A stretch of 64,000 nucleotides of DNA from Anaerolineales bacterium (GTDB lineage: Bacteria > Chloroflexota > Anaerolineae > Anaerolineales > UBA11579), in NCBI GenBank assembly GCA_019637755.1, contig JAHBVC010000001.1:896480-960479 (forward strand). The letters run 5' to 3'. The position numbers and the translations under genes were made by a program. The notes beneath the pieces were generated by a model. That model was not told the origin of the DNA. It saw only the letters and a list, made by a program, of their open reading frames with translations, and searched no databases. Each line of letters begins with the position of its first letter. Position 1 is the stretch's first letter. Positions 1 to 64,000 of the stretch are shown here, piece by piece.

Positions 1-1275
1 GGAGGCGGCGTGCGAAGCAGAGCCGTGCGCCACCGGGATCAAGGGCACCAGCTCCTTGATGGCGTTGTTGGCCTGGGCATACAGCGGAGCGGCGGTGGCC
101 AGGTCAGAGATCGAGGAGGCCTCTTGCAGGGCTTCGTAGATCTCAGCGTGGGCCGTACCAAACTGCGGGTTGTTGGCCGCAAAGTGGAAGTCCAGGAAGT
201 TGGTGACGTGCGGGTAGTCCGCGCCCCAACCCAACAGGTGCATACCGTCGGTCAGAGTGCCGGAGGTGGACGCATCGATGAACTCACCGGATTCCATCGG
301 CACGACTTCCACGGTGATGCCCAGGTTTTCCTGCAGTTGCGCCTGGATCTCAGTGGCTACACGAGCCGGCTCGGGCAGGTAGACGCGGAACACATCGCGG
401 TAGTACAGCTTGGTGGTGAAACCATCCGGGTAACCGGCCTCGGCCAACAGGGCGCGGCCAGCTTCGGCGTCGAAGGTGTACCAGTCCTCGCCCTCACAAC
501 CGTTGGGGATACCGCAGGGGGTGAAGTGGGTGGCGACTTCGGAGCCAGCCGGGTAGAAGTTATCCACAATGCGCTGGTAGTCCAGGCCCATGGCGATGGC
601 GCGGCGCACATCCACATTGTCAAACGGGGCAGCCGTGTTGGTGAAGCCCACGTAGAAGACGTTGGGATTGTCCTGGTTGATCAGCTGCAGGTTGGGGTCG
701 CTCTCGATGGTAGCGTAGTCAGACGGGCTGACGTTGGAGATGAAGTCCGCCGTGCCGGCCTGCAGTTCCTGCAAGCGGGCGGCGCCTTCGGTCAACCAGC
801 GCAGGGTTACCGTGCTGGCTGCGCTCTTCTGACCCCAATAGTCGTCAAAGCGGGTGTAGACGATCTGGTTGCCACGATCCCACTGGGCCACCTTGAAGGG
901 GCCAGTACCGATCGGGTTCTCCAGCAAGTCGCCGCTGCCGCCCGTGCGGGCGATGTGCTCCTGCGGCTGAATACCAAACGGCGTAAAGGCGATCTTGGCC
1001 TCGAACGCCGGGTCCGGCTTGCACAGGGTGAACACAACGGTCAGCTCATCCACCGCTTCGATGGAGAGCACCTTGCCGCCGTAATCACAGCTGCCGGCAT
1101 CCAGCTTCAGGCCTTCAAACTCTGCCATGGCGGCAAATTCATCCTGAGCCGCACCGGTGTCGCCACCGGTCGCGGTGTCCTCAGTGGTGGCTGCGGGAGC
1201 GGTAGCGCCGCCGCAAGCAACCAGCACGAGGCTCAGCGCCACGAGCAGAGCAAATAACGTGCTCAATTTCTTCAT
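1..1275 (-). CDS. ABC transporter substrate-binding lipoprotein, peptide/nickel type (SBP_bac_5), 3' end outside window
   Basis: Extracytoplasmic solute-binding lipoprotein for a peptide-type ABC importer. The reading frame stays open to base 1, giving 425 codons without a stop. It begins with a basic, hydrophobic signal and a lipobox (LVLVAC), followed by a Gly/Ala/Thr-rich linker. Family 5 hallmarks include AVDELTVVFTLCKPD, NPIGTGPFKV, an RWLTEGAARLQELQAG stretch and FDNVDVRRAIAMGLD. An AGGAG box at 1285-1289 lies 9 nt before the ATG at 1275; a second in-frame ATG at 1281 is only 3 nt from it, so 1275 is preferred. Compared with DppA-like proteins, roughly 100 residues of the N-terminal domain seem to be absent, since the conserved VDxxTVxFxL segment starts near residue 70. 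The ligand cannot be predicted. The permease and ATPase partners would lie beyond base 1. Confidence 0.9.
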   Translation of the reverse strand, partial: MKKLSTLFALLVALSLVLVACGGATAPAATTEDTATGGDTGAAQDEFAAMAEFEGLKLDAGSCDYGGKVLSIEAVDELTVVFTLCKPDPAFEAKIAFTPFGIQPQEHIARTGGSGDLLENPIGTGPFKVAQWDRGNQIVYTRFDDYWGQKSAASTVTLRWLTEGAARLQELQAGTADFISNVSPSDYATIESDPNLQLINQDNPNVFYVGFTNTAAPFDNVDVRRAIAMGLDYQRIVDNFYPAGSEVATHFTPCGIPNGCEGEDWYTFDAEAGRALLAEAGYPDGFTTKLYYRDVFRVYLPEPARVATEIQAQLQENLGITVEVVPMESGEFIDASTSGTLTDGMHLLGWGADYPHVTNFLDFHFAANNPQFGTAHAEIYEALQEASSISDLATAAPLYAQANNAIKELVPLIPVAHGSASHAAS

Positions 1276-1387
1276 AGTCATAATCTCCTAAAGTTACTTC
1301 TCCGTCCAAAAAAATTTATACGTTTGGGTGGACCTGTGGCTCGTCGGCTCACCTCCTTCCACTACCGTGCTGAAGGTAGAATTATTG

Positions 1388-1417
1388 ATTATAGTACCCT
1401 TTGGGGATACAGGTCAA
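1388..1417 (-). promoter_or_regulatory. Sigma70-type promoter of the SBP_bac_5 gene
   Basis: On the minus strand TTGACC (1412-1417) is followed after 18 bp by a perfect TATAAT (1388-1393). Transcription would start near 1380 and give a leader of about 105 nt before the ATG at 1275. The leader contains AAGGAGGTGA (1349-1358), a full anti-anti-Shine-Dalgarno match with no start codon at a usable distance. Confidence 0.8.
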
Positions 1418-1441
1418 CGCCCCGCACCCCTGGCGCGACAG

Positions 1442-2194
1442 TTAGTGAGACAAAATTTGGGAGAGGAACAGCTTGGTGCGCTCTTCCTTGGGCGAGCTGA
1501 ACACCTGCTGCGGGGTGCCTGATTCCACGATCAGGCCGTGATCCATAAAGATCACTTCATCCGCGGCGGCACGCGCAAAGCCCATTTCATGGGTTACGCA
1601 GACCATCGTCATGCCTTCTTTGGCCAGGGTCAGCATCACATCCAGCACTTCTTTGATCATTTCGGGATCGAGGGCGCTGGTGGGCTCATCGAAGAGCATG
1701 ATCTTGGGGTTCATCGCTAGGGCGCGGGCGATCGCCACGCGCTGCTGCTGGCCGCCGGATAGCTGCGCCGGAAACTTATCCGCCTTGTCCTGGATGCCCA
1801 CGCGGCGCAACTGCTCATGGGCAATGCGCACCGCCTCGTCCTTCTGGCGGCCACGCACCACGCGCTGCGCCATCACCACGTTATCCAGCACGGAAAGGTG
1901 CGGGAAGAGGTTGAACAACTGAAACACCATGCCGATCTCAGCGCGGATGCTGTTGATGTCTTTATTCTTTTCATTCAGGCGCTTGCCATCCACCCACACT
2001 TCGCCTTCGGTTTCTACTTCCAGGTGATTGATGCAGCGCAACAGCGTGCTCTTGCCGGAGCCGCTCGGCCCGACGATCACCACCACTTTGCCGCGCTCCA
2101 CCGTCAGGCTGACGCCGCGCAACGCCTGCACGCTGCCAAAGTATTTGTGCAGGTTGCGAATTTCAATAATGGCTTTATTTTCGGCTGCCGTCAT
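1442..2194 (-). CDS. Polar amino acid ABC transporter ATP-binding protein (GlnQ/HisP type)
   Basis: ATPase that powers uptake of a polar amino acid by the permease encoded just upstream. The 250-residue length is typical. Visible motifs are Walker [10 protein letters not shown] (42-50), Q-loop Q92, signature LSGGQQQR (145-152), Walker B IMLFDE (165-170) and the H-loop His202. The start lies 20 bases inside the end of the permease gene, indicating translational coupling. It is the last gene of the operon (binding protein, permease, ATPase). Substrate specificity cannot be read from the ATPase. Confidence 0.96.
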
Positions 2195-3065
2195 GCAAAC
2201 GCCTCTCTAAGATGCGCACCAGGAACGATAGGATCAGCGTCATCCCCAGGTACAGGATCGCCAGAATGGTATAGGCCTCACGAAAGCGGAAGGTGCGCCC
2301 GGCGTACAAGCGTGCTACCTGAGTGATATCGCGCACCGCCAGCACCGAAACCAGGGAGGAGTCTTTCACCATGGCTACAAAATCATTGCCCAGCGCCGGC
2401 AACACATTGCGGATGGCCTGCGGCAGGATGATGTGGCGCATGGCCTGGGCATAGCTCATGCCCAGCGAGCGCGCCGCTTCCATCTGGCCTTTGCCGATGG
2501 ATTGAATACCGGCCCGGAAGATCTCCGCCAGGAAGGCGCCATAGGTCACCGAGAGGGCGATGATGGCACGCACATTGAGGGAAATGCTGTCATTGTTGGT
2601 GCTGGCCAGCGGGCCGCCAATGAAGCCCAGCCCAATCGAGCTCAGCCAGTCTCCAAAGGTCTTGAACAGGCCCAGCGAATCGGGCACGGCGACCAAAGCA
2701 ATGTAGAAGATCAATACCAGGATGGGGATGCCGCGCACCAGCTCTACATACAGCGTAGCCAGGTTGCGCACCACCACATTACGCGAGATGCGCCCCAGGC
2801 CGGCGATCAGGCCCAGCACCAGGGCGATGCTGTACGCATATAGCGTGGTGGTGATGGTGACGCCGATACCGATGCGAATGAACGCCATCGCCTCGCCAAA
2901 ACTGGTTTGGGTGGTGACAAGATAGATGGACCCCAGGGCGATGACGAAGATACCGCCAACCCACCAGGGGAATTCATCAATGCGTTCTTGCAGGGTTTTC
3001 TTGCGCGGCACCACTGCCAGCGGCGCTTCTGCTGGGAGTGGGTCAATGCCTGAGGATTGGGTCAT
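2175..3065 (-). CDS. Polar amino acid ABC transporter permease (HisM/GlnP family)
   Basis: Inner-membrane permease of 296 residues for a polar amino acid importer. After a cytoplasmic N-terminus of about 35 residues there is one membrane helix, then the BPD_transp_1 domain with [28 protein letters not shown] and the EAA loop ([20 protein letters not shown]) that docks on the ATPase. The ATG at 3065 is chosen because GGAGG sits 5 nt upstream; an earlier ATG at 3098 lies inside a terminator hairpin. The region between the two halves of the domain carries an insert of about 30 residues rich in Gly/Asn. A strong terminator separates it from the binding-protein gene upstream, which would favour excess binding protein. 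Confidence 0.95.
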
Positions 3066-3077
3066 GGGCCTCCAGTA

Positions 3078-3117
3078 GAAAAAATAGCCGGTGTGCATTG
3101 CTGCACACCGGCTATTT
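3078..3117 (-). terminator. Intrinsic terminator between binding-protein and permease genes
   Basis: A perfect 16-bp inverted repeat (arms 3082-3097 and 3102-3117, loop of 4) reads on the minus strand into a run of six T. It lies after the binding-protein stop and 13 bases before the permease start, so partial read-through is needed for the downstream genes. Confidence 0.88.
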
Positions 3118-3143
3118 ATACTCTAGAAATCAGGCGCAGCGAA

Positions 3144-4013
3144 TTATTCGCTGTCTTCGCCGTAGGCGCCGGGGCCAATGTCATCGTAGGTGACATTGAA
3201 GTCGGGGCCGAAGTACTTGGTGTTCAGCGCGGAGAGCGTGCCGTCCGCCATCATGGCCTGGATGGCCTGGTTGACGGGCTCTACCAGATCGCTGCCCTTG
3301 GGGAAGATGAAGGCCAACTGATCGCTGGACATCGAGGGGCCGATGAGCTTAAGCACATCCGCGTTCTCGCCCAGGTACCCCTGGCCGGCGGTCTCGTCGA
3401 TGATCACGGCGTCAATGTCGCCGGCCACCAACGCCTGCACCGCAAACGGGAACTGCTCGAAGGCCTGGATGCGCTCTTCCGGCAGGAAGGTGGTGGCAAT
3501 TTCGTAGTTGGTGGTGCCGGTCTGCGTGCCCAGCTTCAGGCTCTCGTCGGCGACGATGTCTTCGATGCTGTTGATGCGGGTCTCATCCTGGCGAACCAGC
3601 AGGCGCACGTCAATGTTGACGTAGCCGATGGAGAAATCGACCACTTCGGCGCGATCGGCGGTGATGGTGATACCGTCAGCCGCGGCGTCAAACTGGCCAT
3701 CCGCCACAGCCTGGATCATGCCGTCCCAGGCAGCCTCGGTGTACACCGGGGTGCAGTGCAAACGGGTGCAGATCTCATCCCAAGCGTCATAGTCCCAACC
3801 ACCCGGAACGCCGGTTTCAGCGTCAACGTAGTTGAAGGGCAGGTAGGCGTTCTCAATCGCAACGGTCACCTCGCGGCAACCCAGATCCACAATGGCCTCT
3901 GAGGCGGAACCGAGACACTCACCGCCGCGCACCGTGGGGTCCCCACCGCCACACGCACTCAGTACCAGCGCGCCGACAATGAGGGCAAAAAGAATAAAGC
4001 GAACTTTCTGCAT
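3144..4013 (-). CDS. Polar amino acid ABC transporter substrate-binding lipoprotein (SBP_bac_3)
   Basis: Periplasmic-type binding lipoprotein of 289 residues that captures an amino acid outside the membrane and delivers it to the permease encoded next. Signal peptide and lipobox LSAC with Cys21 as the lipidation site. Family 3 features are [22 protein letters not shown], the [26 protein letters not shown] stretch, and the QTGTTNYE region that normally grips the ligand alpha-carboxylate. Two extra cysteine pairs ([14 protein letters not shown] near residue 33, and CTRLHC) could form disulfides, an inference. A GGAGG box lies 7 nt before the ATG. First gene of the operon. Confidence 0.95.
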
Positions 4014-4058
4014 GTTGTTCCTCCTTAGGGAACTTGTGAAAAGATACGGAATAGAGTA

Positions 4059-4087
4059 AATGTACTCTGAAAAACGCAGTCACGCAA
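4059..4087 (-). promoter_or_regulatory. Putative promoter of the amino acid ABC operon
   Basis: Minus strand TTGCGT (4082-4087), 17-bp spacer, TACATT (4059-4064). The -10 overlaps a short inverted repeat AGAGTA-CATT-TACTCT that could be an operator. It lies about 45 bp before the binding-protein start. The match is moderate. Confidence 0.5.
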
Positions 4088-4128
4088 TATAGGCCGCGTT
4101 AGGCAGCCCTATGGTTTGGGCCGGCGCG

Positions 4129-4293
4129 CTACGCTTTCTTTTCCTCGTCTTTGGGCTCATCTTCGCCCGACAGCCCTTTGCGGAAGGCGCGAATGCCGGC
4201 GCCCAACTCCTCGCCCAGTTTACCGATGCGCCCCACCCCGAACACCAGCAGCACGATAAAAAGAATTACGATCCATTCCCATCCACTGAACAT
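4129..4293 (-). CDS. tatA: Twin-arginine translocase subunit TatA/TatE family
   Basis: Small membrane protein of 54 residues that oligomerises to form the Tat protein-conducting element for folded proteins. It has one N-terminal membrane helix with the conserved Phe18-Gly19 hinge, then an amphipathic helix (KLGEELGAGIRAFRKGL) and an acidic/basic tail (EDEPKDEEKKA). The ATG at 4293 follows a GGAGG box by 5 nt. No tatB or tatC is adjacent. A Tat-signal substrate, the L,D-transpeptidase at 8927-9952, is encoded in the same window. Confidence 0.93.
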   Translation of the reverse strand: MFSGWEWIVILFIVLLVFGVGRIGKLGEELGAGIRAFRKGLSGEDEPKDEEKKA

Positions 4294-4391
4294 AACTACC
4301 TCCCAGGCAAGCAACTGCCTTGGCCGTCATTCTACCAAATGCCATCTGGCGCTTGTGCAGTAAGATTAGAAACCACTTCAGGGGTTTTGCT

Positions 4392-5774
4392 TTGCCCAAA
4401 CACCTTACTCCCGCTCAATTTAAGCAGCATGTGCACCGCGCCCTGCAAAGCCTTGGCACGCGCCCACAGCCTGTGCCGGCGCTGGAGGGCTTGCTGCTGT
4501 ATGCGCAGCTCAGCGCGCAACCCAGCCGCAACGGCCGCCACAGCGCGCCCTCGCTGGAGGGCTTCTTGCGCCGCAGCCTGCGCGAATTTCGCCACGAGCA
4601 ACCGGCGCAGGCCAGCTTGCTGGTGCGGCGCTTCCTGGAGCACGAAACCACCAAAGAGATCGCCCACCAACTTTCCATTAGTGTGGAGACGGTCAATCGC
4701 AACCAGCAACGCGCCTTGCAACGTTTTGCCGATTGGCTACTGGCGCAGGAGGCCGCGCTGCGCCAGCAACGCCAGGCCGAGCTGCTGGCCAGCTTGCCGC
4801 CGGCCAGCTTTGGCGAGTTGCTCGGCGTGCGCGCCGAGCAAGCACGCCTGGGGCAGCTTCTGCGCCGCGGCCAGGCGCCGTGGGTGATCGCGCTCACCGG
4901 CATCGGTGGGATCGGCAAAACCGCCCTGGCACAAGCCGCGCTGCGCGCCCTGGTGGCCGAGCTGGCCTATGCGCAGGTGCTGTGGCTGGCCGCCACGCCG
5001 GATCAGCCGCTGGCGCCGGCGCGCCTGTTGGAAACGCTGAGCCGCCGCCTGCTGCCGCTTGCGCTCCCCGCCAGTGAACGCCCAGCCGCCCTACTGCAAA
5101 CCCTGAAGGCGCGGCCCCACTTGATCGTGCTCGATTACCTGGACGAAGAAGTGCGTGACCCTGCCTGGGTGGATTGGCTACAGGCACTGGCTGGCCCCAG
5201 CCGCTTCCTGCTGTGCAGCCGCCAGCACCCCGCCGCCCTGGCGCGCGCTTATGTAGTGCCATTGAAGGAGCTCTCGCTCAACGCCAGCCGCGCCTTGCTA
5301 CAGGCGCGCGCCGAAGAAGTGGGGCTGGAGGCACTTGGGCCGGCACTGCGCAAGCAGACCAGCGCCATCTATGCACGCACCGGCGGCAACCCCTTGGCGC
5401 TCAAACTCACCGTGGGCTTGCTGCACAGTTGGCCGCTGCCGGACGTGCTGGCGGCGCTGCACGAGCGCCAGCACGCCGATGTAGACGCGCTGTATACAAC
5501 GATCTACCAGGCCAGCTGGCAGGCGCTCAGCGAGCCGGCACGTCGCGTGCTGCTAGCGATGCCGCTGGTAGGCAACGAGGGCGCCAGCCTCGGCCAGCTG
5601 CGCGCCCTGAGCGGGCTGCCCGCCGCCGCGCTGCGCAATGCGGTGCAGGAGCTGCATCTGCGCAGCCTGCTCGAAGCCAGCGGAGATGCCAACCAGCGGC
5701 GCTACTCGATCCACCAGCTCACCCACACCTTTTTGCGCCAACACATTCTGCCGGCCCCGTTCGCCAGCGAATAA
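4392..5774 (+). CDS. STAND (NB-ARC-like) ATPase with N-terminal sigma-region-4-like helix-turn-helix
   Basis: Predicted signal-transducing ATPase of about 460 residues. The first 110 residues end in a helix-turn-helix resembling sigma70 region 4 (RRFLEHETTKEIAHQLSISV, then ETVNRNQQRALQRF). The NTPase core follows: P-loop GIGGIGKT, Walker B LIVLDYLDE, an RFLLCSR strand, and GGNPLALKL, which corresponds to the GxP/GLPL motif of NB-ARC proteins. A winged-helix-like end has YSIHQLTHTF in the place of the MHD motif. The start is uncertain: TTG at 4392 has AGGGG 7 nt upstream; an earlier TTG at 4320 would add 24 residues. The stop is immediately followed by the ATG of a TPR protein, which probably supplies the missing sensor domain. 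Target genes or ligand are unknown. Confidence 0.85.
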   Translation: MPKHLTPAQFKQHVHRALQSLGTRPQPVPALEGLLLYAQLSAQPSRNGRHSAPSLEGFLRRSLREFRHEQPAQASLLVRRFLEHETTKEIAHQLSISVETVNRNQQRALQRFADWLLAQEAALRQQRQAELLASLPPASFGELLGVRAEQARLGQLLRRGQAPWVIALTGIGGIGKTALAQAALRALVAELAYAQVLWLAATPDQPLAPARLLETLSRRLLPLALPASERPAALLQTLKARPHLIVLDYLDEEVRDPAWVDWLQALAGPSRFLLCSRQHPAALARAYVVPLKELSLNASRALLQARAEEVGLEALGPALRKQTSAIYARTGGNPLALKLTVGLLHSWPLPDVLAALHERQHADVDALYTTIYQASWQALSEPARRVLLAMPLVGNEGASLGQLRALSGLPAAALRNAVQELHLRSLLEASGDANQRRYSIHQLTHTFLRQHILPAPFASE

Positions 5775-6830
5775 ATGAAACGCAGCGAACGCACCTGGGT
5801 GCAGAACCAACTACGCGAAGCTGTGCAAGCTAACCTGCGTTTTTGGTCTGCCCAGCCACAGAGTGCATTGCTTAACGAGGGCGATAACGTGCTGGCGGCA
5901 GTGCGCTACGGGCTGCAGTTGCCCTCCACGCGCACGCCGGCGGCGCGCCTGCTGGCGCAAAGTTTCCAGCTTGCCCAACGGCACGCGGCAGCCTGGCGCC
6001 CGCACTACCAAAGCGCCCTGGGTGATAGCCACCTCCCGCTGCGGCTACGCAGCACCTTGCAATACCAACTCGGTGTGCTGCACTGGCTGGCCGGCGAGAG
6101 CGGGCTGGCGGCCAGCCAGTTCCGGCGCGGCCTGCGCTTTGCCCAGCAACACAGCCTGGGCGGCCTGGTGTTGCGCCATCACATCGGCCTGTGCTTGTGT
6201 GCCCTGATGCAACCGCAAGCCAGCCCACCCTCCGCCAGTGCACTGCGCCAAGCCCTGCCGGGGGTGCGCAACCCGGCCCTGCAAGCGCAAGCCTGGGCGG
6301 TGCTGGGCAGCCTGGCCTTCTTGCAGAAGGACTATGCCCGCGCTGCCGCCGATCTGGAGGCTGCCCTGCGCGCCAGCCCGGCCAGCCTGGCGCGCGGCCA
6401 ATTGCACATCCTACGCGGCTTGTGTGCCCAGGCGCAACACCAACCGCAAGCCGCCCTCAAGCAATACAATGCCGCCGCGCAGCTGTTGCCGCGCTACCAC
6501 GCGCCGGCGCGGCTGATGGCGCGCCTTGAGCTGTTGCGCGCCACAGCGCACTACTATCAGACCAGCCGCGGCCAGCAGGTGCGCCTGCAGCCCGCCGTAG
6601 CAGCGCTGCTGCGCGCCGCCGATTGGCTCAGCCAGGCTGAGCTGCCCGCCAGCGCCCGCGCGGAGTGGGAAGGCTGGCTGGGGCGCGTGTACACGCGCCG
6701 CGGCGAAGTGGCCGCCGGTATTCGTTACCTGAGCAGCGCCGTGCGCCTGAGCGAAGGCGCCGGCGACCAGCGCCTGGCGGCGGATGCGTTGGCGGCACTG
6801 CAACAACTGGAAAACAAAAACCCCGCCTAG
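5775..6830 (+). CDS. TPR-like repeat protein coupled to the STAND ATPase
   Basis: 351-residue alpha-helical protein rich in Ala, Leu and Gln with degenerate tetratricopeptide-like repeats (for example LAASQFRRGLRFAQQ, YARAAADLEAALRASP, QAALKQYNAAAQLLP, VAAGIRYLSSAVRLSEGAG). It starts on the base after the STAND stop codon (TAA-ATG), so the two proteins are almost certainly co-translated. In many STAND regulators the NB-ARC and TPR parts are one chain; here they are split. A role as sensor or scaffold is inferred. The stop codon lies within the hairpin of a terminator. Confidence 0.8.
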   Translation: MKRSERTWVQNQLREAVQANLRFWSAQPQSALLNEGDNVLAAVRYGLQLPSTRTPAARLLAQSFQLAQRHAAAWRPHYQSALGDSHLPLRLRSTLQYQLGVLHWLAGESGLAASQFRRGLRFAQQHSLGGLVLRHHIGLCLCALMQPQASPPSASALRQALPGVRNPALQAQAWAVLGSLAFLQKDYARAAADLEAALRASPASLARGQLHILRGLCAQAQHQPQAALKQYNAAAQLLPRYHAPARLMARLELLRATAHYYQTSRGQQVRLQPAVAALLRAADWLSQAELPASARAEWEGWLGRVYTRRGEVAAGIRYLSSAVRLSEGAGDQRLAADALAALQQLENKNPA

Positions 6831-6846
6831 TGGCGGGGTTTTTTTA
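6815..6846. terminator. Bidirectional intrinsic terminator
   Basis: AACCCCGCC-TAGT-GGCGGGGTT hairpin with seven T on the plus side and a T run on the minus side. It ends the STAND/TPR operon on the plus strand and the S1-domain gene on the minus strand. Confidence 0.92.
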
Positions 6847-6861
6847 TTGGTCTATGTAAGC

Positions 6862-7572
6862 CTAGGAGTTTTCGCGGCTGCCCAGGGTACGCTCCAGGAT
6901 GTCATCCATCTCATTGGAGCTGGCCTTAGCCTTGCGCGCCTTGCCGGACTGGTTCGATTGCGCTTCCTGTGCCTTGCGCCAGGCAATTTCCATGGCGGTA
7001 GGGATCGGCGTGTTGTCTTCTTCTTCGAACTCTTCCACTTCCGCTTCGGGCTCGGCCAGTAGGGCTTTGATGCTCAGCTTGATCTGCTTCTTGCGGCGGT
7101 CTACATCCAAGACCTTGACTTCGATCTCATCGCCAACCTTCACAGCTTCATCGGCAGAGCGCACATAGTCGTGCGACATCTCGCTGATGTGTACCAGGCC
7201 GGGGCGCTCGGCGCCAACTTCCACAAAGGCGCCAAACTTCTCCAACTTGGTCACCGTACCCTTGAGCACGCTGTCTTTCTTGATCTCGCGCCATTCCAGC
7301 AGCAGTGGCTGGATCAGGGTGAGCTCAATGTGGCCGTCAGTACCGATGCGGCGCACCCAGGCTTCAACTTCATCGCCTTCTTTGAGCACTTCTTCCACCT
7401 TGCGGACAGGCTCTTTACGCAGTTGTGAAATAGGAATCACAGCCGGCTTGGCTTGGCCAATATCCACTACCGCGCCGGCCAAGGTGGCCTTAATCACTTT
7501 ACCTTTAACAGGGTCTTTCTTTTTGAGGCCAGTCTCTTGAGCGGCGGCCCCTTCAATATTTGCTTCAGACAT
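6862..7572 (-). CDS. S1 domain RNA-binding protein (two S1 repeats)
   Basis: 236-residue protein with two S1 OB-fold RNA-binding repeats at about residues 20-90 and 99-170; the second carries the classic GTVTKLEKFGAFVEVG and GLVHISEMS motifs. An acidic segment (EAEVEEFEEEDN) and a basic Ser/Lys tail follow. It resembles short ribosomal-protein-S1-like or general stress (YugI/CvfD-type) proteins involved in translation or RNA stability; full S1 usually has four to six repeats. GGAG lies 9 nt before the ATG. It has its own promoter at 7614-7642 and ends at a bidirectional terminator. Confidence 0.9.
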   Translation of the reverse strand: MSEANIEGAAAQETGLKKKDPVKGKVIKATLAGAVVDIGQAKPAVIPISQLRKEPVRKVEEVLKEGDEVEAWVRRIGTDGHIELTLIQPLLLEWREIKKDSVLKGTVTKLEKFGAFVEVGAERPGLVHISEMSHDYVRSADEAVKVGDEIEVKVLDVDRRKKQIKLSIKALLAEPEAEVEEFEEEDNTPIPTAMEIAWRKAQEAQSNQSGKARKAKASSNEMDDILERTLGSRENS

Positions 7573-7613
7573 TTCACAACTCCGGGCTTGTTACCGATTT
7601 CACAACAGACCCG

Positions 7614-7642
7614 ATTGTACCTGTCCCCTTAAGCTTTGTAAA
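7614..7642 (-). promoter_or_regulatory. Sigma70-type promoter of the S1-domain gene
   Basis: Minus strand TTTACA (7637-7642), exactly 17 bp, TACAAT (7614-7619). Start of transcription would be near 7607, 35 nt before the ATG at 7572. Confidence 0.75.
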
Positions 7643-7657
7643 GTGCGCCGCCGGCGA

Positions 7658-8875
7658 TCACTTCGCCGCAGGCACTTTGCCTGCCGGGCGAATAAAGGCG
7701 GAGAGCAGGATCGCCACCAGCAAGGCAAGCAGCACAAACCCGCCAGTGATGTTGAACATGGAGAACACGCCCACTTTGTCAATTAGCAGGCCACACAGGT
7801 AAAACCCCAAAGCGGTACCAATGCCCATGAACATGGCGGAGAACAAACCTTGGGCGGTAGATCCCAGGCCGCGCGGCGCCATCTCACCCACAAACTTGAT
7901 ACCGGCCACCCACAGTAGCGGATAGGTGAGGCCGTGGAAGAGTTGAATCAGCAGCGCTTGATCCGGCGTGCGGATGTTGGCGTACATGAAGCAGCGCAGC
8001 GCCATCGCCAACAGTGCAACATACAGCGCGCCGCGGCTGCCCAGGCTGCGTAAAAACCAGTGCGAAGCCGCCATCACCGGCAGCTCAGACACCGTGGAAA
8101 TAGTCACCGCCAAACCTACCAGCGCCACGCCCGAAATGGCGAGCGGCAGCCACTGGCTGGTGCCTGGCAACGCCTGGATCAGCAGCGGGAAATAATCGTG
8201 CGCGGTGGAGCCAATGCCGGCCACTAGTGCAATGCCGAAGAACAGCAGCCACTGCGGCTCACGCAACAGGCGCCCCACCTGAGCAAAATAAGTGCCACGT
8301 TCGGGGTTCTCTTCAAAGCGCAGCGAGCGCAGGAACAGCAGGTTCACACTCATCAGCACGGCAAAGATCCAGAACATGTACACCAGACCAATGTTCTCCA
8401 GCACCAGGCCGACGATGGCGGTTACGATGCCCCACGACACCGTGCCCCACACGCGCACACTGCCGTAGCGGTCTTTGTTGTTGCCCATCATGTGGATGGT
8501 GGCGCTATCGATCAGCGGCAACGTATGCGAGGTGAGCACCGAGATCAAAATTTGCACTGCAAAAATAGGCGCAAAGGCGCGCAACACAGGAAAGAGCAGG
8601 TTGAGCGCAATCGCCGCCACCACGCCCATCAGCAGGATCATGCGATGGCGATTGGTAGCATCCGCCAAGCCGGTCCAGAAGGGTTTGGCCGCCAGGCTGA
8701 TCAACGGGCTGATGCCGGTGACCAAGCCGATCTGTTCACCGCTAAAGCCCAGCGATTGCAGATAGAGCACAAAGAAAGGTGTGACGCAGGCCCAGGCTGC
8801 AAATACAAAGAAATAGCTCAGCGAGATCTGAGCGTAGCCATTCTTGGGGGCAGATACGGGTGTAGGTTTCAGCAC
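7658..8875 (-). CDS. MFS transporter (MFS_1-like, LacY/nucleoside-symporter group)
   Basis: 405-residue polytopic membrane protein with about 12 predicted helices. The first helix pair (YFFVFAAWACVTPFFVLYLQSLGFS) followed by GLVTGISPLISLAAKPFWTGLADATNRHR matches the loop 2-3 signature of the major facilitator superfamily, most like the MFS_1_like/PPP group. The start codon is GTG at 8875. The next gene on the strand (S1 protein) has its own promoter. The substrate is not predictable and no substrate-linked gene is adjacent. Confidence 0.88.
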   Translation of the reverse strand: MLKPTPVSAPKNGYAQISLSYFFVFAAWACVTPFFVLYLQSLGFSGEQIGLVTGISPLISLAAKPFWTGLADATNRHRMILLMGVVAAIALNLLFPVLRAFAPIFAVQILISVLTSHTLPLIDSATIHMMGNNKDRYGSVRVWGTVSWGIVTAIVGLVLENIGLVYMFWIFAVLMSVNLLFLRSLRFEENPERGTYFAQVGRLLREPQWLLFFGIALVAGIGSTAHDYFPLLIQALPGTSQWLPLAISGVALVGLAVTISTVSELPVMAASHWFLRSLGSRGALYVALLAMALRCFMYANIRTPDQALLIQLFHGLTYPLLWVAGIKFVGEMAPRGLGSTAQGLFSAMFMGIGTALGFYLCGLLIDKVGVFSMFNITGGFVLLALLVAILLSAFIRPAGKVPAAK

Positions 8876-8926
8876 AAGTGAATTAACCCCGCGCGTTGCT
8901 TTCGTTTCGTTTTTGGAGAGGGCTGA

Positions 8927-9952
8927 CTAAAAGACGACGACCTGTGTGCCGCGGCCGGTAACCTCGCGCTGGCTGGGTTGGCTGGCGGGCGTGACCCAGC
9001 GATACAGCCAGGCGGCATGCTGCGGGCGCATGTTGATGCAGCCCTTGCTCATCGGCGCGCCAAAGTTGTTGTGCCAGTACGCCCCGTGGATGGCATAGCC
9101 GCCCTCGGCAAAGAAGCACGCCCAGGGCACGCCCGGCAGGTAACGGTCACCCAGAGTATCCGTCAGGCGGTTATCGCCCATGTACTGGCTGGGCATTTTG
9201 GCATACAGGTTGAAATTGCCGGTGGGCGTCTGCGTGGGCAGACCAGTAGCGCTGGTGTTGCGCACACCGGAGGAGATGGGCACGCGCAGCACTACCGCGC
9301 CATTCTCGAAGGCGGTGAGCTGCTGCGCCAGCAGCGAAATCTCGACGCGCTTTTGAGCGGCGGGCACATCTGGACTGATGGGAGTCAGCTCCTCAGCCGG
9401 AATGGGCTGCAGATGCTCGGCCTTGGCGTAGTACTGCACTTGGGTCCACGACTCGGTGATCTGATACCACGGCGAACCGTCCGGTCCGTCTACCTTAGCG
9501 GTGACCCAGTGCATGCTGTCGAAGTACAGCAAGAACTGGTTCTGTAGCTGCCAACCGCCCTGCCGCGAGTAAGTGTAGGGCTGGCTAATCGGCACGCTGA
9601 TACGGCACAGCATGCCTTCCGCAGGTACTTCATTTACAGGGGTGTTACTGATGTCTTCCACAATTTGCACAAAGCTACTGTGCACGTACCCAGCAGCAAT
9701 CTTGAACCAGGTGGGGTTGTAAGCCGGGCCACTGAAAGGATGCAGCGCATATTCGATGTCCACCAGCTCATCACGAAACAGTGTGCGCAGCGAACTTAGG
9801 TTGATGCGCGGCTGAGCGAACACGCTCGAGTCATACGTGACGCGGCCCAGTAGCCCCGACGCCTGGCCCAGCGCGGGCAAGCGCCCGGCAGCCAAGGCCG
9901 CCAACGAGAGCCCACTGAGCTTTAGGAAGTCACGACGAGAGAGGGAAGACAT
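8927..9952 (-). CDS. L,D-transpeptidase (YkuD domain), Tat-exported
   Basis: 341-residue exported peptidoglycan cross-linking enzyme. The N-terminus has a clear twin-arginine signal (SRRDFLK, then a Leu/Ala-rich segment ending AALAAG). The C-terminal YkuD domain has His289 in YAIHGAYWHNNFG and the catalytic Cys305 in SKGCINM, which together fit the HG...S(K/H)GC(I/V)xM active site forming 3-3 cross-links or attaching ligands. The middle (about 60-200) is unassigned and may be a substrate-recognition region. No Shine-Dalgarno sequence is visible, and a -10-like TAAAAT (9960-9965) lies only 7 nt before the ATG, suggesting a leaderless message. Confidence 0.92.
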   Translation of the reverse strand: MSSLSRRDFLKLSGLSLAALAAGRLPALGQASGLLGRVTYDSSVFAQPRINLSSLRTLFRDELVDIEYALHPFSGPAYNPTWFKIAAGYVHSSFVQIVEDISNTPVNEVPAEGMLCRISVPISQPYTYSRQGGWQLQNQFLLYFDSMHWVTAKVDGPDGSPWYQITESWTQVQYYAKAEHLQPIPAEELTPISPDVPAAQKRVEISLLAQQLTAFENGAVVLRVPISSGVRNTSATGLPTQTPTGNFNLYAKMPSQYMGDNRLTDTLGDRYLPGVPWACFFAEGGYAIHGAYWHNNFGAPMSKGCINMRPQHAAWLYRWVTPASQPSQREVTGRGTQVVVF

Positions 9953-10071
9953 CAGAATAATTTTATCTACTAATCAAAGACAATTCATTAATCGATTAAT
10001 CCGCATTTGATTAACCGACTAATGATTGCTTTTGATGAGCCAATACGGACTATTAATGTAAACTAGCTCTT
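9953..10071. promoter_or_regulatory. Divergent promoter/operator region with TTAATC repeats
   Basis: AT-rich 119-bp gap between two divergent genes. It holds a perfect 14-bp palindrome ATTAATCGATTAAT (9987-10000) flanked by related half-sites (CTAATCAAAG near 9970 and GATTAACCGACTAATG near 10009). TAAAAT (minus, 9960-9965) and TAAACT (plus, 10059-10064) each lie 7 nt before a start codon, with no ribosome binding site. Confidence 0.6.
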
Positions 10072-11595
10072 ATGTTAGCCAGGGTCTACTCCTGCGCGGT
10101 GGTGGGTTTGGATGGCGTAGTAGTAGAAGTAGAGGTGGATACACATCCTGGGCTCCCCAAAGTGGTCGTGGTGGGCTTGCCTGACGCGGCTATCCAGGAA
10201 AGCCGTGAGCGCGTCGCCTCGGCCATCAAGAATTCTGGTTTCGAATTTCCTCGCAATCACATCACCATCAACCTCGCCCCCGCCAGCGTGCGCAAAGCCG
10301 GCCCAGTGTATGACCTGCCCATCGCCCTCGGCATCCTCGCTGCTAACGGCCAGATCCCGGCCGCCGGGCTGCAGGGCGCGCTGACGCTGGGCGAGCTCTC
10401 GCTGGATGGCGCCGTGCGCCATGTACGCGGCGTGCTGCCCATGGCGGCACTGGCGCGCCAGCAGGGCATCCGCACGCTGTATGTGCCCGCGGTGGACGCG
10501 GCCGAAGCAGCCCTGGTGCCGGATGTAACCGTCTTCCCCGTCACCTCGCTCAGTCAGTTGGCCGCCCATCTGCGCGGCGAGCACGCCTTACTACCCTTCA
10601 CTGCCGAGCCACACAGCGCTGAAAGCGACGCGCCGCCTGCTTACACCGACCTGCGCGAGGTCAAAGGCCAGGAGCAGGTCAAGCGCGCCTTGGAAGTGGC
10701 CGCGGCGGGTGGCCACAACCTGCTCATGACGGGTGCCCCGGGTGCAGGCAAAACGCTGATGGCGCGTGCCCTGCCCGGCATCCTGCCTGAACTCAACTTA
10801 GACGAAGCGCTAGATGTGACGCGCATCTATTCCGTCTCCGACAAGCTCAACGACAACAGCCCGCTCATTCGCACGCGCCCCTTCCGCGCCCCGCACCACA
10901 CCATTTCGCACGCTGGCTTGGTGGGCGGCGGCACCTGGCCGCAGCCCGGCGAGATCTCGCTGGCGCACCGCGGCGTGCTGTTCCTCGATGAGCTGGTGGA
11001 GTTTGCGCCGCGCGTGCTGGAAGTGCTGCGCCAGCCCATCGAAGACAAAGTGGTTACCATCAGCCGTGCCCAGGGCGCGTTAACCTTTCCGGCAAACTTT
11101 CAACTCGTCGGCGCCATGAACCCGTGCCCGTGTGGCTACTACGGTGACCCGCTGCGCGCCTGCACTTGCGCTCCCGGCACGGTCACCCGTTACCAAAAGC
11201 GGCTCTCCGGCCCGCTGCTGGACCGTATCGACATCCATGTCGAAGTGCCACGTGTGGACTATGAGAAGCTCAGCGATGAACGCTTAGGCGAATCGTCCGC
11301 CGCCGTGCGTGCGCGTGTAGAGACCGCCCGCCGCATCCAGCACGCCCGCTTTGCTGGGCTGCCCGCGCACACCAACGCCGATATGGGCGTGGCCGAGGTG
11401 CGCCGCTTCTGCGAGCTGGATGCCGATGGCCGCGCCCTGGTGCGCGCCGCCATGGCGCAGATGCAGCTCACCGCCCGCGCCTACCACCGCGTGCTCAAAC
11501 TGGCGCGCACCATCGCTGACCTGGCCGGCGCACAAAACGTAGCGCCCCAGCATTTGGCTGAGGCGCTACAGTACCGGGCACGGCTGGCGATCTAA
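10072..11595 (+). CDS. comM: YifB/ComM family Mg-chelatase-like AAA+ ATPase
   Basis: 507-residue AAA+ protein. In naturally competent bacteria ComM is a hexameric helicase that promotes branch migration during integration of transformed DNA. The N-terminal ChlI-type domain (about 1-170, including the RERVASAIKNSGF and NLAPASVRKAGPVYDLPIALG motifs) is followed by the ATPase core with Walker A GAPGAGKT (about 219-226), Walker B GVLFLDE, and the cysteine-bearing NPCPCGYYGDP...CTC segment, then the C-terminal lid domain. Length is normal. The gene has no visible Shine-Dalgarno sequence and may be leaderless. No other competence genes are adjacent. Confidence 0.95.
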   Translation: MLARVYSCAVVGLDGVVVEVEVDTHPGLPKVVVVGLPDAAIQESRERVASAIKNSGFEFPRNHITINLAPASVRKAGPVYDLPIALGILAANGQIPAAGLQGALTLGELSLDGAVRHVRGVLPMAALARQQGIRTLYVPAVDAAEAALVPDVTVFPVTSLSQLAAHLRGEHALLPFTAEPHSAESDAPPAYTDLREVKGQEQVKRALEVAAAGGHNLLMTGAPGAGKTLMARALPGILPELNLDEALDVTRIYSVSDKLNDNSPLIRTRPFRAPHHTISHAGLVGGGTWPQPGEISLAHRGVLFLDELVEFAPRVLEVLRQPIEDKVVTISRAQGALTFPANFQLVGAMNPCPCGYYGDPLRACTCAPGTVTRYQKRLSGPLLDRIDIHVEVPRVDYEKLSDERLGESSAAVRARVETARRIQHARFAGLPAHTNADMGVAEVRRFCELDADGRALVRAAMAQMQLTARAYHRVLKLARTIADLAGAQNVAPQHLAEALQYRARLAI

Positions 11596-11612
11596 GACCG
11601 CCACCAGGCAAG

Positions 11613-13205
11613 TTAGTCGTCTAACGTCAGGCTGGATTCAACGGCCAACTTACGTTGCTCCAGGAAGCTAAGCACACTCTCCACGGCTGCCTGGTAACGC
11701 TCTTCATCCACCAGAGCGCTCTGCGCGTTGGCCGCCAAGACCAGCTCCGCATAGCCTTGCGCCTTCTCCGCCAGCCCCGGGCTGCCCCATACCACGGCAT
11801 ACACCGCTTGCAGGGCTTGCTCGTACAACGCCCTAAACGTGTCATTGGCGATGAACCGGGTTAGCAACACATTGCTGCCCCCGCCCATGCGGCCCACCCC
11901 TTGTTGCTGCGCAAGGGTGAGGTCGAAGTTGGTGTTGCGTCCCAGTTTGCCCAGGCTTTCATTGGTGTCCCACAGCAAAACAGTCATTTGCTGGGTGTCT
12001 TCGTTAAAGTACAGATAGTAGTTATTGTTCATGCCAATCATCGAGTCGTTGTTGGCCAGCACCGCATTCAGTGCAAGGTATTTTGCAAATGCCTCCACAT
12101 CCAGCCATTCAGGCAGCTCTGCCTCGAAGGTGGCATCATCGGCTTGATCCAGAAAACGCATGAAATCGATCAGCGGCTTCATATCGGCGTCATTCACGCG
12201 TGTTTCCTGCGTAAAGCGCTCGGCATAACGGCTGGGCTCCTCCCCGTCATAGCTCAGCGTAGCGCCCACATCTGCTTTGTAGAGCACCCCCTGGGAGTCA
12301 GGGAAATGCTTGGCCAGGTACTCTTCGTTGATCAGTTCGGCGAGCACATACAACTTGGCATCGCCATCGTTGATACGAAATCCGGTGAACGCCGTCTGGC
12401 TGGCGGGTAGCCCGAGCTGTTGAGCCGCCTCATTGCTCAGCGGCTCTTGCAACTGGGCTTCATCGTAGGAAGTGCCATAGTTGCGAATGGCCAGCGCCGC
12501 GTAGCCTTGATAGGTCTGCCCATCCACATATTCGTCAAACTTGATCATGAAGGGGATCTTCACCAGGTCTTCTGCGATCGCTTCACGCCCCTGGCCCATT
12601 CCACCGGGGAAATTGCCTGGCATCTCCCCTCCTGGCCCACGCGCTTGCATTTCCTGGCCCTGGGGAGCTTGCTGCTCTGGCTGGCCTTCCATTGGCGCTT
12701 GTCCCCGCTCGGGCGGCACAAACCCCTGCATCCCTTCGGGCGCCTGGCCGTTAGCAAACGGCGGCATGCCCCCTTCGGGCATTTGCATCCCCTCTGGGGG
12801 CCCGCCGCCAGTGAAGGCGCCAAACCCTGCGCCTTCGCCCCCGCCGCCACCCAGCGCGGTGCGCAGGGAAGCGTTGCCGCGCAGCCGGATGCCGACATCG
12901 TTGATGCGCACGCCATCGATGATCACATCGGCCTGGAAGTATTCCTTCAGCCCGGTCTCCTGGTAGGTGGTGATCATGCTGTCGTAATCGGCATCAGACA
13001 TCAACACCTGCACCGCATGCACCAGATTATCGTCAAACACCTCCACCTGATTGTTCACCTCGCTTTGCCCAGCACTGGCGGCGCGTGGCGTACTGGTGCT
13101 GCTATAGGCAATGATGCGCTGACGCCCCAGCACGAACACCAGCCCGGCCAGCAACACCAGCAGCACGCCAACCAGTGGTAAATTGCGTTTCCATTTCATA
13201 CTCAT
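11613..13205 (-). CDS. CotH kinase family membrane-anchored protein
   Basis: 530-residue protein with an N-terminal membrane anchor (LPLVGVLLVLLAGLVFVLG). The CotH domain follows; CotH of Bacillus is an atypical protein kinase. Family segments include VGIRLRGNASLR, FMIKFDEYVDGQTYQGYAALAI, a NEEYLAKHF stretch, NAVLANNDSMIGMNNNYYLY and VLLWDTNESLG. Between about residues 120 and 230 there is a low-complexity insert rich in Met, Pro, Gly and Gln that interrupts the domain. AGGAGG lies 5 nt before the ATG. It is the last gene of a VTC-DUF4956-CotH operon, an arrangement known from Firmicutes and Chloroflexi. Outside location of the domain is inferred from the anchor. Confidence 0.9.
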   Translation of the reverse strand: MSMKWKRNLPLVGVLLVLLAGLVFVLGRQRIIAYSSTSTPRAASAGQSEVNNQVEVFDDNLVHAVQVLMSDADYDSMITTYQETGLKEYFQADVIIDGVRINDVGIRLRGNASLRTALGGGGGEGAGFGAFTGGGPPEGMQMPEGGMPPFANGQAPEGMQGFVPPERGQAPMEGQPEQQAPQGQEMQARGPGGEMPGNFPGGMGQGREAIAEDLVKIPFMIKFDEYVDGQTYQGYAALAIRNYGTSYDEAQLQEPLSNEAAQQLGLPASQTAFTGFRINDGDAKLYVLAELINEEYLAKHFPDSQGVLYKADVGATLSYDGEEPSRYAERFTQETRVNDADMKPLIDFMRFLDQADDATFEAELPEWLDVEAFAKYLALNAVLANNDSMIGMNNNYYLYFNEDTQQMTVLLWDTNESLGKLGRNTNFDLTLAQQQGVGRMGGGSNVLLTRFIANDTFRALYEQALQAVYAVVWGSPGLAEKAQGYAELVLAANAQSALVDEERYQAAVESVLSFLEQRKLAVESSLTLDD

Positions 13206-13229
13206 CGCAGCCTCCTGTTGGGTCGCTGG

Positions 13230-13910
13230 CTACAAATCGGTCGTGTTGTAGCCGGCGATCAACGACACTTTGTTGTTGCTGTTGAGTTTGCGCAGCTCGG
13301 CCACAAACTCCTCAATGCGATTGGCCTGCTTCAGGCCGATGCTGTAGGTAAGCTCCACCAAGGCCCCTTCTGCCAGGGTGTCTACACTGATCAGTTCTGA
13401 GCTGTAGCTGTATTTGAGAAACAGCGCATCGAACAGCTTGTCAAATGACAAGCCACTAGGCACCTGGATGCGCAAGATCTGGCTTGCCGCCTCACGGGCG
13501 AACCAGTTGAAGCGCATCATCAGTACGATCACCGCGCTGATCACCAGCGCGGCCACTACCGCCAACAGGTAGAAGCGCGTGCCGATCGCCATACCGACCG
13601 CCATGGTGAAGAAGATAAAGCCCACATCCCGCGTTTCCTTGACCGCATTCCGAAAGCGGATGATCGACAAGGCACCGACCAGCGAGAAGGCCCGCGCGAT
13701 GTTGGAGCCAACGATCATCATCACCAGCGCCACCACCATGCCGTTCAACACCAGCGTAAAGACGAAACTTTGGGTATACGACGTGCCCCGATGGGTGAGC
13801 TTGTAGACCCAGCCAATAAATGCGCTAAGCAAGAAGCTCAACCCAAGCACCAGCACAACATCCAATACAGAAAATTCTCCGGTTAGATCTTGAAAGTTAA
13901 AAATGTCCAT
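13230..13910 (-). CDS. DUF4956 family membrane protein
   Basis: 226-residue protein with about four membrane helices in the first 140 residues and a soluble C-terminal domain of about 85 residues. The segment GALSIIRFRNAVKETRDVGF between helices is characteristic of DUF4956. The C-terminal part (SYSSELISVDTLAEGALVEL, RIEEFVAELRKLNSNNKVSLIAG) looks like a small alpha/beta regulatory domain. AGGAG precedes the ATG. It lies between VTC and CotH genes, the usual context, and probably partners the VTC enzyme at the membrane. No biochemical function is established to my knowledge. Confidence 0.9.
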   Translation of the reverse strand: MDIFNFQDLTGEFSVLDVVLVLGLSFLLSAFIGWVYKLTHRGTSYTQSFVFTLVLNGMVVALVMMIVGSNIARAFSLVGALSIIRFRNAVKETRDVGFIFFTMAVGMAIGTRFYLLAVVAALVISAVIVLMMRFNWFAREAASQILRIQVPSGLSFDKLFDALFLKYSYSSELISVDTLAEGALVELTYSIGLKQANRIEEFVAELRKLNSNNKVSLIAGYNTTDL

Positions 13911-13926
13911 TTTTCTCCTGGGCAGA

Positions 13927-14703
13927 TCACACCCGTTCGGGTGCGATCAAAGAAAGTTGCGTGAAGGCCGGCAAACTGGCCTGGGCCAGATCGATGCTGC
14001 GGCAGTATTTACTTACCCGCACGGTCTTTAAGTTATGGCTGGCGATCATCTCTGCCAGCCAGTAAGGCAGGCGCTCGTTGACCTTGATCTCCATCACGCA
14101 GCGGTCGGGCGAGATCAGCGGCAGGCCGGCGGCATCCTCCAAGCGCAATGGATGCACCTGATACTTCAGTTGCGTATCAAAGGTTACACGCAGGCCGAGA
14201 TCATAGGCTGCCCCGATGAAGGCTTGGCGCTGATAGCGCACAATGCTCACCGGGCGCAGGTTGTACTCCCACAAGTAGGCGTAGACCTCCTCGAGGAACG
14301 GGCGATCCTCGTCCGCCATCGTAGCCGGCAGCTCGCGCTGGTTGCACAGGCGCAAGGCTGTCTCAAACGGCAACTGGATGCGCCGCTTTTGGGTGACGCG
14401 ATCGAGGCGTTGCTTGATCTCCACAAACACTGGGGTTTGCGCGCGCAGGGGTGCGCCAAGGGCATAGTGACGGATGCGCAGCTTGCGTCGAAAACGCAAA
14501 CCATCCACCTTCTCCCAATAGCAGCGTAGATCCGGCGAGTCGTAGTACAGGCTGCCCAAGTCGTAGCGGCCGGCGCTGTGCTCATCACTGTGCAGGTAGC
14601 GGCGCAAGGCCGCTTTAAAGGCCTCCGCTTGCGGCAAGCTCACTAAATACTTGAGCTCAAAACGATTAAACCGGCGTAGGGTATGGCTGAGGGTATTGGT
14701 CAT
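13927..14703 (-). CDS. VTC domain polyphosphate polymerase family protein
   Basis: 258-residue cytosolic protein with the VTC tunnel-fold domain, related to the yeast Vtc4 catalytic domain that makes polyphosphate from ATP. It has FNRFELKYLVSL at the N-terminus, YDSPDLRCYWEKVDGLRFRRKLRIR (the basic strand that binds phosphates), VFVEIKQRLDRVTQKRR, SIVRYQRQAF, RVTFDTQL and CVMEIKVNERLPYWL; the Glu/Lys and Arg residues of these strands are the expected active-site groups. The ATG at 14703 is chosen because AGGAG lies 7 nt upstream; the open frame extends 39 codons further. First gene of the operon, divergent from a two-component system; see the repeats at 14747-14799. Confidence 0.92.
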   Translation of the reverse strand: MTNTLSHTLRRFNRFELKYLVSLPQAEAFKAALRRYLHSDEHSAGRYDLGSLYYDSPDLRCYWEKVDGLRFRRKLRIRHYALGAPLRAQTPVFVEIKQRLDRVTQKRRIQLPFETALRLCNQRELPATMADEDRPFLEEVYAYLWEYNLRPVSIVRYQRQAFIGAAYDLGLRVTFDTQLKYQVHPLRLEDAAGLPLISPDRCVMEIKVNERLPYWLAEMIASHNLKTVRVSKYCRSIDLAQASLPAFTQLSLIAPERV

Positions 14704-14746
14704 ACAGTCTCCTAAAAAGGTATGGCCACAGTCTAAAAATCGCGGC

Positions 14747-14799
14747 TGTGAACAAGCCAAAAAAGGGCTGTGAGTTGGCTGTGAAGGGCTGACTGTGAA
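14747..14799. promoter_or_regulatory. Pho-box-like direct repeats between VTC operon and two-component genes
   Basis: Read on the minus strand, TTCACA occurs at 14794-14799, 14780-14785 and 14747-14752, and CTCACA at 14769-14774. Distances between copies are 14, 11 and 22 bp, so three lie on one 11-bp helical phase. TT(A/C/T)ACA repeats of this spacing are the known binding site of PhoP-type OmpR-family regulators in Bacillus. Binding by the adjacent response regulator is inferred. Confidence 0.65.
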
Positions 14800-14869
14800 T
14801 CTGCTGAGAACGACCGCCAAACGCGGCGCGGCGGTGCGTTTCAGGGCAAACTAGGGAAAGGTGAATGCC

Positions 14870-15547
14870 ATGTCTGCTGTGCTGATCATTGATGATGACC
14901 CCAAGCTGCTCAAGATGCTGCAGCGCACGCTGACCTATGAGAGCCTGACCGTATTGACTGCCACCAATGGATTGGAAGCCTTGCCACTGGTGCAGGTACA
15001 CAAACCCAGCCTGATCATTGTGGATTGGATGATGCCCAAACTGGACGGGTTGAGCTTTGTACAGCGCCTGCGCGCCGAGGACAATAAAACCATGGTGCTC
15101 ATGCTCACCGCCCGTGACGCGATCGAGGACCGCGTAGAAGGTTTGGAAGGTGGCGCCGACGACTATCTGGCCAAACCCTTCGCCCCCAGCGAACTGATGG
15201 CGCGCGTGCACGCCCTGCTGCGCCGCGTGCAGGCCGAGCCGCACAACCAACCCGCCAGCTATGCAGACATCACCCTCGACCCGCTGACCCGTGAGGCGCG
15301 CCGCGGTGACAGTGAGCTCAGCCTGACCCTGACGGAGTTCAATCTGTTGCACCTGCTGTTGCGCCACCCGCGCCAGGTGCTGGAGCGCAGCCGCATCCTG
15401 AGCGAGATATGGGGCTACGATTTCGGAGGCAATGACAATGTGCTTGAAATCTACATTGGCTACCTGCGCAAAAAGCTGGAAGCGGATGGCCGCCCGCGCG
15501 TGATCCACACCGTGCGCGGCGTGGGCTATGTTTTACGCGAGGAGTAA
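14870..15547 (+). CDS. OmpR/PhoB family response regulator
   Basis: 225-residue transcription factor. Receiver domain with acidic pocket IIDDD (6-10), phospho-acceptor Asp52 in IIVDWMMPK, a Thr in MLTA and Lys100 in DDYLAKP; then a winged-helix DNA-binding domain (about 128-225) with TLTEFNLLHLLLRHPRQVLERS and YIGYLRKKLE, ending HTVRGVGYVL. The ATG at 14870 follows AAAGGTGA by about 6 nt; a GTG at 14861 is a weaker alternative. The stop codon abuts the kinase ATG. Given divergent VTC genes and TTCACA repeats upstream, a role in phosphate or polyphosphate control is likely but unproven. Confidence 0.93.
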   Translation: MSAVLIIDDDPKLLKMLQRTLTYESLTVLTATNGLEALPLVQVHKPSLIIVDWMMPKLDGLSFVQRLRAEDNKTMVLMLTARDAIEDRVEGLEGGADDYLAKPFAPSELMARVHALLRRVQAEPHNQPASYADITLDPLTREARRGDSELSLTLTEFNLLHLLLRHPRQVLERSRILSEIWGYDFGGNDNVLEIYIGYLRKKLEADGRPRVIHTVRGVGYVLREE

Positions 15548-16981
15548 ATGTCGATCCGCCTGCGCATCACCATTCTGTATACGCTGATCCTGGCCCTGAC
15601 CCTGTGCATTTTTGGTGTGGCGCTCTACACGATCCAATCTCAGTCCACCCTCGATTCATTGCGTCGCGATCTGACCAACAGCTCCAACCGCCTGGCAGAA
15701 GCCGTGGCGCGCACCACCCCGTATGGCGGCAGCCAGCCGCCTTTTAGCGGCCAGGTGCCGCCACTGCCTTTTGGCGAATTTTCCTCCGAGCAAGCCTTCC
15801 AAAGCTTCCCCGAGCACGAAATTGCCCGCGTGCTGGATACACAGGGCAATCTGGTGGCCAGCCCGTTCGGGCGCGCCGGAGATGCGCTGCCGCTCAGTGC
15901 AGCCGGCCTGCAAGCCTTGCAGCATGGCGAGGCATGGTGGGAAACGGGCGAAGTGGCTGGCGAGTCCATGCTCATCTATAGCCGGCCTATCGTTGTCGGG
16001 GATGAGTTTATGTCCATCATCCAGGTGGCGCGCAGCTTGGGTGAGCGCAGCCAATCACTGAACAGCCTGGCCACCACCGTCATCGCGGCGGGCTTGTTTA
16101 TGGTGCTGGTGGCCTTTGGCGTGGGTTGGGTATTCGCTGGGGTGATGTTGGCGCCCATTCACCGTATCACCCGCACCGCCCAAGCGATCGGCGATGAGCA
16201 AGATTTCTCACACCGCGTCGTTTATCAGGGGCCAGCAGACGAGGTGGGCCAACTGGCCAGCACCTTTAATTCGATGCTGGCGCGCCTGCAAAGTGCTTTC
16301 CAGCGGGTAGAACATTCACTAAGCATGCAACGTGACTTTGTGGCTGATATCTCACACGAGTTGCGCACGCCGCTCACTACCCTGCGCGGCAACCTTAGCT
16401 TGCTGCGCCGCAATGCGCCGATGCCCGCGGAGGAGCGCGAGGATATCCTAAACGATCTGATTGATGAGAATGACCGCCTGATCCGCCTGGTGAACGACCT
16501 ACTGCTGTTGGCCCGCGCCGACGCCGGCCGCCAGTTGGCCAACGAACCGTTGCCCGCCACCGAGCTGTTGCAAGAGGTGGCCCGCCAAACCCAAGTGCTC
16601 GACCCGCAGCGCACGCTGACCTTGACCGCCCCTGCCGGGCTACAGGTGCGTTGCGATCGTGATGCGTTCAAGCAAATCCTGATCATCGCTCTAGAGAACG
16701 CCATTAAACATTCCCAGGCCGAAGTCACTATCCACGCCGAGCCGCAGGGGCAGCAGGTTGAGATTCGCGTGCAAGACCGCGGTCCCGGCATTCCTCCCGA
16801 ACAACTGCCCCATATTTTTGGGCGCTTTTATCGCGGCGAACAGGCACAAGCGCACTCGCCTGGGTTTGGGTTGGGCTTAGCCATTGCAAAGACTCTGATG
16901 GAGAAGCAGGGCGGCCAGATTGAGATGCAAAGCACCCCAGGCGAAGGCAGCACCCTCATACTACGCTTTCCCAGCGGCTAA
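15548..16981 (+). CDS. Two-component sensor histidine kinase
   Basis: 477-residue membrane sensor kinase, partner of the response regulator whose gene ends one base before. It has membrane helix 1 (about 8-28), an extracellular loop of about 145 residues, membrane helix 2 (about 180-205), HAMP (LAPIHRITRTAQAIGD onward), a HisKA domain with His270 in DISHELRTPL, and an ATPase domain with the N-box ENAIKHS, DRGPGIP (G1) and GFGLGLAIAK (G2). The architecture is PhoR/BaeS-like. The extracellular sensor has no recognised fold; Phe/Pro-rich stretches are present. Confidence 0.94.
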   Translation: MSIRLRITILYTLILALTLCIFGVALYTIQSQSTLDSLRRDLTNSSNRLAEAVARTTPYGGSQPPFSGQVPPLPFGEFSSEQAFQSFPEHEIARVLDTQGNLVASPFGRAGDALPLSAAGLQALQHGEAWWETGEVAGESMLIYSRPIVVGDEFMSIIQVARSLGERSQSLNSLATTVIAAGLFMVLVAFGVGWVFAGVMLAPIHRITRTAQAIGDEQDFSHRVVYQGPADEVGQLASTFNSMLARLQSAFQRVEHSLSMQRDFVADISHELRTPLTTLRGNLSLLRRNAPMPAEEREDILNDLIDENDRLIRLVNDLLLLARADAGRQLANEPLPATELLQEVARQTQVLDPQRTLTLTAPAGLQVRCDRDAFKQILIIALENAIKHSQAEVTIHAEPQGQQVEIRVQDRGPGIPPEQLPHIFGRFYRGEQAQAHSPGFGLGLAIAKTLMEKQGGQIEMQSTPGEGSTLILRFPSG

Positions 16982-17045
16982 GTAAGGCGGGTGATCAGCA
17001 TCCTTGTAGGTAAAATCAAGGCACTTCTACTTAAAGCGAGGTGCT

Positions 17046-17435
17046 ATGTCTAAACAAACCGTTTACGCCCCCAAAGGTATCAAGCCGATGGGCCCCTACA
17101 CCCCCGCCATTCGCATGGGCGAGCTGCTCTTTATCTCCGGCCAGGTGGGCATTGACCCTGAAAGCGGCCAGTTCGTTGAGGGCGGCGTAGCCGCCCAAGC
17201 CAAGCAAGTGCTCGAGAATCTCAAAGGCCTGGTAGAGGCCGGCGGTAGCTCGATGGACAAGGTGCTGAAGACCACCATGTTCCTCACCAACATGGCCGAT
17301 TTTGCTAGCGTGAATGAAATCTACGCCACCTACTTCGCCAGTGAGCCGCCCGCCCGCTCCACCATTCAGGTAGCCGCGCTGCCCGGTGGCGCCTTGGTGG
17401 AAATTGAGGCCATCGTTTCCGTGAGCAGTAACTAG
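17046..17435 (+). CDS. ridA: RidA family (YjgF/YER057c/UK114) enamine/imine deaminase
   Basis: 129-residue protein of normal length. RidA hydrolyses reactive enamine/imine intermediates such as 2-aminoacrylate. Family segments are GPYTPAIRMGELLFISGQVGIDP, AKQVLENLKGLVEAGG, VLKTTMFLTNMADFASVNEIYATYF and PARSTIQVAALPGGALVEIEAI, with the conserved Arg that binds the substrate carboxylate in ARSTIQV. GCGAGGTG lies 3-9 nt before the ATG. It lies between a kinase and a polysaccharide operon without evident link to either. Confidence 0.95.
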   Translation: MSKQTVYAPKGIKPMGPYTPAIRMGELLFISGQVGIDPESGQFVEGGVAAQAKQVLENLKGLVEAGGSSMDKVLKTTMFLTNMADFASVNEIYATYFASEPPARSTIQVAALPGGALVEIEAIVSVSSN

Positions 17436-17478
17436 GAGCAGTGCAAAGGCAAGTCCTCTCCTCCACGGCTATTGCGAT

Positions 17479-18510
17479 ATGACACCGCTAGTCAGCATCA
17501 TCGTCCCGTGCTTCAATGAAGAGGCCACCATCGGTGGCCTTCTTGAAGCCATCCTGGCGCAGAGCACGCCCGCCGAGCAGATGGAAGTGATCATCGCCGA
17601 TGGCCTGTCTACGGATGCGACGCGTGAGCGCATCGCCGCTTTCAGCCAGCAGCACCCGCAGCTGGCCGTGCGCGTGGTGGACAATCACGCCCGCCGCATT
17701 CCGCACGGGCTCAACCTGGCCATTGCCGCGGCACACGGCCGCACGCTGCTGCGCCTGGATGCCCACTCCAGCCCAGACCACGAGTACGTAGCACGCAGCC
17801 TGCAAGCGCTGGATGAGGGCAGGGGCTGGAACGTGGGCGGCGTGTGGCAAGTGCGCCCCGGCCAACCTACGTGGCTGGCAGCCGCCATTGCCCAGGCGGC
17901 CAGCCACCCCTTTGGCGTGGGCGACGCGCGCTACCGCTACACCACGGTGGCCGGCGCGGTGGACACCGTGCCGTTCGGCAGCTTCCGCCGTGAGCTGATC
18001 GATAGCATTGGCGGCTTCGACGAGACCCTGGAAACCAACGAAGACTACGAGTTCAACGCCCGCATCCGCCTGGCCGGCGGCACAGTGTGGCTGGACCCGG
18101 CCATTCGCTCGGTCTACTATGCCCGCCCCACGCTGGCGGCGCTGGCACGCCAGTATTGGCGCTACGGGTACTGGAAGTGGCGCATGCTGCGCCGCTACCC
18201 GGGCACGCTGCGCCCGCGCCAGGCCATCCCGCCGCTGTTCGTGCTCGGCCTGCTCGGGCTGGGCGCCCTCAGCCTGCTATGGGCGCCCGGCGTGTGGCTG
18301 CTGGGGGCCGTGGTGGTATCATACGCACTGCTCTTACTGGCGGCTGCGGCGCAAAAAGCGCGGCACCTGCGGCAGCCCAGCCTGCTAGTTGGCATGCCCC
18401 TGGCCATGATAACCATGCACCTGAGCTGGGGCAGCGCCTTTCTGTGGAGCCTGCTGACATCGTTGGTCAATACTCCACGCACACACGTAAATGGCACAAC
18501 TGCGATCTAA
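17479..18510 (+). CDS. Glycosyltransferase family 2, membrane-associated
   Basis: 343-residue GT-A-fold transferase that adds a sugar to a lipid- or glycan-bound acceptor at the inner membrane face. It shows the N-terminal SIIVPCFNEEATIGGLLEAI, an ADGLSTDATRERI nucleotide-binding region, LRLDAHS (DxD-like) and FDETLETNEDYEFNARIRLAGG with the likely catalytic ED. Two C-terminal membrane helices follow (about 255-300). It resembles ExoA-type succinoglycan glycosyltransferases. It overlaps the next gene by 20 bases and begins a five-gene polysaccharide operon. Confidence 0.92.
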   Translation: MTPLVSIIVPCFNEEATIGGLLEAILAQSTPAEQMEVIIADGLSTDATRERIAAFSQQHPQLAVRVVDNHARRIPHGLNLAIAAAHGRTLLRLDAHSSPDHEYVARSLQALDEGRGWNVGGVWQVRPGQPTWLAAAIAQAASHPFGVGDARYRYTTVAGAVDTVPFGSFRRELIDSIGGFDETLETNEDYEFNARIRLAGGTVWLDPAIRSVYYARPTLAALARQYWRYGYWKWRMLRRYPGTLRPRQAIPPLFVLGLLGLGALSLLWAPGVWLLGAVVVSYALLLLAAAAQKARHLRQPSLLVGMPLAMITMHLSWGSAFLWSLLTSLVNTPRTHVNGTTAI

Positions 18511-19921
18511 AGACTCCACCAGCCTGCGCCTAGGCCTTAGCGAACGCCGTGTACTGCTGGCCTTTGGCGATCTGTTCATGGCCGCCATCGCGCTGGCCGC
18601 CGCCCTGTATTTCTGGGTCATTGGCATTGGTTCGCTCAACACACTGGAAGTGATTGAATTCCTGCAAGAGCGCCCGCCTGACTGGTTCTATTTCCTGCCC
18701 CTCATCTGGGTGCTGCTACTCTTCGAAACCTACGACCCCCACCGTGCCTCCAGCTGGCAGCACACCCGCAACAGCTTGCTGATTGCGGCAGCGCTGGGCA
18801 TGAGCATCTACGTCATTTATTACTTTGCGGCCGACCCGGGCACCTTGCCGCGCCGTGCCATCGCTATTTTCGCCGGCACGGCGTTGCTGCTCACCACCCT
18901 GTGGCGCCTGCTCTACATTCGCATCTTTACCTCATTGCAGTTTGCGCGCCGTGCCGTGGTGGTAGGCGCCGGACGCGCCGGTGAGGCGCTGCTGCGCGTC
19001 ATCGGCGAAATGCGCCCCGCCCCCTACCAGATCGTTGCCCTGCTGGACGACGACCCTGACAAAAAGGGCAGCACGATCAGCGGGCACGAGGTCATGGGCG
19101 GCAGCGAGCTGCTCTCAGGCTTGATCGAAGAACAGGGCGTCACTGACATCCTGGTAGCGATCTCCGGCCAGATGCGTGAGAACACCTTCCACGCCCTGCT
19201 GGACGCACAAGAAGGCAGCGCTGAGATCATGCGTATGCCCACCGCATACGAAGAGCTGCTGGGCCGCGTGCCCATCAACTATCTGGAAGCAGATTGGATG
19301 GTGCGCTCCTTTGTGGATGACACCCGCGTCAATCGCTTCTACCAGTTGGGCAAACGCTTGTTTGATATTGTGGGCGGCCTGGTGGGCGTGGCGATCCTGA
19401 TCGTGCTCACGCCGATCGTTGCCGTACTCACCCTGATCGACACTGGCTGGCCGCTGATCTTCTCACAGACGCGCGCCGGCAAAGGCGGCAAGCCTTATCG
19501 CATCATCAAGTTCCGCACCATGCGCGTGGACGCTGAGAAGGATGGCAACCCGCAACTGGCCAAAGAAGATGATGACCGCACCACGCGCCTGGGCAAGATC
19601 CTGCGCAAGACGCGTATCGACGAATGGCCGCAGTTCATCAACGTACTGCGCGGCGACATGAGCCTGGTTGGCCCGCGCCCAGAGCGCCCCGAGCTGATGG
19701 AGCACTTCGAGCGCCGCATTCCGTTCTACCGTGCGCGTTTGCTCGAACGCCCTGGCATCACCGGCTGGGCGCAGGTGAACTATGGTTATGCCGCCACCAT
19801 TGAAGAGATGAGCATTAAGCTGGAGTACGACCTGTACTACATCAAGCATCGCGGCCCCATCCTCGATCTGATCATTATTTTGCGCACCCTGGCCACCGTC
19901 TTCGGCTTCCGGGGGCGCTAA
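18491..19921 (+). CDS. Polyprenyl glycosylphosphotransferase (WcaJ/WbaP-like)
   Basis: 476-residue membrane enzyme that starts repeat-unit synthesis by moving a sugar-1-phosphate from a nucleotide sugar to undecaprenyl phosphate. About four N-terminal helices (to about residue 140) are followed by a Rossmann-like CoA-binding domain (AVVVGAGRAGEALLRVIGE, ALLDDDPDKKG) and the C-terminal sugar-transferase domain with KRLFDIVGG, PLIFSQTRAGKGGKPYRIIK, the KFRTM motif, TRIDEWPQFINVL, GDMSLVGPRPERPE and PGITGWAQVNYGY. This is the usual length for the full family. Second gene in the operon. Confidence 0.95.
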   Translation: MAQLRSKDSTSLRLGLSERRVLLAFGDLFMAAIALAAALYFWVIGIGSLNTLEVIEFLQERPPDWFYFLPLIWVLLLFETYDPHRASSWQHTRNSLLIAAALGMSIYVIYYFAADPGTLPRRAIAIFAGTALLLTTLWRLLYIRIFTSLQFARRAVVVGAGRAGEALLRVIGEMRPAPYQIVALLDDDPDKKGSTISGHEVMGGSELLSGLIEEQGVTDILVAISGQMRENTFHALLDAQEGSAEIMRMPTAYEELLGRVPINYLEADWMVRSFVDDTRVNRFYQLGKRLFDIVGGLVGVAILIVLTPIVAVLTLIDTGWPLIFSQTRAGKGGKPYRIIKFRTMRVDAEKDGNPQLAKEDDDRTTRLGKILRKTRIDEWPQFINVLRGDMSLVGPRPERPELMEHFERRIPFYRARLLERPGITGWAQVNYGYAATIEEMSIKLEYDLYYIKHRGPILDLIIILRTLATVFGFRGR

Positions 19922-19922
19922 C

Positions 19923-20831
19923 GTGGCCAAGGTACTGGTTACCGGCGGAGCGGGCTTCATTGGCTCGCATCTCGTCAAGGCGTTGTTGCAGCGCGGCGAC
20001 AGCGTGCGCGTGCTGGATAATTTCTCCAGCAGCACCCGCAGCAACATCCCCACAGATGTAGAGCTCATCGAAGGCAAAGTACAAGACCCCGCCGCGGCGG
20101 CCAAGGCCGTTGCCGATGTGGAGTTTGTCTTTCATGAGGCGGCCTTTATCTCCGTGCCTGAATCAATAGAGAACCCAAGCGCCTGCTGGGCCAGCAATGT
20201 AGACGGCACAATCGCCGTCCTGGCCGCCGCCCATAAGGCAGGCTGCCGCGGCATAGTGCTGGCCTCCAGTGCCGCGGTCTACGGTGACAGCCAGGCCTTG
20301 CCACTGGCCGAGGATGCCCCGGCCAAGTGCCTGTCTCCTTATGCGGCTTCTAAATACTTCAATGAAACCCTAGCCCAGCTGTATACGCTGACCTATGGTT
20401 TGCCAGTGACGGCGTTGCGCTATTTCAACGTGTTTGGCCCTGGGCAGTCGCCCAACTCGGCCTATGCTGCCGCGGTGCCCAAGTTCATCGCCGCCTTGGC
20501 GGCGGGCCAAGCGCCGACCGTGTTCGGTGACGGCACGCAAGGGCGTGATTTCATCTTCGTGGGCGATGTGGTGCGCGCTAACCTGCTGGCCGCCGAGGCC
20601 AACGCGGGCGGCGTATACAACGTGTGCACCGGGCAAGAGACTACGCTGCTGGACCTGCTGGCGGCGTTGTATCCGCTGTTCCCCAATGCCCCGCACGCCA
20701 GCCACGCCGCCCCGCGCCTTGGCGATGTGCCGCGCAGCCTGGGTGACCCGCAGGCGGCCCACGCCGCATTGGGCTTCCGCGCCGAGACGCCGCTGGCCGA
20801 GGGCTTGCGCCAGATCGTGGAGGCGGCATGA
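19923..20831 (+). CDS. NAD-dependent nucleotide-sugar epimerase/dehydratase (SDR family)
   Basis: 302-residue extended short-chain dehydrogenase that most likely makes a nucleotide sugar for the surrounding polysaccharide operon. NAD-binding GGAGFIGSHL (7-16), a VFHEAAFISVPESIENP stretch, catalytic Ser in LASSAAVYG and the YxxxK pair in YAASK are present, with GPGQSPNSAYAAAVPKF and GRDFIFVGDVV downstream. The closest groups are UDP-glucose/UDP-GlcNAc 4-epimerases (GalE/WbpP-like). The start is GTG one base after the previous stop, and the end overlaps the next gene by 4 (ATGA). Confidence 0.92.
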   Translation: MAKVLVTGGAGFIGSHLVKALLQRGDSVRVLDNFSSSTRSNIPTDVELIEGKVQDPAAAAKAVADVEFVFHEAAFISVPESIENPSACWASNVDGTIAVLAAAHKAGCRGIVLASSAAVYGDSQALPLAEDAPAKCLSPYAASKYFNETLAQLYTLTYGLPVTALRYFNVFGPGQSPNSAYAAAVPKFIAALAAGQAPTVFGDGTQGRDFIFVGDVVRANLLAAEANAGGVYNVCTGQETTLLDLLAALYPLFPNAPHASHAAPRLGDVPRSLGDPQAAHAALGFRAETPLAEGLRQIVEAA

Positions 20832-22729
20832 GCGCCTGGCTGCGCACCAACCTGCGTCTGGGTGCTAACCGCCTGCTGTTTGCAGACATGGTCTTGGTGG
20901 CTGCCAGCGTGCTGGGGGCCTTCATCCTGCGTCTGACGCCCGAACAACTCATTCTGGACTATTTGCCCACCTTCTTTTGGATGCTGGTGGTAGCGCTGGT
21001 CATCAAGCCTGTCATTTACAAACGCAGCGGCCTGTATGAGCGCGTGTGGGCGTACGCCTCCATGGCTGAGATGAAGCTCATCGTGCGTGCAGTAACCATT
21101 GCTTCACTGATCTTCACGCCCATCATCTTCCTGCTGGATTGGCTGGGCGCCTTCACCAACTTTGCGCGCTCGTTGGTGGCGATTGACTGGCTGCTCTCGC
21201 TGGCCGCGGTGGGCGGCTTGCGCTTTGGCTTGCGCTTGCTGGCTGAGAACCGCAAGGTGATCGAGCAGGCCAGTGGCGTCAAGCTGCGCCGCGCCATCAT
21301 CCTCGGCGCCGGCGATGCGGGCGCGCTGGTGGCGCGTGAATTGCAAAAGAACCAGCAGCTCGGCCTCAACCCGCTGGCCTTCTTGGATGACGACCCGGAT
21401 AAGCAGGGCCAACGCCTGCATGACATTCCCGTGGTAGGCACGCTGAAAGACCTGCCGGCCCAGGCCGCTGCTTTGCATGCGGAAGAAATCATTATGGCCA
21501 TCCCCAGTGCGCCGGGCAGCGTGCTGCGCCAGGCGGCCGATCTCAGCCGCCAAGCCGGAGTGCCCTACCGCACCATGCCCGGCCTGTACGAGCTGATTGG
21601 CGGCAAGGTCAGCGTCAGCCGGTTGCGCGAAGTAGACATTACCGATTTGCTGCGCCGCCAGCCCGCCCAGATCGATCGGGCACGTGTAGGTGACAGCCTA
21701 CGCGGCAAGCGCGTGCTCATTACCGGCGCGGGCGGCTCCATCGCCAGTGAGCTCGGCCGCCAGATCGCGCGCTGGGAGCCCGCCATGCTCGTGCTGCTGG
21801 GTCATGGCGAGAACAGCATCTTTGAAATCCTGCTTGAGCTGCACAACGAGTATCCGCAGCTTGAGATTATTCCTGTCATTGCGGATGTGCGTGACGCGGG
21901 GCGCATCACCGCCGCGCTACAGACTTACAAGCCAGACATCGTCTTCCACGCCGCTGCGCACAAGCACGTGCCGCTGATGGAAGCCAATATCGCCGAAGCC
22001 GTGGCGAATAACGTGCAAGGCACGCTCAACGTCGTGCAGGCTGCGGGTGCCGCAGGGGTGCAGCGTCTGGTGATGATCTCTACCGACAAGGCCGTGCGCC
22101 CCAGCAGCGTAATGGGCGCTACCAAACGCGTGGCCGAATGGGCCGTGCTGGACGCGGCGCGTAGTCTGGGGCGCAACTACTCCGTGGTGCGCTTTGGCAA
22201 TGTGCTCGGCAGCCGCGGCAGTGTAGTGCCGCTGTTCAAGCACCAGATCGCCCAGGGCGGCCCGCTCACCATCACCCATCCGGAGATGGAGCGCTATTTC
22301 ATGACCATTCCGGAGGCAGTGCACCTGGTGTTGCAGGCGGCCGCCTTTGAAGGCCAAGGCGAGCTGTACATGTTGGACATGGGCCAGCCGGTGCGCATTG
22401 TGGATCTGGCCGAAGACCTTATTCGCCTTTCCGGCCTGACCCCCGGCGAGGACATTCAAATCGAATTCAGCGGCCTGCGCCCGGGCGAGAAGCTCAGCGA
22501 GCAGTTGTGGGAAGCTGGCGCCGAGTACTCGGCCACCACCCACCCTGACATTCGCCGCGTGCAGGAGCCACAGGCGCCTAGCCGCGAGCAGTTGCACGCC
22601 GCACTCAGCCAGCTGCTGGCCATGGCCGAGGCCAACGACAGCTCTGGTATCCTACAGCTGCTCGGCGAGCTGCTGCCCGGCTCCGAAGTGGGCCAGGCGC
22701 CGCCGCCAGCCTTCACCTCGCTCTCGTAA
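20828..22729 (+). CDS. FlaA1/CapD-type nucleoside-diphosphate-sugar 4,6-dehydratase, membrane-bound
   Basis: 633-residue protein of the long CapD/WbpM class, which forms UDP-4-keto-6-deoxy sugars for polysaccharides. Four N-terminal membrane helices (about 15-135), a first Rossmann domain (AIILGAGDAGALVARELQK, AFLDDDPDKQG), then the catalytic SDR domain with VLITGAGGSIASELGRQI, FHAAAHKHVPLMEAN, MISTDKAVRPSSVMGATK and GSRGSVVPLFKHQI. As usual for this class the catalytic Tyr of YxxxK is replaced by Met (MGATK). It has ATGA overlap with the preceding gene and a 1-base overlap with the next. Confidence 0.95.
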   Translation: MSAWLRTNLRLGANRLLFADMVLVAASVLGAFILRLTPEQLILDYLPTFFWMLVVALVIKPVIYKRSGLYERVWAYASMAEMKLIVRAVTIASLIFTPIIFLLDWLGAFTNFARSLVAIDWLLSLAAVGGLRFGLRLLAENRKVIEQASGVKLRRAIILGAGDAGALVARELQKNQQLGLNPLAFLDDDPDKQGQRLHDIPVVGTLKDLPAQAAALHAEEIIMAIPSAPGSVLRQAADLSRQAGVPYRTMPGLYELIGGKVSVSRLREVDITDLLRRQPAQIDRARVGDSLRGKRVLITGAGGSIASELGRQIARWEPAMLVLLGHGENSIFEILLELHNEYPQLEIIPVIADVRDAGRITAALQTYKPDIVFHAAAHKHVPLMEANIAEAVANNVQGTLNVVQAAGAAGVQRLVMISTDKAVRPSSVMGATKRVAEWAVLDAARSLGRNYSVVRFGNVLGSRGSVVPLFKHQIAQGGPLTITHPEMERYFMTIPEAVHLVLQAAAFEGQGELYMLDMGQPVRIVDLAEDLIRLSGLTPGEDIQIEFSGLRPGEKLSEQLWEAGAEYSATTHPDIRRVQEPQAPSREQLHAALSQLLAMAEANDSSGILQLLGELLPGSEVGQAPPPAFTSLS

Positions 22730-23832
22730 TGGATACAGCAACCTGGAACGCCCTCATCTCCCAATTGCCGCGCCCGCATCTGTTGCAGACCGGGCAGTGG
22801 GCGCGCGCCAAAGAGCCTTTTGGCTGGACGGCGCATTACAAGACCTGGGAGCAAGATGGCAAGCTAGTTGCCGCGGCCCAGATCCTGCAGCGCAGCGTGC
22901 GCTTGCCGCTGATTGGCAAAGAGCTGTGCATGCTGTATGTGCCTAAGGGGCCGCTGTTGGCCGACTGGAACGATGCCGCCTTGCGTGCCCGCGTGCTGGC
23001 TGGCTTGCGCGAGACCGCCAAGGAGCTGGGCGCCTTCTTCATCAAGATTGATCCGGATTTAGCCTACGGGTATGGCCTGCCCGGCGCTGAGGATGAGCGC
23101 GTGGTGCCCGCCGCAGCAGATTTTGTAGCCGAGCTGAAATCGGCGGGCTGGCGCTATTCCAACGAGCAAGTGCAGATGCCCAATACGATGTTGATCGACA
23201 TCGACAAGAGCGAAGAAGACATCTTGGCGGCCATGAAACAAAAGGGCCGCTATAACTTGCGTCTCTCACAGAAAAAGGGCGTCACGGTGCGCCGCGGCAC
23301 CCCGGCCGACTTTGCCACCTTCTACAAAATGTACGCCGAGACCTCGGTGCGCGATGGCTTTGTCATCCGCAGCGAAGAGTACTACCGCGCCGTGTGGGAT
23401 AAGTTCTACAACGCCGGCCTGCTGGTTCCCCTGCTGGCCGAGGTGGAAGGCGAAGTGGTGGCCGGGCTGATGCTGTTCATCTACGGCGAGCAATCCTGGT
23501 ACATCTACGGCATGTCGCGTGCGCTGCACCGCGAAACCATGCCCAACTATCTATTGCAATGGGAAGCTATCCGCGCCAGCCGCGAGGCCGGCTGCAAGGT
23601 GTATGACCTGTGGGGCGCGCCGGATGAGTTCAACGAGGCCGACGCGATGTGGGGCGTGTACCGCTTCAAGCTCAGCCTAGGCGCCTACGAAGCACGCCAC
23701 ATCGGCGCCTGGGATCTGCCGATGCAGCCCGCCGTGTACAGTATGTACACGCAAGTGTTGCCGCGCCTGATCGCAGCCATGCGCTGGCGTGGCCGCCGCC
23801 AGACGCAGGCGCAAGTGCGCTCAGAGCAGTAG
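22729..23832 (+). CDS. FemAB/FemX-like peptidoglycan bridge aminoacyltransferase
   Basis: 367-residue protein with the double GNAT fold of FemABX enzymes, which add amino acids from aminoacyl-tRNA to peptidoglycan precursors. It shows HLLQTGQWARAKEPFGW, LPLIGKELCMLYVPKGPLL, FFIKIDPD, MLIDIDKSEEDILAAMKQKGRYNLRL (the region preceding the split second GNAT), DFATFYKMYAETSVRDGF, and VYDLWGAPDEFNEADAMWGVYRFKLSLGA near the end. The ATG shares its first base with the previous stop codon. It may alternatively modify a glycan with an amino acid, as some operon-borne homologues are suspected to do. Confidence 0.92.
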   Translation: MDTATWNALISQLPRPHLLQTGQWARAKEPFGWTAHYKTWEQDGKLVAAAQILQRSVRLPLIGKELCMLYVPKGPLLADWNDAALRARVLAGLRETAKELGAFFIKIDPDLAYGYGLPGAEDERVVPAAADFVAELKSAGWRYSNEQVQMPNTMLIDIDKSEEDILAAMKQKGRYNLRLSQKKGVTVRRGTPADFATFYKMYAETSVRDGFVIRSEEYYRAVWDKFYNAGLLVPLLAEVEGEVVAGLMLFIYGEQSWYIYGMSRALHRETMPNYLLQWEAIRASREAGCKVYDLWGAPDEFNEADAMWGVYRFKLSLGAYEARHIGAWDLPMQPAVYSMYTQVLPRLIAAMRWRGRRQTQAQVRSEQ

Positions 23833-23913
23833 TCTTTTTTAAAGTCATTAATCAGTTAATCGAAATCGTCTATTGGTCTTTTAGTCGGGCGGTTGTATCG
23901 AGCGCTGTACTTC

Positions 23914-24011
23914 GTCATTGCGAGGAGTGCGCAGCTTTGCTGCGCCGACGAAGCAATCCCCATGTCAGTATGCAGTTTAGCTTGGGGCTGCTTCGCTGCG
24001 CTCGCAATGAC
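23914..24011. repeat. Palindromic intergenic repeat with GTCATTGCGAG ends
   Basis: 98-bp element with 11-bp inverted ends GTCATTGCGAG and CTCGCAATGAC, internal stem GCGCAG-CTTTG-CTGCGC, and CGAAGCAATCCCC. It lies in the gap between two convergent transcription units and has the form of a non-coding MITE/REP-like unit. A related element is at 51376-51474. Confidence 0.75.
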
Positions 24012-24013
24012 AT

Positions 24014-24043
24014 CATCTGCGTGTATCCGCGTTCATCTGCGGC
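24014..24043. repeat. CATCTGCG-type dispersed short repeat
   Basis: Tandem degenerate units of ATCTGCGT/ATCCGCGT/ATCTGCGG abutting the 98-bp element. Related strings occur at 28792-28823, 56190-56220 and 56651-56686, all between genes. Confidence 0.6.
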
Positions 24044-24668
24044 TATTGACTTTAGGAAACAACCTGCGATACTGTGCCGCGATCAAGCCAATCGCTTGTT
24101 GAATACGCTCGCGGTTCTCGGCGATCTGGTGCCAGCGGCTGGCGCCGGAAGGATGCGGCAGGGGCACGTACCACACGCCATCCAACTCCATCTGGGTACC
24201 GATGACCTGCTCCAGCACGATGCCGCGGCCGTAAAAGGTCTCGATGGCCATCTTGCCGATGGGGATGATGAGCTTGGGGCGCACCAACGCCAGTTCCTCA
24301 TCAAGAAACGGGCGGCACATTTGCTGTTCGGTGAGCGAAGGGGCACGGTCGCCGCCGCCGGATTTGTTCTTGCCGGGGAAGCACTTGGTGACCGAGGTCA
24401 TGTACTGGGTGCGGCGGAACCAGGCTTCGTCGATGCCCGCCTCGCCCAGCCACTGAAACAGGCGTTTGCCGCTACTGGCATTGAAGGGCCGCTTGGCCAC
24501 TACTTCGGTCACGCCGGGTGCCTGGCCTACGGTCATGATGCGTGCCTTTACGCTGCCATGCGTCACCGCTGGCGGCTCGATGTAGTAGCCCGCCTGCAAA
24601 CATAGGCGGCAGGCGCGCATGGCAAGCTGAAGCTGCTCAAAGCGCGCCTGGCGTTCGGCCAGTTTCAA
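24033..24668 (-). CDS. Uracil-DNA glycosylase superfamily protein (Fe-S, family 4/5-like)
   Basis: 211-residue DNA repair enzyme predicted to excise uracil or deaminated bases. Motif A is GQAPGVTE and motif B HPSGASR. Four cysteines (CRLC near residue 19, TKC near 112, QMC near 133) sit in the places of the 4Fe-4S ligands of family 4 enzymes. GKRLFQWLGEAGI and RPKLIIPIGKMAIETFYG also fit. Its start overlaps the stop of the endonuclease IV gene by 4 bases, so the two repair enzymes are co-expressed: one creates abasic sites and the other cleaves them. The substrate range is not certain. Confidence 0.9.
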   Translation of the reverse strand: MKLAERQARFEQLQLAMRACRLCLQAGYYIEPPAVTHGSVKARIMTVGQAPGVTEVVAKRPFNASSGKRLFQWLGEAGIDEAWFRRTQYMTSVTKCFPGKNKSGGGDRAPSLTEQQMCRPFLDEELALVRPKLIIPIGKMAIETFYGRGIVLEQVIGTQMELDGVWYVPLPHPSGASRWHQIAENRERIQQAIGLIAAQYRRLFPKVNSRR

Positions 24669-25531
24669 GCGGCTGGCTCGCCCGTGATTACTTCACCGCC
24701 CAGCGCTTGCCAGGTACGTTGGTAGAGCAGCGCGTCTTCTTCGAGGATCGGGCTTTCACTCAGGATGCGCCCGCCACAATCCATATCCTTGAGGGCGCGG
24801 AACAGTTCCTCAAGCTTGAAATCGGATTCGGCGATGGTGAGATGATTCTTTTCACCCTTCTCCGTGTAGGCAATGCCAGAGAGGTGGCAGCTCAGGTTTT
24901 TGAGCGCTTCAGCACCCAATGCGTCGCGGTACTTGCCCAACGCCACCATCCACTCATCGTAGCTATTCATGCTGCCATCGCCGGCGCGGGCGTGCAAATG
25001 AGCAAAGTCGATGCACGGCAACACGCCGGGAATGTCCTTGGCCATCTCCAGATTCTCTTCCAGCGTGCCCAGTTGGCCGCCTTTGCCCATCGTCTCCGGG
25101 CGCAAGGTTACCGGGTTGCGGTTGCGGCGCAGCTCGGCCACGCAATCTTGCAGGCGCGCTTTGGCCAGCTTCATCGCCTCCTCAGGCGGCTTGCCGCTGC
25201 AGCTGCCGGGATGGAAAATGATCTCGGTAGCGCCGGCCAGGTTGCCATAGTGCGCCGCATCCATCAGACGGCGGCGAGCATTGGGCCACTCTTCAAACGT
25301 GGCGTTCAAGTTGATGTAATACGGCGCATGCACGCTGAGCAGCACGTCTGATTGCTTGGCTTGCTGGCGAATGGCGGCGCAGGTCTCCTCGCTGACGCGC
25401 ACAGACTGCACCCAGCCCAACTCCAGGGCGCCCAACCCAAGCGTGCGGATATGCTGCACGGCGCCCACGCTGCCGCCGGGTTTCTTGGGCGCCGAGATCG
25501 GCGACCCTACAGTTCCAAATCGAAAGGCCAT
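24665..25531 (-). CDS. nfo: Endonuclease IV family AP endonuclease (TIM barrel)
   Basis: 288-residue enzyme that cuts DNA at abasic sites using a three-zinc centre. Zinc-ligand strands are visible: SVHAPYYINL, EIIFHPGS, LRPETMGKG, PCIDFAHLHARAGDG, LSCHLSGIAYTEKGEKNH and GRILSESP. The N-terminus FGTVGSP fits the archaeal-like/short branch of the family. The ATG at 25531 is chosen since the longer open frame reads out of a divergent gene; TACAAT (25538-25543) lies 6 nt upstream and no Shine-Dalgarno sequence is present, so the message may be leaderless. First gene of a two-gene repair operon. Confidence 0.92.
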   Translation of the reverse strand: MAFRFGTVGSPISAPKKPGGSVGAVQHIRTLGLGALELGWVQSVRVSEETCAAIRQQAKQSDVLLSVHAPYYINLNATFEEWPNARRRLMDAAHYGNLAGATEIIFHPGSCSGKPPEEAMKLAKARLQDCVAELRRNRNPVTLRPETMGKGGQLGTLEENLEMAKDIPGVLPCIDFAHLHARAGDGSMNSYDEWMVALGKYRDALGAEALKNLSCHLSGIAYTEKGEKNHLTIAESDFKLEELFRALKDMDCGGRILSESPILEEDALLYQRTWQALGGEVITGEPAA

Positions 25532-25537
25532 ACCTAA

Positions 25538-25543
25538 ATTGTA
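25538..25543 (-). promoter_or_regulatory. -10 element of the nfo/uracil-glycosylase operon
   Basis: TACAAT on the minus strand, 6 nt before the ATG at 25531. A weak -35 (TTCAAT) lies 18 bp upstream. Initiation would fall at or next to the start codon. Confidence 0.5.
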
Positions 25544-25577
25544 ATAGAATGAATCCAGTAAATTGAAAGGCAGACCA

Positions 25578-26165
25578 ATGACCACTCGAGACGAAGCACT
25601 TGCGATTGTGCACGAACATGTAAAGAACGAGGGGCTGGTGCGCCACATGCTCAGCGTGGAAACCGCCATGCGCCACTACGCCGCCATGTACGGCGAGGAT
25701 GCTGAGCTGTGGGGCGTGGCCGGGTTGCTGCACGACTTCGACTGGGAGATCCACCCCACCCTGGAGCAGCACCCGCAGGCCGGTGCGCCGATCCTGCGTG
25801 AACGCGGCGTGCCCGAGGAGATCGTGCAAGCCGTGCTCAGCCACGCCAACCACAGCAACATCCCACGCACCACGCTGATGCAAAAGGCGCTGTATGCCTG
25901 TGATGAGCTCACCGGCCTGATCACCGCCGTGGCGCTGGTGCGCCCCTCGCGCTCCATTCTGGATGTCAAAGTCAAGTCCATCAAGAACAAATGGAAGGAC
26001 CGCGCCTTTGCCGCCGGAGCCAACCGCGAAGAGATGGAAGACGGCGCGCGTGAGCTGGGTATCGAGCTGTGGGAGCATGCCGGCAACGTATTGGCCGCCA
26101 TGCAGGCCAATGCCGCTGAGCTGGGCCTGGTGGGCAACCCCGAGGCCGCTGGTGGCGAGGGCTGA
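25578..26165 (+). CDS. HD domain hydrolase
   Basis: 195-residue cytosolic metal-dependent phosphohydrolase of the HDIG/HD superfamily. The metal motif appears as VRHMLSVETAMRHYA (first His), GLLHDFDWE (HD pair) and AVLSHANHSN, with a later ACDELTGLITAVALVRPS helix that carries the last conserved Asp. It resembles small HDIG proteins of unknown substrate. ATG at 25578 has AAAGG 7 nt upstream. Divergent from nfo, with 46 bp between starts, and followed by a strong terminator. Confidence 0.9.
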   Translation: MTTRDEALAIVHEHVKNEGLVRHMLSVETAMRHYAAMYGEDAELWGVAGLLHDFDWEIHPTLEQHPQAGAPILRERGVPEEIVQAVLSHANHSNIPRTTLMQKALYACDELTGLITAVALVRPSRSILDVKVKSIKNKWKDRAFAAGANREEMEDGARELGIELWEHAGNVLAAMQANAAELGLVGNPEAAGGEG

Positions 26166-26204
26166 GGCCAACTTCCCCGCCATCCACTGGCTTGACGCAA
26201 AGAC

Positions 26205-26234
26205 CCAAAAAGCCCGCAGGTGCGGGCTTTTTGG
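26205..26234. terminator. Intrinsic terminator after the HD hydrolase gene
   Basis: Perfect inverted repeat with 14-base arms (CCAAAAAGCCCGCA and its complement) around GG. The A and T runs make it functional in either direction. The 179 bases after it to the next start hold no gene. Confidence 0.9.
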
Positions 26235-26413
26235 TATCTATACCCACGCCCATAAGGGCAGAGTTGGCACAGTACTTGCAAACCTGAGGGGGAGATGATG
26301 CGGCAAAACGCACACACTATTGATTCCAGATTTGGGTATGGCCACGGCAGGCCCATTCGCCGTGCGGTCTACTTGAATAGCCTTGCATACACTCGCGGGA
26401 AGCAGGTGACGAA

Positions 26414-27511
26414 ATGAGCATTCTTAGCGGAAAAGGGATGTACCTTTGGATCATCAGCCGGGTGGAAGGTGGCGATCCGCAAAAGATCGCTGAGTTGGCC
26501 CAACAAGCCGGGCTTAGCCATGTACTCATTAAGGTGGCCGACCGCAACTACAAATACAACGTGGATAACACGGGCTTCGACCATGTGCCCGGGGTAGTTT
26601 CAGCATTGCGCGCTCGCGGCATCCAGCCGTGGGGCTGGCAATACATCTACGGCACCAACCCGGCCGCCGAGGCGGCCATGGCGATCCAACGCGTCAAACA
26701 GTTCAGCCTGGATGGTTTCGTGGTCAACGCCGAGGTGGAGTTCAAGCAGAAGGGCATGGAAACACCCGCCCGCCAGTACATGCAAGCGCTGCGCGCCGGC
26801 CTGCCCAACACGCCCATCGGCTTCAGCAGCTATCGCTACCCCACGCTGCACCGCCCGCTACCCTTCGAAACCTTCCTGGAATATAGCGACATCAATATGC
26901 CGCAGGTGTACTGGATCCAGGCCAGCAACCCGGCGGCGCAACTGCTGCGCTCGGTCCGCGAGCACCAGGCGCTCAGCGTGTGGCGCCCGATCCTGCCCAC
27001 CGGTTCCGCCTACCCGGATGGCAGTTGGAACCCGACGCCCGGGCAGATCACCGATTTCATGCAGGCCTGCAAAGACAACGGGCTCAGCGGCGCCAACTTC
27101 TGGGAATGGTATTACGCCCGGCGCATCTCCGGCGTGTGGGACGCGGTGAAAGACTACCCCTGGCCCACTGGCCCAGCGCCCACGCCGGATATCAGTATCC
27201 GTTTCCTGGATGCGCTCAATTCGCAAGACCCGGTAAAGGTTGCCGCGCTATACGGCACGGCCGGGGTGCATGTCAACGCCAAACGTACCGTGCAGGGCAG
27301 CGAAGGCATCTTACGTTGGTACAACGCGCTGCTGCGCGACACTTTGCCCGGGGCGCGCTTTGAGATCACCGGCAGCACCACCCAGAAGAACCTGCGCATC
27401 CTGACCTGGACGGCAACCTCGAACAAGGGCCGCGTGCTGGATGGTAAAGATTCGCTGGCCATTCAAAATGACAAGATCACCTATCATTACACGTATTTCA
27501 CGGTGAAGTAA
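26414..27511 (+). CDS. TIM-barrel glycosidase-like protein with NTF2/SnoaL-like C-terminal domain
   Basis: 365-residue cytosolic protein without a signal peptide. Residues 1-240 look like a TIM barrel related to GH25-like or other glycosyl hydrolase folds: GKGMYLWIISRVEGGDP, AGLSHVLIKVADRN, RGIQPWGWQYIYG, LDGFVVNAEVEF (acidic strand end), TPIGFSSYRYPTLH, SDINMPQVYW and GANFWEWYYARRI. Residues 255-365 resemble a SnoaL/NTF2-like domain (SIRFLDALNSQDPVKVAALYG, GSEGILRWYNALLRDTLPGARFEITG). AGGTGA lies 5 nt before the ATG. The fusion suggests binding or hydrolysis of a glycan, but I do not recognise a named family. Confidence 0.75.
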   Translation: MSILSGKGMYLWIISRVEGGDPQKIAELAQQAGLSHVLIKVADRNYKYNVDNTGFDHVPGVVSALRARGIQPWGWQYIYGTNPAAEAAMAIQRVKQFSLDGFVVNAEVEFKQKGMETPARQYMQALRAGLPNTPIGFSSYRYPTLHRPLPFETFLEYSDINMPQVYWIQASNPAAQLLRSVREHQALSVWRPILPTGSAYPDGSWNPTPGQITDFMQACKDNGLSGANFWEWYYARRISGVWDAVKDYPWPTGPAPTPDISIRFLDALNSQDPVKVAALYGTAGVHVNAKRTVQGSEGILRWYNALLRDTLPGARFEITGSTTQKNLRILTWTATSNKGRVLDGKDSLAIQNDKITYHYTYFTVK

Positions 27512-27644
27512 GCGCGTGAGCAGTGATTGGTGAGCAGTAGCTAGTTGCCCCGGTAATCGGTACGGGAATATCAGGATTGGTGAGTAGAGATTTCCCGATT
27601 GCTGCTCACTATTCACTTCGCGTCTTACCAATTACTATTTAGGG
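27512..27644. repeat. Degenerate GAGCAGTGATTGGTGAG-type intergenic repeats
   Basis: Several imperfect direct and inverted copies of strings such as GTGAGCAGTGATTGGTGAGCAG, GATTGGTGAGTAG and its complement CTGCTCACTATTCACT fill this gap. No gene is visible. Confidence 0.5.
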
Positions 27645-28775
27645 GTGAGTACCCGCACGTTTGCCCTCGCGCTGGCTGCCGGCCTGCTGGCGGCCTGTAC
27701 GCTGCCCAGCGGCCCGGCGGCGCAGGCCACCCAAGCTGCCAGCGCCACCGCGGCGGCCAGCCTGACCCCGTCCAGCAGCCCCACGCCGCAGGCCACCCAC
27801 ACGCCCACGATCACGCCTACGCCCGCCCCGCCGCCCGCCAGCTTCAGCAGCAGTAGCCTGCTGAGCGGAGTGCAGCCGGTGAGCTACATTGCCGATCAAT
27901 GCCAGTATTTGGCCGCACGGTGGAACCCAGCCAACAGCCAGCCCGGCACGGTGGTTGCGGCGCTGATGTATCACAGCATTTTGCGCGGCGATGCCACTCC
28001 CAGCCTGGCGCAAGACATTAACCAAGTGACTTTCTACCAGATCGTAGATAAGGCGCGCCAACTGGGCTTTGAAACCATCACCAGCCAGCAACTGCTCGCC
28101 TTCCTGGAAAGCAACGCCGCCATCCCGGCGCGCAGCATGTTACTCATTCTGGATGATCGCCGCCCCGGCACCGCCCAGGAATACTTCCTGCCCCTGCATG
28201 AGCAGTATGGCTGGGGTACTACGCTGGCCTGGATCATTGGCGATACGGATATCCGCCCGGGCGAGCACAGTGGTGAAAGCCTTTGGGAATGGATGGAGCG
28301 CCTTAACGCCACCGGGGTGTTTGATATTCAGTCCCACGGGCTGAATCACATTCCGATCACCCCGGGCCTGAGCGCCGATTTCCTACGCAGCGAGTTGGGC
28401 GACAACATCCCCATCCTGGTAGAGCACTTCGGCCAACGCCCGATCACGCACGTGTGGGCTGGCGGCAATTTCACGCCCGAGGGTGTGGCGATGGCCAGCG
28501 AGCTCGGCTACCGCCTGGGGTTCACGATCTACTCACGCGGCCCCGTGCTGTTCAACTGGATCCCGCAGGGCGAGCAAGAGCTGGCCGCCGGCCACCCGCT
28601 GCTGACCCTGCCACGCTACTGGGATTCGGCCGCGGTATTCAACCTGCAGCAAGCCGCCGACAGCGGCGACGCTGCCCGGCAGTTTGCGCGTGAAAATTAT
28701 GCCGCGGAGGCGGCATGGTTTGCGCAAAACTGTGGCGGGGAGCTGCCGCCGCTGGATGCTGTGCTTGATGATTGA
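27645..28775 (+). CDS. Polysaccharide deacetylase (NodB-like) lipoprotein
   Basis: 376-residue exported enzyme of the carbohydrate esterase 4 type, expected to remove N- or O-acetyl groups from a cell-wall or extracellular glycan. GTG start, signal peptide with lipobox LLAAC, then a Thr/Pro/Ser-rich linker to about residue 65. The catalytic domain has LMYHSIL, the motif 1 equivalent MLLILDD (where the second Asp is the likely base or metal ligand), motif 2 SHGLNH (metal His pair) and VWAGGNFTPEGVAMASELGY. The first motif departs from the usual TFDD by ending LDDRR. TACTAT lies 6 nt before the GTG. Confidence 0.88.
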   Translation: MSTRTFALALAAGLLAACTLPSGPAAQATQAASATAAASLTPSSSPTPQATHTPTITPTPAPPPASFSSSSLLSGVQPVSYIADQCQYLAARWNPANSQPGTVVAALMYHSILRGDATPSLAQDINQVTFYQIVDKARQLGFETITSQQLLAFLESNAAIPARSMLLILDDRRPGTAQEYFLPLHEQYGWGTTLAWIIGDTDIRPGEHSGESLWEWMERLNATGVFDIQSHGLNHIPITPGLSADFLRSELGDNIPILVEHFGQRPITHVWAGGNFTPEGVAMASELGYRLGFTIYSRGPVLFNWIPQGEQELAAGHPLLTLPRYWDSAAVFNLQQAADSGDAARQFARENYAAEAAWFAQNCGGELPPLDAVLDD

Positions 28776-28791
28776 GTGAACGGCTTTTTTT

Positions 28792-28823
28792 GCCGCAGAG
28801 AAACGCGGATACACGCAGATAAA
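28792..28823. repeat. CGCAGAT-type dispersed short repeat
   Basis: GCCGCAGAGAAACGCGGATA followed by CACGCAGATAAA. It is the reverse-complement form of the string at 24014-24043. Confidence 0.6.
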
Positions 28824-28858
28824 ACCTCTAGTTCATTAAAGTACGCTTTAGGCTGTGG

Positions 28859-28955
28859 CCTAAAGGATTCCTCCTCGGCCTGCGGCCTCGTTCGGAATGA
28901 CAGCTCACACATATCGTCATTCCGAACGAACAACGTGAGCGAGGAATCCCTTAGG
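28859..28955. repeat. 97-bp palindromic repeat, copy A
   Basis: Ends are CCTAAAGGATTCCTC and its near complement GAGGAATCCCTTAGG; internal arms CGTTCGGAATGAC and GTCATTCCGAACG flank CAGCTCACACATATC. Almost identical to copy B at 29017-29113. Confidence 0.85.
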
Positions 28956-29016
28956 TCAAAACACGCACCACCCATCTACCCATTCATAAAGATTCTTCGC
29001 AGCCTAAACGCTGCAG

Positions 29017-29113
29017 CCTAAAGGATTTCTCCTCAGCCTGCGGCCTCGTTCGGAATGACAGCTCACACATATCGTCATTCCGAGCGAACAACGTGAGCGA
29101 GGAATCCTTTAGG
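29017..29113. repeat. 97-bp palindromic repeat, copy B
   Basis: Same orientation as copy A, 61 bp further on, differing at only a few positions (for example GATTT for GATTC and GAGCG for GAACG). Forms a long imperfect hairpin. Confidence 0.85.
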
Positions 29114-29130
29114 TCAAACCGACAGCATAA

Positions 29131-29165
29131 AAAAAACGGCCTGCACAATGTGCAGGCCGTTTTTT
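29131..29165. terminator. Intrinsic terminator of rpoC
   Basis: Perfect 16-base arms (29131-29146 and 29150-29165) around AAT, with A/T runs on both sides. It lies 9 bases after the rpoC stop and could also stop plus-strand transcription. Confidence 0.92.
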
Positions 29166-29174
29166 GATGCTTGG

Positions 29175-32100
29175 TTACTCTTCGCTGCTCGGGGGCAGCG
29201 GGTCAGCCGGAGCCTCCGGCGATGCGGTCAGCCCGTCGCCCAGGCCAAAGCCATCGCCAGCGATGCCCATCTCACCCACCGGGGCCACCACCGCGGCAAA
29301 TTCTTCTTTGCGCGGCTCAGGCTGTGGCAGCAGGTGAGCGTTGGCCTCGTGGCCAGTGCCCGCCGGGATCAGCTTGCCGAGGATGACGTTCTCCTTCAGG
29401 CCCGTCAGCGGATCTTCCTGCCCACCGATGGCCGCGCCCGCCAACACCTTGATGGTGTGCTGGAACGAAGCCGCCGAAAGGAACGAGTCCGTGCTCAGCG
29501 AGGCCTTGGTGATGCCCAGCAACACGTCCACAAACTTGGCCGGCTCTTTGCCTTCAGCCAGCAGCGCCTCATTCTTGTGGCGCAGCTCCAGGCGGCTGAC
29601 GTAGTCGCCCGGCAGCATGCCGGTGTCACCCGGGCGGGTGACCTGCACCTTGGACATCATCTTGCGGATGATGACTTCAAAGTGTTTATCGTGAATGTTC
29701 TGGCCTTGCGAACGATATACCTGCTGCACTTCGGTGAGCAAGTACATGTAGCAGGCTTCACGGCCCTGAATGCGCAGGATCGAATGCGGGTTGAGCGAAC
29801 CTTCGGTCAACGCCTGGCCAGCTTCCACCTTGGCGCCGTTGGGGATCAACATGCGCGTGGTGTTGGGCACTTCATACTCGATCGAGTCTTTGTGCTCGTA
29901 GGAAACGAAGATCTTGCGATCCTCAACGCGCACTTTGCCACCGTTCTCGGCCTTCAACTCGGCTTCCTTCAGCGAGGCGATCACATCGCCCGCTTCCACC
30001 TTGCTGCCATCCTCTACCGCAATGCGGTAGCCCTTGGGCAGCTCGTATTCGTCATGCACCATCTCCGCATGCAGAATGCGGATGACGCGCAGATCGCTAA
30101 AGCGCTCCGATTGCGCCACTTCCACCGTGCCGCTCAGTTCGGCCACCACAGCTTCACCCTTGGGTTGGCGGCGGGCTTCGAAGAGCTCCTCCACGCGCGG
30201 CAGACCCGTGGTGATGTCCGACTCGGCGGCGACACCACCGGTGTGGAAGGTACGCAGCGTCAACTGCGTACCGGGCTCACCGATGGATTGGGCCGCCACG
30301 ATACCGATGGCGGCGCCCAGCGCCACTTCACGGCCGCGGCCCATATCCATCCCGTAGCATTTGACACAGATGCCCTGCTCTGCTTCACAGGTCATCGGCG
30401 AGTAGACGTACACATCCTGCACGCCAGAAGCAGCCACCTTGCGGGTCTGGTCATGGTCGAGCAGTTGGCCCTTCTCCACCAGCACCTCGCCGGTGTTCGG
30501 GTCAGCGATGTTGTGGGCGGCCACGCGGCCAAAGATGCGGCTGGCCAGCGATTGGTCAGCGACGTCATCCGCCGAGCGCATCCAGATGCCTTCGTCGGTG
30601 CCACAGTCTTCGATGGTGGTGATGACGTCCTGCGCCACATCCACCAGACGGCGGGTGAGGTAACCGGCATCCGCCGTACGCAGCGCGGTATCCGCCAGAC
30701 CCTTGCGCGAACCGTGGGTGGAGATGAAGTATTCCAGCGTGGTCAAGCCCTCGCGGAAGTTGGAACGGATCGGCAGCGGGATAATGCGCCCCGAAGGGTC
30801 AGCCATCATGCCGCGCATACCGGCCAACTGCGAGATGGAGCTGAAGCCACCCTTGGTGGCGCCGGAGTTGGCCATGGTGGCCAGGTTGCCGTTCTCGTCC
30901 ATGCTCTTGCGCACGGCGCTCGCCACCGTATTGGTGGTTTCCTGCCAGATCTCAATCACTCGTTCGTTCTGCTCTTGCTCGGTCAGCAAGCCACGGCGGA
31001 AGTCTTCCTCCACGGCCTGCTCGCGCTCCATCGCCGCCGCCACGATGCCCTCTTTCTCATCGGGGATGGTGATGTCAGAAATGGCGATGGTGGTACCCGA
31101 GCGCGTGGCATAGCGGAAGCCAATGTCCTTCACCCGGTCAGCCACATCGGTGGTGCGCTTTTCGTCACCGGTCACTTCGAGCAGCTCAGCGATCAGGTCC
31201 TTGATCCCCCCCTTGTCAATCACTTTGTTGACAAAGCGGATCTCAGGCTCCAATTCCAGGTTGAGCAACACGCGGCCAACCGTGGTATCCAGGAAGCGCG
31301 TCTCGGCCGCCGGCAAGCGCTTGTTGTCCTCGCCATACCAGGTCTCGGCGCGCAGGCGGATCGGCGAATGCACGTCCAACTGGCCGAGCTGGTAGACCAT
31401 CAACACTTCGTCCATATCGCCAAACACGCGCGGCTGTTGCTTGCCGGGCAGCGGCTTGGGCTGCATGCTGAGGTAGTACACGCCCAAGACCATGTCCTTG
31501 GAGGGGCCAATGATCGGCTCGCCGTCGGCGGGCTTGAGCAAGTTTTTGGTGGAGAGCATCAGTTCGCGCGCTTCCCACACCGCTTTCTGTGAAAGCGGTA
31601 CGTGCACGGCCATCTGGTCACCGTCAAAGTCCGCGTTGAAGGCGGTGGTCACCAGCGGGTGCAGTTGGATGGCGCTACCTTCGATCAGGATCGGCTCGAA
31701 AGCCTGGATGCCGAGGCGGTGCAGGGTTGGCGCACGGTTGAGCAGTACGGGGCGGTCTTTGATGACCTCCTCGAGCACTTCGTACACTTCGGGGCGATTG
31801 CGGTCAATGATGCGCTTGGCGCCCTTGACGTTAGCAGCGTAGTTGGCGCTCACCAAACGCGAGATGACGAAGGGCTTGTACAGCTCCAGCGCCATGCTCT
31901 TGGGCAGACCGCACTGGTACAGCTTGAGCTGCGGGCCAACCACGATCACGGAACGGCCGGAGTAATCCACACGCTTACCCAACAGGTTGCGGCGGAAGCG
32001 GCCCTTCTTGCCCTTGAGCAGATCGCTCAGGGATTTTAGTTCGCGGCGGCCACGGCGCGAGAGCGCCTTGCCGCGCTGCGAGTTATCGATCAGCGAGTCG

Positions 32101-33512
32101 ACCGCTTCCTGCAGCATGCGCTTCTCGTTGCGCACGATCACGTCCGGCGCACCCAGCTCGAGCAGACGCTTGAGGCGGTTGTTGCGGTTGATCACGCGGC
32201 GATACAGGTCATTCAGGTCAGAGGTCGCAAAGCGGCCACCGTCCAACTGCACCATCGGGCGCAGGTCGGGCGGGATGACCGGCAATACGGTGAGGATCAT
32301 CCACTCCGGGCGGTTGCTCGAGCGGCGGAAGGCCTCCACCACGCGCAGGCGGTTGGTGGCCTTGCGGCGGCGCTGCTTGCTGCGCGAGGTGCGCAGTTCC
32401 TTCCAGAGTTCTTCGCTCAGGCGGTCGAGGTCGAGACGTTCGAGGATGTCATAGAAGGCCTCGGCGCCCATGTCGGCGCGGAACACCTGGCCGTAGCGGG
32501 CGCGCAGCTCGCGGTAGCGGTTCTCGCCCATGAAGGTCATCGGGCGCAGGTCTTCCAGCTCTTCGCGGGTGCGCACCTGGTCTTCGTGCTCATTGCTGGA
32601 GACTTTTTCATCCAGCGAGTCACGCAGGTTGTTCATCGCCAGTTCGGATTCAGCCTTGATGCTGGCCTTCTCCACTGCAATGCGTTCCAGTTCGGCTTGC
32701 TTCTTCTCGCCGATCTTCTTTTCGTTGTCTTCCAGGAAGTCTTTGACGATCTCCTGCACGCGGGCGAGGTGCTTGTTCTCCACCACCTCACCAGCCTTCA
32801 CCAAGTTGCCCTTGATGGCGCTGAAGGTGATGGCGGCCTTCACCGCCGTGCCCATCTGCTCTTGCAGCTTGGTCTCGACGCGTTGGCCTTCTTTGATCAC
32901 CGGGTCGATCTTGGCGGCCAGCTCTTCGTCATAGCGGCCTTCGATTTCCTTGGTACGCTCTTCCAGCTTGCCCAGTTTCTCGTCGCGTTGCTGCTTGGCA
33001 GCGGCGATCTGAGCGTTGATCTGCGCGGCGTGCTCTTTCTCTGCCGAGCTGATCTCTTCGTCCAGGCGGGCCAAAGCCTTCTGGCGCGCGTCTTCGTCTA
33101 CATAGGTGACGACATATTGCGCAAAGTACAGCACGCGGTCCAGGTTGCGGCGCGAAATATCGAGCAGCAAGCCGAGGTAAGAGGGTACGCGGCGCGTGTA
33201 CCACACATGCGCCACCGGGGCGGCCAGCGAGATGTGGCCCATGCGCTCACGGCGCACCGAGGAGCGGGTAACTTCTACGCCACACTTGTCACAAATGATG
33301 CCTTTGTAGCGGATGTTCTTGTACTTGCCGCAGTAACACTGCCAGTCACGCGTGGGGCCAAAGATGGCTTCATCAAAGAGGCCATCCTTCTCCGGGCGCA
33401 AGCGGCGGTAGTTGATCGTCTCCGGCTTGAGCACTTCGCCATAGGACCAACTGCGAATGGTCTCGGGCGAGGCCAAGCTAATGCGCAATGCACGCAATCC
33501 CTTTGTTTCCAT
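29175..33512 (-). CDS. rpoC: DNA-directed RNA polymerase subunit beta'
   Basis: 1,445-residue catalytic subunit. Zinc ribbon CYCG...CDKCG near residues 55-75; the magnesium-binding NADFDGDQM near 625; second zinc site including CEAEQGICVKC; bridge-helix/trigger-loop region with GMRGMMADPSGRIIPLPI and GSRKGLADTALRTADAGYLTRRLVD. A coiled-coil insertion of about 160 residues (Glu/Lys/Ala-rich, about 150-310) lies between the zinc ribbon and clamp regions. The C-terminus is acidic/Pro-rich. ATG 33512 follows GGAGG by 8 nt; the ATG at 33527 lies upstream of that site. No rpoB is adjacent: the next gene upstream encodes a histidine kinase, so rpoC is an independent unit here. Confidence 0.98.
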   Translation of the reverse strand: METKGLRALRISLASPETIRSWSYGEVLKPETINYRRLRPEKDGLFDEAIFGPTRDWQCYCGKYKNIRYKGIICDKCGVEVTRSSVRRERMGHISLAAPVAHVWYTRRVPSYLGLLLDISRRNLDRVLYFAQYVVTYVDEDARQKALARLDEEISSAEKEHAAQINAQIAAAKQQRDEKLGKLEERTKEIEGRYDEELAAKIDPVIKEGQRVETKLQEQMGTAVKAAITFSAIKGNLVKAGEVVENKHLARVQEIVKDFLEDNEKKIGEKKQAELERIAVEKASIKAESELAMNNLRDSLDEKVSSNEHEDQVRTREELEDLRPMTFMGENRYRELRARYGQVFRADMGAEAFYDILERLDLDRLSEELWKELRTSRSKQRRRKATNRLRVVEAFRRSSNRPEWMILTVLPVIPPDLRPMVQLDGGRFATSDLNDLYRRVINRNNRLKRLLELGAPDVIVRNEKRMLQEAVDSLIDNSQRGKALSRRGRRELKSLSDLLKGKKGRFRRNLLGKRVDYSGRSVIVVGPQLKLYQCGLPKSMALELYKPFVISRLVSANYAANVKGAKRIIDRNRPEVYEVLEEVIKDRPVLLNRAPTLHRLGIQAFEPILIEGSAIQLHPLVTTAFNADFDGDQMAVHVPLSQKAVWEARELMLSTKNLLKPADGEPIIGPSKDMVLGVYYLSMQPKPLPGKQQPRVFGDMDEVLMVYQLGQLDVHSPIRLRAETWYGEDNKRLPAAETRFLDTTVGRVLLNLELEPEIRFVNKVIDKGGIKDLIAELLEVTGDEKRTTDVADRVKDIGFRYATRSGTTIAISDITIPDEKEGIVAAAMEREQAVEEDFRRGLLTEQEQNERVIEIWQETTNTVASAVRKSMDENGNLATMANSGATKGGFSSISQLAGMRGMMADPSGRIIPLPIRSNFREGLTTLEYFISTHGSRKGLADTALRTADAGYLTRRLVDVAQDVITTIEDCGTDEGIWMRSADDVADQSLASRIFGRVAAHNIADPNTGEVLVEKGQLLDHDQTRKVAASGVQDVYVYSPMTCEAEQGICVKCYGMDMGRGREVALGAAIGIVAAQSIGEPGTQLTLRTFHTGGVAAESDITTGLPRVEELFEARRQPKGEAVVAELSGTVEVAQSERFSDLRVIRILHAEMVHDEYELPKGYRIAVEDGSKVEAGDVIASLKEAELKAENGGKVRVEDRKIFVSYEHKDSIEYEVPNTTRMLIPNGAKVEAGQALTEGSLNPHSILRIQGREACYMYLLTEVQQVYRSQGQNIHDKHFEVIIRKMMSKVQVTRPGDTGMLPGDYVSRLELRHKNEALLAEGKEPAKFVDVLLGITKASLSTDSFLSAASFQHTIKVLAGAAIGGQEDPLTGLKENVILGKLIPAGTGHEANAHLLPQPEPRKEEFAAVVAPVGEMGIAGDGFGLGDGLTASPEAPADPLPPSSEE

Positions 33513-33683
33513 ATGTGCGGCCTCCAAAAACGGTTTGATTACGGCGAAAAGCGTAGCGGCAGCGTATCTGGCGTCTTCCTCGCCCCCTGGATTTAGACCT
33601 GTGACCCAGCCAGGTACACCACTACTCGCTTTGCTGTTTAGTTTGAATAATCGAACAATTGTGCTATTTTAGAGACAAACCAA

Positions 33684-33719
33684 AGCAAGCGCTTAGAGAC
33701 ATTTCTCAAAGCGCTTGCT
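33684..33719 (-). promoter_or_regulatory. Hairpin in the rpoC leader (possible attenuator)
   Basis: 11-bp stem (AGCAAGCGCTT with its complement) extended by GAGA/TCTC across a one-base mismatch, then TTTGGTTTG on the minus strand. It lies about 30-65 nt into the transcript expected from the promoter at 33755-33782 and could act as a weak terminator or an RNA-protein target. Confidence 0.6.
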
Positions 33720-33754
33720 CGTCTAGCACAGTATTCGATTTTATATCGTGAAGA

Positions 33755-33782
33755 ATTATACCAATGGGATTTGCAGAGTCAA
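33755..33782 (-). promoter_or_regulatory. Consensus sigma70 promoter of rpoC
   Basis: Minus strand TTGACT (33777-33782), 16 bp, perfect TATAAT (33755-33760). Predicted start near 33748, giving a leader of about 235 nt. The gap 33513-33820 holds no open frame that looks real. Confidence 0.88.
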
Positions 33783-33820
33783 GCGCCAGCGCCTGGCAAC
33801 TCGCTCGATTCATTGTACAC

Positions 33821-36800
33821 CTAACTTAAGGGCAATTCAATATAGAAGGTGCTGCCCAGGCCGAGCTCACTTTCGGCCCAGGCGCGGCCCTTATGGCGCT
33901 CGACGATGGAATGGGCAATTGAAAGGCCGGAGGCAGGTTGGCCCTCGCGGCGTGTAAAGATCAGCGGCAGATCTACCGGTGCAATACCCACCCCACTATC
34001 CTTGACGCTCAAGGTCACTTTGCTGGTGGAGTACTTCGCTGCCAGGCGCACTGTGCGGCCGCGCGCACTAAAGCGAATGGCATTGTCGAGCAGGTTCACC
34101 AGGGCACGCTGCAACAGGGTACGGTCGGCGCCCAGCAGGCGTTCGTGGCCCTCCACCGGATCCAACACCAGCTCGATCTGCTTCTGGCGGGCTTGCGCCT
34201 CCACTTCGCCCGCCGCCGCCTGCAGCAGGCCCGCCAGGGCAAATTCTTCCACGCGCAAGCCTTCGGCTTCCTGGATGCGATCGACAGCCAGCAGGCTGGC
34301 CGCCAGGCGCGTGATCTGCTCCACGCTGGCCTCGATCTTGTGCACATAGCCCTCTTGCTGCTCGTTCAGTGGGCCTAACATGCGCACCATGGTGAGGTAG
34401 CCAGCCACCATTTGCAACGGGTCTTGCAGATCATGCCCCACGGTGCTCAGCACCTCGCGTTCGGCGGCCTTCTGCTGCTGGCTGCGGGTGACATCCTCCA
34501 AGCGGCACACAAAGCCCAGCAGCTCTGCGCCATCCCATAGCGGGTTCAACTCGGCGTGATAAGCAGCTTGCTCAATGCGCAGCTGCGCGCTCTGCGGCCG
34601 GGCACCGGCCAGGCGCAAAAAGCGCTGGAGTTCCGGGTGAGTGATGGCCTGCTCCATCGCCGTTCCCGCGGCCAGCCCGGCCCGCAGCCGCAGTACGCGG
34701 CTGGCCGCCGGGTTGGCGAACACCAGCCGCTGGCCAGCATCCAGCAACAGCAATGGCTGCCCGTCCGCCGCCAGCACCGCCTCCAGGCGTTGCTGGCCCA
34801 GGCGTGCCTGCAGGTATTGGCCGGCATTGCTGGCCGCCGCCGAAGCCTGGGCAGCCAAGCTCTCCAGATAGTGGCGCGTGCTGTCTTCAAAGCGTTGCGG
34901 CTGATCGTAGGCCAGCCACAAGGCGCCCAGTTGCTTGCGGCCATCTTTAAGGGCAAAGGCCGCCACCGAGCCGGGATAGGGCGTACCCTTCTCCACTTTC
35001 AAGCGTGCCCGTGCCGGGTTGCTCAAGAGCACTTGATCCTGAGCGCGGGTAAGCGCCAGGATCTGTGCATCCAGCGCTTCATAGCGCTCATGCCCTTCGC
35101 CCTGGCCAAAGCTAACGCCACTGCCGCCGCCCTCGTTGAGAAAGACCAGCCGTGCCAAGGATGCCCCGGCCGCCAGCGCGGCCTCCAGCAAGGGTTCGAT
35201 ATGGCTGCGCACCTCGAGGCTCGAGGAGAGGCCGTGGCTGAGCGCCAGCAAGCGTTGCGATTCTTCGGCGCGCGAGAGCACGGCGCGCCGCATGACTTCA
35301 AAGGCGGAGCCCAGCCGGCCGATCTCATCGCTGCCCGTGATCGAAAGCGGGGCGCGCAAATCGCCGGCAGCGATGCGCTGCGTTTCGGCGGCCAGGGTCT
35401 GCAAGGATTGGCTTACGCTGCGCAGCCGGCTGCGCAGCGTGGCATACGCCACCGCCGCCAGCAGCAGCAGCACGCCCAGCATCGGCAGCGCTACGCGCAG
35501 GGCCTGCTGCTGCGAAAGCCGCAGCGGCCAGCGCACCAGCACCGCCCAGTTGCTACCCGCCGCAGGCTGGTAGCGTACCCACATACGCGTGCCGTCAACG
35601 GCCACTTCTTCGTATGCGGGCGCATTAGCGTTCACTTGGTAAGGCTGCAACAATGCCGCACTGAACGGCGCCATGACGATCTGGCCTTGTCCATCCAACA
35701 AGAACGCCTGAGCCCCTAAAGCATTGATGCTCTCGAGGCTTTGCGCCACCGGACGCGCAAAGGGATTACTGGCCAGCACGGTGCGCCCCACCAATACATT
35801 GCGCACTTGCTGATTGCTGTTGCGCACCGCGGCCACAAAGACCAGTTGCGCGCTATCAGGCTGGGCGCTGCTGGGCGCTGCGCTGACCAGTTGCAGGTTC
35901 ACGCCTTGCAGCGCCAACCCCACCGCATCCAGCTCGGCCGGGCTGGGCTGCAAGCGGCTGTATTCGCTCAGTGGCGTGCCCGCCACCACGTTGCCGCCGC
36001 TATCCAGCAGGGTCAGTTGCTCAAAATAGGGAATGCTGCTCAGATGGCTCTGCAACACATCCAGCGCCTGCGCGGGCGGCGCATCTGCCAGGCGCCCATC
36101 CGCGGCCAGTTGTTGCATCAAACTTTGGCCGGTTTCCAATACAAAGGGCACCGCGCCGGCCGCAATCTGTACATTGTTATCGATACGATCGGCGAATAAT
36201 TGCTGGGCGCTGCGCCCAGCCGCCCACCAGGTCAGCGCACCCATAGCCACAAAGGCGATCAGGGCCAGCGGCACCAGGGCAAACAGAAAACGCGCTTCCA
36301 GGCTGCGTTCGCTGGGCGCCGGCTGGGCACTGTGCGTGTTCGGCCGCTCCCATTGCGGCCAGCGCGCCAAAGCCAACTGCAACAGCAGCGCTCCCAGCCA
36401 CAGCGGCACGCCTGCAGCCAGTGTGGCACCGCCCAGGCGCGAGAGCGCAAAATCCAGGCTCACTAACCAACTGGGCGAGACCCAAAAGAAGGCACTGGCC
36501 AAATAGATAAACGGATACAGCAGCGAGAGCAGCGCCGCCGCCACCCACGGCTTACGCAGCCAGGCGAACAGCGTAGTGCTGTAGCGTTGGCTGCGCAAAA
36601 AGGCGAAGGCGCCGGCCAGCAAGGCAAATTCCAACGCGGTAAATGGGCTGCGCGTATCCGCAGTAGCCAGCAGCAAGCCGCCCAGCGCTGCCAGCGGCAG
36701 CGCGGCGCGCGCCCCGAACCACACCAGCGCCAGCATCCAGGGCAGCGCCAGCAACGGCGCCAGCAGCGCGCCCCGCGCCGGCATGCCCAGCTCTGGGATA

Positions 36801-37039
36801 GGCAGCGCCGCCCCTGGGGCCAGGCGCACAGTCAGCAGCAGGATCGTCAGCGGTACCGCCAGCACCAGGGCCAGCAGGCGCAACTGCTGTGTACGCGTCC
36901 ACAAGACCTGACGGCGCTCCAGGCGCCAAGCCAGCGCCACGGCGGCGGCCAGCATCACCAGCCAGGCCAGCCATCCCAGGCCGCCCAGCGGAGGCAAAAT
37001 GCTCAGAAAGGGAAAAAATTGCAGAAAAGTGTAGCTCAC
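33821..37039 (-). CDS. Large membrane sensor histidine kinase (multi-TM, Cache-like, HAMP, GAF, PAS)
   Basis: 1,072-residue kinase. Residues 1-235 hold about eight membrane helices; a further helix near 255 is followed by an extracellular Cache-like domain (about 280-500), a second membrane helix (about 510-530), HAMP (to about 590), GAF (about 600-740), PAS (about 755-870), then HisKA with the phospho-acceptor His near 868 in VGHDLQDPL and HATPase with NLLDNAIRFS, KDSGVGIAP and GLGSTFYIELPL. The N-terminal polytopic module may be an extra sensor. GTG start overlaps the cmk stop by 4 bases, so translation is coupled to cmk. No cognate response regulator is adjacent. The signal is unknown. Confidence 0.9.
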   Translation of the reverse strand: MSYTFLQFFPFLSILPPLGGLGWLAWLVMLAAAVALAWRLERRQVLWTRTQQLRLLALVLAVPLTILLLTVRLAPGAALPIPELGMPARGALLAPLLALPWMLALVWFGARAALPLAALGGLLLATADTRSPFTALEFALLAGAFAFLRSQRYSTTLFAWLRKPWVAAALLSLLYPFIYLASAFFWVSPSWLVSLDFALSRLGGATLAAGVPLWLGALLLQLALARWPQWERPNTHSAQPAPSERSLEARFLFALVPLALIAFVAMGALTWWAAGRSAQQLFADRIDNNVQIAAGAVPFVLETGQSLMQQLAADGRLADAPPAQALDVLQSHLSSIPYFEQLTLLDSGGNVVAGTPLSEYSRLQPSPAELDAVGLALQGVNLQLVSAAPSSAQPDSAQLVFVAAVRNSNQQVRNVLVGRTVLASNPFARPVAQSLESINALGAQAFLLDGQGQIVMAPFSAALLQPYQVNANAPAYEEVAVDGTRMWVRYQPAAGSNWAVLVRWPLRLSQQQALRVALPMLGVLLLLAAVAYATLRSRLRSVSQSLQTLAAETQRIAAGDLRAPLSITGSDEIGRLGSAFEVMRRAVLSRAEESQRLLALSHGLSSSLEVRSHIEPLLEAALAAGASLARLVFLNEGGGSGVSFGQGEGHERYEALDAQILALTRAQDQVLLSNPARARLKVEKGTPYPGSVAAFALKDGRKQLGALWLAYDQPQRFEDSTRHYLESLAAQASAAASNAGQYLQARLGQQRLEAVLAADGQPLLLLDAGQRLVFANPAASRVLRLRAGLAAGTAMEQAITHPELQRFLRLAGARPQSAQLRIEQAAYHAELNPLWDGAELLGFVCRLEDVTRSQQQKAAEREVLSTVGHDLQDPLQMVAGYLTMVRMLGPLNEQQEGYVHKIEASVEQITRLAASLLAVDRIQEAEGLRVEEFALAGLLQAAAGEVEAQARQKQIELVLDPVEGHERLLGADRTLLQRALVNLLDNAIRFSARGRTVRLAAKYSTSKVTLSVKDSGVGIAPVDLPLIFTRREGQPASGLSIAHSIVERHKGRAWAESELGLGSTFYIELPLS

Positions 37040-37740
37040 GTCCCGTTGGCCAGCTCTGCCTGCCGTGTGCGCACCAGGGCCAGCGCTTCTTCTAATACTT
37101 CGCTGGCTTGCATCCCATCCGATACGAGGGTGATCGCATCTGCCGCCGCCCGCAACGGGGCCACTGCGCGGCTGGTGTCATAGGCATCACGCTGCTTGAG
37201 CGACTCTAGCACGTCTGCATAGGGCGTGCTGTCCCCGCGCGCGTGCAATTCTTCAAAACGGCGGCGGGCACGCTCCTCTTGCGAGGCGGTGAGGAAGATC
37301 TTGGGGTCCGCCTCCGGCAGCACCACCGTGCCAATATCGCGCCCCGCCATCACCACGCCACCGCGCAGACCAATGCGGCGCTGCTGTTCGGTGAGCGCAC
37401 TACGCACCCCGGCATACGCCGAGACTTGCGAGACGTGCGCCTCTACATCCGGCTGGCGCAGTTGCCAGGTGCAATCCTCGCCATCCAGCAGCACATCGTA
37501 GAGGCGTTGGTCCGCCACGCTGGCCGGGCGCAGATCGATCTCCACCGCGTGTGCCAAGGCTTCCACCGCCGGCTGATCATCCAGTGTCACGCCGCGCTTC
37601 AGCGCCGCCAGGGTGACGGCGCGATACATCGCCCCGGTGTCAAAGTACAAATAACCCAGCGCATCGGCCAGGTTTTTTGCCAGGGTGGATTTGCCGGAAG
37701 CGACCGGGCCGTCGATAGCGATGGTGAGCGGTTTGGACAT
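37036..37740 (-). CDS. cmk: Cytidylate kinase
   Basis: 234-residue enzyme that phosphorylates CMP and dCMP with ATP. P-loop GPVASGKST (10-18), YLYFDTGAMYRAVTL, DGEDCTWQLR, the VSQVSAYAGVR segment of the CMP-binding insert, GRDIGTVVLPEADPKIFLTAS and the lid with ARRRFEEL are present; size is normal. It starts directly after the stop of the upstream membrane protein and overlaps the kinase downstream. Confidence 0.96.
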   Translation of the reverse strand: MSKPLTIAIDGPVASGKSTLAKNLADALGYLYFDTGAMYRAVTLAALKRGVTLDDQPAVEALAHAVEIDLRPASVADQRLYDVLLDGEDCTWQLRQPDVEAHVSQVSAYAGVRSALTEQQRRIGLRGGVVMAGRDIGTVVLPEADPKIFLTASQEERARRRFEELHARGDSTPYADVLESLKQRDAYDTSRAVAPLRAAADAITLVSDGMQASEVLEEALALVRTRQAELANGT

Positions 37741-39450
37741 TTAGCGAAAGTCTCCACTGGAAGTAGTAAGCACGTCATGCGGCAGCACATCGGCTGCCGC
37801 CCATAGAATGATGGTTTCCTGCTGCTGCGGCGTCTGGCGGTAGAGCCACCACGCGATCACATCCGTAGGCAGCATCTGCCAGGCCGGGGAGCTGGAAAGG
37901 GTAAAGCTCTGCCCGCGGTAGGCGCGCTGGCGCGCCGGTTCCTGCACATCGGCCGGCAGGAGCAGCAAGTCTGCCTCCTCGCGCTGCGCTGGCGGCGCGA
38001 ATTGGCGGCCCAGCCAGGCCAGCGCCGGGCTGGGGCTACCCAGCTCCAGGCTCAACGCCTGGCGTTGCCCCGTGGCGCGTAGTGAGAGTGCATCCAGGCT
38101 ATCGCGCAGCAAGCCCAATTGGCCCGCCGCTGCCCCTGGCGACCAAAGCTCGGCGCCCTGGCCGGCCGCGGGGTTGCCAAAGCGCGTGGCCCCCGCCAGC
38201 GCGAACAGCATGCAAAACACGGCCAGGCTCCACACCAGGCCGTCACGCGCCGCGCGGGCAGACCAGCCCAGCGCCACCAGCAAGGTCACCACCGCCGCTA
38301 GCACCACCACGCCGGCGGCGATAAACAGCGCCGGCCGCACCGCCTCTGGCAGCGTGGCCAGTTGCGGAATGCGCGCCAACGAGAGCACCCAAAAACTGAG
38401 CAGCACCACCATCAAGGCGAAATGGCCCCAGGCGGCCTGCGGTTCGCTAGCAGGCAGTTGCAAGCTACTGGCGATCACGGAGGCGGCCAGTAGCCACAAG
38501 GGCACCAATACCCAGATCAGATCGGCCACCTGCCGGCCAGGGTAAAGCAAGATCAACGCCAGCGCGGCCGCCGCCAACAAACTGGCAGCCTGCAGCTCAC
38601 GCCGCCCCTGGCGCCAGGCGAGCAGCGCCCCCCACATGCCCAAGAGCAAGGTGGGGGCGCTGTAGCCAACTAACGCGAACAGCACGCGCCCCGCGGCAAC
38701 GCCACTGGGGTGCAGCCAGCCCGTCACGAATTCGGTCAGCGGCGCGGCCACACTGGCGAAGCCGCCGGGAAACTGAAAGAACAGACTGCTGCCCAACAGC
38801 ATTACCGCCAGCAAGCTCAGCGCGGCCGGCCCCAAAGCATCCTTAGGCAGTGCACTTCTGATGAAGAAGGCCCACACCAGCAGGGCAACCAGCACGCCAA
38901 TATATGCCGCCGGCGCGGCCAGCAAGCCCAGCCCCACAAAAGCGCCAGCCAACCTGTGCCGCCCGGCCGCCCAGGCGCTAGCCGCCAACAGCAGCCCCGC
39001 CAAGGCCAACATGGCACCGGAGGCCAGCCGCGACAACGCCACCAGGCCCGGATCCAAGGCCAAGCCCAGCGCCAGCACCAAGGCGGTACGCCGCCCCAGC
39101 CGGTTGCGCCACGCGTAGGGCAGCGCCACCAGCGCCAGGCCCAGCACGGCCGGCCATAAGCGTGCCAACCATTCATTGCTACCGCTCAGGGAGAAGGTCA
39201 GTGCGGTCAGCAGGCTATAGCCCGGTTGCGCCCCCAAAGTAGTTGTGCCCGTCTGGGCCAACTCAAAGGCAGGCAAGGCAGCGCGGGCCTCAAAGTCATT
39301 TAGCGGCAGGCTGCCCAGTTGCCCGAAGCGCAGCCAGGCGGCCACAACAAGGATCAATACGTAGGCTGCAACTTCAAGGGTTAAGGAGGGGCGGCGCGCC
39401 ATATCCCGCAGATTATAGTCGGCGCTGTCTGCCCCTGCGCGGCGACTCAC
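37741..39450 (-). CDS. Polytopic membrane protein, GT39/ArnT-like
   Basis: 569-residue protein with about 11-12 membrane helices and a short soluble C-terminus (about 470-569). The first extracytoplasmic loop has LPLNDFEARAALPAFELAQTG, in the place of the acidic loop of GT-C glycosyltransferases of the PMT/ArnT kind, and SLSGSNEWLARLWPAVLGLAL follows. It probably transfers a sugar from a polyprenyl carrier outside the membrane. The GTG at 39450 shares one base with the preceding stop (TAGTG); an ATG at 39402 is an alternative start. Fourth of a run of related membrane genes. Confidence 0.75.
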   Translation of the reverse strand: MSRRAGADSADYNLRDMARRPSLTLEVAAYVLILVVAAWLRFGQLGSLPLNDFEARAALPAFELAQTGTTTLGAQPGYSLLTALTFSLSGSNEWLARLWPAVLGLALVALPYAWRNRLGRRTALVLALGLALDPGLVALSRLASGAMLALAGLLLAASAWAAGRHRLAGAFVGLGLLAAPAAYIGVLVALLVWAFFIRSALPKDALGPAALSLLAVMLLGSSLFFQFPGGFASVAAPLTEFVTGWLHPSGVAAGRVLFALVGYSAPTLLLGMWGALLAWRQGRRELQAASLLAAAALALILLYPGRQVADLIWVLVPLWLLAASVIASSLQLPASEPQAAWGHFALMVVLLSFWVLSLARIPQLATLPEAVRPALFIAAGVVVLAAVVTLLVALGWSARAARDGLVWSLAVFCMLFALAGATRFGNPAAGQGAELWSPGAAAGQLGLLRDSLDALSLRATGQRQALSLELGSPSPALAWLGRQFAPPAQREEADLLLLPADVQEPARQRAYRGQSFTLSSSPAWQMLPTDVIAWWLYRQTPQQQETIILWAAADVLPHDVLTTSSGDFR

Positions 39451-41960
39451 TAAGGCACCGCGTAAATAGTGACTGAATCGTTTTGAAAGGCCACGGACAA
39501 GCGTGCCTGGAATTTGGCTTCGTTCACCGGGTAAGCGTTGCGCTCGAGATCACCCACGATGACATAGTGCACGTCATAGCGCTGCAGAATTTCCGCCGCC
39601 AGCGGCCACTGGCTGCTGGCATACAGCGTGCGCACGGCTTCTTCGCGTTCGCGCTCATACTCCCCCGCGCGCCACTGGCTCTCGTGCCCCGGCCAGCCGA
39701 GCACACCCGGCAGGCCACTGAACGTGGCGTAGCGCGCGTAGCCGGTGTAGCTGCCGCCCACCGCCTCTGCTATCACGCCGGGATCGGCCGTCTGCAACCA
39801 GGCGATCGCCGCGCGCGCGTCGGCGGGCAGGTAAGCGCTGCCATCCAGGCTCAACGCCTGGCCTTCGGGGCGGCTGGCCAGATCGGCAAAGGCATACAGT
39901 GGGAACACCAGCCCGGCGCCCAGCGCCAGCAGCAGGGCGGCCCACGCCGCCGTGCGGCGTAGTGACTTGTGCCCAGCCAACCATAAGCTACCGAGCGCAA
40001 ACGCGGCCGCCACGCTCCACAGCAGCCAGGCCTGGTAGTAGAACTTGAACACCGTGTTCATGCGCGTGCCAAACTGATCGCGCAAGTAAACGAACTCTGG
40101 TGCGGTCACCAGCAAGGCGCCCACTAAGGCCAGCAGCAACGCAAACTGGCTGGCGGAGTGCGCCGGGCCGCGGCCAGCAGGCTTAGCGGGCCAGGCCAGC
40201 AAGCCGCCTAGCAGCCCGAGCATCAGCGCCAGGCTGAGCCAACCCCCCGCTGCGGCGGCGCGGCGTTGCAGTGCCGCCGCCAACAGGCTGGGCAGATCAG
40301 CGGCGCCAAAGCCGGTGAGGATCGCCGCGCCGAGGGGTGTGTTGCCCAGCGCGCCGGCATACACCCGCGCCATCAATAGCGACGCGCCCCACAGGGCCAG
40401 CACAAACCCCAGCCCCCCCAAACCTGCCCGCAGCAACAGGCTGGCGGGGCGGGTGCGCCACTGCACCAGCGCCCACAGCAGCAGCGGCGCCCACAGGGGC
40501 AGGAACATGATCCAAAGCTGCACCCCGCGCGTCGGGTTGATCAGGTTGGGCAAGATGCCGCCCGCCTGCGAACTGAAGCCGACAAAGAAGGGCACAAACA
40601 GCAAAACGCCCAAGCCCACCACCACCAGCAGCAGACTCATAAATTCGCCCAGCCGCGCCATGGCCCAGCCGTGAGCCTGCGCCCGGCGGAGGGCATACGC
40701 CGCCGCCAGCACACCGGCATAGATCGGCAGATCCCAAAAATTGATGAAGGCCAGCGCGCCGATCACCAAAGCGGCCAGCAGGATCGCCTCCGGCTGAATG
40801 TACACATCGATCAGCGGCCGGCGGCCGGCGCCAGGGTGGCGCTGGAGCAATTGGCGCCAATCGTTGGCGCCATCCTCAACATACAGCCCCAGCAGCGGCC
40901 GCTTGCTTTCGTTACCGCCGCGATAGGTGTTGTAAGCCAACCCCACGGCCAGCAGCACAAAGGGGATCGAAAACACATGCGGATGCAAATCTCCCAGCAC
41001 AAAAGAAAAAGCCGGGAACTCATCGATCAGCTCTTGCTCCTGGCCGAGGAGATTGCGGTCATTGATCACGCGTGAGGCGCGCCACCACCACCAGTACGAG
41101 GTATCGAAGTAGCGTGGGGCCCAACGCGGCGCCTCGTTGGGCGGGTTCACCAGGTCTTTGACATCCAGCCAGGCCCACACCGCTGACTGCGCCTGGCCGC
41201 TCGCATCGGTTTGCCAAAATAGATGGCGCGCATGGGCAATCTCCAGCAAGCCTTCGGCGTTGCCCATCACCAGCATCAGCAGCGGGGCCAGGCCCGCCAG
41301 CCAGCGCAGCGTGCCGTAGCGCGCCGGCGCGTGCTGGGCCAGCAAGTTGAACACCAGCCCATAGGCGGCGGCGGCGCCCATGGCAAACACGCTGGCAATC
41401 CCCAGGTTGAAGGCCACCGCGCCGGCCACACCCAGCAGCTTGGCCAGCATGGCTACCATCAGGTAGCCGAAGTAATAGTAGGAGATGGAGTATCCCGCCA
41501 GCCACGGGTCATGCGGCGGCAGGCTGGGCGAGCGCAAGATGGCATTGATGAAGGCCAGCTCCATCGGCTTCTCGGTGCCTTCGATGCGCGGGTAACTGGC
41601 GCGCATCCATAACATGAAGCCGAAGCTGAGCAGGAACACCAGCTCGGTCGCTACGATCTGGCTGCGCTGCTCGCGCAGCCATGCGCCCAAGTGCCCCGCG
41701 GGCAGTTGCCGCGCCGCCCAGGCGCTGAGGCCGGCCAGCAGCAGCAAGGCCAAGAGCAAACTCGGCACGTCGTTGGCCAGCAAGCCCAGGCTGCCCAACA
41801 GCCAGAACACAAAGCCCCACAGCAGCAGCGCCAGCGGGCGCAAAAAGCCATAGCCACGCTCGGCCAGGGCTGGGAACCAACGATAGGCCAGCGGCAGCAC
41901 CAGCCAGCTCAGGCCGGCCAGCGCCAGATACCAGGCCAGGGCGCTCCACAACTCACCCAT
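39450..41960 (-). CDS. DUF2298 (Chlor_Arch_YYY-type) polytopic membrane protein
   Basis: 836-residue integral membrane protein. The family core is GTEKPMELAFINAILRSPSLPPHDPW and YYYFGYLMVAMLAKLLGV near residues 130-185, then many helices and a soluble C-terminal part (about 690-836). DUF2298 proteins occur mainly in Chloroflexi and archaea and are thought to be GT-C-like transferases. It starts by a 1-base overlap (TGATG) with the giant fusion upstream, whose C-terminal half belongs to the same family. Confidence 0.9.
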   Translation of the reverse strand: MGELWSALAWYLALAGLSWLVLPLAYRWFPALAERGYGFLRPLALLLWGFVFWLLGSLGLLANDVPSLLLALLLLAGLSAWAARQLPAGHLGAWLREQRSQIVATELVFLLSFGFMLWMRASYPRIEGTEKPMELAFINAILRSPSLPPHDPWLAGYSISYYYFGYLMVAMLAKLLGVAGAVAFNLGIASVFAMGAAAAYGLVFNLLAQHAPARYGTLRWLAGLAPLLMLVMGNAEGLLEIAHARHLFWQTDASGQAQSAVWAWLDVKDLVNPPNEAPRWAPRYFDTSYWWWWRASRVINDRNLLGQEQELIDEFPAFSFVLGDLHPHVFSIPFVLLAVGLAYNTYRGGNESKRPLLGLYVEDGANDWRQLLQRHPGAGRRPLIDVYIQPEAILLAALVIGALAFINFWDLPIYAGVLAAAYALRRAQAHGWAMARLGEFMSLLLVVVGLGVLLFVPFFVGFSSQAGGILPNLINPTRGVQLWIMFLPLWAPLLLWALVQWRTRPASLLLRAGLGGLGFVLALWGASLLMARVYAGALGNTPLGAAILTGFGAADLPSLLAAALQRRAAAAGGWLSLALMLGLLGGLLAWPAKPAGRGPAHSASQFALLLALVGALLVTAPEFVYLRDQFGTRMNTVFKFYYQAWLLWSVAAAFALGSLWLAGHKSLRRTAAWAALLLALGAGLVFPLYAFADLASRPEGQALSLDGSAYLPADARAAIAWLQTADPGVIAEAVGGSYTGYARYATFSGLPGVLGWPGHESQWRAGEYEREREEAVRTLYASSQWPLAAEILQRYDVHYVIVGDLERNAYPVNEAKFQARLSVAFQNDSVTIYAVP

Positions 41961-44900
41961 CAGCGTTCCAGCACTTCATAGATGGCCGTATCGCCAACGC
42001 GGAAAACTTCCTGCCACAGGCGCCCCTCGGCCGCGGCGAACTTGGTCAGACCCTCCGCGGAATACACGGCTTGCTCCATCTGGCCCACCACAATGTAGCG
42101 CACGGCGTACTTGGCCAGCAGGTTCTCGGCTTGGGTCAGATCCGTGGTTTCGTAAAATAGATTGACATCGCCCATGCGCCCCCAGACATCATTGCCGGGC
42201 ACAAACTCGCGCTGCTGGCGTTGGTGATGGTTCCAGCCCAGCACCGCCGGCAACCCGGTATAGATGGAATAGCGCGCCCCCCAGCGGTACTCGCTGACGT
42301 AACCTTCCATGATCACCGGCGAACCGTTGACGTGGTCTTGCATCCAGCGGATGGCGGCGTAATCTTCACTGAGCATCAGCACGCGATCGGCTTCGTAGTA
42401 CACGGCATTTTGCATATACGCCATGCCGTCGAGGGTGTGCGGGCTACCCTCCGCCATGCGGTCTCTGATCTTGGCGGTGACGCCCAGTAGCAGGAACAAT
42501 GCCGCGCAGGCCAGCAACAGCGTGGCCAGGCCCTGCCACACGCCGCGCCAATTGGGTGACCAGTGCGGCAGGGCCTGCCAACACCAAGCCGCCGCCAGGC
42601 TGGCGCACAGCGCCAGCAACGTCCAGGCTTGCATATAAAACTTGAAGACCGTGTTCATGCGCGAGATGTCGCCTTTCAGCACCATCACTTCCACAAACAA
42701 GGTCAGGAAGACCGCCGTGCCACTCAAGAACAGCACCAGCCGCTTGCTTTCATCCTGGCCGGGGCGCAGGAACAGCGCACCGATCCACAGCAGCAGGGGC
42801 ACCAGCAACCAGCCCACCACCACGCCGAGAATCTGCAGGGCAAACAAGATCAGGAAAATAGCTAGCGCGCCCAGGGGCAGCGCCCACACATAGCCCTCGA
42901 GCTTGCGCACCGAGGAAAGCGGCGTACTGGCCAGCCATTGGCGCGTCTCCCAGGCCAGCCAGGCCACCAGGAAAAAGAGGAACACGCCCCAATGCGTAAA
43001 GTAAGGCCCAAAGGCCACGTGAACACCATCCCACACGCGCAGAGAGCTGTAGCCCTGGCGATACCACCAGCCAAACGGCACATAGGCCAGGTAGCACAAC
43101 GCCGCCAGCACCAGCGGCCCGGCCAGCATCTTCAGGCTGCGCGGCAAGCCCTGCGCCGTGCTACGCGGCAGGTAACGCCACAAGGCATAGCCCGCAGCCA
43201 GCGCCGCCAAGAGCGCGTAGACCGGCAGATCCCAGGTGTTGATCGGGCGCAAGCTGCCGATGACGATGCCGCCAAAAACGAAGACCCAGGCCAGTTGCAG
43301 CGCGCCGCGCAGCCCGCGTTGGGCGCGTGCCGTGCCCCACCCGCCGCTGAGCACCGCCGAGAGCGCCCAGGCCAGCGCCAGCAATGTGACCGGCAGGGCG
43401 ATCATGTGAGCGTGCAGATCGGCGTAGGTGAAGGTGAACAACGGGAATTCAGTGATCGGCGCCGATTCGCCCGGAGCGGGGAAGATGCGCGTCGGGTTCC
43501 AATACCACTCGCCCAAGCCATACGGCAGCGGCGTCCCGGTCAGCGAGAGGGCCAGCCCGCGTAGCATCCAGCCCAGCTGGGTTAGTGTGCCCACGCCTTC
43601 CAACGCGGCCCCGCCGCCGCCCAGCCGCGCGTAGCCCTGCAAGATCATTTGAATGCTGCCCAGGTTGCCCAGCAGCACACTGGCCAGCGCGGCGCTCAAA
43701 CCCACGGCATGCGCACCCGGGCCGCGCGCCGCCACCGCCTGGCGTGCCTGCCAGGCGGCCCACAGATTCCATGCGACGCTATAGGCCCCCAAGGCCAGCA
43801 TGGCGAACAAGCTGGGCAGGATCAGGTTGTAGGCCACCGCGGGGATAATGCCGAGCAGCTTGACCAGGGCGCCGACCAATACAAAGCCGTAATAGTAGTA
43901 ATTGATATAGCCGCCGGCGAACCACGGGTCATACGCGGGGAAGCTGCTGCTCTTGAGCACCGCGTTGAAATAGGCAAAATCCATCGGCTTCTCGCCGCCT
44001 TTGGCAGGGTGCCATAAATCAGGATTGCCCAGACGGATCAGCAGCATGATGAGGAAGAAGCCGAGGAACAACGCCTCGGTGCGCAGGAACATGGCACGCT
44101 GGCTCTTCCACTCCGCCTTGATCTGCGGCCATTGTGGCCGGGCCGCCAGCACGCCCAACAAGCCGATCAGCAGTGCGCACACGGCCAGCCAGGCGCGGCT
44201 GAAGCTCAGCCCCAGCGAGCCGCCCAGCCAGCCCAGATAGGCCAGCAGCAGTAACCCTGCCAAGCGCGCAAACGGGTAGCCGCCATCCCGCAGGCCGGGC
44301 AGAGCCCAGCGCACCAAGGGATACGCCAGCACGCCCAGCACGCCCAGCGCCAGATACCACACCACCAGGCTGACCCATGGCGCAGCATTGACCCAGGCCT
44401 GGCGGCTGAACAACGCCGCCCAGGTGCCGCCGGCCTGCTGCTCTGCCAGCCGGTCGGCGGGCAGCATCAGCGTGGGCGGCACACCACCCGAGGCTTGCTT
44501 CGGGGTGAGGTTGACCGCCTGGTCTACCGGAGCGCTGGCCAGAATGGCGGCCACCGCGGCCGGGTCGTAGGCGGCGGTCTTTTTGAAGATCAGCACCTTG
44601 GGATGGTCGTAGACGGTGAAGGCTTCTTCGGCCCATTGGTCGTTGAAGCTCCAACCGCCCAGGTGCGGGGCGTTCTCAAACACTTGCACCAGCTCAAAGC
44701 CCAGTTGGCCGCTGAACTGGCCGGGCTGTGCTTCGGCATAGCACCACTCAATGCTGCGCTCCGTGGGGCAGCCTAACAGGGCGCGGTAATAAGTGATCGC
44801 CAGCGGAAAGCGTTCCGGCAGGCGCGGCAGGCTGCCCCATTGGCGGTTGGACGAGATGAACACATAGTCCGCCGCATCGAGCGTGCTCTGAAATCGCTGC

Positions 44901-47110
44901 ACCTTCTCGGCGTTCTCGTTCCAGTACATTTCAAAGTTCAGCCCGCCCTGGTAGATGCCCCCAAAGCCGTCGTAGCTATCGATGCGCAGGGGCAGGCCGT
45001 CATCCCAACTGGTTTCGTTGGCCACCGGGCTCCCTTGCAAAATCGCCTGCGTTGCATTGAGTGTGCTGAGTTGCAAGTAGTAGATGATGCCTTGCTGCAG
45101 GGTCACTGGCGACTCTAGCGGCAGGCTGGCTGCGTTGGCCAGGCTGGCGCCGGGCGCCACCGCCAACGTAGTATCCAGCAGGGGCTCGGCCATATCCGGG
45201 CTCAGGCTGAGCTGCACGCGCAGCGGCACGGGCGCCGGCCGCAAGGCCTTCTCCGGCCGCAAGTAGAGCACCACCTGGTCAGGGAAGTTGCCTGGTGCCA
45301 GTGCAAATTGCAGATCCAACGCCGCGCCCAGTTGGGTGAGTAGCGGCGCGTCGAGCACGTCTTGTTGCGGCAGCTCACTGCTTTGCGAGTGGCTCACCAC
45401 CACGCGCTCCACCCACAGGCTGCCTGTGCCCGCCGGAAACTGCACATGCAATTGGTACAAGGCCAACGGGTCAGCGAAGGTGGTGGCGCCTACCGCCATT
45501 GCCACTGCGCTGGTCTCACCCACAGGCAGGTTGGCAAAATCAACCACCTGCCCGTAATCGGCGTTGAGCACCTCGCCACTGGCGCCCGAACGCAGCGTCA
45601 GCGCCAGCGGCGTTTGCAGCGTCTTGAAGTCCAGCTGGGTCAGCACGCCACCCTGGCGCGCCGAGAAGCTGGTGAGCAAGGGCATTTCGGCGCGGATGCG
45701 CGTGTTGTAGGGCAGCGAGAGCGGCTGGTGGCTGGTGCCCTGCTCGTTTTGCACAATGAGTGTCAGCGGGCCAGGGATGTTGTCATAGATCCAGCGCGTG
45801 GCGGCCACGCGGGCGTGCGGCTGCAGGTAGACCTGGACGAAGGCCAGCGACCATAGCAGGCCACCCACCACGCCCAGCACGCCCAGGCCCAGCGCGGCGG
45901 CACGCAGCCAGCGGCTGGCAGGCGCCGCTGCGCCGCGGCGCGCCGCGGCCAACCGCCACAGCTCAAAAATGCCCCAGGCGCCCAAGATCGCCAGCATTGG
46001 GTACAGCGGCAGAAAATAGCGCATGGTGGGGTTGAAGGCCAGCGACTGTTGCACAAAATAGATCAGGCCCCAAGCCAAAACCACAAAGTACGGCTTGAGC
46101 CACTCGCCTTTAAGGGCGCGCCAGGCTGCCCAGCCAAAGCCCAGCCAGCTAGTGATCGCCAGTGGCCAACCCAGCCCCCAGCGCACAATGTTTTGCAAGC
46201 CGAACCACAGCGGGCGGCGCGCCCATTGCATCGAGGGCGGCCAATCGGCATCGCCGCTCACCTGGGCGGCAAGCTGGCGCATAGTCTCAACCCACTCAGG
46301 GTTGAGGCGTAGGCCGATGAAGGCATAAGGCTGAAAAATGCGGAAGGCCAGCAGGCTCAGCCCGGCCGCCATCAGCGTATACAGCACACCCTTGCCAAGC
46401 TGCGCCTCGCGCCACTCGGCCTCCATCGCCTGCACCCGAATGATCACGGCGATCGGCAAGGTGAGGCACACCAGGCCCACGCTGACTTTGGAAGCCATGG
46501 CGCTGCCCAACGCCACGCCGAACCACACGAAATCCCACAGGTCAAAGCGCCCCTTGGCTTTGGTGGAGGGAGTGGCCACGCGCACGGCGAAATACACCGT
46601 GATGACAGTGAACAGGTTGACAAAATTGTCCACTGTCCAAAAATGCGATTGCTGGATCGCCATGACGGAGACGCTGTAGAAGGCCGCCGCCAGCAAGCCG
46701 ACCCGGCGATCAAACAGGCGCCGGGCGGTGAAGTACACCATGGCGATCACGCCGACATCGGCCAGGGCGGAAAGCACGCGCCCGACCAGATAGATGGAGT
46801 CGTAACCGGTCATCTGGGTCCACTCGCCGACATAGCGCACCAAGACCACTGGCAGCGTGCCGTAGACAAAGAAGCTAAACCCGGCATTGCTGGGATTCAG
46901 CGTGGAGCTGGCCGTGTTGAAGTATTCGCCGAGGCTGGGGACACTGTGCAGCGCCGCGGCTACCTGGGTCAGAAAGCGCTCATCGGGGTGCAAGTGGCGG
47001 CTCTCGTCCCAATCCAGCCCCGCCAGGCGCAGGGTAGCGGCGGCCAGCAACAAGGCCACCAGGGCGGCCTGATACAGCCATTGCGGAATGCGGTAGGTGT
47101 GCTTGGGCAT
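41960..47110 (-). CDS. Giant GT39-DUF2298 fusion membrane glycosyltransferase
   Basis: 1,716-residue protein made of two polytopic modules. The N-terminal part (to about residue 430) is a PMT/ArnT-like GT-C domain with acidic loop LDWDESRHLHPDERF (about 32-46) and about 10 helices. Residues about 440-920 are mostly soluble and beta-rich, containing carbohydrate-binding-like stretches. From about 930 another polytopic domain begins with the DUF2298 signature GGEKPMDFAYFNAVLKSSS, then YDPWFAGGYINYYYYGFVLVGALVKLLG near 1040-1080. The C-terminal 130 residues are soluble and resemble the tail of the neighbouring DUF2298 protein. The stop overlaps the next start by one base. Likely role: sugar transfer from polyprenyl donors to envelope glycans (inferred). 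Confidence 0.9.
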   Translation of the reverse strand: MPKHTYRIPQWLYQAALVALLLAAATLRLAGLDWDESRHLHPDERFLTQVAAALHSVPSLGEYFNTASSTLNPSNAGFSFFVYGTLPVVLVRYVGEWTQMTGYDSIYLVGRVLSALADVGVIAMVYFTARRLFDRRVGLLAAAFYSVSVMAIQQSHFWTVDNFVNLFTVITVYFAVRVATPSTKAKGRFDLWDFVWFGVALGSAMASKVSVGLVCLTLPIAVIIRVQAMEAEWREAQLGKGVLYTLMAAGLSLLAFRIFQPYAFIGLRLNPEWVETMRQLAAQVSGDADWPPSMQWARRPLWFGLQNIVRWGLGWPLAITSWLGFGWAAWRALKGEWLKPYFVVLAWGLIYFVQQSLAFNPTMRYFLPLYPMLAILGAWGIFELWRLAAARRGAAAPASRWLRAAALGLGVLGVVGGLLWSLAFVQVYLQPHARVAATRWIYDNIPGPLTLIVQNEQGTSHQPLSLPYNTRIRAEMPLLTSFSARQGGVLTQLDFKTLQTPLALTLRSGASGEVLNADYGQVVDFANLPVGETSAVAMAVGATTFADPLALYQLHVQFPAGTGSLWVERVVVSHSQSSELPQQDVLDAPLLTQLGAALDLQFALAPGNFPDQVVLYLRPEKALRPAPVPLRVQLSLSPDMAEPLLDTTLAVAPGASLANAASLPLESPVTLQQGIIYYLQLSTLNATQAILQGSPVANETSWDDGLPLRIDSYDGFGGIYQGGLNFEMYWNENAEKVQRFQSTLDAADYVFISSNRQWGSLPRLPERFPLAITYYRALLGCPTERSIEWCYAEAQPGQFSGQLGFELVQVFENAPHLGGWSFNDQWAEEAFTVYDHPKVLIFKKTAAYDPAAVAAILASAPVDQAVNLTPKQASGGVPPTLMLPADRLAEQQAGGTWAALFSRQAWVNAAPWVSLVVWYLALGVLGVLAYPLVRWALPGLRDGGYPFARLAGLLLLAYLGWLGGSLGLSFSRAWLAVCALLIGLLGVLAARPQWPQIKAEWKSQRAMFLRTEALFLGFFLIMLLIRLGNPDLWHPAKGGEKPMDFAYFNAVLKSSSFPAYDPWFAGGYINYYYYGFVLVGALVKLLGIIPAVAYNLILPSLFAMLALGAYSVAWNLWAAWQARQAVAARGPGAHAVGLSAALASVLLGNLGSIQMILQGYARLGGGGAALEGVGTLTQLGWMLRGLALSLTGTPLPYGLGEWYWNPTRIFPAPGESAPITEFPLFTFTYADLHAHMIALPVTLLALAWALSAVLSGGWGTARAQRGLRGALQLAWVFVFGGIVIGSLRPINTWDLPVYALLAALAAGYALWRYLPRSTAQGLPRSLKMLAGPLVLAALCYLAYVPFGWWYRQGYSSLRVWDGVHVAFGPYFTHWGVFLFFLVAWLAWETRQWLASTPLSSVRKLEGYVWALPLGALAIFLILFALQILGVVVGWLLVPLLLWIGALFLRPGQDESKRLVLFLSGTAVFLTLFVEVMVLKGDISRMNTVFKFYMQAWTLLALCASLAAAWCWQALPHWSPNWRGVWQGLATLLLACAALFLLLGVTAKIRDRMAEGSPHTLDGMAYMQNAVYYEADRVLMLSEDYAAIRWMQDHVNGSPVIMEGYVSEYRWGARYSIYTGLPAVLGWNHHQRQQREFVPGNDVWGRMGDVNLFYETTDLTQAENLLAKYAVRYIVVGQMEQAVYSAEGLTKFAAAEGRLWQEVFRVGDTAIYEVLER

Positions 47111-47113
47111 GGG

Positions 47114-49249
47114 TTAGTTGTTCGCCACCAGATAGAGATAGAAATCACGTGAGGCCACTTGGCTGGTGTACGTGGTCAGCACGCCCTGCGGGAACAATTG
47201 CTGCAGGGTGCTGAGCGCCAGTGTATCCTCTGGTTTCAGAATGTATAGCCGCGGCGCGGCCACGCTCGCCGTTTGGGTCAACTGCTCGGGCCAGATGGCG
47301 TAATCGCGCCCCGGGTTGTTGGCCTCCATCGCCACCAGGCGCGTATCCACCCAGTGCGGGTACGCCACCACCCAGGCGCTCTCCAATGAGCCGAAGCTAG
47401 CGGCGAAATCAGCGATCACCGCGCCCATTTCAGCACTGTTCCAGGAATTGGCGCGATAGGCACGCGTGTATTGGTTGAACAGTCCCAGATTGCTGGCGGC
47501 CACCAGCGCCAGCAGCCCGGCGGCGGCGAGCTGGCTTGCAGCGGCACGTTTGGGCGCCAGGCGCTGGCCCAGGCTGCGCAGATAAGTCTCCAGCGCCAAG
47601 GCGGCGAGTACAAAGGCGGGCACCCAGGCGCCACTGGCGCGGTTCATCGCCGGGTTCTCCTCCGGAAATGCCAGGGACAACGTAGACGGCAAGAGGAGCA
47701 AGGGCAGGCTGAGCAGCAGAAACAGATCCTGCCATTGGCGCTGGCGTGCATAGCGCATCGCCGTGAAGCACACCCCCAGCAAGAGCAGCGTGGCAGTGAA
47801 CAGGTCAAAGGCCGGGCTGCGCACAGTGCCCACCACCCACTGACTGCCGCCGGAGTAGTTGAATAGCCCCAATCCCTTGAGCATGTTGCTCAGCAGGATG
47901 AAACCCACCGGGCCGGGGTAGGCGCGCTCGGCTTCACCCAGCCGGGTCAGAATGCGCTGGTTGGCTACCAAGAGATGATCGATGGAGTAGCGTAGTAGCG
48001 GCGTGGTGGCCACCAACGCCACCACCAAGAGCAGCAAAGCACCCGTGATGGCGCGGTTGCGCAGGCTGGCGCTGCTGCGATGCAGCAGGAAGATGGCTAG
48101 CGCGGCAGCGGCCACCAGCGGCACGATGCGAAAGGCGGTGTAGCCATTCAAGCCGATGCCCAGGCACACGCCGGCCAGCAAATAGTCGTTAAGCTGGCCG
48201 CGGCGTATGCCGCGCAGCAAAAAGTAAAGCGTGGGTGCAGTAAGCGTGGCGTACCAATAGAAGTTCAAGCCGAGATGGGCGAGCACGTTGGGCCAGTACG
48301 CCAGGCCAGCCAGTGCCAGGGTGAATACGCCCACCCGGCGGCCGCCCAACTCTTCGCCCATCAAGTACATGAACACCAAACCAGCCAGTGAAGCCAGCGT
48401 ACTGGTGAGCTTGAGCGTCAGAAAGCTGACCCCGGTACCAAACCAGCGGCCCACCCATGCCGCCAGATAAAACGGCAGCGGCTCGCGCCCGGTATTGCGC
48501 TCAAAGAAGATCGCCGCTTGGCCATTACGAATATCCAGCAGATCAAGCAGCATTTCGGCATGATCACTGACCATTTCGGGCGGCGCGCTGCGCAGCGCGT
48601 ACAAGCGCACCGCCAGGATCAAGGCGCCGAGCAGCAACAGCAGCAATGTATGCCGCCCCACGCGCAAGGTGAACTCGGGCTGGGCCCAAAACGCCGCCCA
48701 GCGCGTGCGCCAGCCTGGGCGCCGCGGGCCGGGCTGCCAAAAGGCATACAGCAGGCTGCCCAGCGCACCCAGCCAGCACACGACATTGAGCAAATTGAAG
48801 CGGTTGTGCCCGCTGAGCAAAAAGGTGAGCACAAACAGCACTGCCGCTACAATCAACGGCGTGCGCCGGAAACTCAGCGCGGCCTTATTGGCCGCGGCGG
48901 GCTGCAAAGCCGGCAGCGCCCATTCGCCGTGCCGGTTGGCCCAGATAGCCAGGCCCAGCGCCAGCACCCATAGGGGCACGGCCAAGGCCAGCGTGGCCGG
49001 GCTGCTGCCCGCCAGGCTGAGCAAGGCTTGCCCGGCCAGGAATAGCAGTACCGCGCCCAGGCTGCGCCAGGGCAGCTGAGCCAGCGTGAAGGCAGGTGCA
49101 GCCGCCTTGCTGCGCGGCCTGCGCGCCGACGTGGCTGCGGGGCGCAGGCGGGTGCGGCGGCCCTTGCCGCTTGGCAGCGGCGGAATGGCCGGCGGCTGCT
49201 GGCCGCGCAGGAGTGCTTTCAGGTAATCGAGCAGACTGGGTTCGGGCAT
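47114..49249 (-). CDS. GT39/ArnT-like membrane glycosyltransferase
   Basis: 711-residue protein. A basic, Pro/Ser-rich cytoplasmic N-terminus of about 55 residues precedes about 13 membrane helices. The first large loop carries SAPPEMVSDHAEMLLDLLDIRNGQAAIFFERNTGREPLPFYLAAWVGRWFG, which contains the acidic pair and the family signature of dolichyl/polyprenyl-phosphate-mannose-type transferases. The C-terminal 150 residues are outside and hold YPHWVDTRLVAMEANNPGRDYAIWP. Three bases separate it from the next gene. First of the five-gene membrane block ending at cmk and the kinase. Confidence 0.88.
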   Translation of the reverse strand: MPEPSLLDYLKALLRGQQPPAIPPLPSGKGRRTRLRPAATSARRPRSKAAAPAFTLAQLPWRSLGAVLLFLAGQALLSLAGSSPATLALAVPLWVLALGLAIWANRHGEWALPALQPAAANKAALSFRRTPLIVAAVLFVLTFLLSGHNRFNLLNVVCWLGALGSLLYAFWQPGPRRPGWRTRWAAFWAQPEFTLRVGRHTLLLLLLGALILAVRLYALRSAPPEMVSDHAEMLLDLLDIRNGQAAIFFERNTGREPLPFYLAAWVGRWFGTGVSFLTLKLTSTLASLAGLVFMYLMGEELGGRRVGVFTLALAGLAYWPNVLAHLGLNFYWYATLTAPTLYFLLRGIRRGQLNDYLLAGVCLGIGLNGYTAFRIVPLVAAAALAIFLLHRSSASLRNRAITGALLLLVVALVATTPLLRYSIDHLLVANQRILTRLGEAERAYPGPVGFILLSNMLKGLGLFNYSGGSQWVVGTVRSPAFDLFTATLLLLGVCFTAMRYARQRQWQDLFLLLSLPLLLLPSTLSLAFPEENPAMNRASGAWVPAFVLAALALETYLRSLGQRLAPKRAAASQLAAAGLLALVAASNLGLFNQYTRAYRANSWNSAEMGAVIADFAASFGSLESAWVVAYPHWVDTRLVAMEANNPGRDYAIWPEQLTQTASVAAPRLYILKPEDTLALSTLQQLFPQGVLTTYTSQVASRDFYLYLVANN

Positions 49250-49283
49250 AGGGCGAATGGCCTGCTGAGGCCACGCCTGATTT

Positions 49284-49300
49284 TATCGTAGCGCACGATA
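49284..49300. promoter_or_regulatory. Palindrome TATCGT-N5-ACGATA upstream of the GT39 block
   Basis: Six-base arms separated by five bases, overlapping a TAAAAT-like -10 on the minus strand, about 35-50 bases before the ATG at 49249. A second small hairpin TGGCCT-CAGC-AGGCCA follows. Operator function is a guess. Confidence 0.35.
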
Positions 49301-49341
49301 GCGCGCCTGTGTGCAGATGACGCCAGGGTTAATGCGCGGCG

Positions 49342-50172
49342 CTAGCGGCGGCGCGCGACATACCAGGTATAGGTGCCTTCAGGGTCGGCGCCGTGATTGG
49401 CGTGCGCCGCAAACAGGCGTTGCGTGATGCCCAAGTTGGCGCGGCTGGGCCACAGCACCCAGCGGCCGAACAACTTGCGCGCCACATAGCTGGGCAAGCC
49501 AAAGTAATGCCCCCACTCCAGTGCGTGCAGCGCGGCGGGTGGGAAGTAGTGCCACCATGCTTCTATATCAAAGCCGGCTTCGTCCAGCCGCGTCGCCCAT
49601 TCTTCAGGCGAGAGCATGTTGATATGGCGCGAGATACGCGTGAACAGGCGCACATAGGCGGCGGCCAGGGCCTTGAGGCCTAGCTTGCTGAGCCAATTGG
49701 CAATCGAAAGATTGTGCGGCCAGCGATGATTGGGCACGCAGAACAGGAACAGGCCGCCCTTGCGCACCAGGCGGCCGGTTTCATTGAGCACCGCTTGCAA
49801 ATTGGGGATGTGCTCAAGCACCGAATTACTGAGCGCGCTGGCAAAGTGGCCGCCGGCCAGCGGGGCGCGGTGGCCGAGGGCCTGCACCAGGCCGCCATAG
49901 GCGCCCCACTGCTTGGCTTCCTGCAGGGAGACGAAGGCCGGGTCCAGCCCGACCTCAAACTTTTGCGTAAATACCTGGCTGGCAAAATGGCCATCCCCGC
50001 AGCCGAGGTCATACACCGGCGCGGCGAGTTCAAAATCTTTGTAAAAATCAGCCTCTACCGCGCGCAACAAAGCACGGAAATACGGCAAGGCCTGTAACTG
50101 GATCCACCAGTGTTTATTCTCGCCCTGGCGCGGTGGGGGCGCTGATTGCGGCGGCAAGCTCACGCCCCACAT
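49342..50172 (-). CDS. SAM-dependent class I methyltransferase
   Basis: 276-residue methyltransferase of the Methyltransf_11 type. SAM-binding motif I VYDLGCGDGHFASQVF, an acidic motif II VGLDPAF, ALSNSVLEHIPNLQAVLNETGRLVRKGGLFLFCVPN (motifs post-I to III) are clear. The C-terminal part (HALEWGHYFGLPSYVARKLFGRW) is family-specific. Start: ATG 50172 overlaps the upstream gene by 13 bases, while GTG 50163 gives the common 4-base GTGA overlap; either is possible. Clustered with a GT4, so it may methylate a sugar or glycolipid. Confidence 0.88.
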   Translation of the reverse strand: MWGVSLPPQSAPPPRQGENKHWWIQLQALPYFRALLRAVEADFYKDFELAAPVYDLGCGDGHFASQVFTQKFEVGLDPAFVSLQEAKQWGAYGGLVQALGHRAPLAGGHFASALSNSVLEHIPNLQAVLNETGRLVRKGGLFLFCVPNHRWPHNLSIANWLSKLGLKALAAAYVRLFTRISRHINMLSPEEWATRLDEAGFDIEAWWHYFPPAALHALEWGHYFGLPSYVARKLFGRWVLWPSRANLGITQRLFAAHANHGADPEGTYTWYVARRR

Positions 50173-51335
50173 CCGGCAAGCTCACGCGCAATCTCTTCGA
50201 AGAGCGCTTCGTGGCGCGCCGCGCAAGTTTGCGGGCTGAACTCCGTACGCAGCGCGTCGGCATCGCCGCGATATTTTTCGGGGTGCGAGAGCACCTCGAT
50301 CATGTTGGCGGCCAGCGCGGCGGCATCGCCCACGGGCGAGACCAGGCCCATGCCGCTCATGCGCACGGGTTGGCGCACGCCAGGCAGCGCGGCGGCCACC
50401 ACAGGTTTGCCATTCATCATCGCTTCAATCTGTACAAAGCCAAAGGTCTCAGTGGAATTGGTGCTGGGCACCACCAGCAGATCCAGCCCCTGATAGAACG
50501 AGGGCATGTCTTCCATGGGCAGCGTGCCCAAAAATCTCCACTGGCCGGCTTTCTCGTATTCGGCGATCTGCGGGAACAGGCGCTGGGCATAGGCTTCTTC
50601 GCCCAGCACATCCTGATACTGCCCGGCAAACCACACCAGTGCGTTGGGGAACTTTTGCTGCACCGCGGGCAGCGCTTGCAGCAAGACTTCAACACCCTTT
50701 TCCGCAGCGAAGCGCGTGGCCATGGCAATCACTGGGCCGCGTTGCTCAGGATTGTGGCGAGCGGAAAAAGCCAAGGCTTTTTCCGGCTCGCTTTGCGGCA
50801 ACTCCACCGCAGGGGAGATTACGCGCACCTTTGACGCAAAGCGGCGCAGGTACGGCGAATGACTGGCAAAGTCTTCTGTATATGAAGAGATGCGGTGCGT
50901 AAAGCGGGCGGCCAAGTCATTCATGAAATTGACAACAAAGTTGACAAAACGATTAAACAGGCCCGACGAAAGGATCAGATCGGAGTGGTAAATGATCACG
51001 GTGGCTTTCTTGAGCAGCCAGCCGCGGATCGCCAGGCCGGCGGCGTCAAACTGCGGCAGGTGCAGCAGCAGCGCATCATGCTTGCGCGTCTCCTGCCAGG
51101 CCAGGCGGCCGAGGCTGGGCATGATCACGCCCTTGCTGATGCGCAGCGCCACCGGCACGCGGCGGATGCGCACGCCATCCTGCATCTCTTCCAGCGGCAA
51201 GTCCTTCTCAAACTGGGAAGTGAGCACAGTGACCGCGTGCCCGCGCTGCACCAGCGCCTTGGCCAGGCGCTCGGCGTAAATGGTCAGCCCGCTGGTGTGC
51301 GGGCGATAATAGGTGAGAACCGTAAGGATACGCAC
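50160..51335 (-). CDS. Glycosyltransferase family 4
   Basis: 391-residue GT-B-fold retaining transferase. N-terminal acceptor domain with YYRPHTSGLTIYAERLAKALVQRGHAVTVLT; C-terminal domain with GPVIAMATRFAAEKGVEVLLQAL (nucleotide-sugar binding), VVPSTNSTETFGFVQIEAMMNGKPVVAAALPGVRQPV (the ExFGxxxxEA motif) and the end LFEEIARELAG. GTG start. TAAACT (51342-51347) lies 6 nt before it with no Shine-Dalgarno sequence, so it may be leaderless. First gene of a GT4-methyltransferase pair. Confidence 0.93.
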   Translation of the reverse strand: MRILTVLTYYRPHTSGLTIYAERLAKALVQRGHAVTVLTSQFEKDLPLEEMQDGVRIRRVPVALRISKGVIMPSLGRLAWQETRKHDALLLHLPQFDAAGLAIRGWLLKKATVIIYHSDLILSSGLFNRFVNFVVNFMNDLAARFTHRISSYTEDFASHSPYLRRFASKVRVISPAVELPQSEPEKALAFSARHNPEQRGPVIAMATRFAAEKGVEVLLQALPAVQQKFPNALVWFAGQYQDVLGEEAYAQRLFPQIAEYEKAGQWRFLGTLPMEDMPSFYQGLDLLVVPSTNSTETFGFVQIEAMMNGKPVVAAALPGVRQPVRMSGMGLVSPVGDAAALAANMIEVLSHPEKYRGDADALRTEFSPQTCAARHEALFEEIARELAGCGA

Positions 51336-51341
51336 GGGGTG

Positions 51342-51347
51342 AGTTTA
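51342..51347 (-). promoter_or_regulatory. -10 element of the GT4-methyltransferase operon
   Basis: TAAACT on the minus strand, 6 nt before the GTG at 51335. TTGCAC lies 15 bp upstream as a short-spaced -35 candidate. Confidence 0.45.
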
Positions 51348-51375
51348 TCGCAGAAGTTATAAGTGCAACCAGCTC

Positions 51376-51474
51376 GGGGATTGCTTCGGGGCTGAAAGTC
51401 GCATTTTTATGCGACTTTCAGCTACGCTCGCAAAGACGTGAAGCGGCAGAGCCGCTGAACAACGAAGCAATCCC
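51376..51474. repeat. Palindromic repeat with GGGATTGCTTCG ends and internal perfect hairpin
   Basis: Ends GGGATTGCTTCG (51377-51388) and CGAAGCAATCCC (51463-51474). Inside is a perfect 14-bp hairpin (51391-51404 with 51409-51422, loop TTTT), then ACGCTCGCAAAGACG, related to the CGCTCGCAATGAC end of the element at 23914-24011. The rest of the gap 51336-51558 holds only a CTTTGTGCC/CTTTGTGG-type string. Confidence 0.75.
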
Positions 51475-51558
51475 AAGTACATTGCCAACCACCCTGGATG
51501 CAAGTTACCGTAAAGTCTTTCTTTGTGCCCTTTTGTCTTTGTGGTTACCGGTTACTTA

Positions 51559-52590
51559 CTAATCAAACAGCTCGCGGTGTGCTTGCACCCAGGCGACCAG
51601 CTCGGCCGTGCCCTGCTCTACGCCAATCGTGGGCTTCCAGGCTAGCGCCTTGCGCACCTTGCGGATATCGCTGATATAGACCTTCTGGTCGCCGGGACGA
51701 GTGGGCCCATAGCTCACCGGGATCTTGCGCCCGAGCAACTTCTCCAGCAGCGGGCCGCATTCCTTCCAGATCGACAGCGTGAAATCAGGCCCGCCGCCGA
51801 TGTTGAAGGCTTCGCCAGCCACTATGCGCTGGCGCGACACCGCGGCATCGTAGGCCGCGATCAGATCACGCACGTGCAGCATGTCGCGCACCTGCTTGCC
51901 ATCACCATAGATGCTGATCGGCTTGCCGAGCACGGCGGCGATCACGAACCAGGCCAGCCAGCCCTGGTCCTCCACGCCGAATTGGCGCGGGCCGTAGATA
52001 CAGCTCTGGCGGAAGACGACTGAGGGGATGTTGTAAATGCGCGCATAATCGCGCACGTATTGCTCGGCGGCGCCTTTGGAGCAGCCATACGGGGAGTGAA
52101 AATCGAGCTGCTGCGTTTCGGGCAGGCCGTGGGGCAGCTTGGCGTAGCGGTAGCGCGTCTTGCCTGTGAGCAGACGGTGCTCCAGCATCTCGCCATAGAC
52201 CTTGTTGGTGGAGGCATAGATAATGAAGGGTGCATGCCCGGCCCGCCGCGCCGCTTCAAGCACGTTGAAGGTGCCGAGGGCGTTGATCTCAAAATCAGTG
52301 CGCGGATCGGTCACTGAGGAGGTGACCGCCACCTGGCCGGCCAGGTGCGCGATCACCTCTGCACCGGCCACCGGCGCGTGCAGTGCCTCGGCGTCGCGCA
52401 CATCGCCAACCACCAGCTCGAACGACTCGGCGCCGTGGGCCTGGCGCAACCAGGCCAGGTTGCGCTCGGCGCCTTTGCGCGAGAGATTATCGAAGATGAC
52501 GACGCGTTCGCCGCGCTCCAGCAACGCATGCGCATAGTTGGAGCCGATGAATCCGGCGCCGCCGGTGATCAGATACTTTTTCTTTGCCAT
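51559..52590 (-). CDS. NAD-dependent epimerase, CDP-tyvelose/paratose 2-epimerase-like
   Basis: 343-residue extended SDR. GGAGFIGSNYAHALLERGE (9-27), VVGDVRDAEAL, IIYASTNKVYGEM, YGCSKGAAEQYVRDYARIYN (YxxxK), QSCIYGPRQFGVEDQGWLAWFVIA, GDGKQVRDMLHVRDL and FNIGGGPDFTLSIWKE. The STNKVYG and SIWKE strings are typical of CDP-paratose 2-epimerase (TyvE/RfbE) relatives, so a dideoxy or related nucleotide sugar may be the substrate. It follows the flippase-like gene by 3 bases and lies in a lepA operon. Confidence 0.9.
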   Translation of the reverse strand: MAKKKYLITGGAGFIGSNYAHALLERGERVVIFDNLSRKGAERNLAWLRQAHGAESFELVVGDVRDAEALHAPVAGAEVIAHLAGQVAVTSSVTDPRTDFEINALGTFNVLEAARRAGHAPFIIYASTNKVYGEMLEHRLLTGKTRYRYAKLPHGLPETQQLDFHSPYGCSKGAAEQYVRDYARIYNIPSVVFRQSCIYGPRQFGVEDQGWLAWFVIAAVLGKPISIYGDGKQVRDMLHVRDLIAAYDAAVSRQRIVAGEAFNIGGGPDFTLSIWKECGPLLEKLLGRKIPVSYGPTRPGDQKVYISDIRKVRKALAWKPTIGVEQGTAELVAWVQAHRELFD

Positions 52591-52593
52591 AGG

Positions 52594-53598
52594 TCAGGCC
52601 TGCCGGTTAAGCAAGGTTCGGTAAATATCACCCAGGGATTCACCCTGTTGCCAGAAGCCAATGATACCGATGATGCCAGTGATCACAAAATAGGTGAGGT
52701 GGCCCACCACGGCATAGGCCAGCGCGATGGCGGGGTCTGCATTGAAGAAGCTTAGCGCGCCCACCAGCACGCCCTCAAATACGCCGATGTAGCCCGGCGA
52801 TGAGGGCAACGCCACGCCCAACGAGGATACGCCAATACTGAAGAAGGCCCATAGCCATTGCGCCATGGGGAAAAAGGCGCGCATCAGCACGAAGTACCAG
52901 GCTACGTTGAACAACCAGGTCAGCACCATCCAAAACAGCACCTGCAAAAAGCGTTTGCCATCGCGCAGGGCTGAGAGCCCTTCCGTGAAGGCGCCAGCCT
53001 TATCCACCAGCCACTCGCGCAGCGCCGGCCAGCGGCCGGTGAGGCGCTGGATCAGCGCCGGTACCTGCTTGGGGTTGCTGGCCATCCAGAACAGCAGGCC
53101 AAAGCCAATCCCCACCAAACCCAGCGAAACGTAGGCGGCGGTACGCGCCCACTCCGCGCCCACCACCAGCGGCAGGGTGAAGAGCAGCAGCGCGGCGGCC
53201 AAGCCGAGATCGAAAACGCGCTCGACCACCACGGTGGAGAGCGCCTCCCAGAAGCTGAGCTTGGCGCGGTTGCTGATCAGCAGGGCGCGCCCCAACTCGC
53301 CGAGGCGGAAGGGCAGCACATTGTTGAGCAGATAGGCCTGGTTGACCACCAGAAACGCCTCCTTGATGGAGGCGCGTTCCTGCAAGATGGTACGCCAGGC
53401 CAGGCTGCGCGTCAGCAGAGTGCCGAAGAACAGCAGCACCACCAGCGGGAACCAGCTAAAGTCAGCAATGCGCAAAGCCGGGCCGAGTTGGTCAACATCA
53501 ATAAAGTAGAACAGGCCCACCACGGCGGCGGCGGTGACCAGCAAGCCGGGCAGTAAGCGCAGCCAGGGATTGGGCGTAGAGGCGTTAGTTTTTGTCAT
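52594..53598 (-). CDS. Flippase-like (UPF0104/lysylphosphatidylglycerol synthase TM region) membrane protein
   Basis: 334-residue protein with about eight membrane helices of the AglD/MprF transmembrane family. It shows [27 protein letters not shown] near residue 45, then [46 protein letters not shown], and later [32 protein letters not shown], both diagnostic. Relatives take part in moving or modifying lipid-linked glycans. The gene starts 14 bases inside the end of lepA and ends 3 bases before the epimerase gene. Confidence 0.92.
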
Positions 53599-55387
53599 CG
53601 CTCAGGCGCAATACCGCCAGGAAGGCCTCTTGTGGAATTTCTACACTGCCCACCATCTTCATGCGCTTCTTCCCCTTCTTTTGCTTTTCGAGCAGCTTGC
53701 GTTTGCGGGTGATATCACCGCCATAACATTTAGCCAGCACGTCCTTGCGCATGGCTTGCACATTGGCGCGCGAGATCACGCGCCCCTGCGAAACCGCCTG
53801 GATCGGCACCACAAACAATTGGCGCGGGATCAAATCTTTGAGCTTGGTGATCAGCGCCTGACCCTTGTGATAGGCGGCATCTTTGTGCACGATGGTAGTG
53901 AAGGCATCCACCGGCTCATAATTGACGTGGATCTCCAGCTTCACCAGGCGGTCGGCGCGGTATTCCTTGAATTGGTAGTCCAGCGAGGCATAGCCGCGCG
54001 TCACCGATTTCAACTGGTCGAAAAAATCGACAATGATCTCGGCCAGCGGGATCTCAAAGCTCAGCTGCACGCGGTCTTTGCCCGGGTGGTCTTGCCCGGT
54101 GAAAATCCCGCGGCGGCGCTTGACCATTTCCATCACCGGGCCGTAATAGGCGGTGGGCGTAAATATCTGAATGTCCATCCACGGCTCACGCACCTCGGCG
54201 ATCTCACCCTCGTCGGGTAGCTCGGCGGGCGAATCAATGCGGCGCGTCTCGCCACTGTGCAGCACCACTTCGTAAGCGACGGAGGGTGCGGTAACGATGA
54301 TGTCCAGGTCGTACTCGCGCTCCAGGCGCTCCTGAATGATCTCCATATGGAACATACCGAGGAAACCACAACGGAAGCCGAAGTTGAGCGCTTGCGAAGT
54401 CTCTGGCTCGTAGACCAGTGAGGCATCGTTGAGCTGCAGCTTCTCCAGCGCTTCTTTGAGCTCCTGGTAGTCGTCGCCCTCTACTGGGTAGATGCCAGCG
54501 AAGACCATCGATTTAACCTGGCGGTAACCGGGCAGCGGTTCGCTGGCCGGGTTGGCTTTATAGGTAAGCGTGTCGCCTACGCGGCATTCGGCCACGGACT
54601 TATAGCCGGTCGCCACGTAGCCGACCTCGCCGGTGTTGAGGCTGGCCCCGGCGGTGAGCCGCGGGGTGAAGCTGCCGACTTCGATCGGCTTGAACTCCGC
54701 ACCGGTGGCCATCAAGCGCAGCGGCTCCTCGCCCACCACGCTGCCATCCATCACACGCACATAGGCCACAACCCCTTTGTAGGTGTCGTAGTGCGAGTCA
54801 AAGATCAGGGCGCGCAGCGGCGCGTCCGGGTTGCCCTTGGGCGGCGGTACGCGCTGCACCACCGCTTCGAGCACACTCTCGATATTCAAGCCCGACTTAG
54901 CGGAAATTTGCAGCACATCCTCTTCGGGCACGCCGAGCAGCTCAACGATCTCAGCCGTCACGCGGACCGGGTCGGCGGCCGGCATATCGATCTTGTTGAT
55001 CACCGGAATGATCTCCAGATCCGAACCCAACGCCAGGTACAGGTTGGCCAGCGTCTGCGCCTGCACGCCCTGGGTGGCATCCACGATCAGGATGGCACCT
55101 TCGCAGGCTTCCAGGGCGCGGCTGACCTCGTAGCCAAAATCTACGTGGCCCGGGGTATCGATCAGATGCAACTCATAGGTCTGCCCGTCATTGGCCTTGT
55201 ACTGCATGCGCACGGCGGAGGCCTTGATGGTGACGCCCTTTTCGCGCTCCAGGTCCATGCTGTCCAGCACTTGGGCTTGCATATCTCGCGCCGACACCGT
55301 GCCGGTGAGTTGCAGCAAACGGTCCGCCAGCGTGGACTTGCCGTGGTCAATATGGGCAATGATGCAGAAGTTACGGATATGTTGCAT
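53585..55387 (-). CDS. lepA: Elongation factor 4 (LepA GTPase)
   Basis: 600-residue ribosome-associated GTPase of normal length. G1 [10 protein letters not shown]2 region with [11 protein letters not shown]3 [17 protein letters not shown]4 NKIDMP and G5 SAKSGLN are intact; domains II, III and V follow, and the LepA-specific C-terminal domain includes [60 protein letters not shown] and [20 protein letters not shown] -10-like TATACT lies 9 nt before the ATG with no Shine-Dalgarno sequence. Two envelope genes follow in the same transcription unit. Confidence 0.97.
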
Positions 55388-55396
55388 AGAGAGGGA

Positions 55397-55402
55397 AGTA
55401 TA
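55397..55402 (-). promoter_or_regulatory. -10 element of lepA
   Basis: TATACT on the minus strand, 9 nt before the lepA ATG at 55387. No clear -35 and no ribosome binding site; transcription would begin within a few bases of the start codon. Confidence 0.45.
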
Positions 55403-55411
55403 ACTGAGCGA

Positions 55412-55439
55412 GCTAGCGGCTGCGGCGCTAGCGGCTGCG
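55412..55439. repeat. Two tandem copies of a 15-bp unit
   Basis: GCTAGCGGCTGCG occurs at 55412-55424 and again at 55427-55439, in the gap upstream of lepA. A hairpin GCTGTGC-CTTTA-GCACAGC follows at 55459-55477, without a T run. Confidence 0.6.
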
Positions 55440-55481
55440 CCAGTGGCGGCGTGCTATTGCTGTGCCTTTAGCACAGCCACG

Positions 55482-56174
55482 CTAACGCAAGCGTGCCAAG
55501 GTCTTGGCGTTGGTGATCTCGCGCAGCACATCGGCGGCCACCCAGCGGGCGGACTTGGAACCGCTGACCTCGGCGGCACGCGCAATACGCGTGGCCACGG
55601 CCACGGCGTGCTTGTTGAGAAACTGGCTACGCTTGCCCAGCTGGCGCAGCGCCCAACTGCTGGCCTTTTTTACAAAATTGCGCTCGTCATCCGCCACGGC
55701 TTCAATAGCCGGAAAGAAGCGCAGGAAGGTGTCCTCTGGCTCCTTTTTGCGATGCACGGCCAACCAGGCCATCATCGCCAGCCCAGCGCGGCGCACAAAC
55801 TCACGTTTGGAGCGCGTCCACTGATAGGCCTTATCGAAGGCATGTGGCGTGGGCTCAAACAGGTGGCCGGTCACTGTATCGCAAATGTCCCAGGAGTTGA
55901 AATCACGCACCCAGGCATCCATCTGGGTCTTGGTAACCTGCTTGGGGTCATCCACAAACGCAGCCAGCAACCGCGCTTCGTGGTAGCCACTCTCCCAGAG
56001 CTCCCGCGCCAGCGCGTGGTCGCGGCGGTACTGCTTGGCGATGGCGTGCAACGCCGGGTGCGGCACGCCGAAGGCTTTCTCAGTTGAGATGCTAAAGCGC
56101 ATCATACCAGCCAGGTTCTTGGCTGTGCCTTGGGATTTGAGCTGCTTGAGAATGGCGTTGAGTTTAGCGCTCAT
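55482..56174 (-). CDS. DNA alkylation repair protein (AlkD-like HEAT-repeat)
   Basis: 230-residue all-helical protein of the AlkC/AlkD family, DNA glycosylases that remove alkylated bases without flipping them. Family segments are GVPHPALHAIAKQYRRDHALARELWESGYHEARLLAAFVDDP, FNSWDICDTVTGHLF (the catalytic-site region with conserved Trp-Asp), SKREFVRRAGLAMMAWLAVH and DERNFVKKASSWALRQLGKRS. The ATG at 56174 is chosen because the upstream 14 codons are inside an intergenic repeat. The preceding stretch gives no strong ribosome binding site. Confidence 0.9.
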   Translation of the reverse strand: MSAKLNAILKQLKSQGTAKNLAGMMRFSISTEKAFGVPHPALHAIAKQYRRDHALARELWESGYHEARLLAAFVDDPKQVTKTQMDAWVRDFNSWDICDTVTGHLFEPTPHAFDKAYQWTRSKREFVRRAGLAMMAWLAVHRKKEPEDTFLRFFPAIEAVADDERNFVKKASSWALRQLGKRSQFLNKHAVAVATRIARAAEVSGSKSARWVAADVLREITNAKTLARLR

Positions 56175-56189
56175 TATTAGTTTAATTCT

Positions 56190-56220
56190 GCCGCGGATGG
56201 ACGCAGATGGACGCAAATAA
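56190..56220. repeat. GGACGCAGATGGACGCA-type dispersed short repeat
   Basis: GCCGCGGATGGACGCAGATGG followed by ACGCAAATAA; another member of the family at 24014-24043 and 28792-28823. A TGTGTCCTTTATGGCTTGTGG string follows at about 56230. Confidence 0.55.
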
Positions 56221-56274
56221 ATGCTTTCTTGTGTCCTTTATGGCTTGTGGTTAGCGCTGTGATCTCATCCACAC

Positions 56275-56526
56275 TTATTCCGCGGTTATCTTAGCCACAT
56301 GCCGTTTCAACAGAAGGAAACCAGCCCGCGAAACGATTGTTGCCACCACGACCGCGTATCCAAAACTGGTGCGCATATGACTTGGTAGCTCCAGCGCGAT
56401 GGCCGCAATTAGAAGTAGCAGACACAGTAAGGGTAAAAACAGTAACAGCATAAATATCCTGTCAAATCGTCGGCGTACCTGAGGATGCAGTTTTCCTATG
56501 TCTTCTTGAAATTGCTTTAGGCTCAT
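56275..56526 (-). CDS. Small hypothetical membrane protein
   Basis: 83-residue protein of unknown family. A basic amphipathic N-terminus (QFQEDIGKLHPQVRRRFDR) is followed by two hydrophobic segments (about residues 25-47 and 55-73) and a short Lys-rich tail. AAGAGGT lies about 5 nt before the ATG, which supports a real gene. Its base composition is more AT-rich than the neighbours. Neither side suggests a function. Confidence 0.6.
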   Translation of the reverse strand: MSLKQFQEDIGKLHPQVRRRFDRIFMLLLFLPLLCLLLLIAAIALELPSHMRTSFGYAVVVATIVSRAGFLLLKRHVAKITAE

Positions 56527-56650
56527 TCTGACCTCTTAGCCTCTCGTCCGATTTGCCGCACACATCAGTGGATTAACCTCATTAGGTCATGTATACCCCT
56601 CGCTTCATTCGGGGACATACATAACTCCCTATGCCTTTGTGATTATGGTT

Positions 56651-56686
56651 TTATCTGCGTACATCTGCGTTTATCTGCGGCAAAGA
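56651..56686. repeat. ATCTGCGT tandem short repeat
   Basis: Three units TTATCTGCGT, ACATCTGCGT and TTATCTGCGG, directly before the end of gatA. Confidence 0.6.
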
Positions 56687-56687
56687 T

Positions 56688-58271
56688 TTAGATGTTAGCC
56701 AGCACCTGCGGCCGCTCACTGCGCCAGGCATCGCCTTCAGTGGCGGCTTCGTAGGCGCGGGCGGTGCGCAGCAGCGTCGCCTCGGAAAAGTCCGGCCCCA
56801 CCAACTGGATACCCAGCGGCAGCTTGTCACCACTTAGCCCGGCGGGCAGCGAGATGGCCGGCACACCAGCATGGTTTGCGGGCACCGCCAACTGGTCGGC
56901 GTATTGCATCAGCACTGAGTCGCCGTAGATGTCGCCCACGGGGAAGGCGGTGGTGGGCGTGGTGGCGGTCAGCAGGGCATCCAGCTTGTGCGTGCCATTG
57001 GCGTCAAAGGCGGTATCAAAGTCACCACGAATCAGCGAGCGCACTTGCAGGGCGCGGTGATAGTACTGCTCGCTGTATTGCGCCGCGCTGACGTACATAC
57101 CCATCAGGATACGCAACTTGGGCTGCGGGCCAAAACCTTCGGCACGCGTCTTGCGGTACAGGTCCCGCAAATCCTTGGGTTTCAGCGCCGTGCGGTAGCC
57201 GTACTTCACGCCATCGAAGCGATGCAGGTTGGACGCGGCTTCCACACGTGAGATCACAAAATAGGCCGGAATGCCATAGCGCGTGTGCGGCATGGGCACA
57301 TTCTCAATAATGCGCGCCCCAGCGTCCGAGAGCTTGTCGGCGGCGCGCAGCACCGCAGCGGCGATCTCTTTGGGCAACGGCTGGCTGTCAATCTCGCCCG
57401 TCTCCGCGTTGAAGAACGTAATCTTGTCGTAATCCGGCGAGAGGCCAATGCGCAGCCCCTTCACGCCCTCCTCCAGCGCGGCGGTGTAATCCGAGGCCGG
57501 CGTGGCCGCCGCGGTGCTATCGCGCGGGTCTGGCCCGGCGATGGCATTCAGCATCAACGCCGTATCGCGCACGTTGCGCGCCATCGGGCCTGGGCAATCC
57601 AACGAGGAGCCGAAGGCGATCAGGCCATAGCGCGAGACGCGGCCATAGGTGGGCTTCATGCCCACAATGCCACAGAACGCCGCGGGCTGGCGGATCGAGC
57701 CGGCCGTGTCCGTGCCCAGCGAAAGCGCGCCCTCGCCCGCAGCCACCGCGGCAGCGCTGCCACCGCTGGAGCCGCCGGGCACATGCGCTGGGTTCCACGG
57801 GTTGCGTGCGGCGGGCTGGTACGCAGATGACTCGTTGGACGAGCCATAGGTGAACTCATCCAGATTGACCTTGCCCAGCATCACCGCACCGGCCGCATCC
57901 ATGCGCGCTACCGGGGTTGCCGTATAGGGCGCTACAAAGTTGGAGAGGATGCGCGAGGCGGCCGTGGTGAGTACGTCTTTGACCGCAAAAATATCCTTGA
58001 CGGTGTAGGGGACACCGGCCAACGGGCCGGGCACCTCACCTTTAGCCAGGCGGGCGTCAATGTCTTTGGCCTGCTGGCGGGCACGTTCATCCGTCACAGT
58101 AATGAAGGCGTGCACCTTCTCCACATCATCGGCCGGGCCGTCCAAGCGGCCGGGTTCGCCGTCCACGGCGCGTACGCGCTCCAACGCAGCTTCGGTAGCC
58201 TCCAGTGCAGAGACTTCCTTCTTCTTAACAAGCTCAGCGAGCTGGTGGGCAGAGAGATCAGCGAGATGCAT
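56688..58271 (-). CDS. gatA: Asp-tRNA(Asn)/Glu-tRNA(Gln) amidotransferase subunit A
   Basis: 527-residue amidase subunit that releases ammonia from glutamine for transamidation of mischarged tRNA. The Ser-cis-Ser-Lys triad is visible as Lys92 (GVPYTVKDIF), Ser168 (VPGGSSGGS) and Ser192 (DTAGSIRQPA), with the expected spacing. About 40 residues longer than typical GatA, partly from an insert near residues 37-52. The ATG at 58271 follows the gatC stop by one base; the longer open frame overlaps gatC in another frame and is not used. gatB is not in the window. Confidence 0.96.
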   Translation of the reverse strand: MHLADLSAHQLAELVKKKEVSALEATEAALERVRAVDGEPGRLDGPADDVEKVHAFITVTDERARQQAKDIDARLAKGEVPGPLAGVPYTVKDIFAVKDVLTTAASRILSNFVAPYTATPVARMDAAGAVMLGKVNLDEFTYGSSNESSAYQPAARNPWNPAHVPGGSSGGSAAAVAAGEGALSLGTDTAGSIRQPAAFCGIVGMKPTYGRVSRYGLIAFGSSLDCPGPMARNVRDTALMLNAIAGPDPRDSTAAATPASDYTAALEEGVKGLRIGLSPDYDKITFFNAETGEIDSQPLPKEIAAAVLRAADKLSDAGARIIENVPMPHTRYGIPAYFVISRVEAASNLHRFDGVKYGYRTALKPKDLRDLYRKTRAEGFGPQPKLRILMGMYVSAAQYSEQYYHRALQVRSLIRGDFDTAFDANGTHKLDALLTATTPTTAFPVGDIYGDSVLMQYADQLAVPANHAGVPAISLPAGLSGDKLPLGIQLVGPDFSEATLLRTARAYEAATEGDAWRSERPQVLANI

Positions 58272-58272
58272 A

Positions 58273-58593
58273 TCAGTCCAAATCCTGGTGCGGAATCTCA
58301 GGCACCACAAAGTAGCCATCGCTGGTCTGCGGCGCGCCAGCCTGGATATCCGCCGCTTCCGGCGCCTGCACCTGCGCATCCTTGCGCAGCGGTGCGCGCA
58401 GCTCAGCCGGGAACGGCACGCCGTGCGCCGCCGAGGGCGTGCCCTCAGGGATGGGGATGGCCGCCAGCTCTTCAATCGACTTGAGCTGTTTGTTCATCTG
58501 GTCACGCAGATATTCGCCATCCTCAGGCGAAAGCTCGAGGGCAGCCAGTTCTACGAGATGTTTAAAGAGATCAGGGGAGATTTGTTCGGTCAT
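58273..58593 (-). CDS. gatC: Asp-tRNA(Asn)/Glu-tRNA(Gln) amidotransferase subunit C
   Basis: 106-residue clamp subunit that links GatA and GatB. DLFKHLVELAALELSPEDGEYLRDQMNKQLKSIEEL is the conserved helical start and RKDAQVQAPEAADIQAGAPQTSDGYFVVPEI the C-terminal wrap. The ATG at 58593 is the first that keeps family alignment; the frame is open further upstream through the promoter region. It has an extended -10 promoter of its own and is followed at once by gatA. Confidence 0.94.
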   Translation of the reverse strand: MTEQISPDLFKHLVELAALELSPEDGEYLRDQMNKQLKSIEELAAIPIPEGTPSAAHGVPFPAELRAPLRKDAQVQAPEAADIQAGAPQTSDGYFVVPEIPHQDLD

Positions 58594-58611
58594 TTCACGC
58601 TCGCTCGCGGC

Positions 58612-58620
58612 AGTATACCA
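58612..58620 (-). promoter_or_regulatory. Extended -10 promoter of gatCA
   Basis: TGGTATACT on the minus strand (TG-N-TATACT). Transcription would start about 12 nt before the gatC ATG. It lies back to back with the acyl-CoA dehydrogenase promoter. Confidence 0.6.
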
Positions 58621-58643
58621 TCCGAGGCCTGGCCAGCTCCAAA

Positions 58644-58652
58644 TGCTATAAT
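58644..58652 (+). promoter_or_regulatory. Extended -10 promoter of the acyl-CoA dehydrogenase gene
   Basis: TGCTATAAT on the plus strand, a perfect TG-N-TATAAT, about 75 bases before the ATG at 58728. No good -35 is present. Confidence 0.65.
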
Positions 58653-58727
58653 CGCAGCCGTAGTCAGGCGCATCATCGATGTGATGACCGTATCGAACAC
58701 TCCAACATTCTCCGGAGGCAGTCCCCA

Positions 58728-59894
<1,167 letters not shown>

Positions 59895-59898
59895 TGCA

Positions 59899-60948
59899 AT
59901 GAAACCTTGGGCGTGGGTTGCAGCAGTTCTGCTGTTCGCCGCGTGCGCTTCCCCCACCGCGTTGCCAACCACACTGCCCGCACCTCCGGCGGGCAGTGCT
60001 GTACTCAAAGGCTACGGCATCTCGCCGCTGGGCTTCCCGGGCGATTACAGCCAGTATCCCCAATTCCTTGAAGAAGTAGCCGGCCTGCCCAACGGCGCAG
60101 TCATGTTCAACGGCGCTTGGCGTGATTCGATCGACAGCCGCGGCCAGCCGCCGCAGGCAGCTGCCGGTCTCATGCAGGCCGCGGCCCAATACGGCTTCAC
60201 CCCCATCATCGTCTTTGGCTGGCGCAGCGGCGCCCAGCTGCATCTGGATCTCCCCACGAACGCCACCAACAACTGGAGCAATGCCGAGGCGCGTGCCTTG
60301 TTCATCCAAATGCTGGTGGGCTTTGCCGCCGAGCACCATCCGCCCTATCTCTTCCTCGGTAACGAGAACGATGAATACTTCATCACCCAGCCCGAGGACT
60401 ATGTGCGCTGGGTCGAGGTCTACAACCAGGCCTATGACGCCATCAAGGCCGCCTCGCCTGCAACCCAGGTCGGCCCCATCTTTCAGTATGAGCGCATGGC
60501 CGGCCTCGGCCTGCTCAACGGCTGGAACGAAGCCCACTGGGGCGCGCTCGACGCCCACGATCTGAACAAGGTGGATGTCGTCGGCATTACGCTCTACCCC
60601 TGGTTCAGCGTTGCCACTCCCCAGCAGATTCCGGATGACTATCTGGCTCCCCTCTTACAGCACACCGGCGCCACACCGATTGCGATCACTGAAACGGGCT
60701 GGCCTGCGGATACACAAGGGCTGCAGACACCTTGGCAGGCCAGCCCGCAGACGCAGGTGGCCTATGTGGATGCGCTGCAGCGCATACTTCAAGGGACCAG
60801 CGTAAGCATCCTAAACTGGTTGTTCATCAACCCTATCGCCGCCGAACCCAACTCGTTGGAAGTGCAGTTATTTGGCAGCATATCTCTACGCACTGTCAGC
60901 GGGGACAAACGCCCCGTGTACGACGCATGGGTCAACTTCCTGCCCTAG
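59899..60948 (+). CDS. Clan GH-A-like glycoside hydrolase lipoprotein
   Basis: 349-residue exported protein. Signal peptide and lipobox FAAC (Cys near residue 16), then a Pro/Thr linker. The TIM-barrel domain has an acid/base candidate Glu156 in FLGNENDEY and a nucleophile candidate Glu265 in AITETGWP, about 110 residues apart, as in clan GH-A families such as GH53 or GH17. VVGITLYPW supports a family strand. Substrate is unknown. It starts 4 bases after the acyl-CoA dehydrogenase stop, an odd partner, and ends 16 bases from the convergent next gene. Confidence 0.82.
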   Translation: MKPWAWVAAVLLFAACASPTALPTTLPAPPAGSAVLKGYGISPLGFPGDYSQYPQFLEEVAGLPNGAVMFNGAWRDSIDSRGQPPQAAAGLMQAAAQYGFTPIIVFGWRSGAQLHLDLPTNATNNWSNAEARALFIQMLVGFAAEHHPPYLFLGNENDEYFITQPEDYVRWVEVYNQAYDAIKAASPATQVGPIFQYERMAGLGLLNGWNEAHWGALDAHDLNKVDVVGITLYPWFSVATPQQIPDDYLAPLLQHTGATPIAITETGWPADTQGLQTPWQASPQTQVAYVDALQRILQGTSVSILNWLFINPIAAEPNSLEVQLFGSISLRTVSGDKRPVYDAWVNFLP

Positions 60949-60964
60949 ACACGCTGGGAGACAG

Positions 60965-62257
60965 CTACTGTGACGGCCACACGATGTGTGCACCTAACAC
61001 CTCTAAGGGAGGTAAAAGGTATACGACCTCGGATGACATTGGATACTCATACAGTGTTTCTGCTGTGGCCAAGTCCACTACCACGGCGCTTTCCACCACA
61101 AAAGTATATTCGTCAGGACGCGTAAATCGAAAGCCCACAAAAGCGCTTCCATCCGGGCTGACGGCCATGGGCAGCACGTTTGGCAGCGTATAGGCCGGCT
61201 CACCTTCCACGACTGTGAAAGGCATCTCGCCGGATGGGCTCCAGGCGGAATAGTATTCCGTTTCGGATCCTTCGATGGTAACTCCTGCGATCTGTTGCAC
61301 AAAAAGCAAGTAATCGCCTCGCTGCCACAATGGGAACAGTTTTGCTACATCCGGTAAGAAGTACTCCTGCTCCAGGGCGCGCTCCGTCTGGAAGGTGGCC
61401 ACATGCGCCAGCAGCGTCATCGTCTCGCTATCAACAAGGTCGTAGTGATAGCGGCCGGCGCTGCGCTGGGAAGACTGGTAGTCGCGCACCTGCCCCAGAT
61501 CCGGAAGTACGCATAGATACCAGCACGAAGCGGAGTTAAAGTCTGGCTTAAGACCGTCGTGTGTGAGTAAAACCTCGAGTGCCTCATACCTGGGGCTGGG
61601 CCAAACCGTCTCCTGGCCGGTAGTCAGGTCGTAGGTGGCACGCAGATTGCCGCTTACGTAACTGAGGATGTCTTCTGTGCTGGACCAGCTAACCACGCGC
61701 GCATCGGCAACATGTTTTAGGTCGCCGGTTTCCAGACTATAGGCCCACAGTGAGTCGAGGCCGCCATTGTGGGTTTGGAAGTTCAGCCATCGCTGGCTGG
61801 GCGACCAAACCGCCGGCCCGAGAGTGCCCCCAGCAGTCACTTGGGTTGAGAGGTCAATGCTGCTGCTCTCCCCACTGTCCAAATCGTATATCGTGCCCTG
61901 GTCACCAAAACCCGTAGCGTTAAACAATTTACGACCATCAGGGGAAAGCGCCAATCTCCACGAGTCCGTTATGGGAATCGTCGCCACAAGTTCCTCGCTG
62001 CCCAATTCAATCACGCGGGGAACAAACTGTTCGCCCTCATAGCCCCACAGCGCCAGGCGCGGGTTGGGGCCGCGGTAAGCAGCCAGCGTTGCCGTGGGGC
62101 TAGGCTCCGGCAGCGGGTCAGATTGCGCCTCAGTAGCTTGAGCAGCTACTGAGGCTGACGTTGAAACAGGCTCTGCACTCGCCGAGGCAGCACTGCCCGA
62201 CGCGCAGCCAGTCAGCACAGCCACACACAACATTGAAAAAAGAAACCAGTTTCGCAT
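60965..62257 (-). CDS. Beta-propeller-like lipoprotein of unknown function
   Basis: 430-residue exported protein. Signal peptide with lipobox LTGC (Cys near residue 18), a Ser/Ala/Thr-rich linker to about 60, then repeated blade-like units containing ALSPDGRKLF, VWSPSQRWLNFQT, VVSWSSTEDILSYV, AWSPSGEMPF and AVSPDGSAFVGFRF, which resemble the SPDG strands of TolB/WD40-like propellers. GGGAG lies 7 nt before the ATG at 62257; the longer open frame upstream has no support. No catalytic motif is visible. It may bind or sense something at the cell surface. Confidence 0.8.
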   Translation of the reverse strand: MRNWFLFSMLCVAVLTGCASGSAASASAEPVSTSASVAAQATEAQSDPLPEPSPTATLAAYRGPNPRLALWGYEGEQFVPRVIELGSEELVATIPITDSWRLALSPDGRKLFNATGFGDQGTIYDLDSGESSSIDLSTQVTAGGTLGPAVWSPSQRWLNFQTHNGGLDSLWAYSLETGDLKHVADARVVSWSSTEDILSYVSGNLRATYDLTTGQETVWPSPRYEALEVLLTHDGLKPDFNSASCWYLCVLPDLGQVRDYQSSQRSAGRYHYDLVDSETMTLLAHVATFQTERALEQEYFLPDVAKLFPLWQRGDYLLFVQQIAGVTIEGSETEYYSAWSPSGEMPFTVVEGEPAYTLPNVLPMAVSPDGSAFVGFRFTRPDEYTFVVESAVVVDLATAETLYEYPMSSEVVYLLPPLEVLGAHIVWPSQ

Positions 62258-62725
62258 GGGTAACTCCCTAGGTCGGTGTTGCTTGGCGCGCGGAATACAT
62301 GTTACACAATACAATGAGTTTGCACTGTCGCGCGCGGATACGCTATGCCAATACAACGCCGCTCGCCCCCGAGTATTACAGCGCGCGGGCGGCTCTAGCG
62401 GTGTGAGAGACGCGCCGCCAGCCAATTACCCACACCCTGCACTGCCTGCACCAGCACCACCAGCAAGGTCACCGTGATTAGCATGATCTCCGTCTGGAAG
62501 CGTTGGTAACGGCTAACAGGCAGTGTGTACCAGTGCGGCGAAGAAGCTCCATCGCTTTGGCATACACGTGCACATTGCAGCTCACGGCTGGCCAGTGAAG
62601 TTGGACACGTCGCCGTCTTATGAAAGTTTGCCGCGTCTGTCAAGCAAAACGGGGTAATGCTGGCTAAGCAACGCGCGGAATTCAAATCGAGCACAGTAGA
62701 TATAATCAGTGCAAAGGAAGTGAAC
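62258..62725. other. Gap between divergent genes, containing a MetI remnant
   Basis: Apart from the metI-like fragment at 62395-62511, I see only promoter-like sequence: TATAAT at 62701-62706, 20 bases before the FrnE-type start, and an AAAGGAAG ribosome binding site at 62713-62720. The remaining segment 62512-62690 has no coding or structural signal that I can defend. Confidence 0.6.
62395..62511 (-). pseudogene. Remnant of methionine ABC transporter permease (MetI C-terminus)
   Basis: The last 38 codons before a TAG at 62395 read RYQRFQTEIMLITVTLLVVL, then VQAVQGVGNWLAARLSHR. This fits the C-terminal end of MetI-type D/L-methionine permeases (Y-Q-R-F-x-x-E-V-M ... V-L-V-Q-x-x-Q-x-x-G-x-x-L-x-x-R-L-x-H-R). 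Sequence upstream of the Tyr is open but unrelated to MetI, and no MetN or MetQ gene is nearby, so I interpret it as a truncated relic. The match is from memory of the family. Confidence 0.6.
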
Positions 62726-63376
62726 ATGAAAATTGATATTTGGAGCGACATCGCCTGCCCCTTCTGCTATGCGGGCACTACCCAGCTCAACCAAGCCCTG
62801 GCTGGCTTCGCCCACAAAGACCAGGTGGAGATCGTGCATCACAGCTTTCAGTTGGACCCCAACGCACCGTTCGTGGCCGAGCAAAGCATCAATGCCATGC
62901 TGGCGGCCAAGCGCGGCATCAGCGAGGACCAAGCCGATCACATGAACCAGCAAGTAGCCGAGATGTTTGCCGGGCTGGGCCTGGAGATGAACCACCACGC
63001 CGCCAAGATGGTGAACACCTTGCACGGCCACCGGCTGGTGCACTTCGCCGCCAGCCAGGGCAAGCAGGCCGCCATGCTGGCGCGCCTGTTCAAGGCGTAC
63101 TTCACAGACGGGCTGAGCGTGGCCGATAGCGAAACGCTGGTGCAGTTGGCCAGCGAAGTGGGGCTGGATGCGCAGGCGGCGCGTGCCGCCTTGGAATCAG
63201 ATGCTTACACTGCCGAAGTGCAGGCGGATCTGGGCCAGGCAGCCCAGTATGGCATCCAGGGTGTGCCCTTCTTTATCTTCGACGGCAAGTACGCCGTCTC
63301 CGGTGCTCAAGGTACCCAAGCCTTCAGCCAGGCGCTCGATCAGATCTGGCAGGAGCTGTACCCCGCCGCGGCCTAA
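62726..63376 (+). CDS. DsbA family oxidoreductase, FrnE-like
   Basis: 216-residue cytosolic thioredoxin-fold protein with helical insertion. Active-site CPFC near residue 10 in WSDIACPFCYAG, and the cis-proline loop GVPFFIFDGKYAVSGAQ. GLEMNHHAAKMVNTLHGHRLVHFAASQGK and AARAALESDAYTAEVQADLGQA are typical of the FrnE/2-hydroxychromene-isomerase group. No signal peptide. ATG at 62726 has AAAGGAAG about 6 nt upstream. A TATAAT at 62701-62706 is the likely -10. Confidence 0.93.
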   Translation: MKIDIWSDIACPFCYAGTTQLNQALAGFAHKDQVEIVHHSFQLDPNAPFVAEQSINAMLAAKRGISEDQADHMNQQVAEMFAGLGLEMNHHAAKMVNTLHGHRLVHFAASQGKQAAMLARLFKAYFTDGLSVADSETLVQLASEVGLDAQAARAALESDAYTAEVQADLGQAAQYGIQGVPFFIFDGKYAVSGAQGTQAFSQALDQIWQELYPAAA

Positions 63377-63394
63377 CGCATAGCGCTCACTATT

Positions 63395-63434
63395 AAAAAA
63401 ACCACAGCCTGCAAAGCAGGCTGTGGTTTTTTTT
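63395..63434. terminator. Intrinsic terminator after the FrnE-like gene
   Basis: Arms of 18 bases (AAAAAAACCACAGCCTGC and its complement) around AAA, then a run of T. Symmetric and strong, 19 bases after the stop. Confidence 0.92.
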
Positions 63435-63473
63435 GTTCGCTCCGTGCGTAAGTGGTTGGGTACACTACTGCGC

Positions 63474-64000
63474 GTGAAGCTCCGCCTTATCCGCCTGGCG
63501 ATCCTCTGTTGTGTGCTGCTGGCCGCATGCACCCTCCCGCAGGCCGGCGCGGCAGGTTTGCCCACCCCGTTCATCGTGCGCAGCAGCGCTACCGCCACCT
63601 TCACCGCCAGCCCTAGCCCCAGCGCCACCCTCACCCCGACGGCGACCCCGCTGCCGCTGCATCCGTTAAGTATCGAGTACTTGCGCCAGCGCAGTTACCC
63701 GGCCACGCAGCTCACCATCGAAGAAGTGCTGGAAAACGGCAGTAATTACGCCCGCTACATTGCCTCGTATCTATCGGATGGGCTTAAGCAATATGGCCTG
63801 CTCACGGTTCCCTTCGGGGAAGTACCCGCCACGGGCTGGCCCGTGATCATCTTCAACCACGGCTATATTGCCCCGCAGGAATACCGCACTACCGAGCGTT
63901 ATATTGCTTACGTAGATCGCCTGGCCAGCGCCGGCTATATTGTCTTCCGCCCGGATTACCGCGGGCACGACCGCTCGGAGGGCATCGCCCGCGGTGCCTA
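63474..64000 (+). CDS. Alpha/beta hydrolase lipoprotein (dienelactone/prolyl-oligopeptidase-like), 3' end outside window
   Basis: At least 175 codons, open to the last base. GTG start, signal peptide with lipobox LLAAC (Cys19), then a Thr/Pro/Ser-rich linker (about 40-65). The catalytic domain begins with SIEYLRQRSYPATQLTIEEVL and has WPVIIFNHGYIAPQEY (the oxyanion HG strand), RLASAGYIVFRPDYRGHDRSEG before the edge; the nucleophile elbow lies outside the window. TACACT lies 7 nt before the GTG, with no Shine-Dalgarno sequence; an in-frame TTG at 63456 is a less likely start. Confidence 0.85.
   Translation, partial: MKLRLIRLAILCCVLLAACTLPQAGAAGLPTPFIVRSSATATFTASPSPSATLTPTATPLPLHPLSIEYLRQRSYPATQLTIEEVLENGSNYARYIASYLSDGLKQYGLLTVPFGEVPATGWPVIIFNHGYIAPQEYRTTERYIAYVDRLASAGYIVFRPDYRGHDRSEGIARGA

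Follow-up and report, generated by a model that had tools for sequence, protein, structure and literature searches.

The window, a stretch of 64,000 nucleotides, carries a minus-strand gene set encoding a VTC-domain protein, a DUF4956 membrane protein and a CotH-kinase-family protein, divergent from genes for an OmpR-family response regulator and a sensor histidine kinase (Table 1). The first-pass annotation had placed a repeat array facing a polyphosphate-polymerase-like gene and adjoining a regulator and kinase of this kind, and gene order and Pfam domains agree with it. The VTC domain scores 157.1 bits against a Pfam cut-off of 23, with invariant E, K and R positions, and its profile matches Vtc4 structures (E 3.5e-4); a single-sequence search of PDB sequences returned no relative, Vtc4 being reached by the profile only. 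By its sequence the protein is thus a member of the VTC polyphosphate polymerase family, with a putative role in polyphosphate synthesis. The CotH protein contains a long Gly/Met/Pro/Glu/Gln-rich insert (window 12660-12930, minus strand), and RPEG-type stretches are common to this insert and to short proteins encoded between the regulator and VTC at three related loci (L053, L070, L074). For the regulator, a start at ATG 14870 agrees with relatives better than one at GTG 14861. A Pfam search found no PAS domain in the kinase. Elsewhere in the window, positions 36000-50000 show a strong positive AT skew, reaching 0.31 at 40-42 kb, and an Rfam search found no RNA family in the window.

Table 1 Genes, operator units and predicted promoter elements of the VTC-DUF4956-CotH locus (window coordinates).
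Feature	Position	Strand	Basis
CotH-kinase-family protein, 530 aa	11613..13205	-	Pfam CotH, E 1.8e-40
DUF4956 membrane protein, 226 aa, weak MgtC resemblance	13230..13910	-	Pfam
VTC-domain protein, polyphosphate-polymerase-like, 258 aa	13927..14703	-	Pfam VTC, E 6.9e-46; conserved charged residues
Likely ribosome-binding site of VTC, AGGAGA	14708..14713	-	Sequence
Predicted -10 hexamer of VTC promoter, TAGACT	14730..14735	-	Position conserved in relatives
Operator unit F, innermost, TTCACAG	14746..14752	-	Sequence; ends 10 bp before -10 hexamer
Operator unit E, degenerate, TTTTTGG	14757..14763	-	Fills 22-bp gap, 11-bp phase
Operator unit D, CTCACAG	14768..14774	-	Sequence; conserved in relatives
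Operator unit C, TTCACAG	14779..14785	-	Sequence; conserved in relatives, often as TTCTCAG
Extra unit B, TTCACAG	14793..14799	-	14 bp upstream of unit C
Extra unit A, TTCTCAG	14804..14810	-	11 bp from unit B
OmpR-family response regulator, predicted array binder	14870..15547	+	Pfam Response_reg, Trans_reg_C; recognition helix comparison
Sensor histidine kinase	15548..16981	+	Pfam HAMP, HisKA, HATPase_c

The array lies in the intergenic region between the VTC start codon (ATG 14703, minus strand) and that of the regulator (ATG 14870, plus strand). Plus-strand CTGTGA, the complement of minus-strand TCACAG, occurs at 14746, 14768, 14779 and 14793, with spacings of 22, 11 and 14 bp; read toward VTC, the four units are TTCACAG, TTCACAG, CTCACAG and TTCACAG, at steps of 14, 11 and 22 bp. 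Four minus-strand (T/C)TCACA units at these steps had been described in the first-pass annotation, and their positions, sequence shuffles and a genome-wide pattern count bear them out. Its account of the extent of the array was incomplete: the four units stand, and two had been overlooked, namely TTCTCAG (14804-14810) and the degenerate TTTTTGG (14757-14763). Units F to C therefore form a core with a strict 11-bp period (14746-14785), and units B and A make up an additional pair set 14 bp upstream of unit C. Units A and B are also present in two related genomes (G001 and G007) and are degenerate in a third (G009). In relatives, the slot of unit E is occupied by TTCTTGG or a similar sequence in almost all of the 23 corresponding gaps. 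In none of 5000 dinucleotide-preserving shuffles of the intergenic region did a hexamer reach four copies within 48 bp, and the 64-kb window holds only one other four-fold hexamer cluster (CCCAGC, 46129-46177). Pattern searches of the 2.26-Mb genome for CTGWGAR-N4-CTGWGAR at zero mismatch gave three occurrences, two of which are at the array.

When GTDB contigs were searched with an alignment of DUF4956, 29 loci emerged, 27 from Chloroflexota and 2 from the actinomycete Catellatospora, and the regulator is beside or near the module in 20 of them. The module with divergent regulator and kinase genes is found in G001, G007, G009 and G023, and in a looser form in G048. TCWCAG units spaced by 11 or 22 bp are found, in one pair or more, at 21 of the 26 usable Chloroflexota loci; of the remaining five, L058 has no VTC start, L049, L054 and L065 have degenerate arrays, and L057, in whose genome the best regulator is merely 57% identical, has none. 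When spacings from 8 to 40 bp were scanned, clear enrichment was seen at 11, 22 and 33 bp only, with 29, 21 and 17 pairs in the module promoters (9 kb) and 2, 4 and 2 pairs outside them (366 kb), although neither pair nor locus counts are independent, because the loci are related. All but one of the eight pairs outside belong to three additional arrays of the same clusters (L049:3086, L050:192 and L069:8737). A random-window control was discarded because its windows could partly overlap module promoters. The enrichment fits the helical phasing of an OmpR-family array, as first proposed, and the array is conserved before the homologous operons of close relatives.

The repeats were also considered as CRP/FNR-type half-sites or as a chance cluster of TGTGA, which is a CRP half-site. 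The shuffles and the conservation exclude chance. The units repeat directly, at 11, 22 and 33 bp, instead of forming TGTGA-N6-TCACA palindromes, and a CRP-type palindrome was rejected on this geometry, leaving such an explanation hardly credible.

Toward VTC, unit F is followed after 10 bp by TAGACT, then by AGGAGA and the VTC start. The same geometry recurs in relatives, where a TANNNT hexamer lies exactly 10 bp after the last TCWCAG in 17 of 23 VTC promoters. Among the remaining six, three (L049, L054 and L056) have it at 32 bp, which, being 22 + 10, fits a degenerate last unit at these loci. At the regulator promoters, TANNNT is found at 10 bp in 10 of 13 cases and at 21 bp (11 + 10) in three more. 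In class II activation by OmpR-family regulators, an operator unit occupies the place of the -35 box. Since the last unit stands 10 bp from the -10 hexamer at both VTC and regulator promoters, an operator unit lies where the -35 box would be. We propose a mechanism in which regulator dimers would bind the TTCACAG units head to tail, one per 11 bp, with unit F substituting for the -35 box at its distance of 10 bp from the -10 hexamer; the bound regulator would then activate VTC transcription in the class II manner. In most relatives a second promoter, of the form TTCACAG-N4-TTCACAG-N10-(-10), would drive the regulator and kinase genes. This regulator-side site is degenerate in the window lineage, including G001 and G007, and for this reason autoregulation is not claimed for the window or these two genomes.

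The distribution of the array follows that of the regulator. Where inserted genes separate VTC from the regulator (L055, L069, L070 and L074), arrays precede both, while at L053 VTC is preceded by a single unit only. The genomes of L049 and L054 show no regulator beside the module; an orthologue lies on another contig (79 and 78% identity, respectively), and upstream of these off-module orthologues is TTCACAG-N4-TTCACAG-N10-TATATT. Within the genus, the four genomes with a close DUF4956 orthologue all have a close regulator orthologue as well, and the seven others, some of which are incomplete, have none. The metagenome-assembled genomes of L050 and L060 are exceptions, with arrays but a best regulator of only 55% identity, perhaps owing to incompleteness.

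An 11-bp-phased CTGTGA pair, adjoined by a terminator-like hairpin, also lies between short-chain dehydrogenase and YceI-like genes in three genomes (L042:1501, that is G000:C1:701172; L104:1501 in G007; L101:1501 in G008). G008 keeps this pair and has no orthologue of the window regulator, so another protein may read such pairs, and the YceI-like gene was rejected as a target of the array regulator on the same ground. G008 does have a paralogous OmpR-family regulator (C2:671190 in the window's genome), which raises the alternative that this paralogue, some other family member or several regulators together read the array. The paralogue, however, is distributed across the whole genus, including genomes that lack module and array; its recognition helix differs from that of the window regulator, and its own upstream region shows no TCWCAG unit. 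Because the array tracks the orthologue of the window regulator instead, we regard reading by another regulator as quite improbable.

The recognition helix points to the adjacent regulator as well. The closest solved regulators are PrrA and PhoP of Mycobacterium tuberculosis, PrrA (1ys6) being the best sequence match among solved structures. In its structure with DNA, PhoP forms a tandem dimer on TCACAGC-N4-TCACAGC and contacts bases through Asn212, Val213, Glu215, Ser216, Tyr217 and Tyr220 (PMC4832192). The corresponding residues of the window regulator are N, V, E, I, Y and Y, identical at five of six places, and its Chloroflexota orthologues have the same residues with an occasional I to V change. 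The Catellatospora regulators have NSLDVY, together with TTCTTAG-type units in the same 11-bp phase. This comparison predicts that the window regulator binds the array. The two operators share the 7-bp unit, the 4-bp spacer and the direct-repeat arrangement, and their regulators have nearly the same base-contacting residues; they differ in their targets and in that four to six units here directly abut the -10 hexamer. PhoP is a homologue of the window regulator and not necessarily its orthologue.

Taken together, the best reading of the array is an ordinary OmpR-family direct-repeat operator of a dedicated two-component switch. We put at roughly 85% the probability that it serves as the operator of the VTC-DUF4956-CotH operon, read by the divergent adjacent response regulator and activating, so that this regulator very probably switches on the polyphosphate-polymerase/kinase gene set. 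The array itself, its phase, the spacing to the -10 hexamer, the conservation and the linkage to the regulator are established from sequence; from them we infer binding by the regulator, activation rather than repression, and autoregulation.

The first-pass annotation had taken the repeats for a Pho-box array and the adjacent pair for a PhoB/PhoR-type system through which phosphate status controls the module. TTCACA fits the Bacillus PhoP-type consensus quoted there, 11-nt repeats of GTTCAC type serve PhoP in Streptomyces and PolR in Microlunatus, and VTC belongs to a polyphosphate-polymerase-like family. Against this reading stands a phosphate locus elsewhere in the genome, phoB-phoR-pstSCAB, whose phoR encodes a PAS domain and in which pstS is accompanied by two permease genes and pstB. 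The best score of its genome against the PhoB model comes from within this locus (C1:159118), the window regulator ranking fifth; the PAS domain of the pst-linked PhoR is absent from the window kinase; and the recognition helix of the pst-linked PhoB (RTVDVHVRWLR) differs from that of the window regulator. That the NCBIfam PhoB cut-off is missed was not by itself counted against a PhoB identity, as this threshold is reached in just 2 of 14 control genomes. The array regulator is therefore not the PhoB phosphate system of this genome.

The promoters of the phosphate genes are in line with this. The genome-wide pattern search found no array-type pair near pst, so the suggestion that the same array would precede pst genes did not hold. 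In all 11 genus genomes the pstS promoter has TTAACA, followed 11 bp on by ATAACA in seven and by TTAGCA or TTTGCA in four, and the TCWCAG/CTGWGA unit occurs in none of these 11 promoters. The TTAACA-type 11-bp direct repeats of the pstS promoter (L093:8098-8330, G000:C1) are probably the true Pho box of the genus. With a separate phosphate locus carrying different boxes, a phosphate link of the module is unsupported, and we consider control by phosphate status unlikely; the dedicated switch described above is preferred.

The reach of this switch may extend beyond the operon. Several relatives also have the array ahead of DUF4405/cytochrome b561-like genes, or ahead of a short reading frame with a Cthe_2159 carbohydrate-binding gene behind it. 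Short frames beginning M-S/T-LKFKR at L055, L049 and L070, located between the array or the DUF4405 genes and Cthe_2159, are similar to the N-terminal part of the window CotH protein and look like its signal segment on its own. We tentatively suggest a stand-alone two-component regulon across Chloroflexota, with a counterpart in Catellatospora, in which one operator may tie VTC-DUF4956-CotH both to redox-type proteins of the DUF4405/cytochrome b561-like kind and to carbohydrate-binding proteins of the Cthe_2159 kind, possibly in an envelope or matrix response and not in phosphate storage. A DUF4956 gene is among the changed transcripts in two papers, on iron-limited Bacteroides and on Bifidobacterium grown on xylo-oligosaccharide, too little for inference of a signal. 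Literature searches, with most subscription journals outside their scope, found no description of a link between the regulator and the module. A dedicated regulator with a precise, conserved operator offers a handle on VTC-DUF4956-CotH gene sets: it allows the regulon to be drawn up from sequence and co-regulated genes to be identified, and it sets the module apart from the phosphate regulon.

Among known systems, PolS-PolR of Microlunatus phosphovorus (GTTCACnnnnnGTTCaC; PMC6754071) and the Streptomyces PhoP boxes likewise show related sequences repeated directly every 11 bp. Genes for polyphosphate and for phosphate transport are under PolR control (PMC6754071). The unit of those systems is GTTCAC, as against TTCACAG here, and their targets are ppk, pit or pst genes; no gene of these kinds bears the array in this genome. 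The gene content resembles that of Gram-positive Pel clusters, in which CotH, polyphosphate polymerase and DUF4956 genes stand side by side (PMC7112168, PMC12345266). In S. intermedius, mutants in the CotH gene or in SIR_1592, which has an MgtC domain, show less Pel and less aggregation (PMC7112168, PMC12345266). By this analogy, the role of the module leans toward the envelope or matrix. The accessory genes of Pel clusters adjoin pel genes, whereas the module described here stands with its own two-component system.

What the first reader, a model, noticed from the sequence alone, without database searches (positions are those of the whole stretch)
41960..47110. 1,716-residue GT39-DUF2298 fusion next to a free-standing DUF2298 gene
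One chain joins a PMT/ArnT-like transferase, a large beta-rich extracytoplasmic middle and a complete DUF2298 domain, and the next gene (1-base overlap) encodes a second DUF2298. The two DUF2298 copies share the EKPM...F(I/F)NA and YYY(F/Y)G signatures. The fusion supports the idea that DUF2298 proteins act with, or as, polyprenol-dependent glycosyltransferases, and the coupled block of four large membrane proteins may form one glycan-building complex.
Basis: partly seen in the sequence, partly recalled or inferred. Interest (0 to 1): 0.6.

Follow-up and report, generated by a model that had tools for sequence, protein, structure and literature searches.

The report
Two sugar-transfer enzymes in one chain
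One very long bacterial membrane protein carries two modules that both look like sugar-transferring enzymes, and its second half belongs to a family whose job was unknown, so the find gives that family a likely and testable job.

Summary
The 1,716-residue frame is intact, carries PMT_2 (E 3e-12) and a complete DUF2298/TIGR03662 domain (5e-109; 7e-151), and overlaps a second DUF2298 gene by one base. It is no assembly error: 52 of 60 sampled genomes of the class have both halves in one frame, and so does the isolate Leptolinea tardivitalis. Some chains carry a third module. The new point is what DUF2298 is. Its predicted structure (pLDDT 92.6) matches only GT-C glycosyltransferases in the first 43 rows (Z 18.1 to 8.3; next row 4.8), best to oligosaccharyltransferase STT3/AglB, including AglB's C-terminal domain. 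Polar residues on the predicted outer loops are nearly invariant: E1040 106/106, D1231-x-H1233-x-H1235 105/106. AglB binds its metal with D47 and D161-x-H163 (PMC8342417). The acceptor motifs of that enzyme (WWDYG, TIXE) are absent. Best reading: a tandem of two extracytoplasmic GT-C transferases in an operon with five GT-C modules in four coupled genes. Catalysis, donor, acceptor and physical complex are inferred, not shown. New variant of a known kind.

The parts
41960..47110 (-). Fusion gene, 1,716 aa: PMT-like GT-C module plus DUF2298 module
45779..47083 (-). N-terminal GT-C membrane core, residues 10-444
   Evidence: model; VIA Z 30.3 to AglB 3waj, 27.9 to ArnT 5f15; PMT_2 and PMT
46979..46990 (-). 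First external loop acidic motif HPDE, residues 41-44
   Evidence: 33 of 33 rows with letters, 3 gaps
46628..46645 (-). Conserved H156...D161, presumed second external loop
   Evidence: H 36/36, D 33/36
45017..45766 (-). Beta-rich extracytoplasmic insert, residues 449-698, lineage-limited
   Evidence: model; module scan
44576..44968 (-). Alpha/beta cap of the N-terminal enzyme, residues 715-845
   Evidence: model; module scan
44102..44380 (-). Three extra membrane helices at the head of DUF2298, residues 911-1003
   Evidence: model; loop charges; present in free copies too
42458..44101 (-). DUF2298 GT-C membrane core (13 helices by my count), residues 1004-1551
   Evidence: model, PDB comparison
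43886..43993 (-). EL1 signature E1040-K-P-M ... YYYYG (E1040 just before helix JM1)
   Evidence: E1040 106/106, D1061 106/106, G1075 105/106
43406..43450 (-). EL2 signature E1221-F-P ... D1231-L-H1233-A-H1235
   Evidence: E1221 105/105, D1231, H1233 and H1235 105/106 each
41969..42424 (-). DUF2298 C-terminal globular domain, residues 1563-1714
   Evidence: VIA Z 11.9, 118 residues, 2.5 A to AglB C-terminal domain 3vu0
39450..41960 (-). Free-standing DUF2298 gene, 836 aa
47114..49249 (-). Upstream PMT_2-type GT-C gene, 711 aa
   Evidence: profile comparison with the fusion's N-half, probability 98%
37741..39450 (-). Downstream GT-C-like gene, 569 aa, distantly Agl23-like (TIGR03663)
   Evidence: E 1e-6, under the cut-off; 22 of 23 members of its alignment match TIGR03663
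49342..50172 (-). Methyltransferase
50160..51335 (-). GT4 glycosyltransferase
51559..52590 (-). Nucleotide-sugar epimerase/dehydratase
52594..53598 (-). LPG_synthase_TM (flippase-like) membrane protein
   Evidence: PF03706 E 6e-45
37036..37740 (-). Cytidylate kinase, conserved neighbour

Best explanation
The protein is a tandem of two extracytoplasmic GT-C glycosyltransferases. The N-terminal one is of the PMT/ArnT kind with an alpha/beta cap that here holds a beta-rich insert. The C-terminal one, DUF2298, is an uncharacterised GT-C(A) family laid out like an oligosaccharyltransferase: 13 membrane helices, a C-terminal globular domain, an acidic residue at the tip of the first loop helix (E1040, with D/E1044) and a D-x-H-x-H site in the second external loop that probably binds a metal. 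Three extra helices at the head of DUF2298 bring the chain back to the cytoplasmic side behind the cap, so both active sites face outwards. Each module would take a sugar from a polyprenyl-phosphate (or -diphosphate) donor; with the free DUF2298 and the two flanking GT-C proteins the operon would extend one lipid-linked or protein-linked glycan step by step, after the GT4, epimerase and methyltransferase have made its start inside. Shown: fusion, its conservation, profile membership, predicted fold, conserved residues. Inferred: catalysis, metal, donor, shared acceptor, order of steps. My estimates: GT-C fold 0.95; DUF2298 catalytically active 0.75; two sugars added to one acceptor by one chain 0.45.
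For: Model of residues 903-1716 from 62 sequences, pLDDT 92.6, pTM 0.94. VIA: ranks 1-43 are all GT-C enzymes or their fragments, Z 18.1 (8agc STT3, 477 residues, 7.5 A) down to 8.3; rank 44 is a GPCR at 4.8. Foldseek: the 5 hits with E below 0.001 are DPY19 and AftA, both GT-C. N-half model pLDDT 92.0; all 50 VIA rows are of GT-C fold (PIG-U included), best Z 30.3. Conservation in the 106-107 rows with letters (108 in all): E1040 106/106, D1061 106/106, D1231, H1233, H1235 105/106 each, R1484 106/107; H1629 103/104, E1679 104/104. Loop charges alternate as helices that cross the membrane require, and put EL1, the DxHxH loop and the NTWD loop on the negative side. AfAglB binds metal by D47 (EL1) and D161, H163 (EL2, Asp-His-His) and has 13 helices (PMC8342417, passages); the GT-CA catalytic Asp sits at the tip of JM1 (PMC12041525, passages). 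Fusion in 52 of 60 class genomes, free copy within 6 kb in 32 of the 52. Free copy followed by an Agl23-family gene within 3.5 kb in 37 of 53. The own genome encodes a GT2 like polyprenyl-phosphate sugar synthases, unlinked (L064: AglJ model 2.5e-34, under its cut-off).
Against: Sequence alone does not join the two GT-C halves: hhalign probability 7.6%, P 0.0046; the EL1 region alone aligns only helix 1, P 0.042, and does not carry the acidic motif along. Foldseek TM-scores are low (0.23-0.39 for ranks 1-5) and rmsd in the VIA rows is large (7.5 A for rank 1). I had no coordinates, so no active-site superposition was made; helix count and sidedness are my reading of the secondary structure plus loop charges. 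A GT-C fold does not prove activity (PIG-U). No substrate evidence. In genome G010 fused and free copies are about 500 kb apart, so adjacency is not needed.
Confidence: 0.6

Rival explanations
1. DUF2298 keeps the GT-C fold but is not catalytic: it binds the lipid-linked substrate and holds the neighbouring transferase in place, as PIG-U does in the GPI transamidase.
For: PIG-U has the fold and does another job (PMC12041525, passages) and appears among the matches of the N-half. DUF2298 mostly stands beside or inside another GT-C.
Against: The conserved residues are charged and metal-ligand types on the predicted outward loops, 105-106 of 106, in both paralogues; a scaffold need not keep D-x-H-x-H. 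Free DUF2298 also occurs with no PMT-DUF2298 fusion in the fetched stretch (L087, L088).
Confidence: 0.18
2. DUF2298 and the Agl23-like neighbour are flippases that bring lipid-linked sugars to the outer face for the PMT-like enzyme; the fusion channels the flipped donor.
For: Haloarcula Agl23, the family that follows DUF2298 here, suppressed rft1 deletion in yeast and, purified, moved lipid-linked Man5GlcNAc2 in liposomes (PMC11182771, passages). DUF2298 and Agl23-family genes are neighbours in 37 of 53 cases.
Against: Agl23-like proteins here are themselves PMT-like (A3 against A2: 91%; L087 copy PMT_2 1.6e-12), so the flippase label may describe a side activity. A separate flippase-like gene (PF03706) lies upstream on the same strand. 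The EL1/EL2 residue pattern is that of a transferase.
Confidence: 0.12
3. DUF2298 works like an oligosaccharyltransferase: it hands a finished glycan from the lipid to a protein (probably O-linked), while the PMT-like half and the other GT-C proteins build that glycan.
For: Best structural matches are STT3/AglB with their C-terminal domain; 13 helices and EL2 D-x-H as in AglB. The genome has no STT3 match. O-glycans are likely on the archaellum of the Chloroflexota bacterium L. aerophila (PMC12488501, passages).
Against: WWDYG in 0 of 108 rows, TIXE/SVSE in 2 of 108; the EL5 stretch is only 13 residues in fused copies, 47 in free copies. Two DUF2298 per operon, and two in one chain in L081-L083, fit stepwise addition better than one final transfer.
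Confidence: 0.25

Closest known systems
TIGR03662 Chlor_Arch_YYY / PF10060 DUF2298
   Same: Both window copies pass the cut-offs; YYYxG signature
   Different: That family has no assigned function; I found no paper on a fusion behind a PMT-like GT-C
Oligosaccharyltransferase STT3 / AglB / PglB
   Same: Best fold matches, 13 helices by my count, C-terminal globular domain, acidic EL1 and D-x-H in EL2
   Different: No PF02516 match, no WWDYG, no TIXE/SVSE loop, three extra N-terminal helices
PMT / ArnT glycosyltransferases (PMT_2, PMT)
   Same: N-half: Pfam matches, HPDE motif; closest folds AglB, ArnT, Pmt4
   Different: Carries an alpha/beta cap with a beta insert and continues into a second GT-C
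Agl23 (TIGR03663) of Haloarcula
   Same: The gene after the free DUF2298 scores distantly with this family; the pairing is common in the class
   Different: Window copy scores 28.1 against a cut-off of 126.25; Agl23 is described as a flippase

Membership tests
DUF2298 / TIGR03662 | Score above the curated cut-off over the whole model | tested here: met
DUF2298 / TIGR03662 | YYYxG signature | tested here: met
   that the signature names the family is recalled
GT-C (GT-CA) superfamily, DUF2298 half | GT-C membrane fold | tested here: met
   predicted structure only; 43 of the first 43 VIA rows, then Z drops to 4.8
GT-C (GT-CA) superfamily, DUF2298 half | Acidic residue at the tip of JM1 in the first external loop | tested here: met
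   E1040 directly before helix 1041-1053, 106/106; definition from PMC12041525; geometry not superposed
GT-C (GT-CA) superfamily, DUF2298 half | Transfers sugar from a lipid-phosphate donor | not testable with these tools
   needs biochemistry
Oligosaccharyltransferase STT3/AglB/PglB | PF02516 profile match | tested here: not met
   no STT3 match for P0001 or P0002 at E 0.01; none in the genome
Oligosaccharyltransferase STT3/AglB/PglB | WWDYG motif in the C-terminal domain | tested here: not met
   0 of 108 rows
Oligosaccharyltransferase STT3/AglB/PglB | TIXE/SVSE in external loop 5 | tested here: not met
   2 of 108 rows by text match; stretch of 13 residues in fused copies
Oligosaccharyltransferase STT3/AglB/PglB | Second DXD-type motif in external loop 2 | tested here: met
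   D-x-H-x-H in 105 of 108 rows; place between helices 3 and 4 by my helix count
PMT / PMT_2 (N-half) | Pfam cut-off | tested here: met
   PF13231 47.4 bits, PF02366 33.9 bits
CAZy GT39 (N-half) | Assignment by CAZy | not testable with these tools
   no CAZy library at hand
Agl23 (TIGR03663), gene 37741-39450 | Score above the curated cut-off | tested here: not met
   28.1 against 126.25 bits

The most novel reading that the evidence does not exclude
DUF2298 is a metal-dependent, oligosaccharyltransferase-like GT-C family with a non-Asn acceptor, and Chloroflexota string two or three such transferases into one chain as an outward-facing assembly line: five GT-C active sites in four translationally coupled genes here, paired with an Agl23-type protein that is itself a transferase rather than a flippase.
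Probability: 0.3. Interest if true: 0.75.

Novelty: new variant of a known kind. Interest (0 to 1): 0.52.

Why it matters
A family of unknown function, present in 58 of 60 sampled genomes of this bacterial class and also in Haloferax and Methanosarcina, gets a concrete identity and named residues to mutate. Tandem and triple GT-C chains would be a simple way to fix the order of sugar additions outside the cell. The pairing with Agl23 bears on an open question: whether that protein flips lipid-linked sugars or transfers them.

Tried and rejected
Assembly error: rejected. Recent duplication of the neighbouring DUF2298: rejected; the two window copies are 30% identical, and on a FastTree of 105 sequences fused and free copies fall in separate old groups (8 changes of label, shuffled mean 36.6). 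That tree is a quick one and warns of long branches (L062, L083, and L062 joined with L086). DUF2298-Agl23 fusion in G037 (1,488-residue frame): rejected; the extra length overlaps the upstream gene's frame and shows no Agl23 match. Sequence-only proof that the two halves are homologous: not obtained. Sequence search of the PDB with the DUF2298 profile gave only matches that I take for chance; the N-half profile gave Pmt1 and ArnT. Promoters and terminators: close to shuffled sequence (4 against a mean of 3.4; 22 against 17.4). Paper searches for DUF2298, for its model names and for tandem GT-C proteins gave 2, 0 and 1 papers; of the 2, I read one passage of PMC8756737 (a gene list that names DUF2298 beside PMT2 genes); the other, PMC12828279, I saw in the listing only, as I did PMC11754754. 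I recall, without a call, that Pfam may already place PF10060 in its GT-C clan; if so, the fold assignment is less new than the literature search suggests. Families missing from the VIA lists are not thereby excluded.

Full report
Observation. The frame 41960-47110 (-) is real and uninterrupted and holds PMT_2 at residues 109-225 and a full DUF2298 at 955-1499; NCBI's model for the same family, Chlor_Arch_YYY, covers 912-1713. The next gene is a second full DUF2298 that starts on the last base of the stop codon (CTGATGGG); the gene after that starts the same way (TTAGTGAG); the gene before the fusion ends 3 bases ahead of it. All four are membrane proteins with GT-C-like signatures: 47114-49249 has PMT_2 and its orthologues align with the fusion's N-half at 98% probability; 37741-39450 has weak PMT_2 and weak Agl23 scores, and its orthologues align with the N-half at 91%.

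Conservation. A search with the whole protein in the genome-contig collection gave 38 loci. By my reading, 20 of the 38 show the order GT-C, fusion, DUF2298, GT-C on one strand (in L024 the fusion is split by a frame change); many of the rest are cut by contig ends. Most are Anaerolineae by title, among them the isolate Leptolinea tardivitalis; two loci (L036, L038) come from candidate division CSSED10-310 and one (L039) from an unassigned bacterium. In 60 genomes drawn from the class, DUF2298 is in 58 and the N-half model matches in 60; both are in one frame in 52; in 32 of these 52 a free DUF2298 lies within 6 kb on the same strand. The six genomes with DUF2298 but no fusion have completeness 70, 80, 82, 94, 93 and 73%, so some may be broken contigs. 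In the phylum 104 of 151 genomes have DUF2298, 102 over the cut-off.

Modules. With profile models made from my alignments, the common order is membrane core, cap, three helices, DUF2298 core, DUF2298 C-terminal domain. The beta insert of the window protein is recognised only in near relatives. Three loci (L081, L082, L083) carry chains of 2,333-2,498 residues with a second DUF2298 behind the first. Free DUF2298 copies also begin with the three helices. Loop charges suggest that the N-terminus of DUF2298 lies outside, which is just what a fusion behind an extracytoplasmic cap needs. This is inference from charge and helix parity.

What DUF2298 is. The model of residues 903-1716 is confident throughout. 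Against solved structures, every row down to rank 43 is a GT-C enzyme or a piece of one: STT3, ALG12, AglB, Pmt4, ArnT, ALG9, AftA, AftB, PglB, DPY19, AftD, Emb; then Z falls from 8.3 to 4.8. The tool warns that helical bundles can reach Z of about 13 by chance; 26 rows exceed 13, and the purity of the list and the separate match of the small C-terminal domain to AglB (Z 11.9, 2.5 A over 118 residues) argue against chance. From the secondary structure I count three leading helices and 13 core helices. A paper on AglB states 13 helices and DXD motifs in external loops 1 and 2, with metal held by D47, D161 and H163, the second motif being Asp-His-His (PMC8342417, passages). DUF2298 has E1040 at the head of the first loop helix (invariant), an acidic residue at 1044 (105 of 106), and D-L-H-A-H in what I count as external loop 2. 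The motifs by which an oligosaccharyltransferase reads the Asn sequon are missing. So it resembles that class in layout, but it is not a member.

Two paralogues. Fused and free copies are old, separate groups. They differ in the stretch that I count as external loop 5: median 13 residues in 62 fused and 47 in 43 free copies. In oligosaccharyltransferases that loop helps to bind the acceptor (PMC8342417), so the two copies may serve different acceptors. The free copy is followed within 3.5 kb by an Agl23-family match in at least 37 of 53 cases; in L087 a free DUF2298 without a fusion beside it is followed by a full-scoring Agl23 (E 2.4e-89) and a flippase-like gene.

Pathway. Upstream on the same strand lie a methyltransferase, a GT4, an epimerase, a flippase-like membrane protein and lepA. 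The genome has no STT3 match, 17 PMT_2 matches of which 11 pass the cut-off and a GT2 near the AglJ, PpgS and ArnC-type models, under their cut-offs (L064). This fits a glycan begun inside and extended outside by lipid-phosphate-dependent transferases. What the glycan is and what carries it is unknown.

Limits. No coordinates were available for superposition, sequence-level homology between the two GT-C halves is not significant, and nothing here measures activity. Papers were read as passages only: PMC8342417, PMC12041525, PMC10920833, PMC11182771, PMC12488501, PMC7226087, PMC8993221, PMC8756737.

Noticed in passing
L081:6097-13593, L082:9422-16714, L083:5989-12990: Chains of 2,333-2,498 residues with one PMT-like module and two DUF2298 modules; the second modules lie nearest to short-loop fused copies on the quick tree, not to free ones.
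   Followed up: partly
L089:4520-14198 and L090:5053-16247: Two fusion genes within one gene row, followed by a free DUF2298.
   Followed up: partly
DUF2298 alignment, external loop 5: Free copies have about 47 residues where fused copies have 13.
   Followed up: partly
L062:5635-7890: A free DUF2298 on a Pseudobutyrivibrio plasmid beside O-antigen ligase, GT2 and sugar epimerase genes; it keeps the EL1 motif.
   Followed up: partly
window 33821-37740: Cytidylate kinase and a 1,072-residue sensor kinase coupled to the end of the gene row; the cytidylate kinase is a conserved neighbour.
   Followed up: no
window 11613-14820: CotH kinase and VTC polyphosphate polymerase domains on one strand.
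   Followed up: no
window 17479-23832: A separate surface-polysaccharide cluster: GT2, sugar-phosphate transferase, epimerase, Polysacc_synt_2, FemAB.
   Followed up: no
L024:9938-15491 and L040:7843-13160: The fusion gene is split by a frame change in these two MAGs.
   Followed up: no
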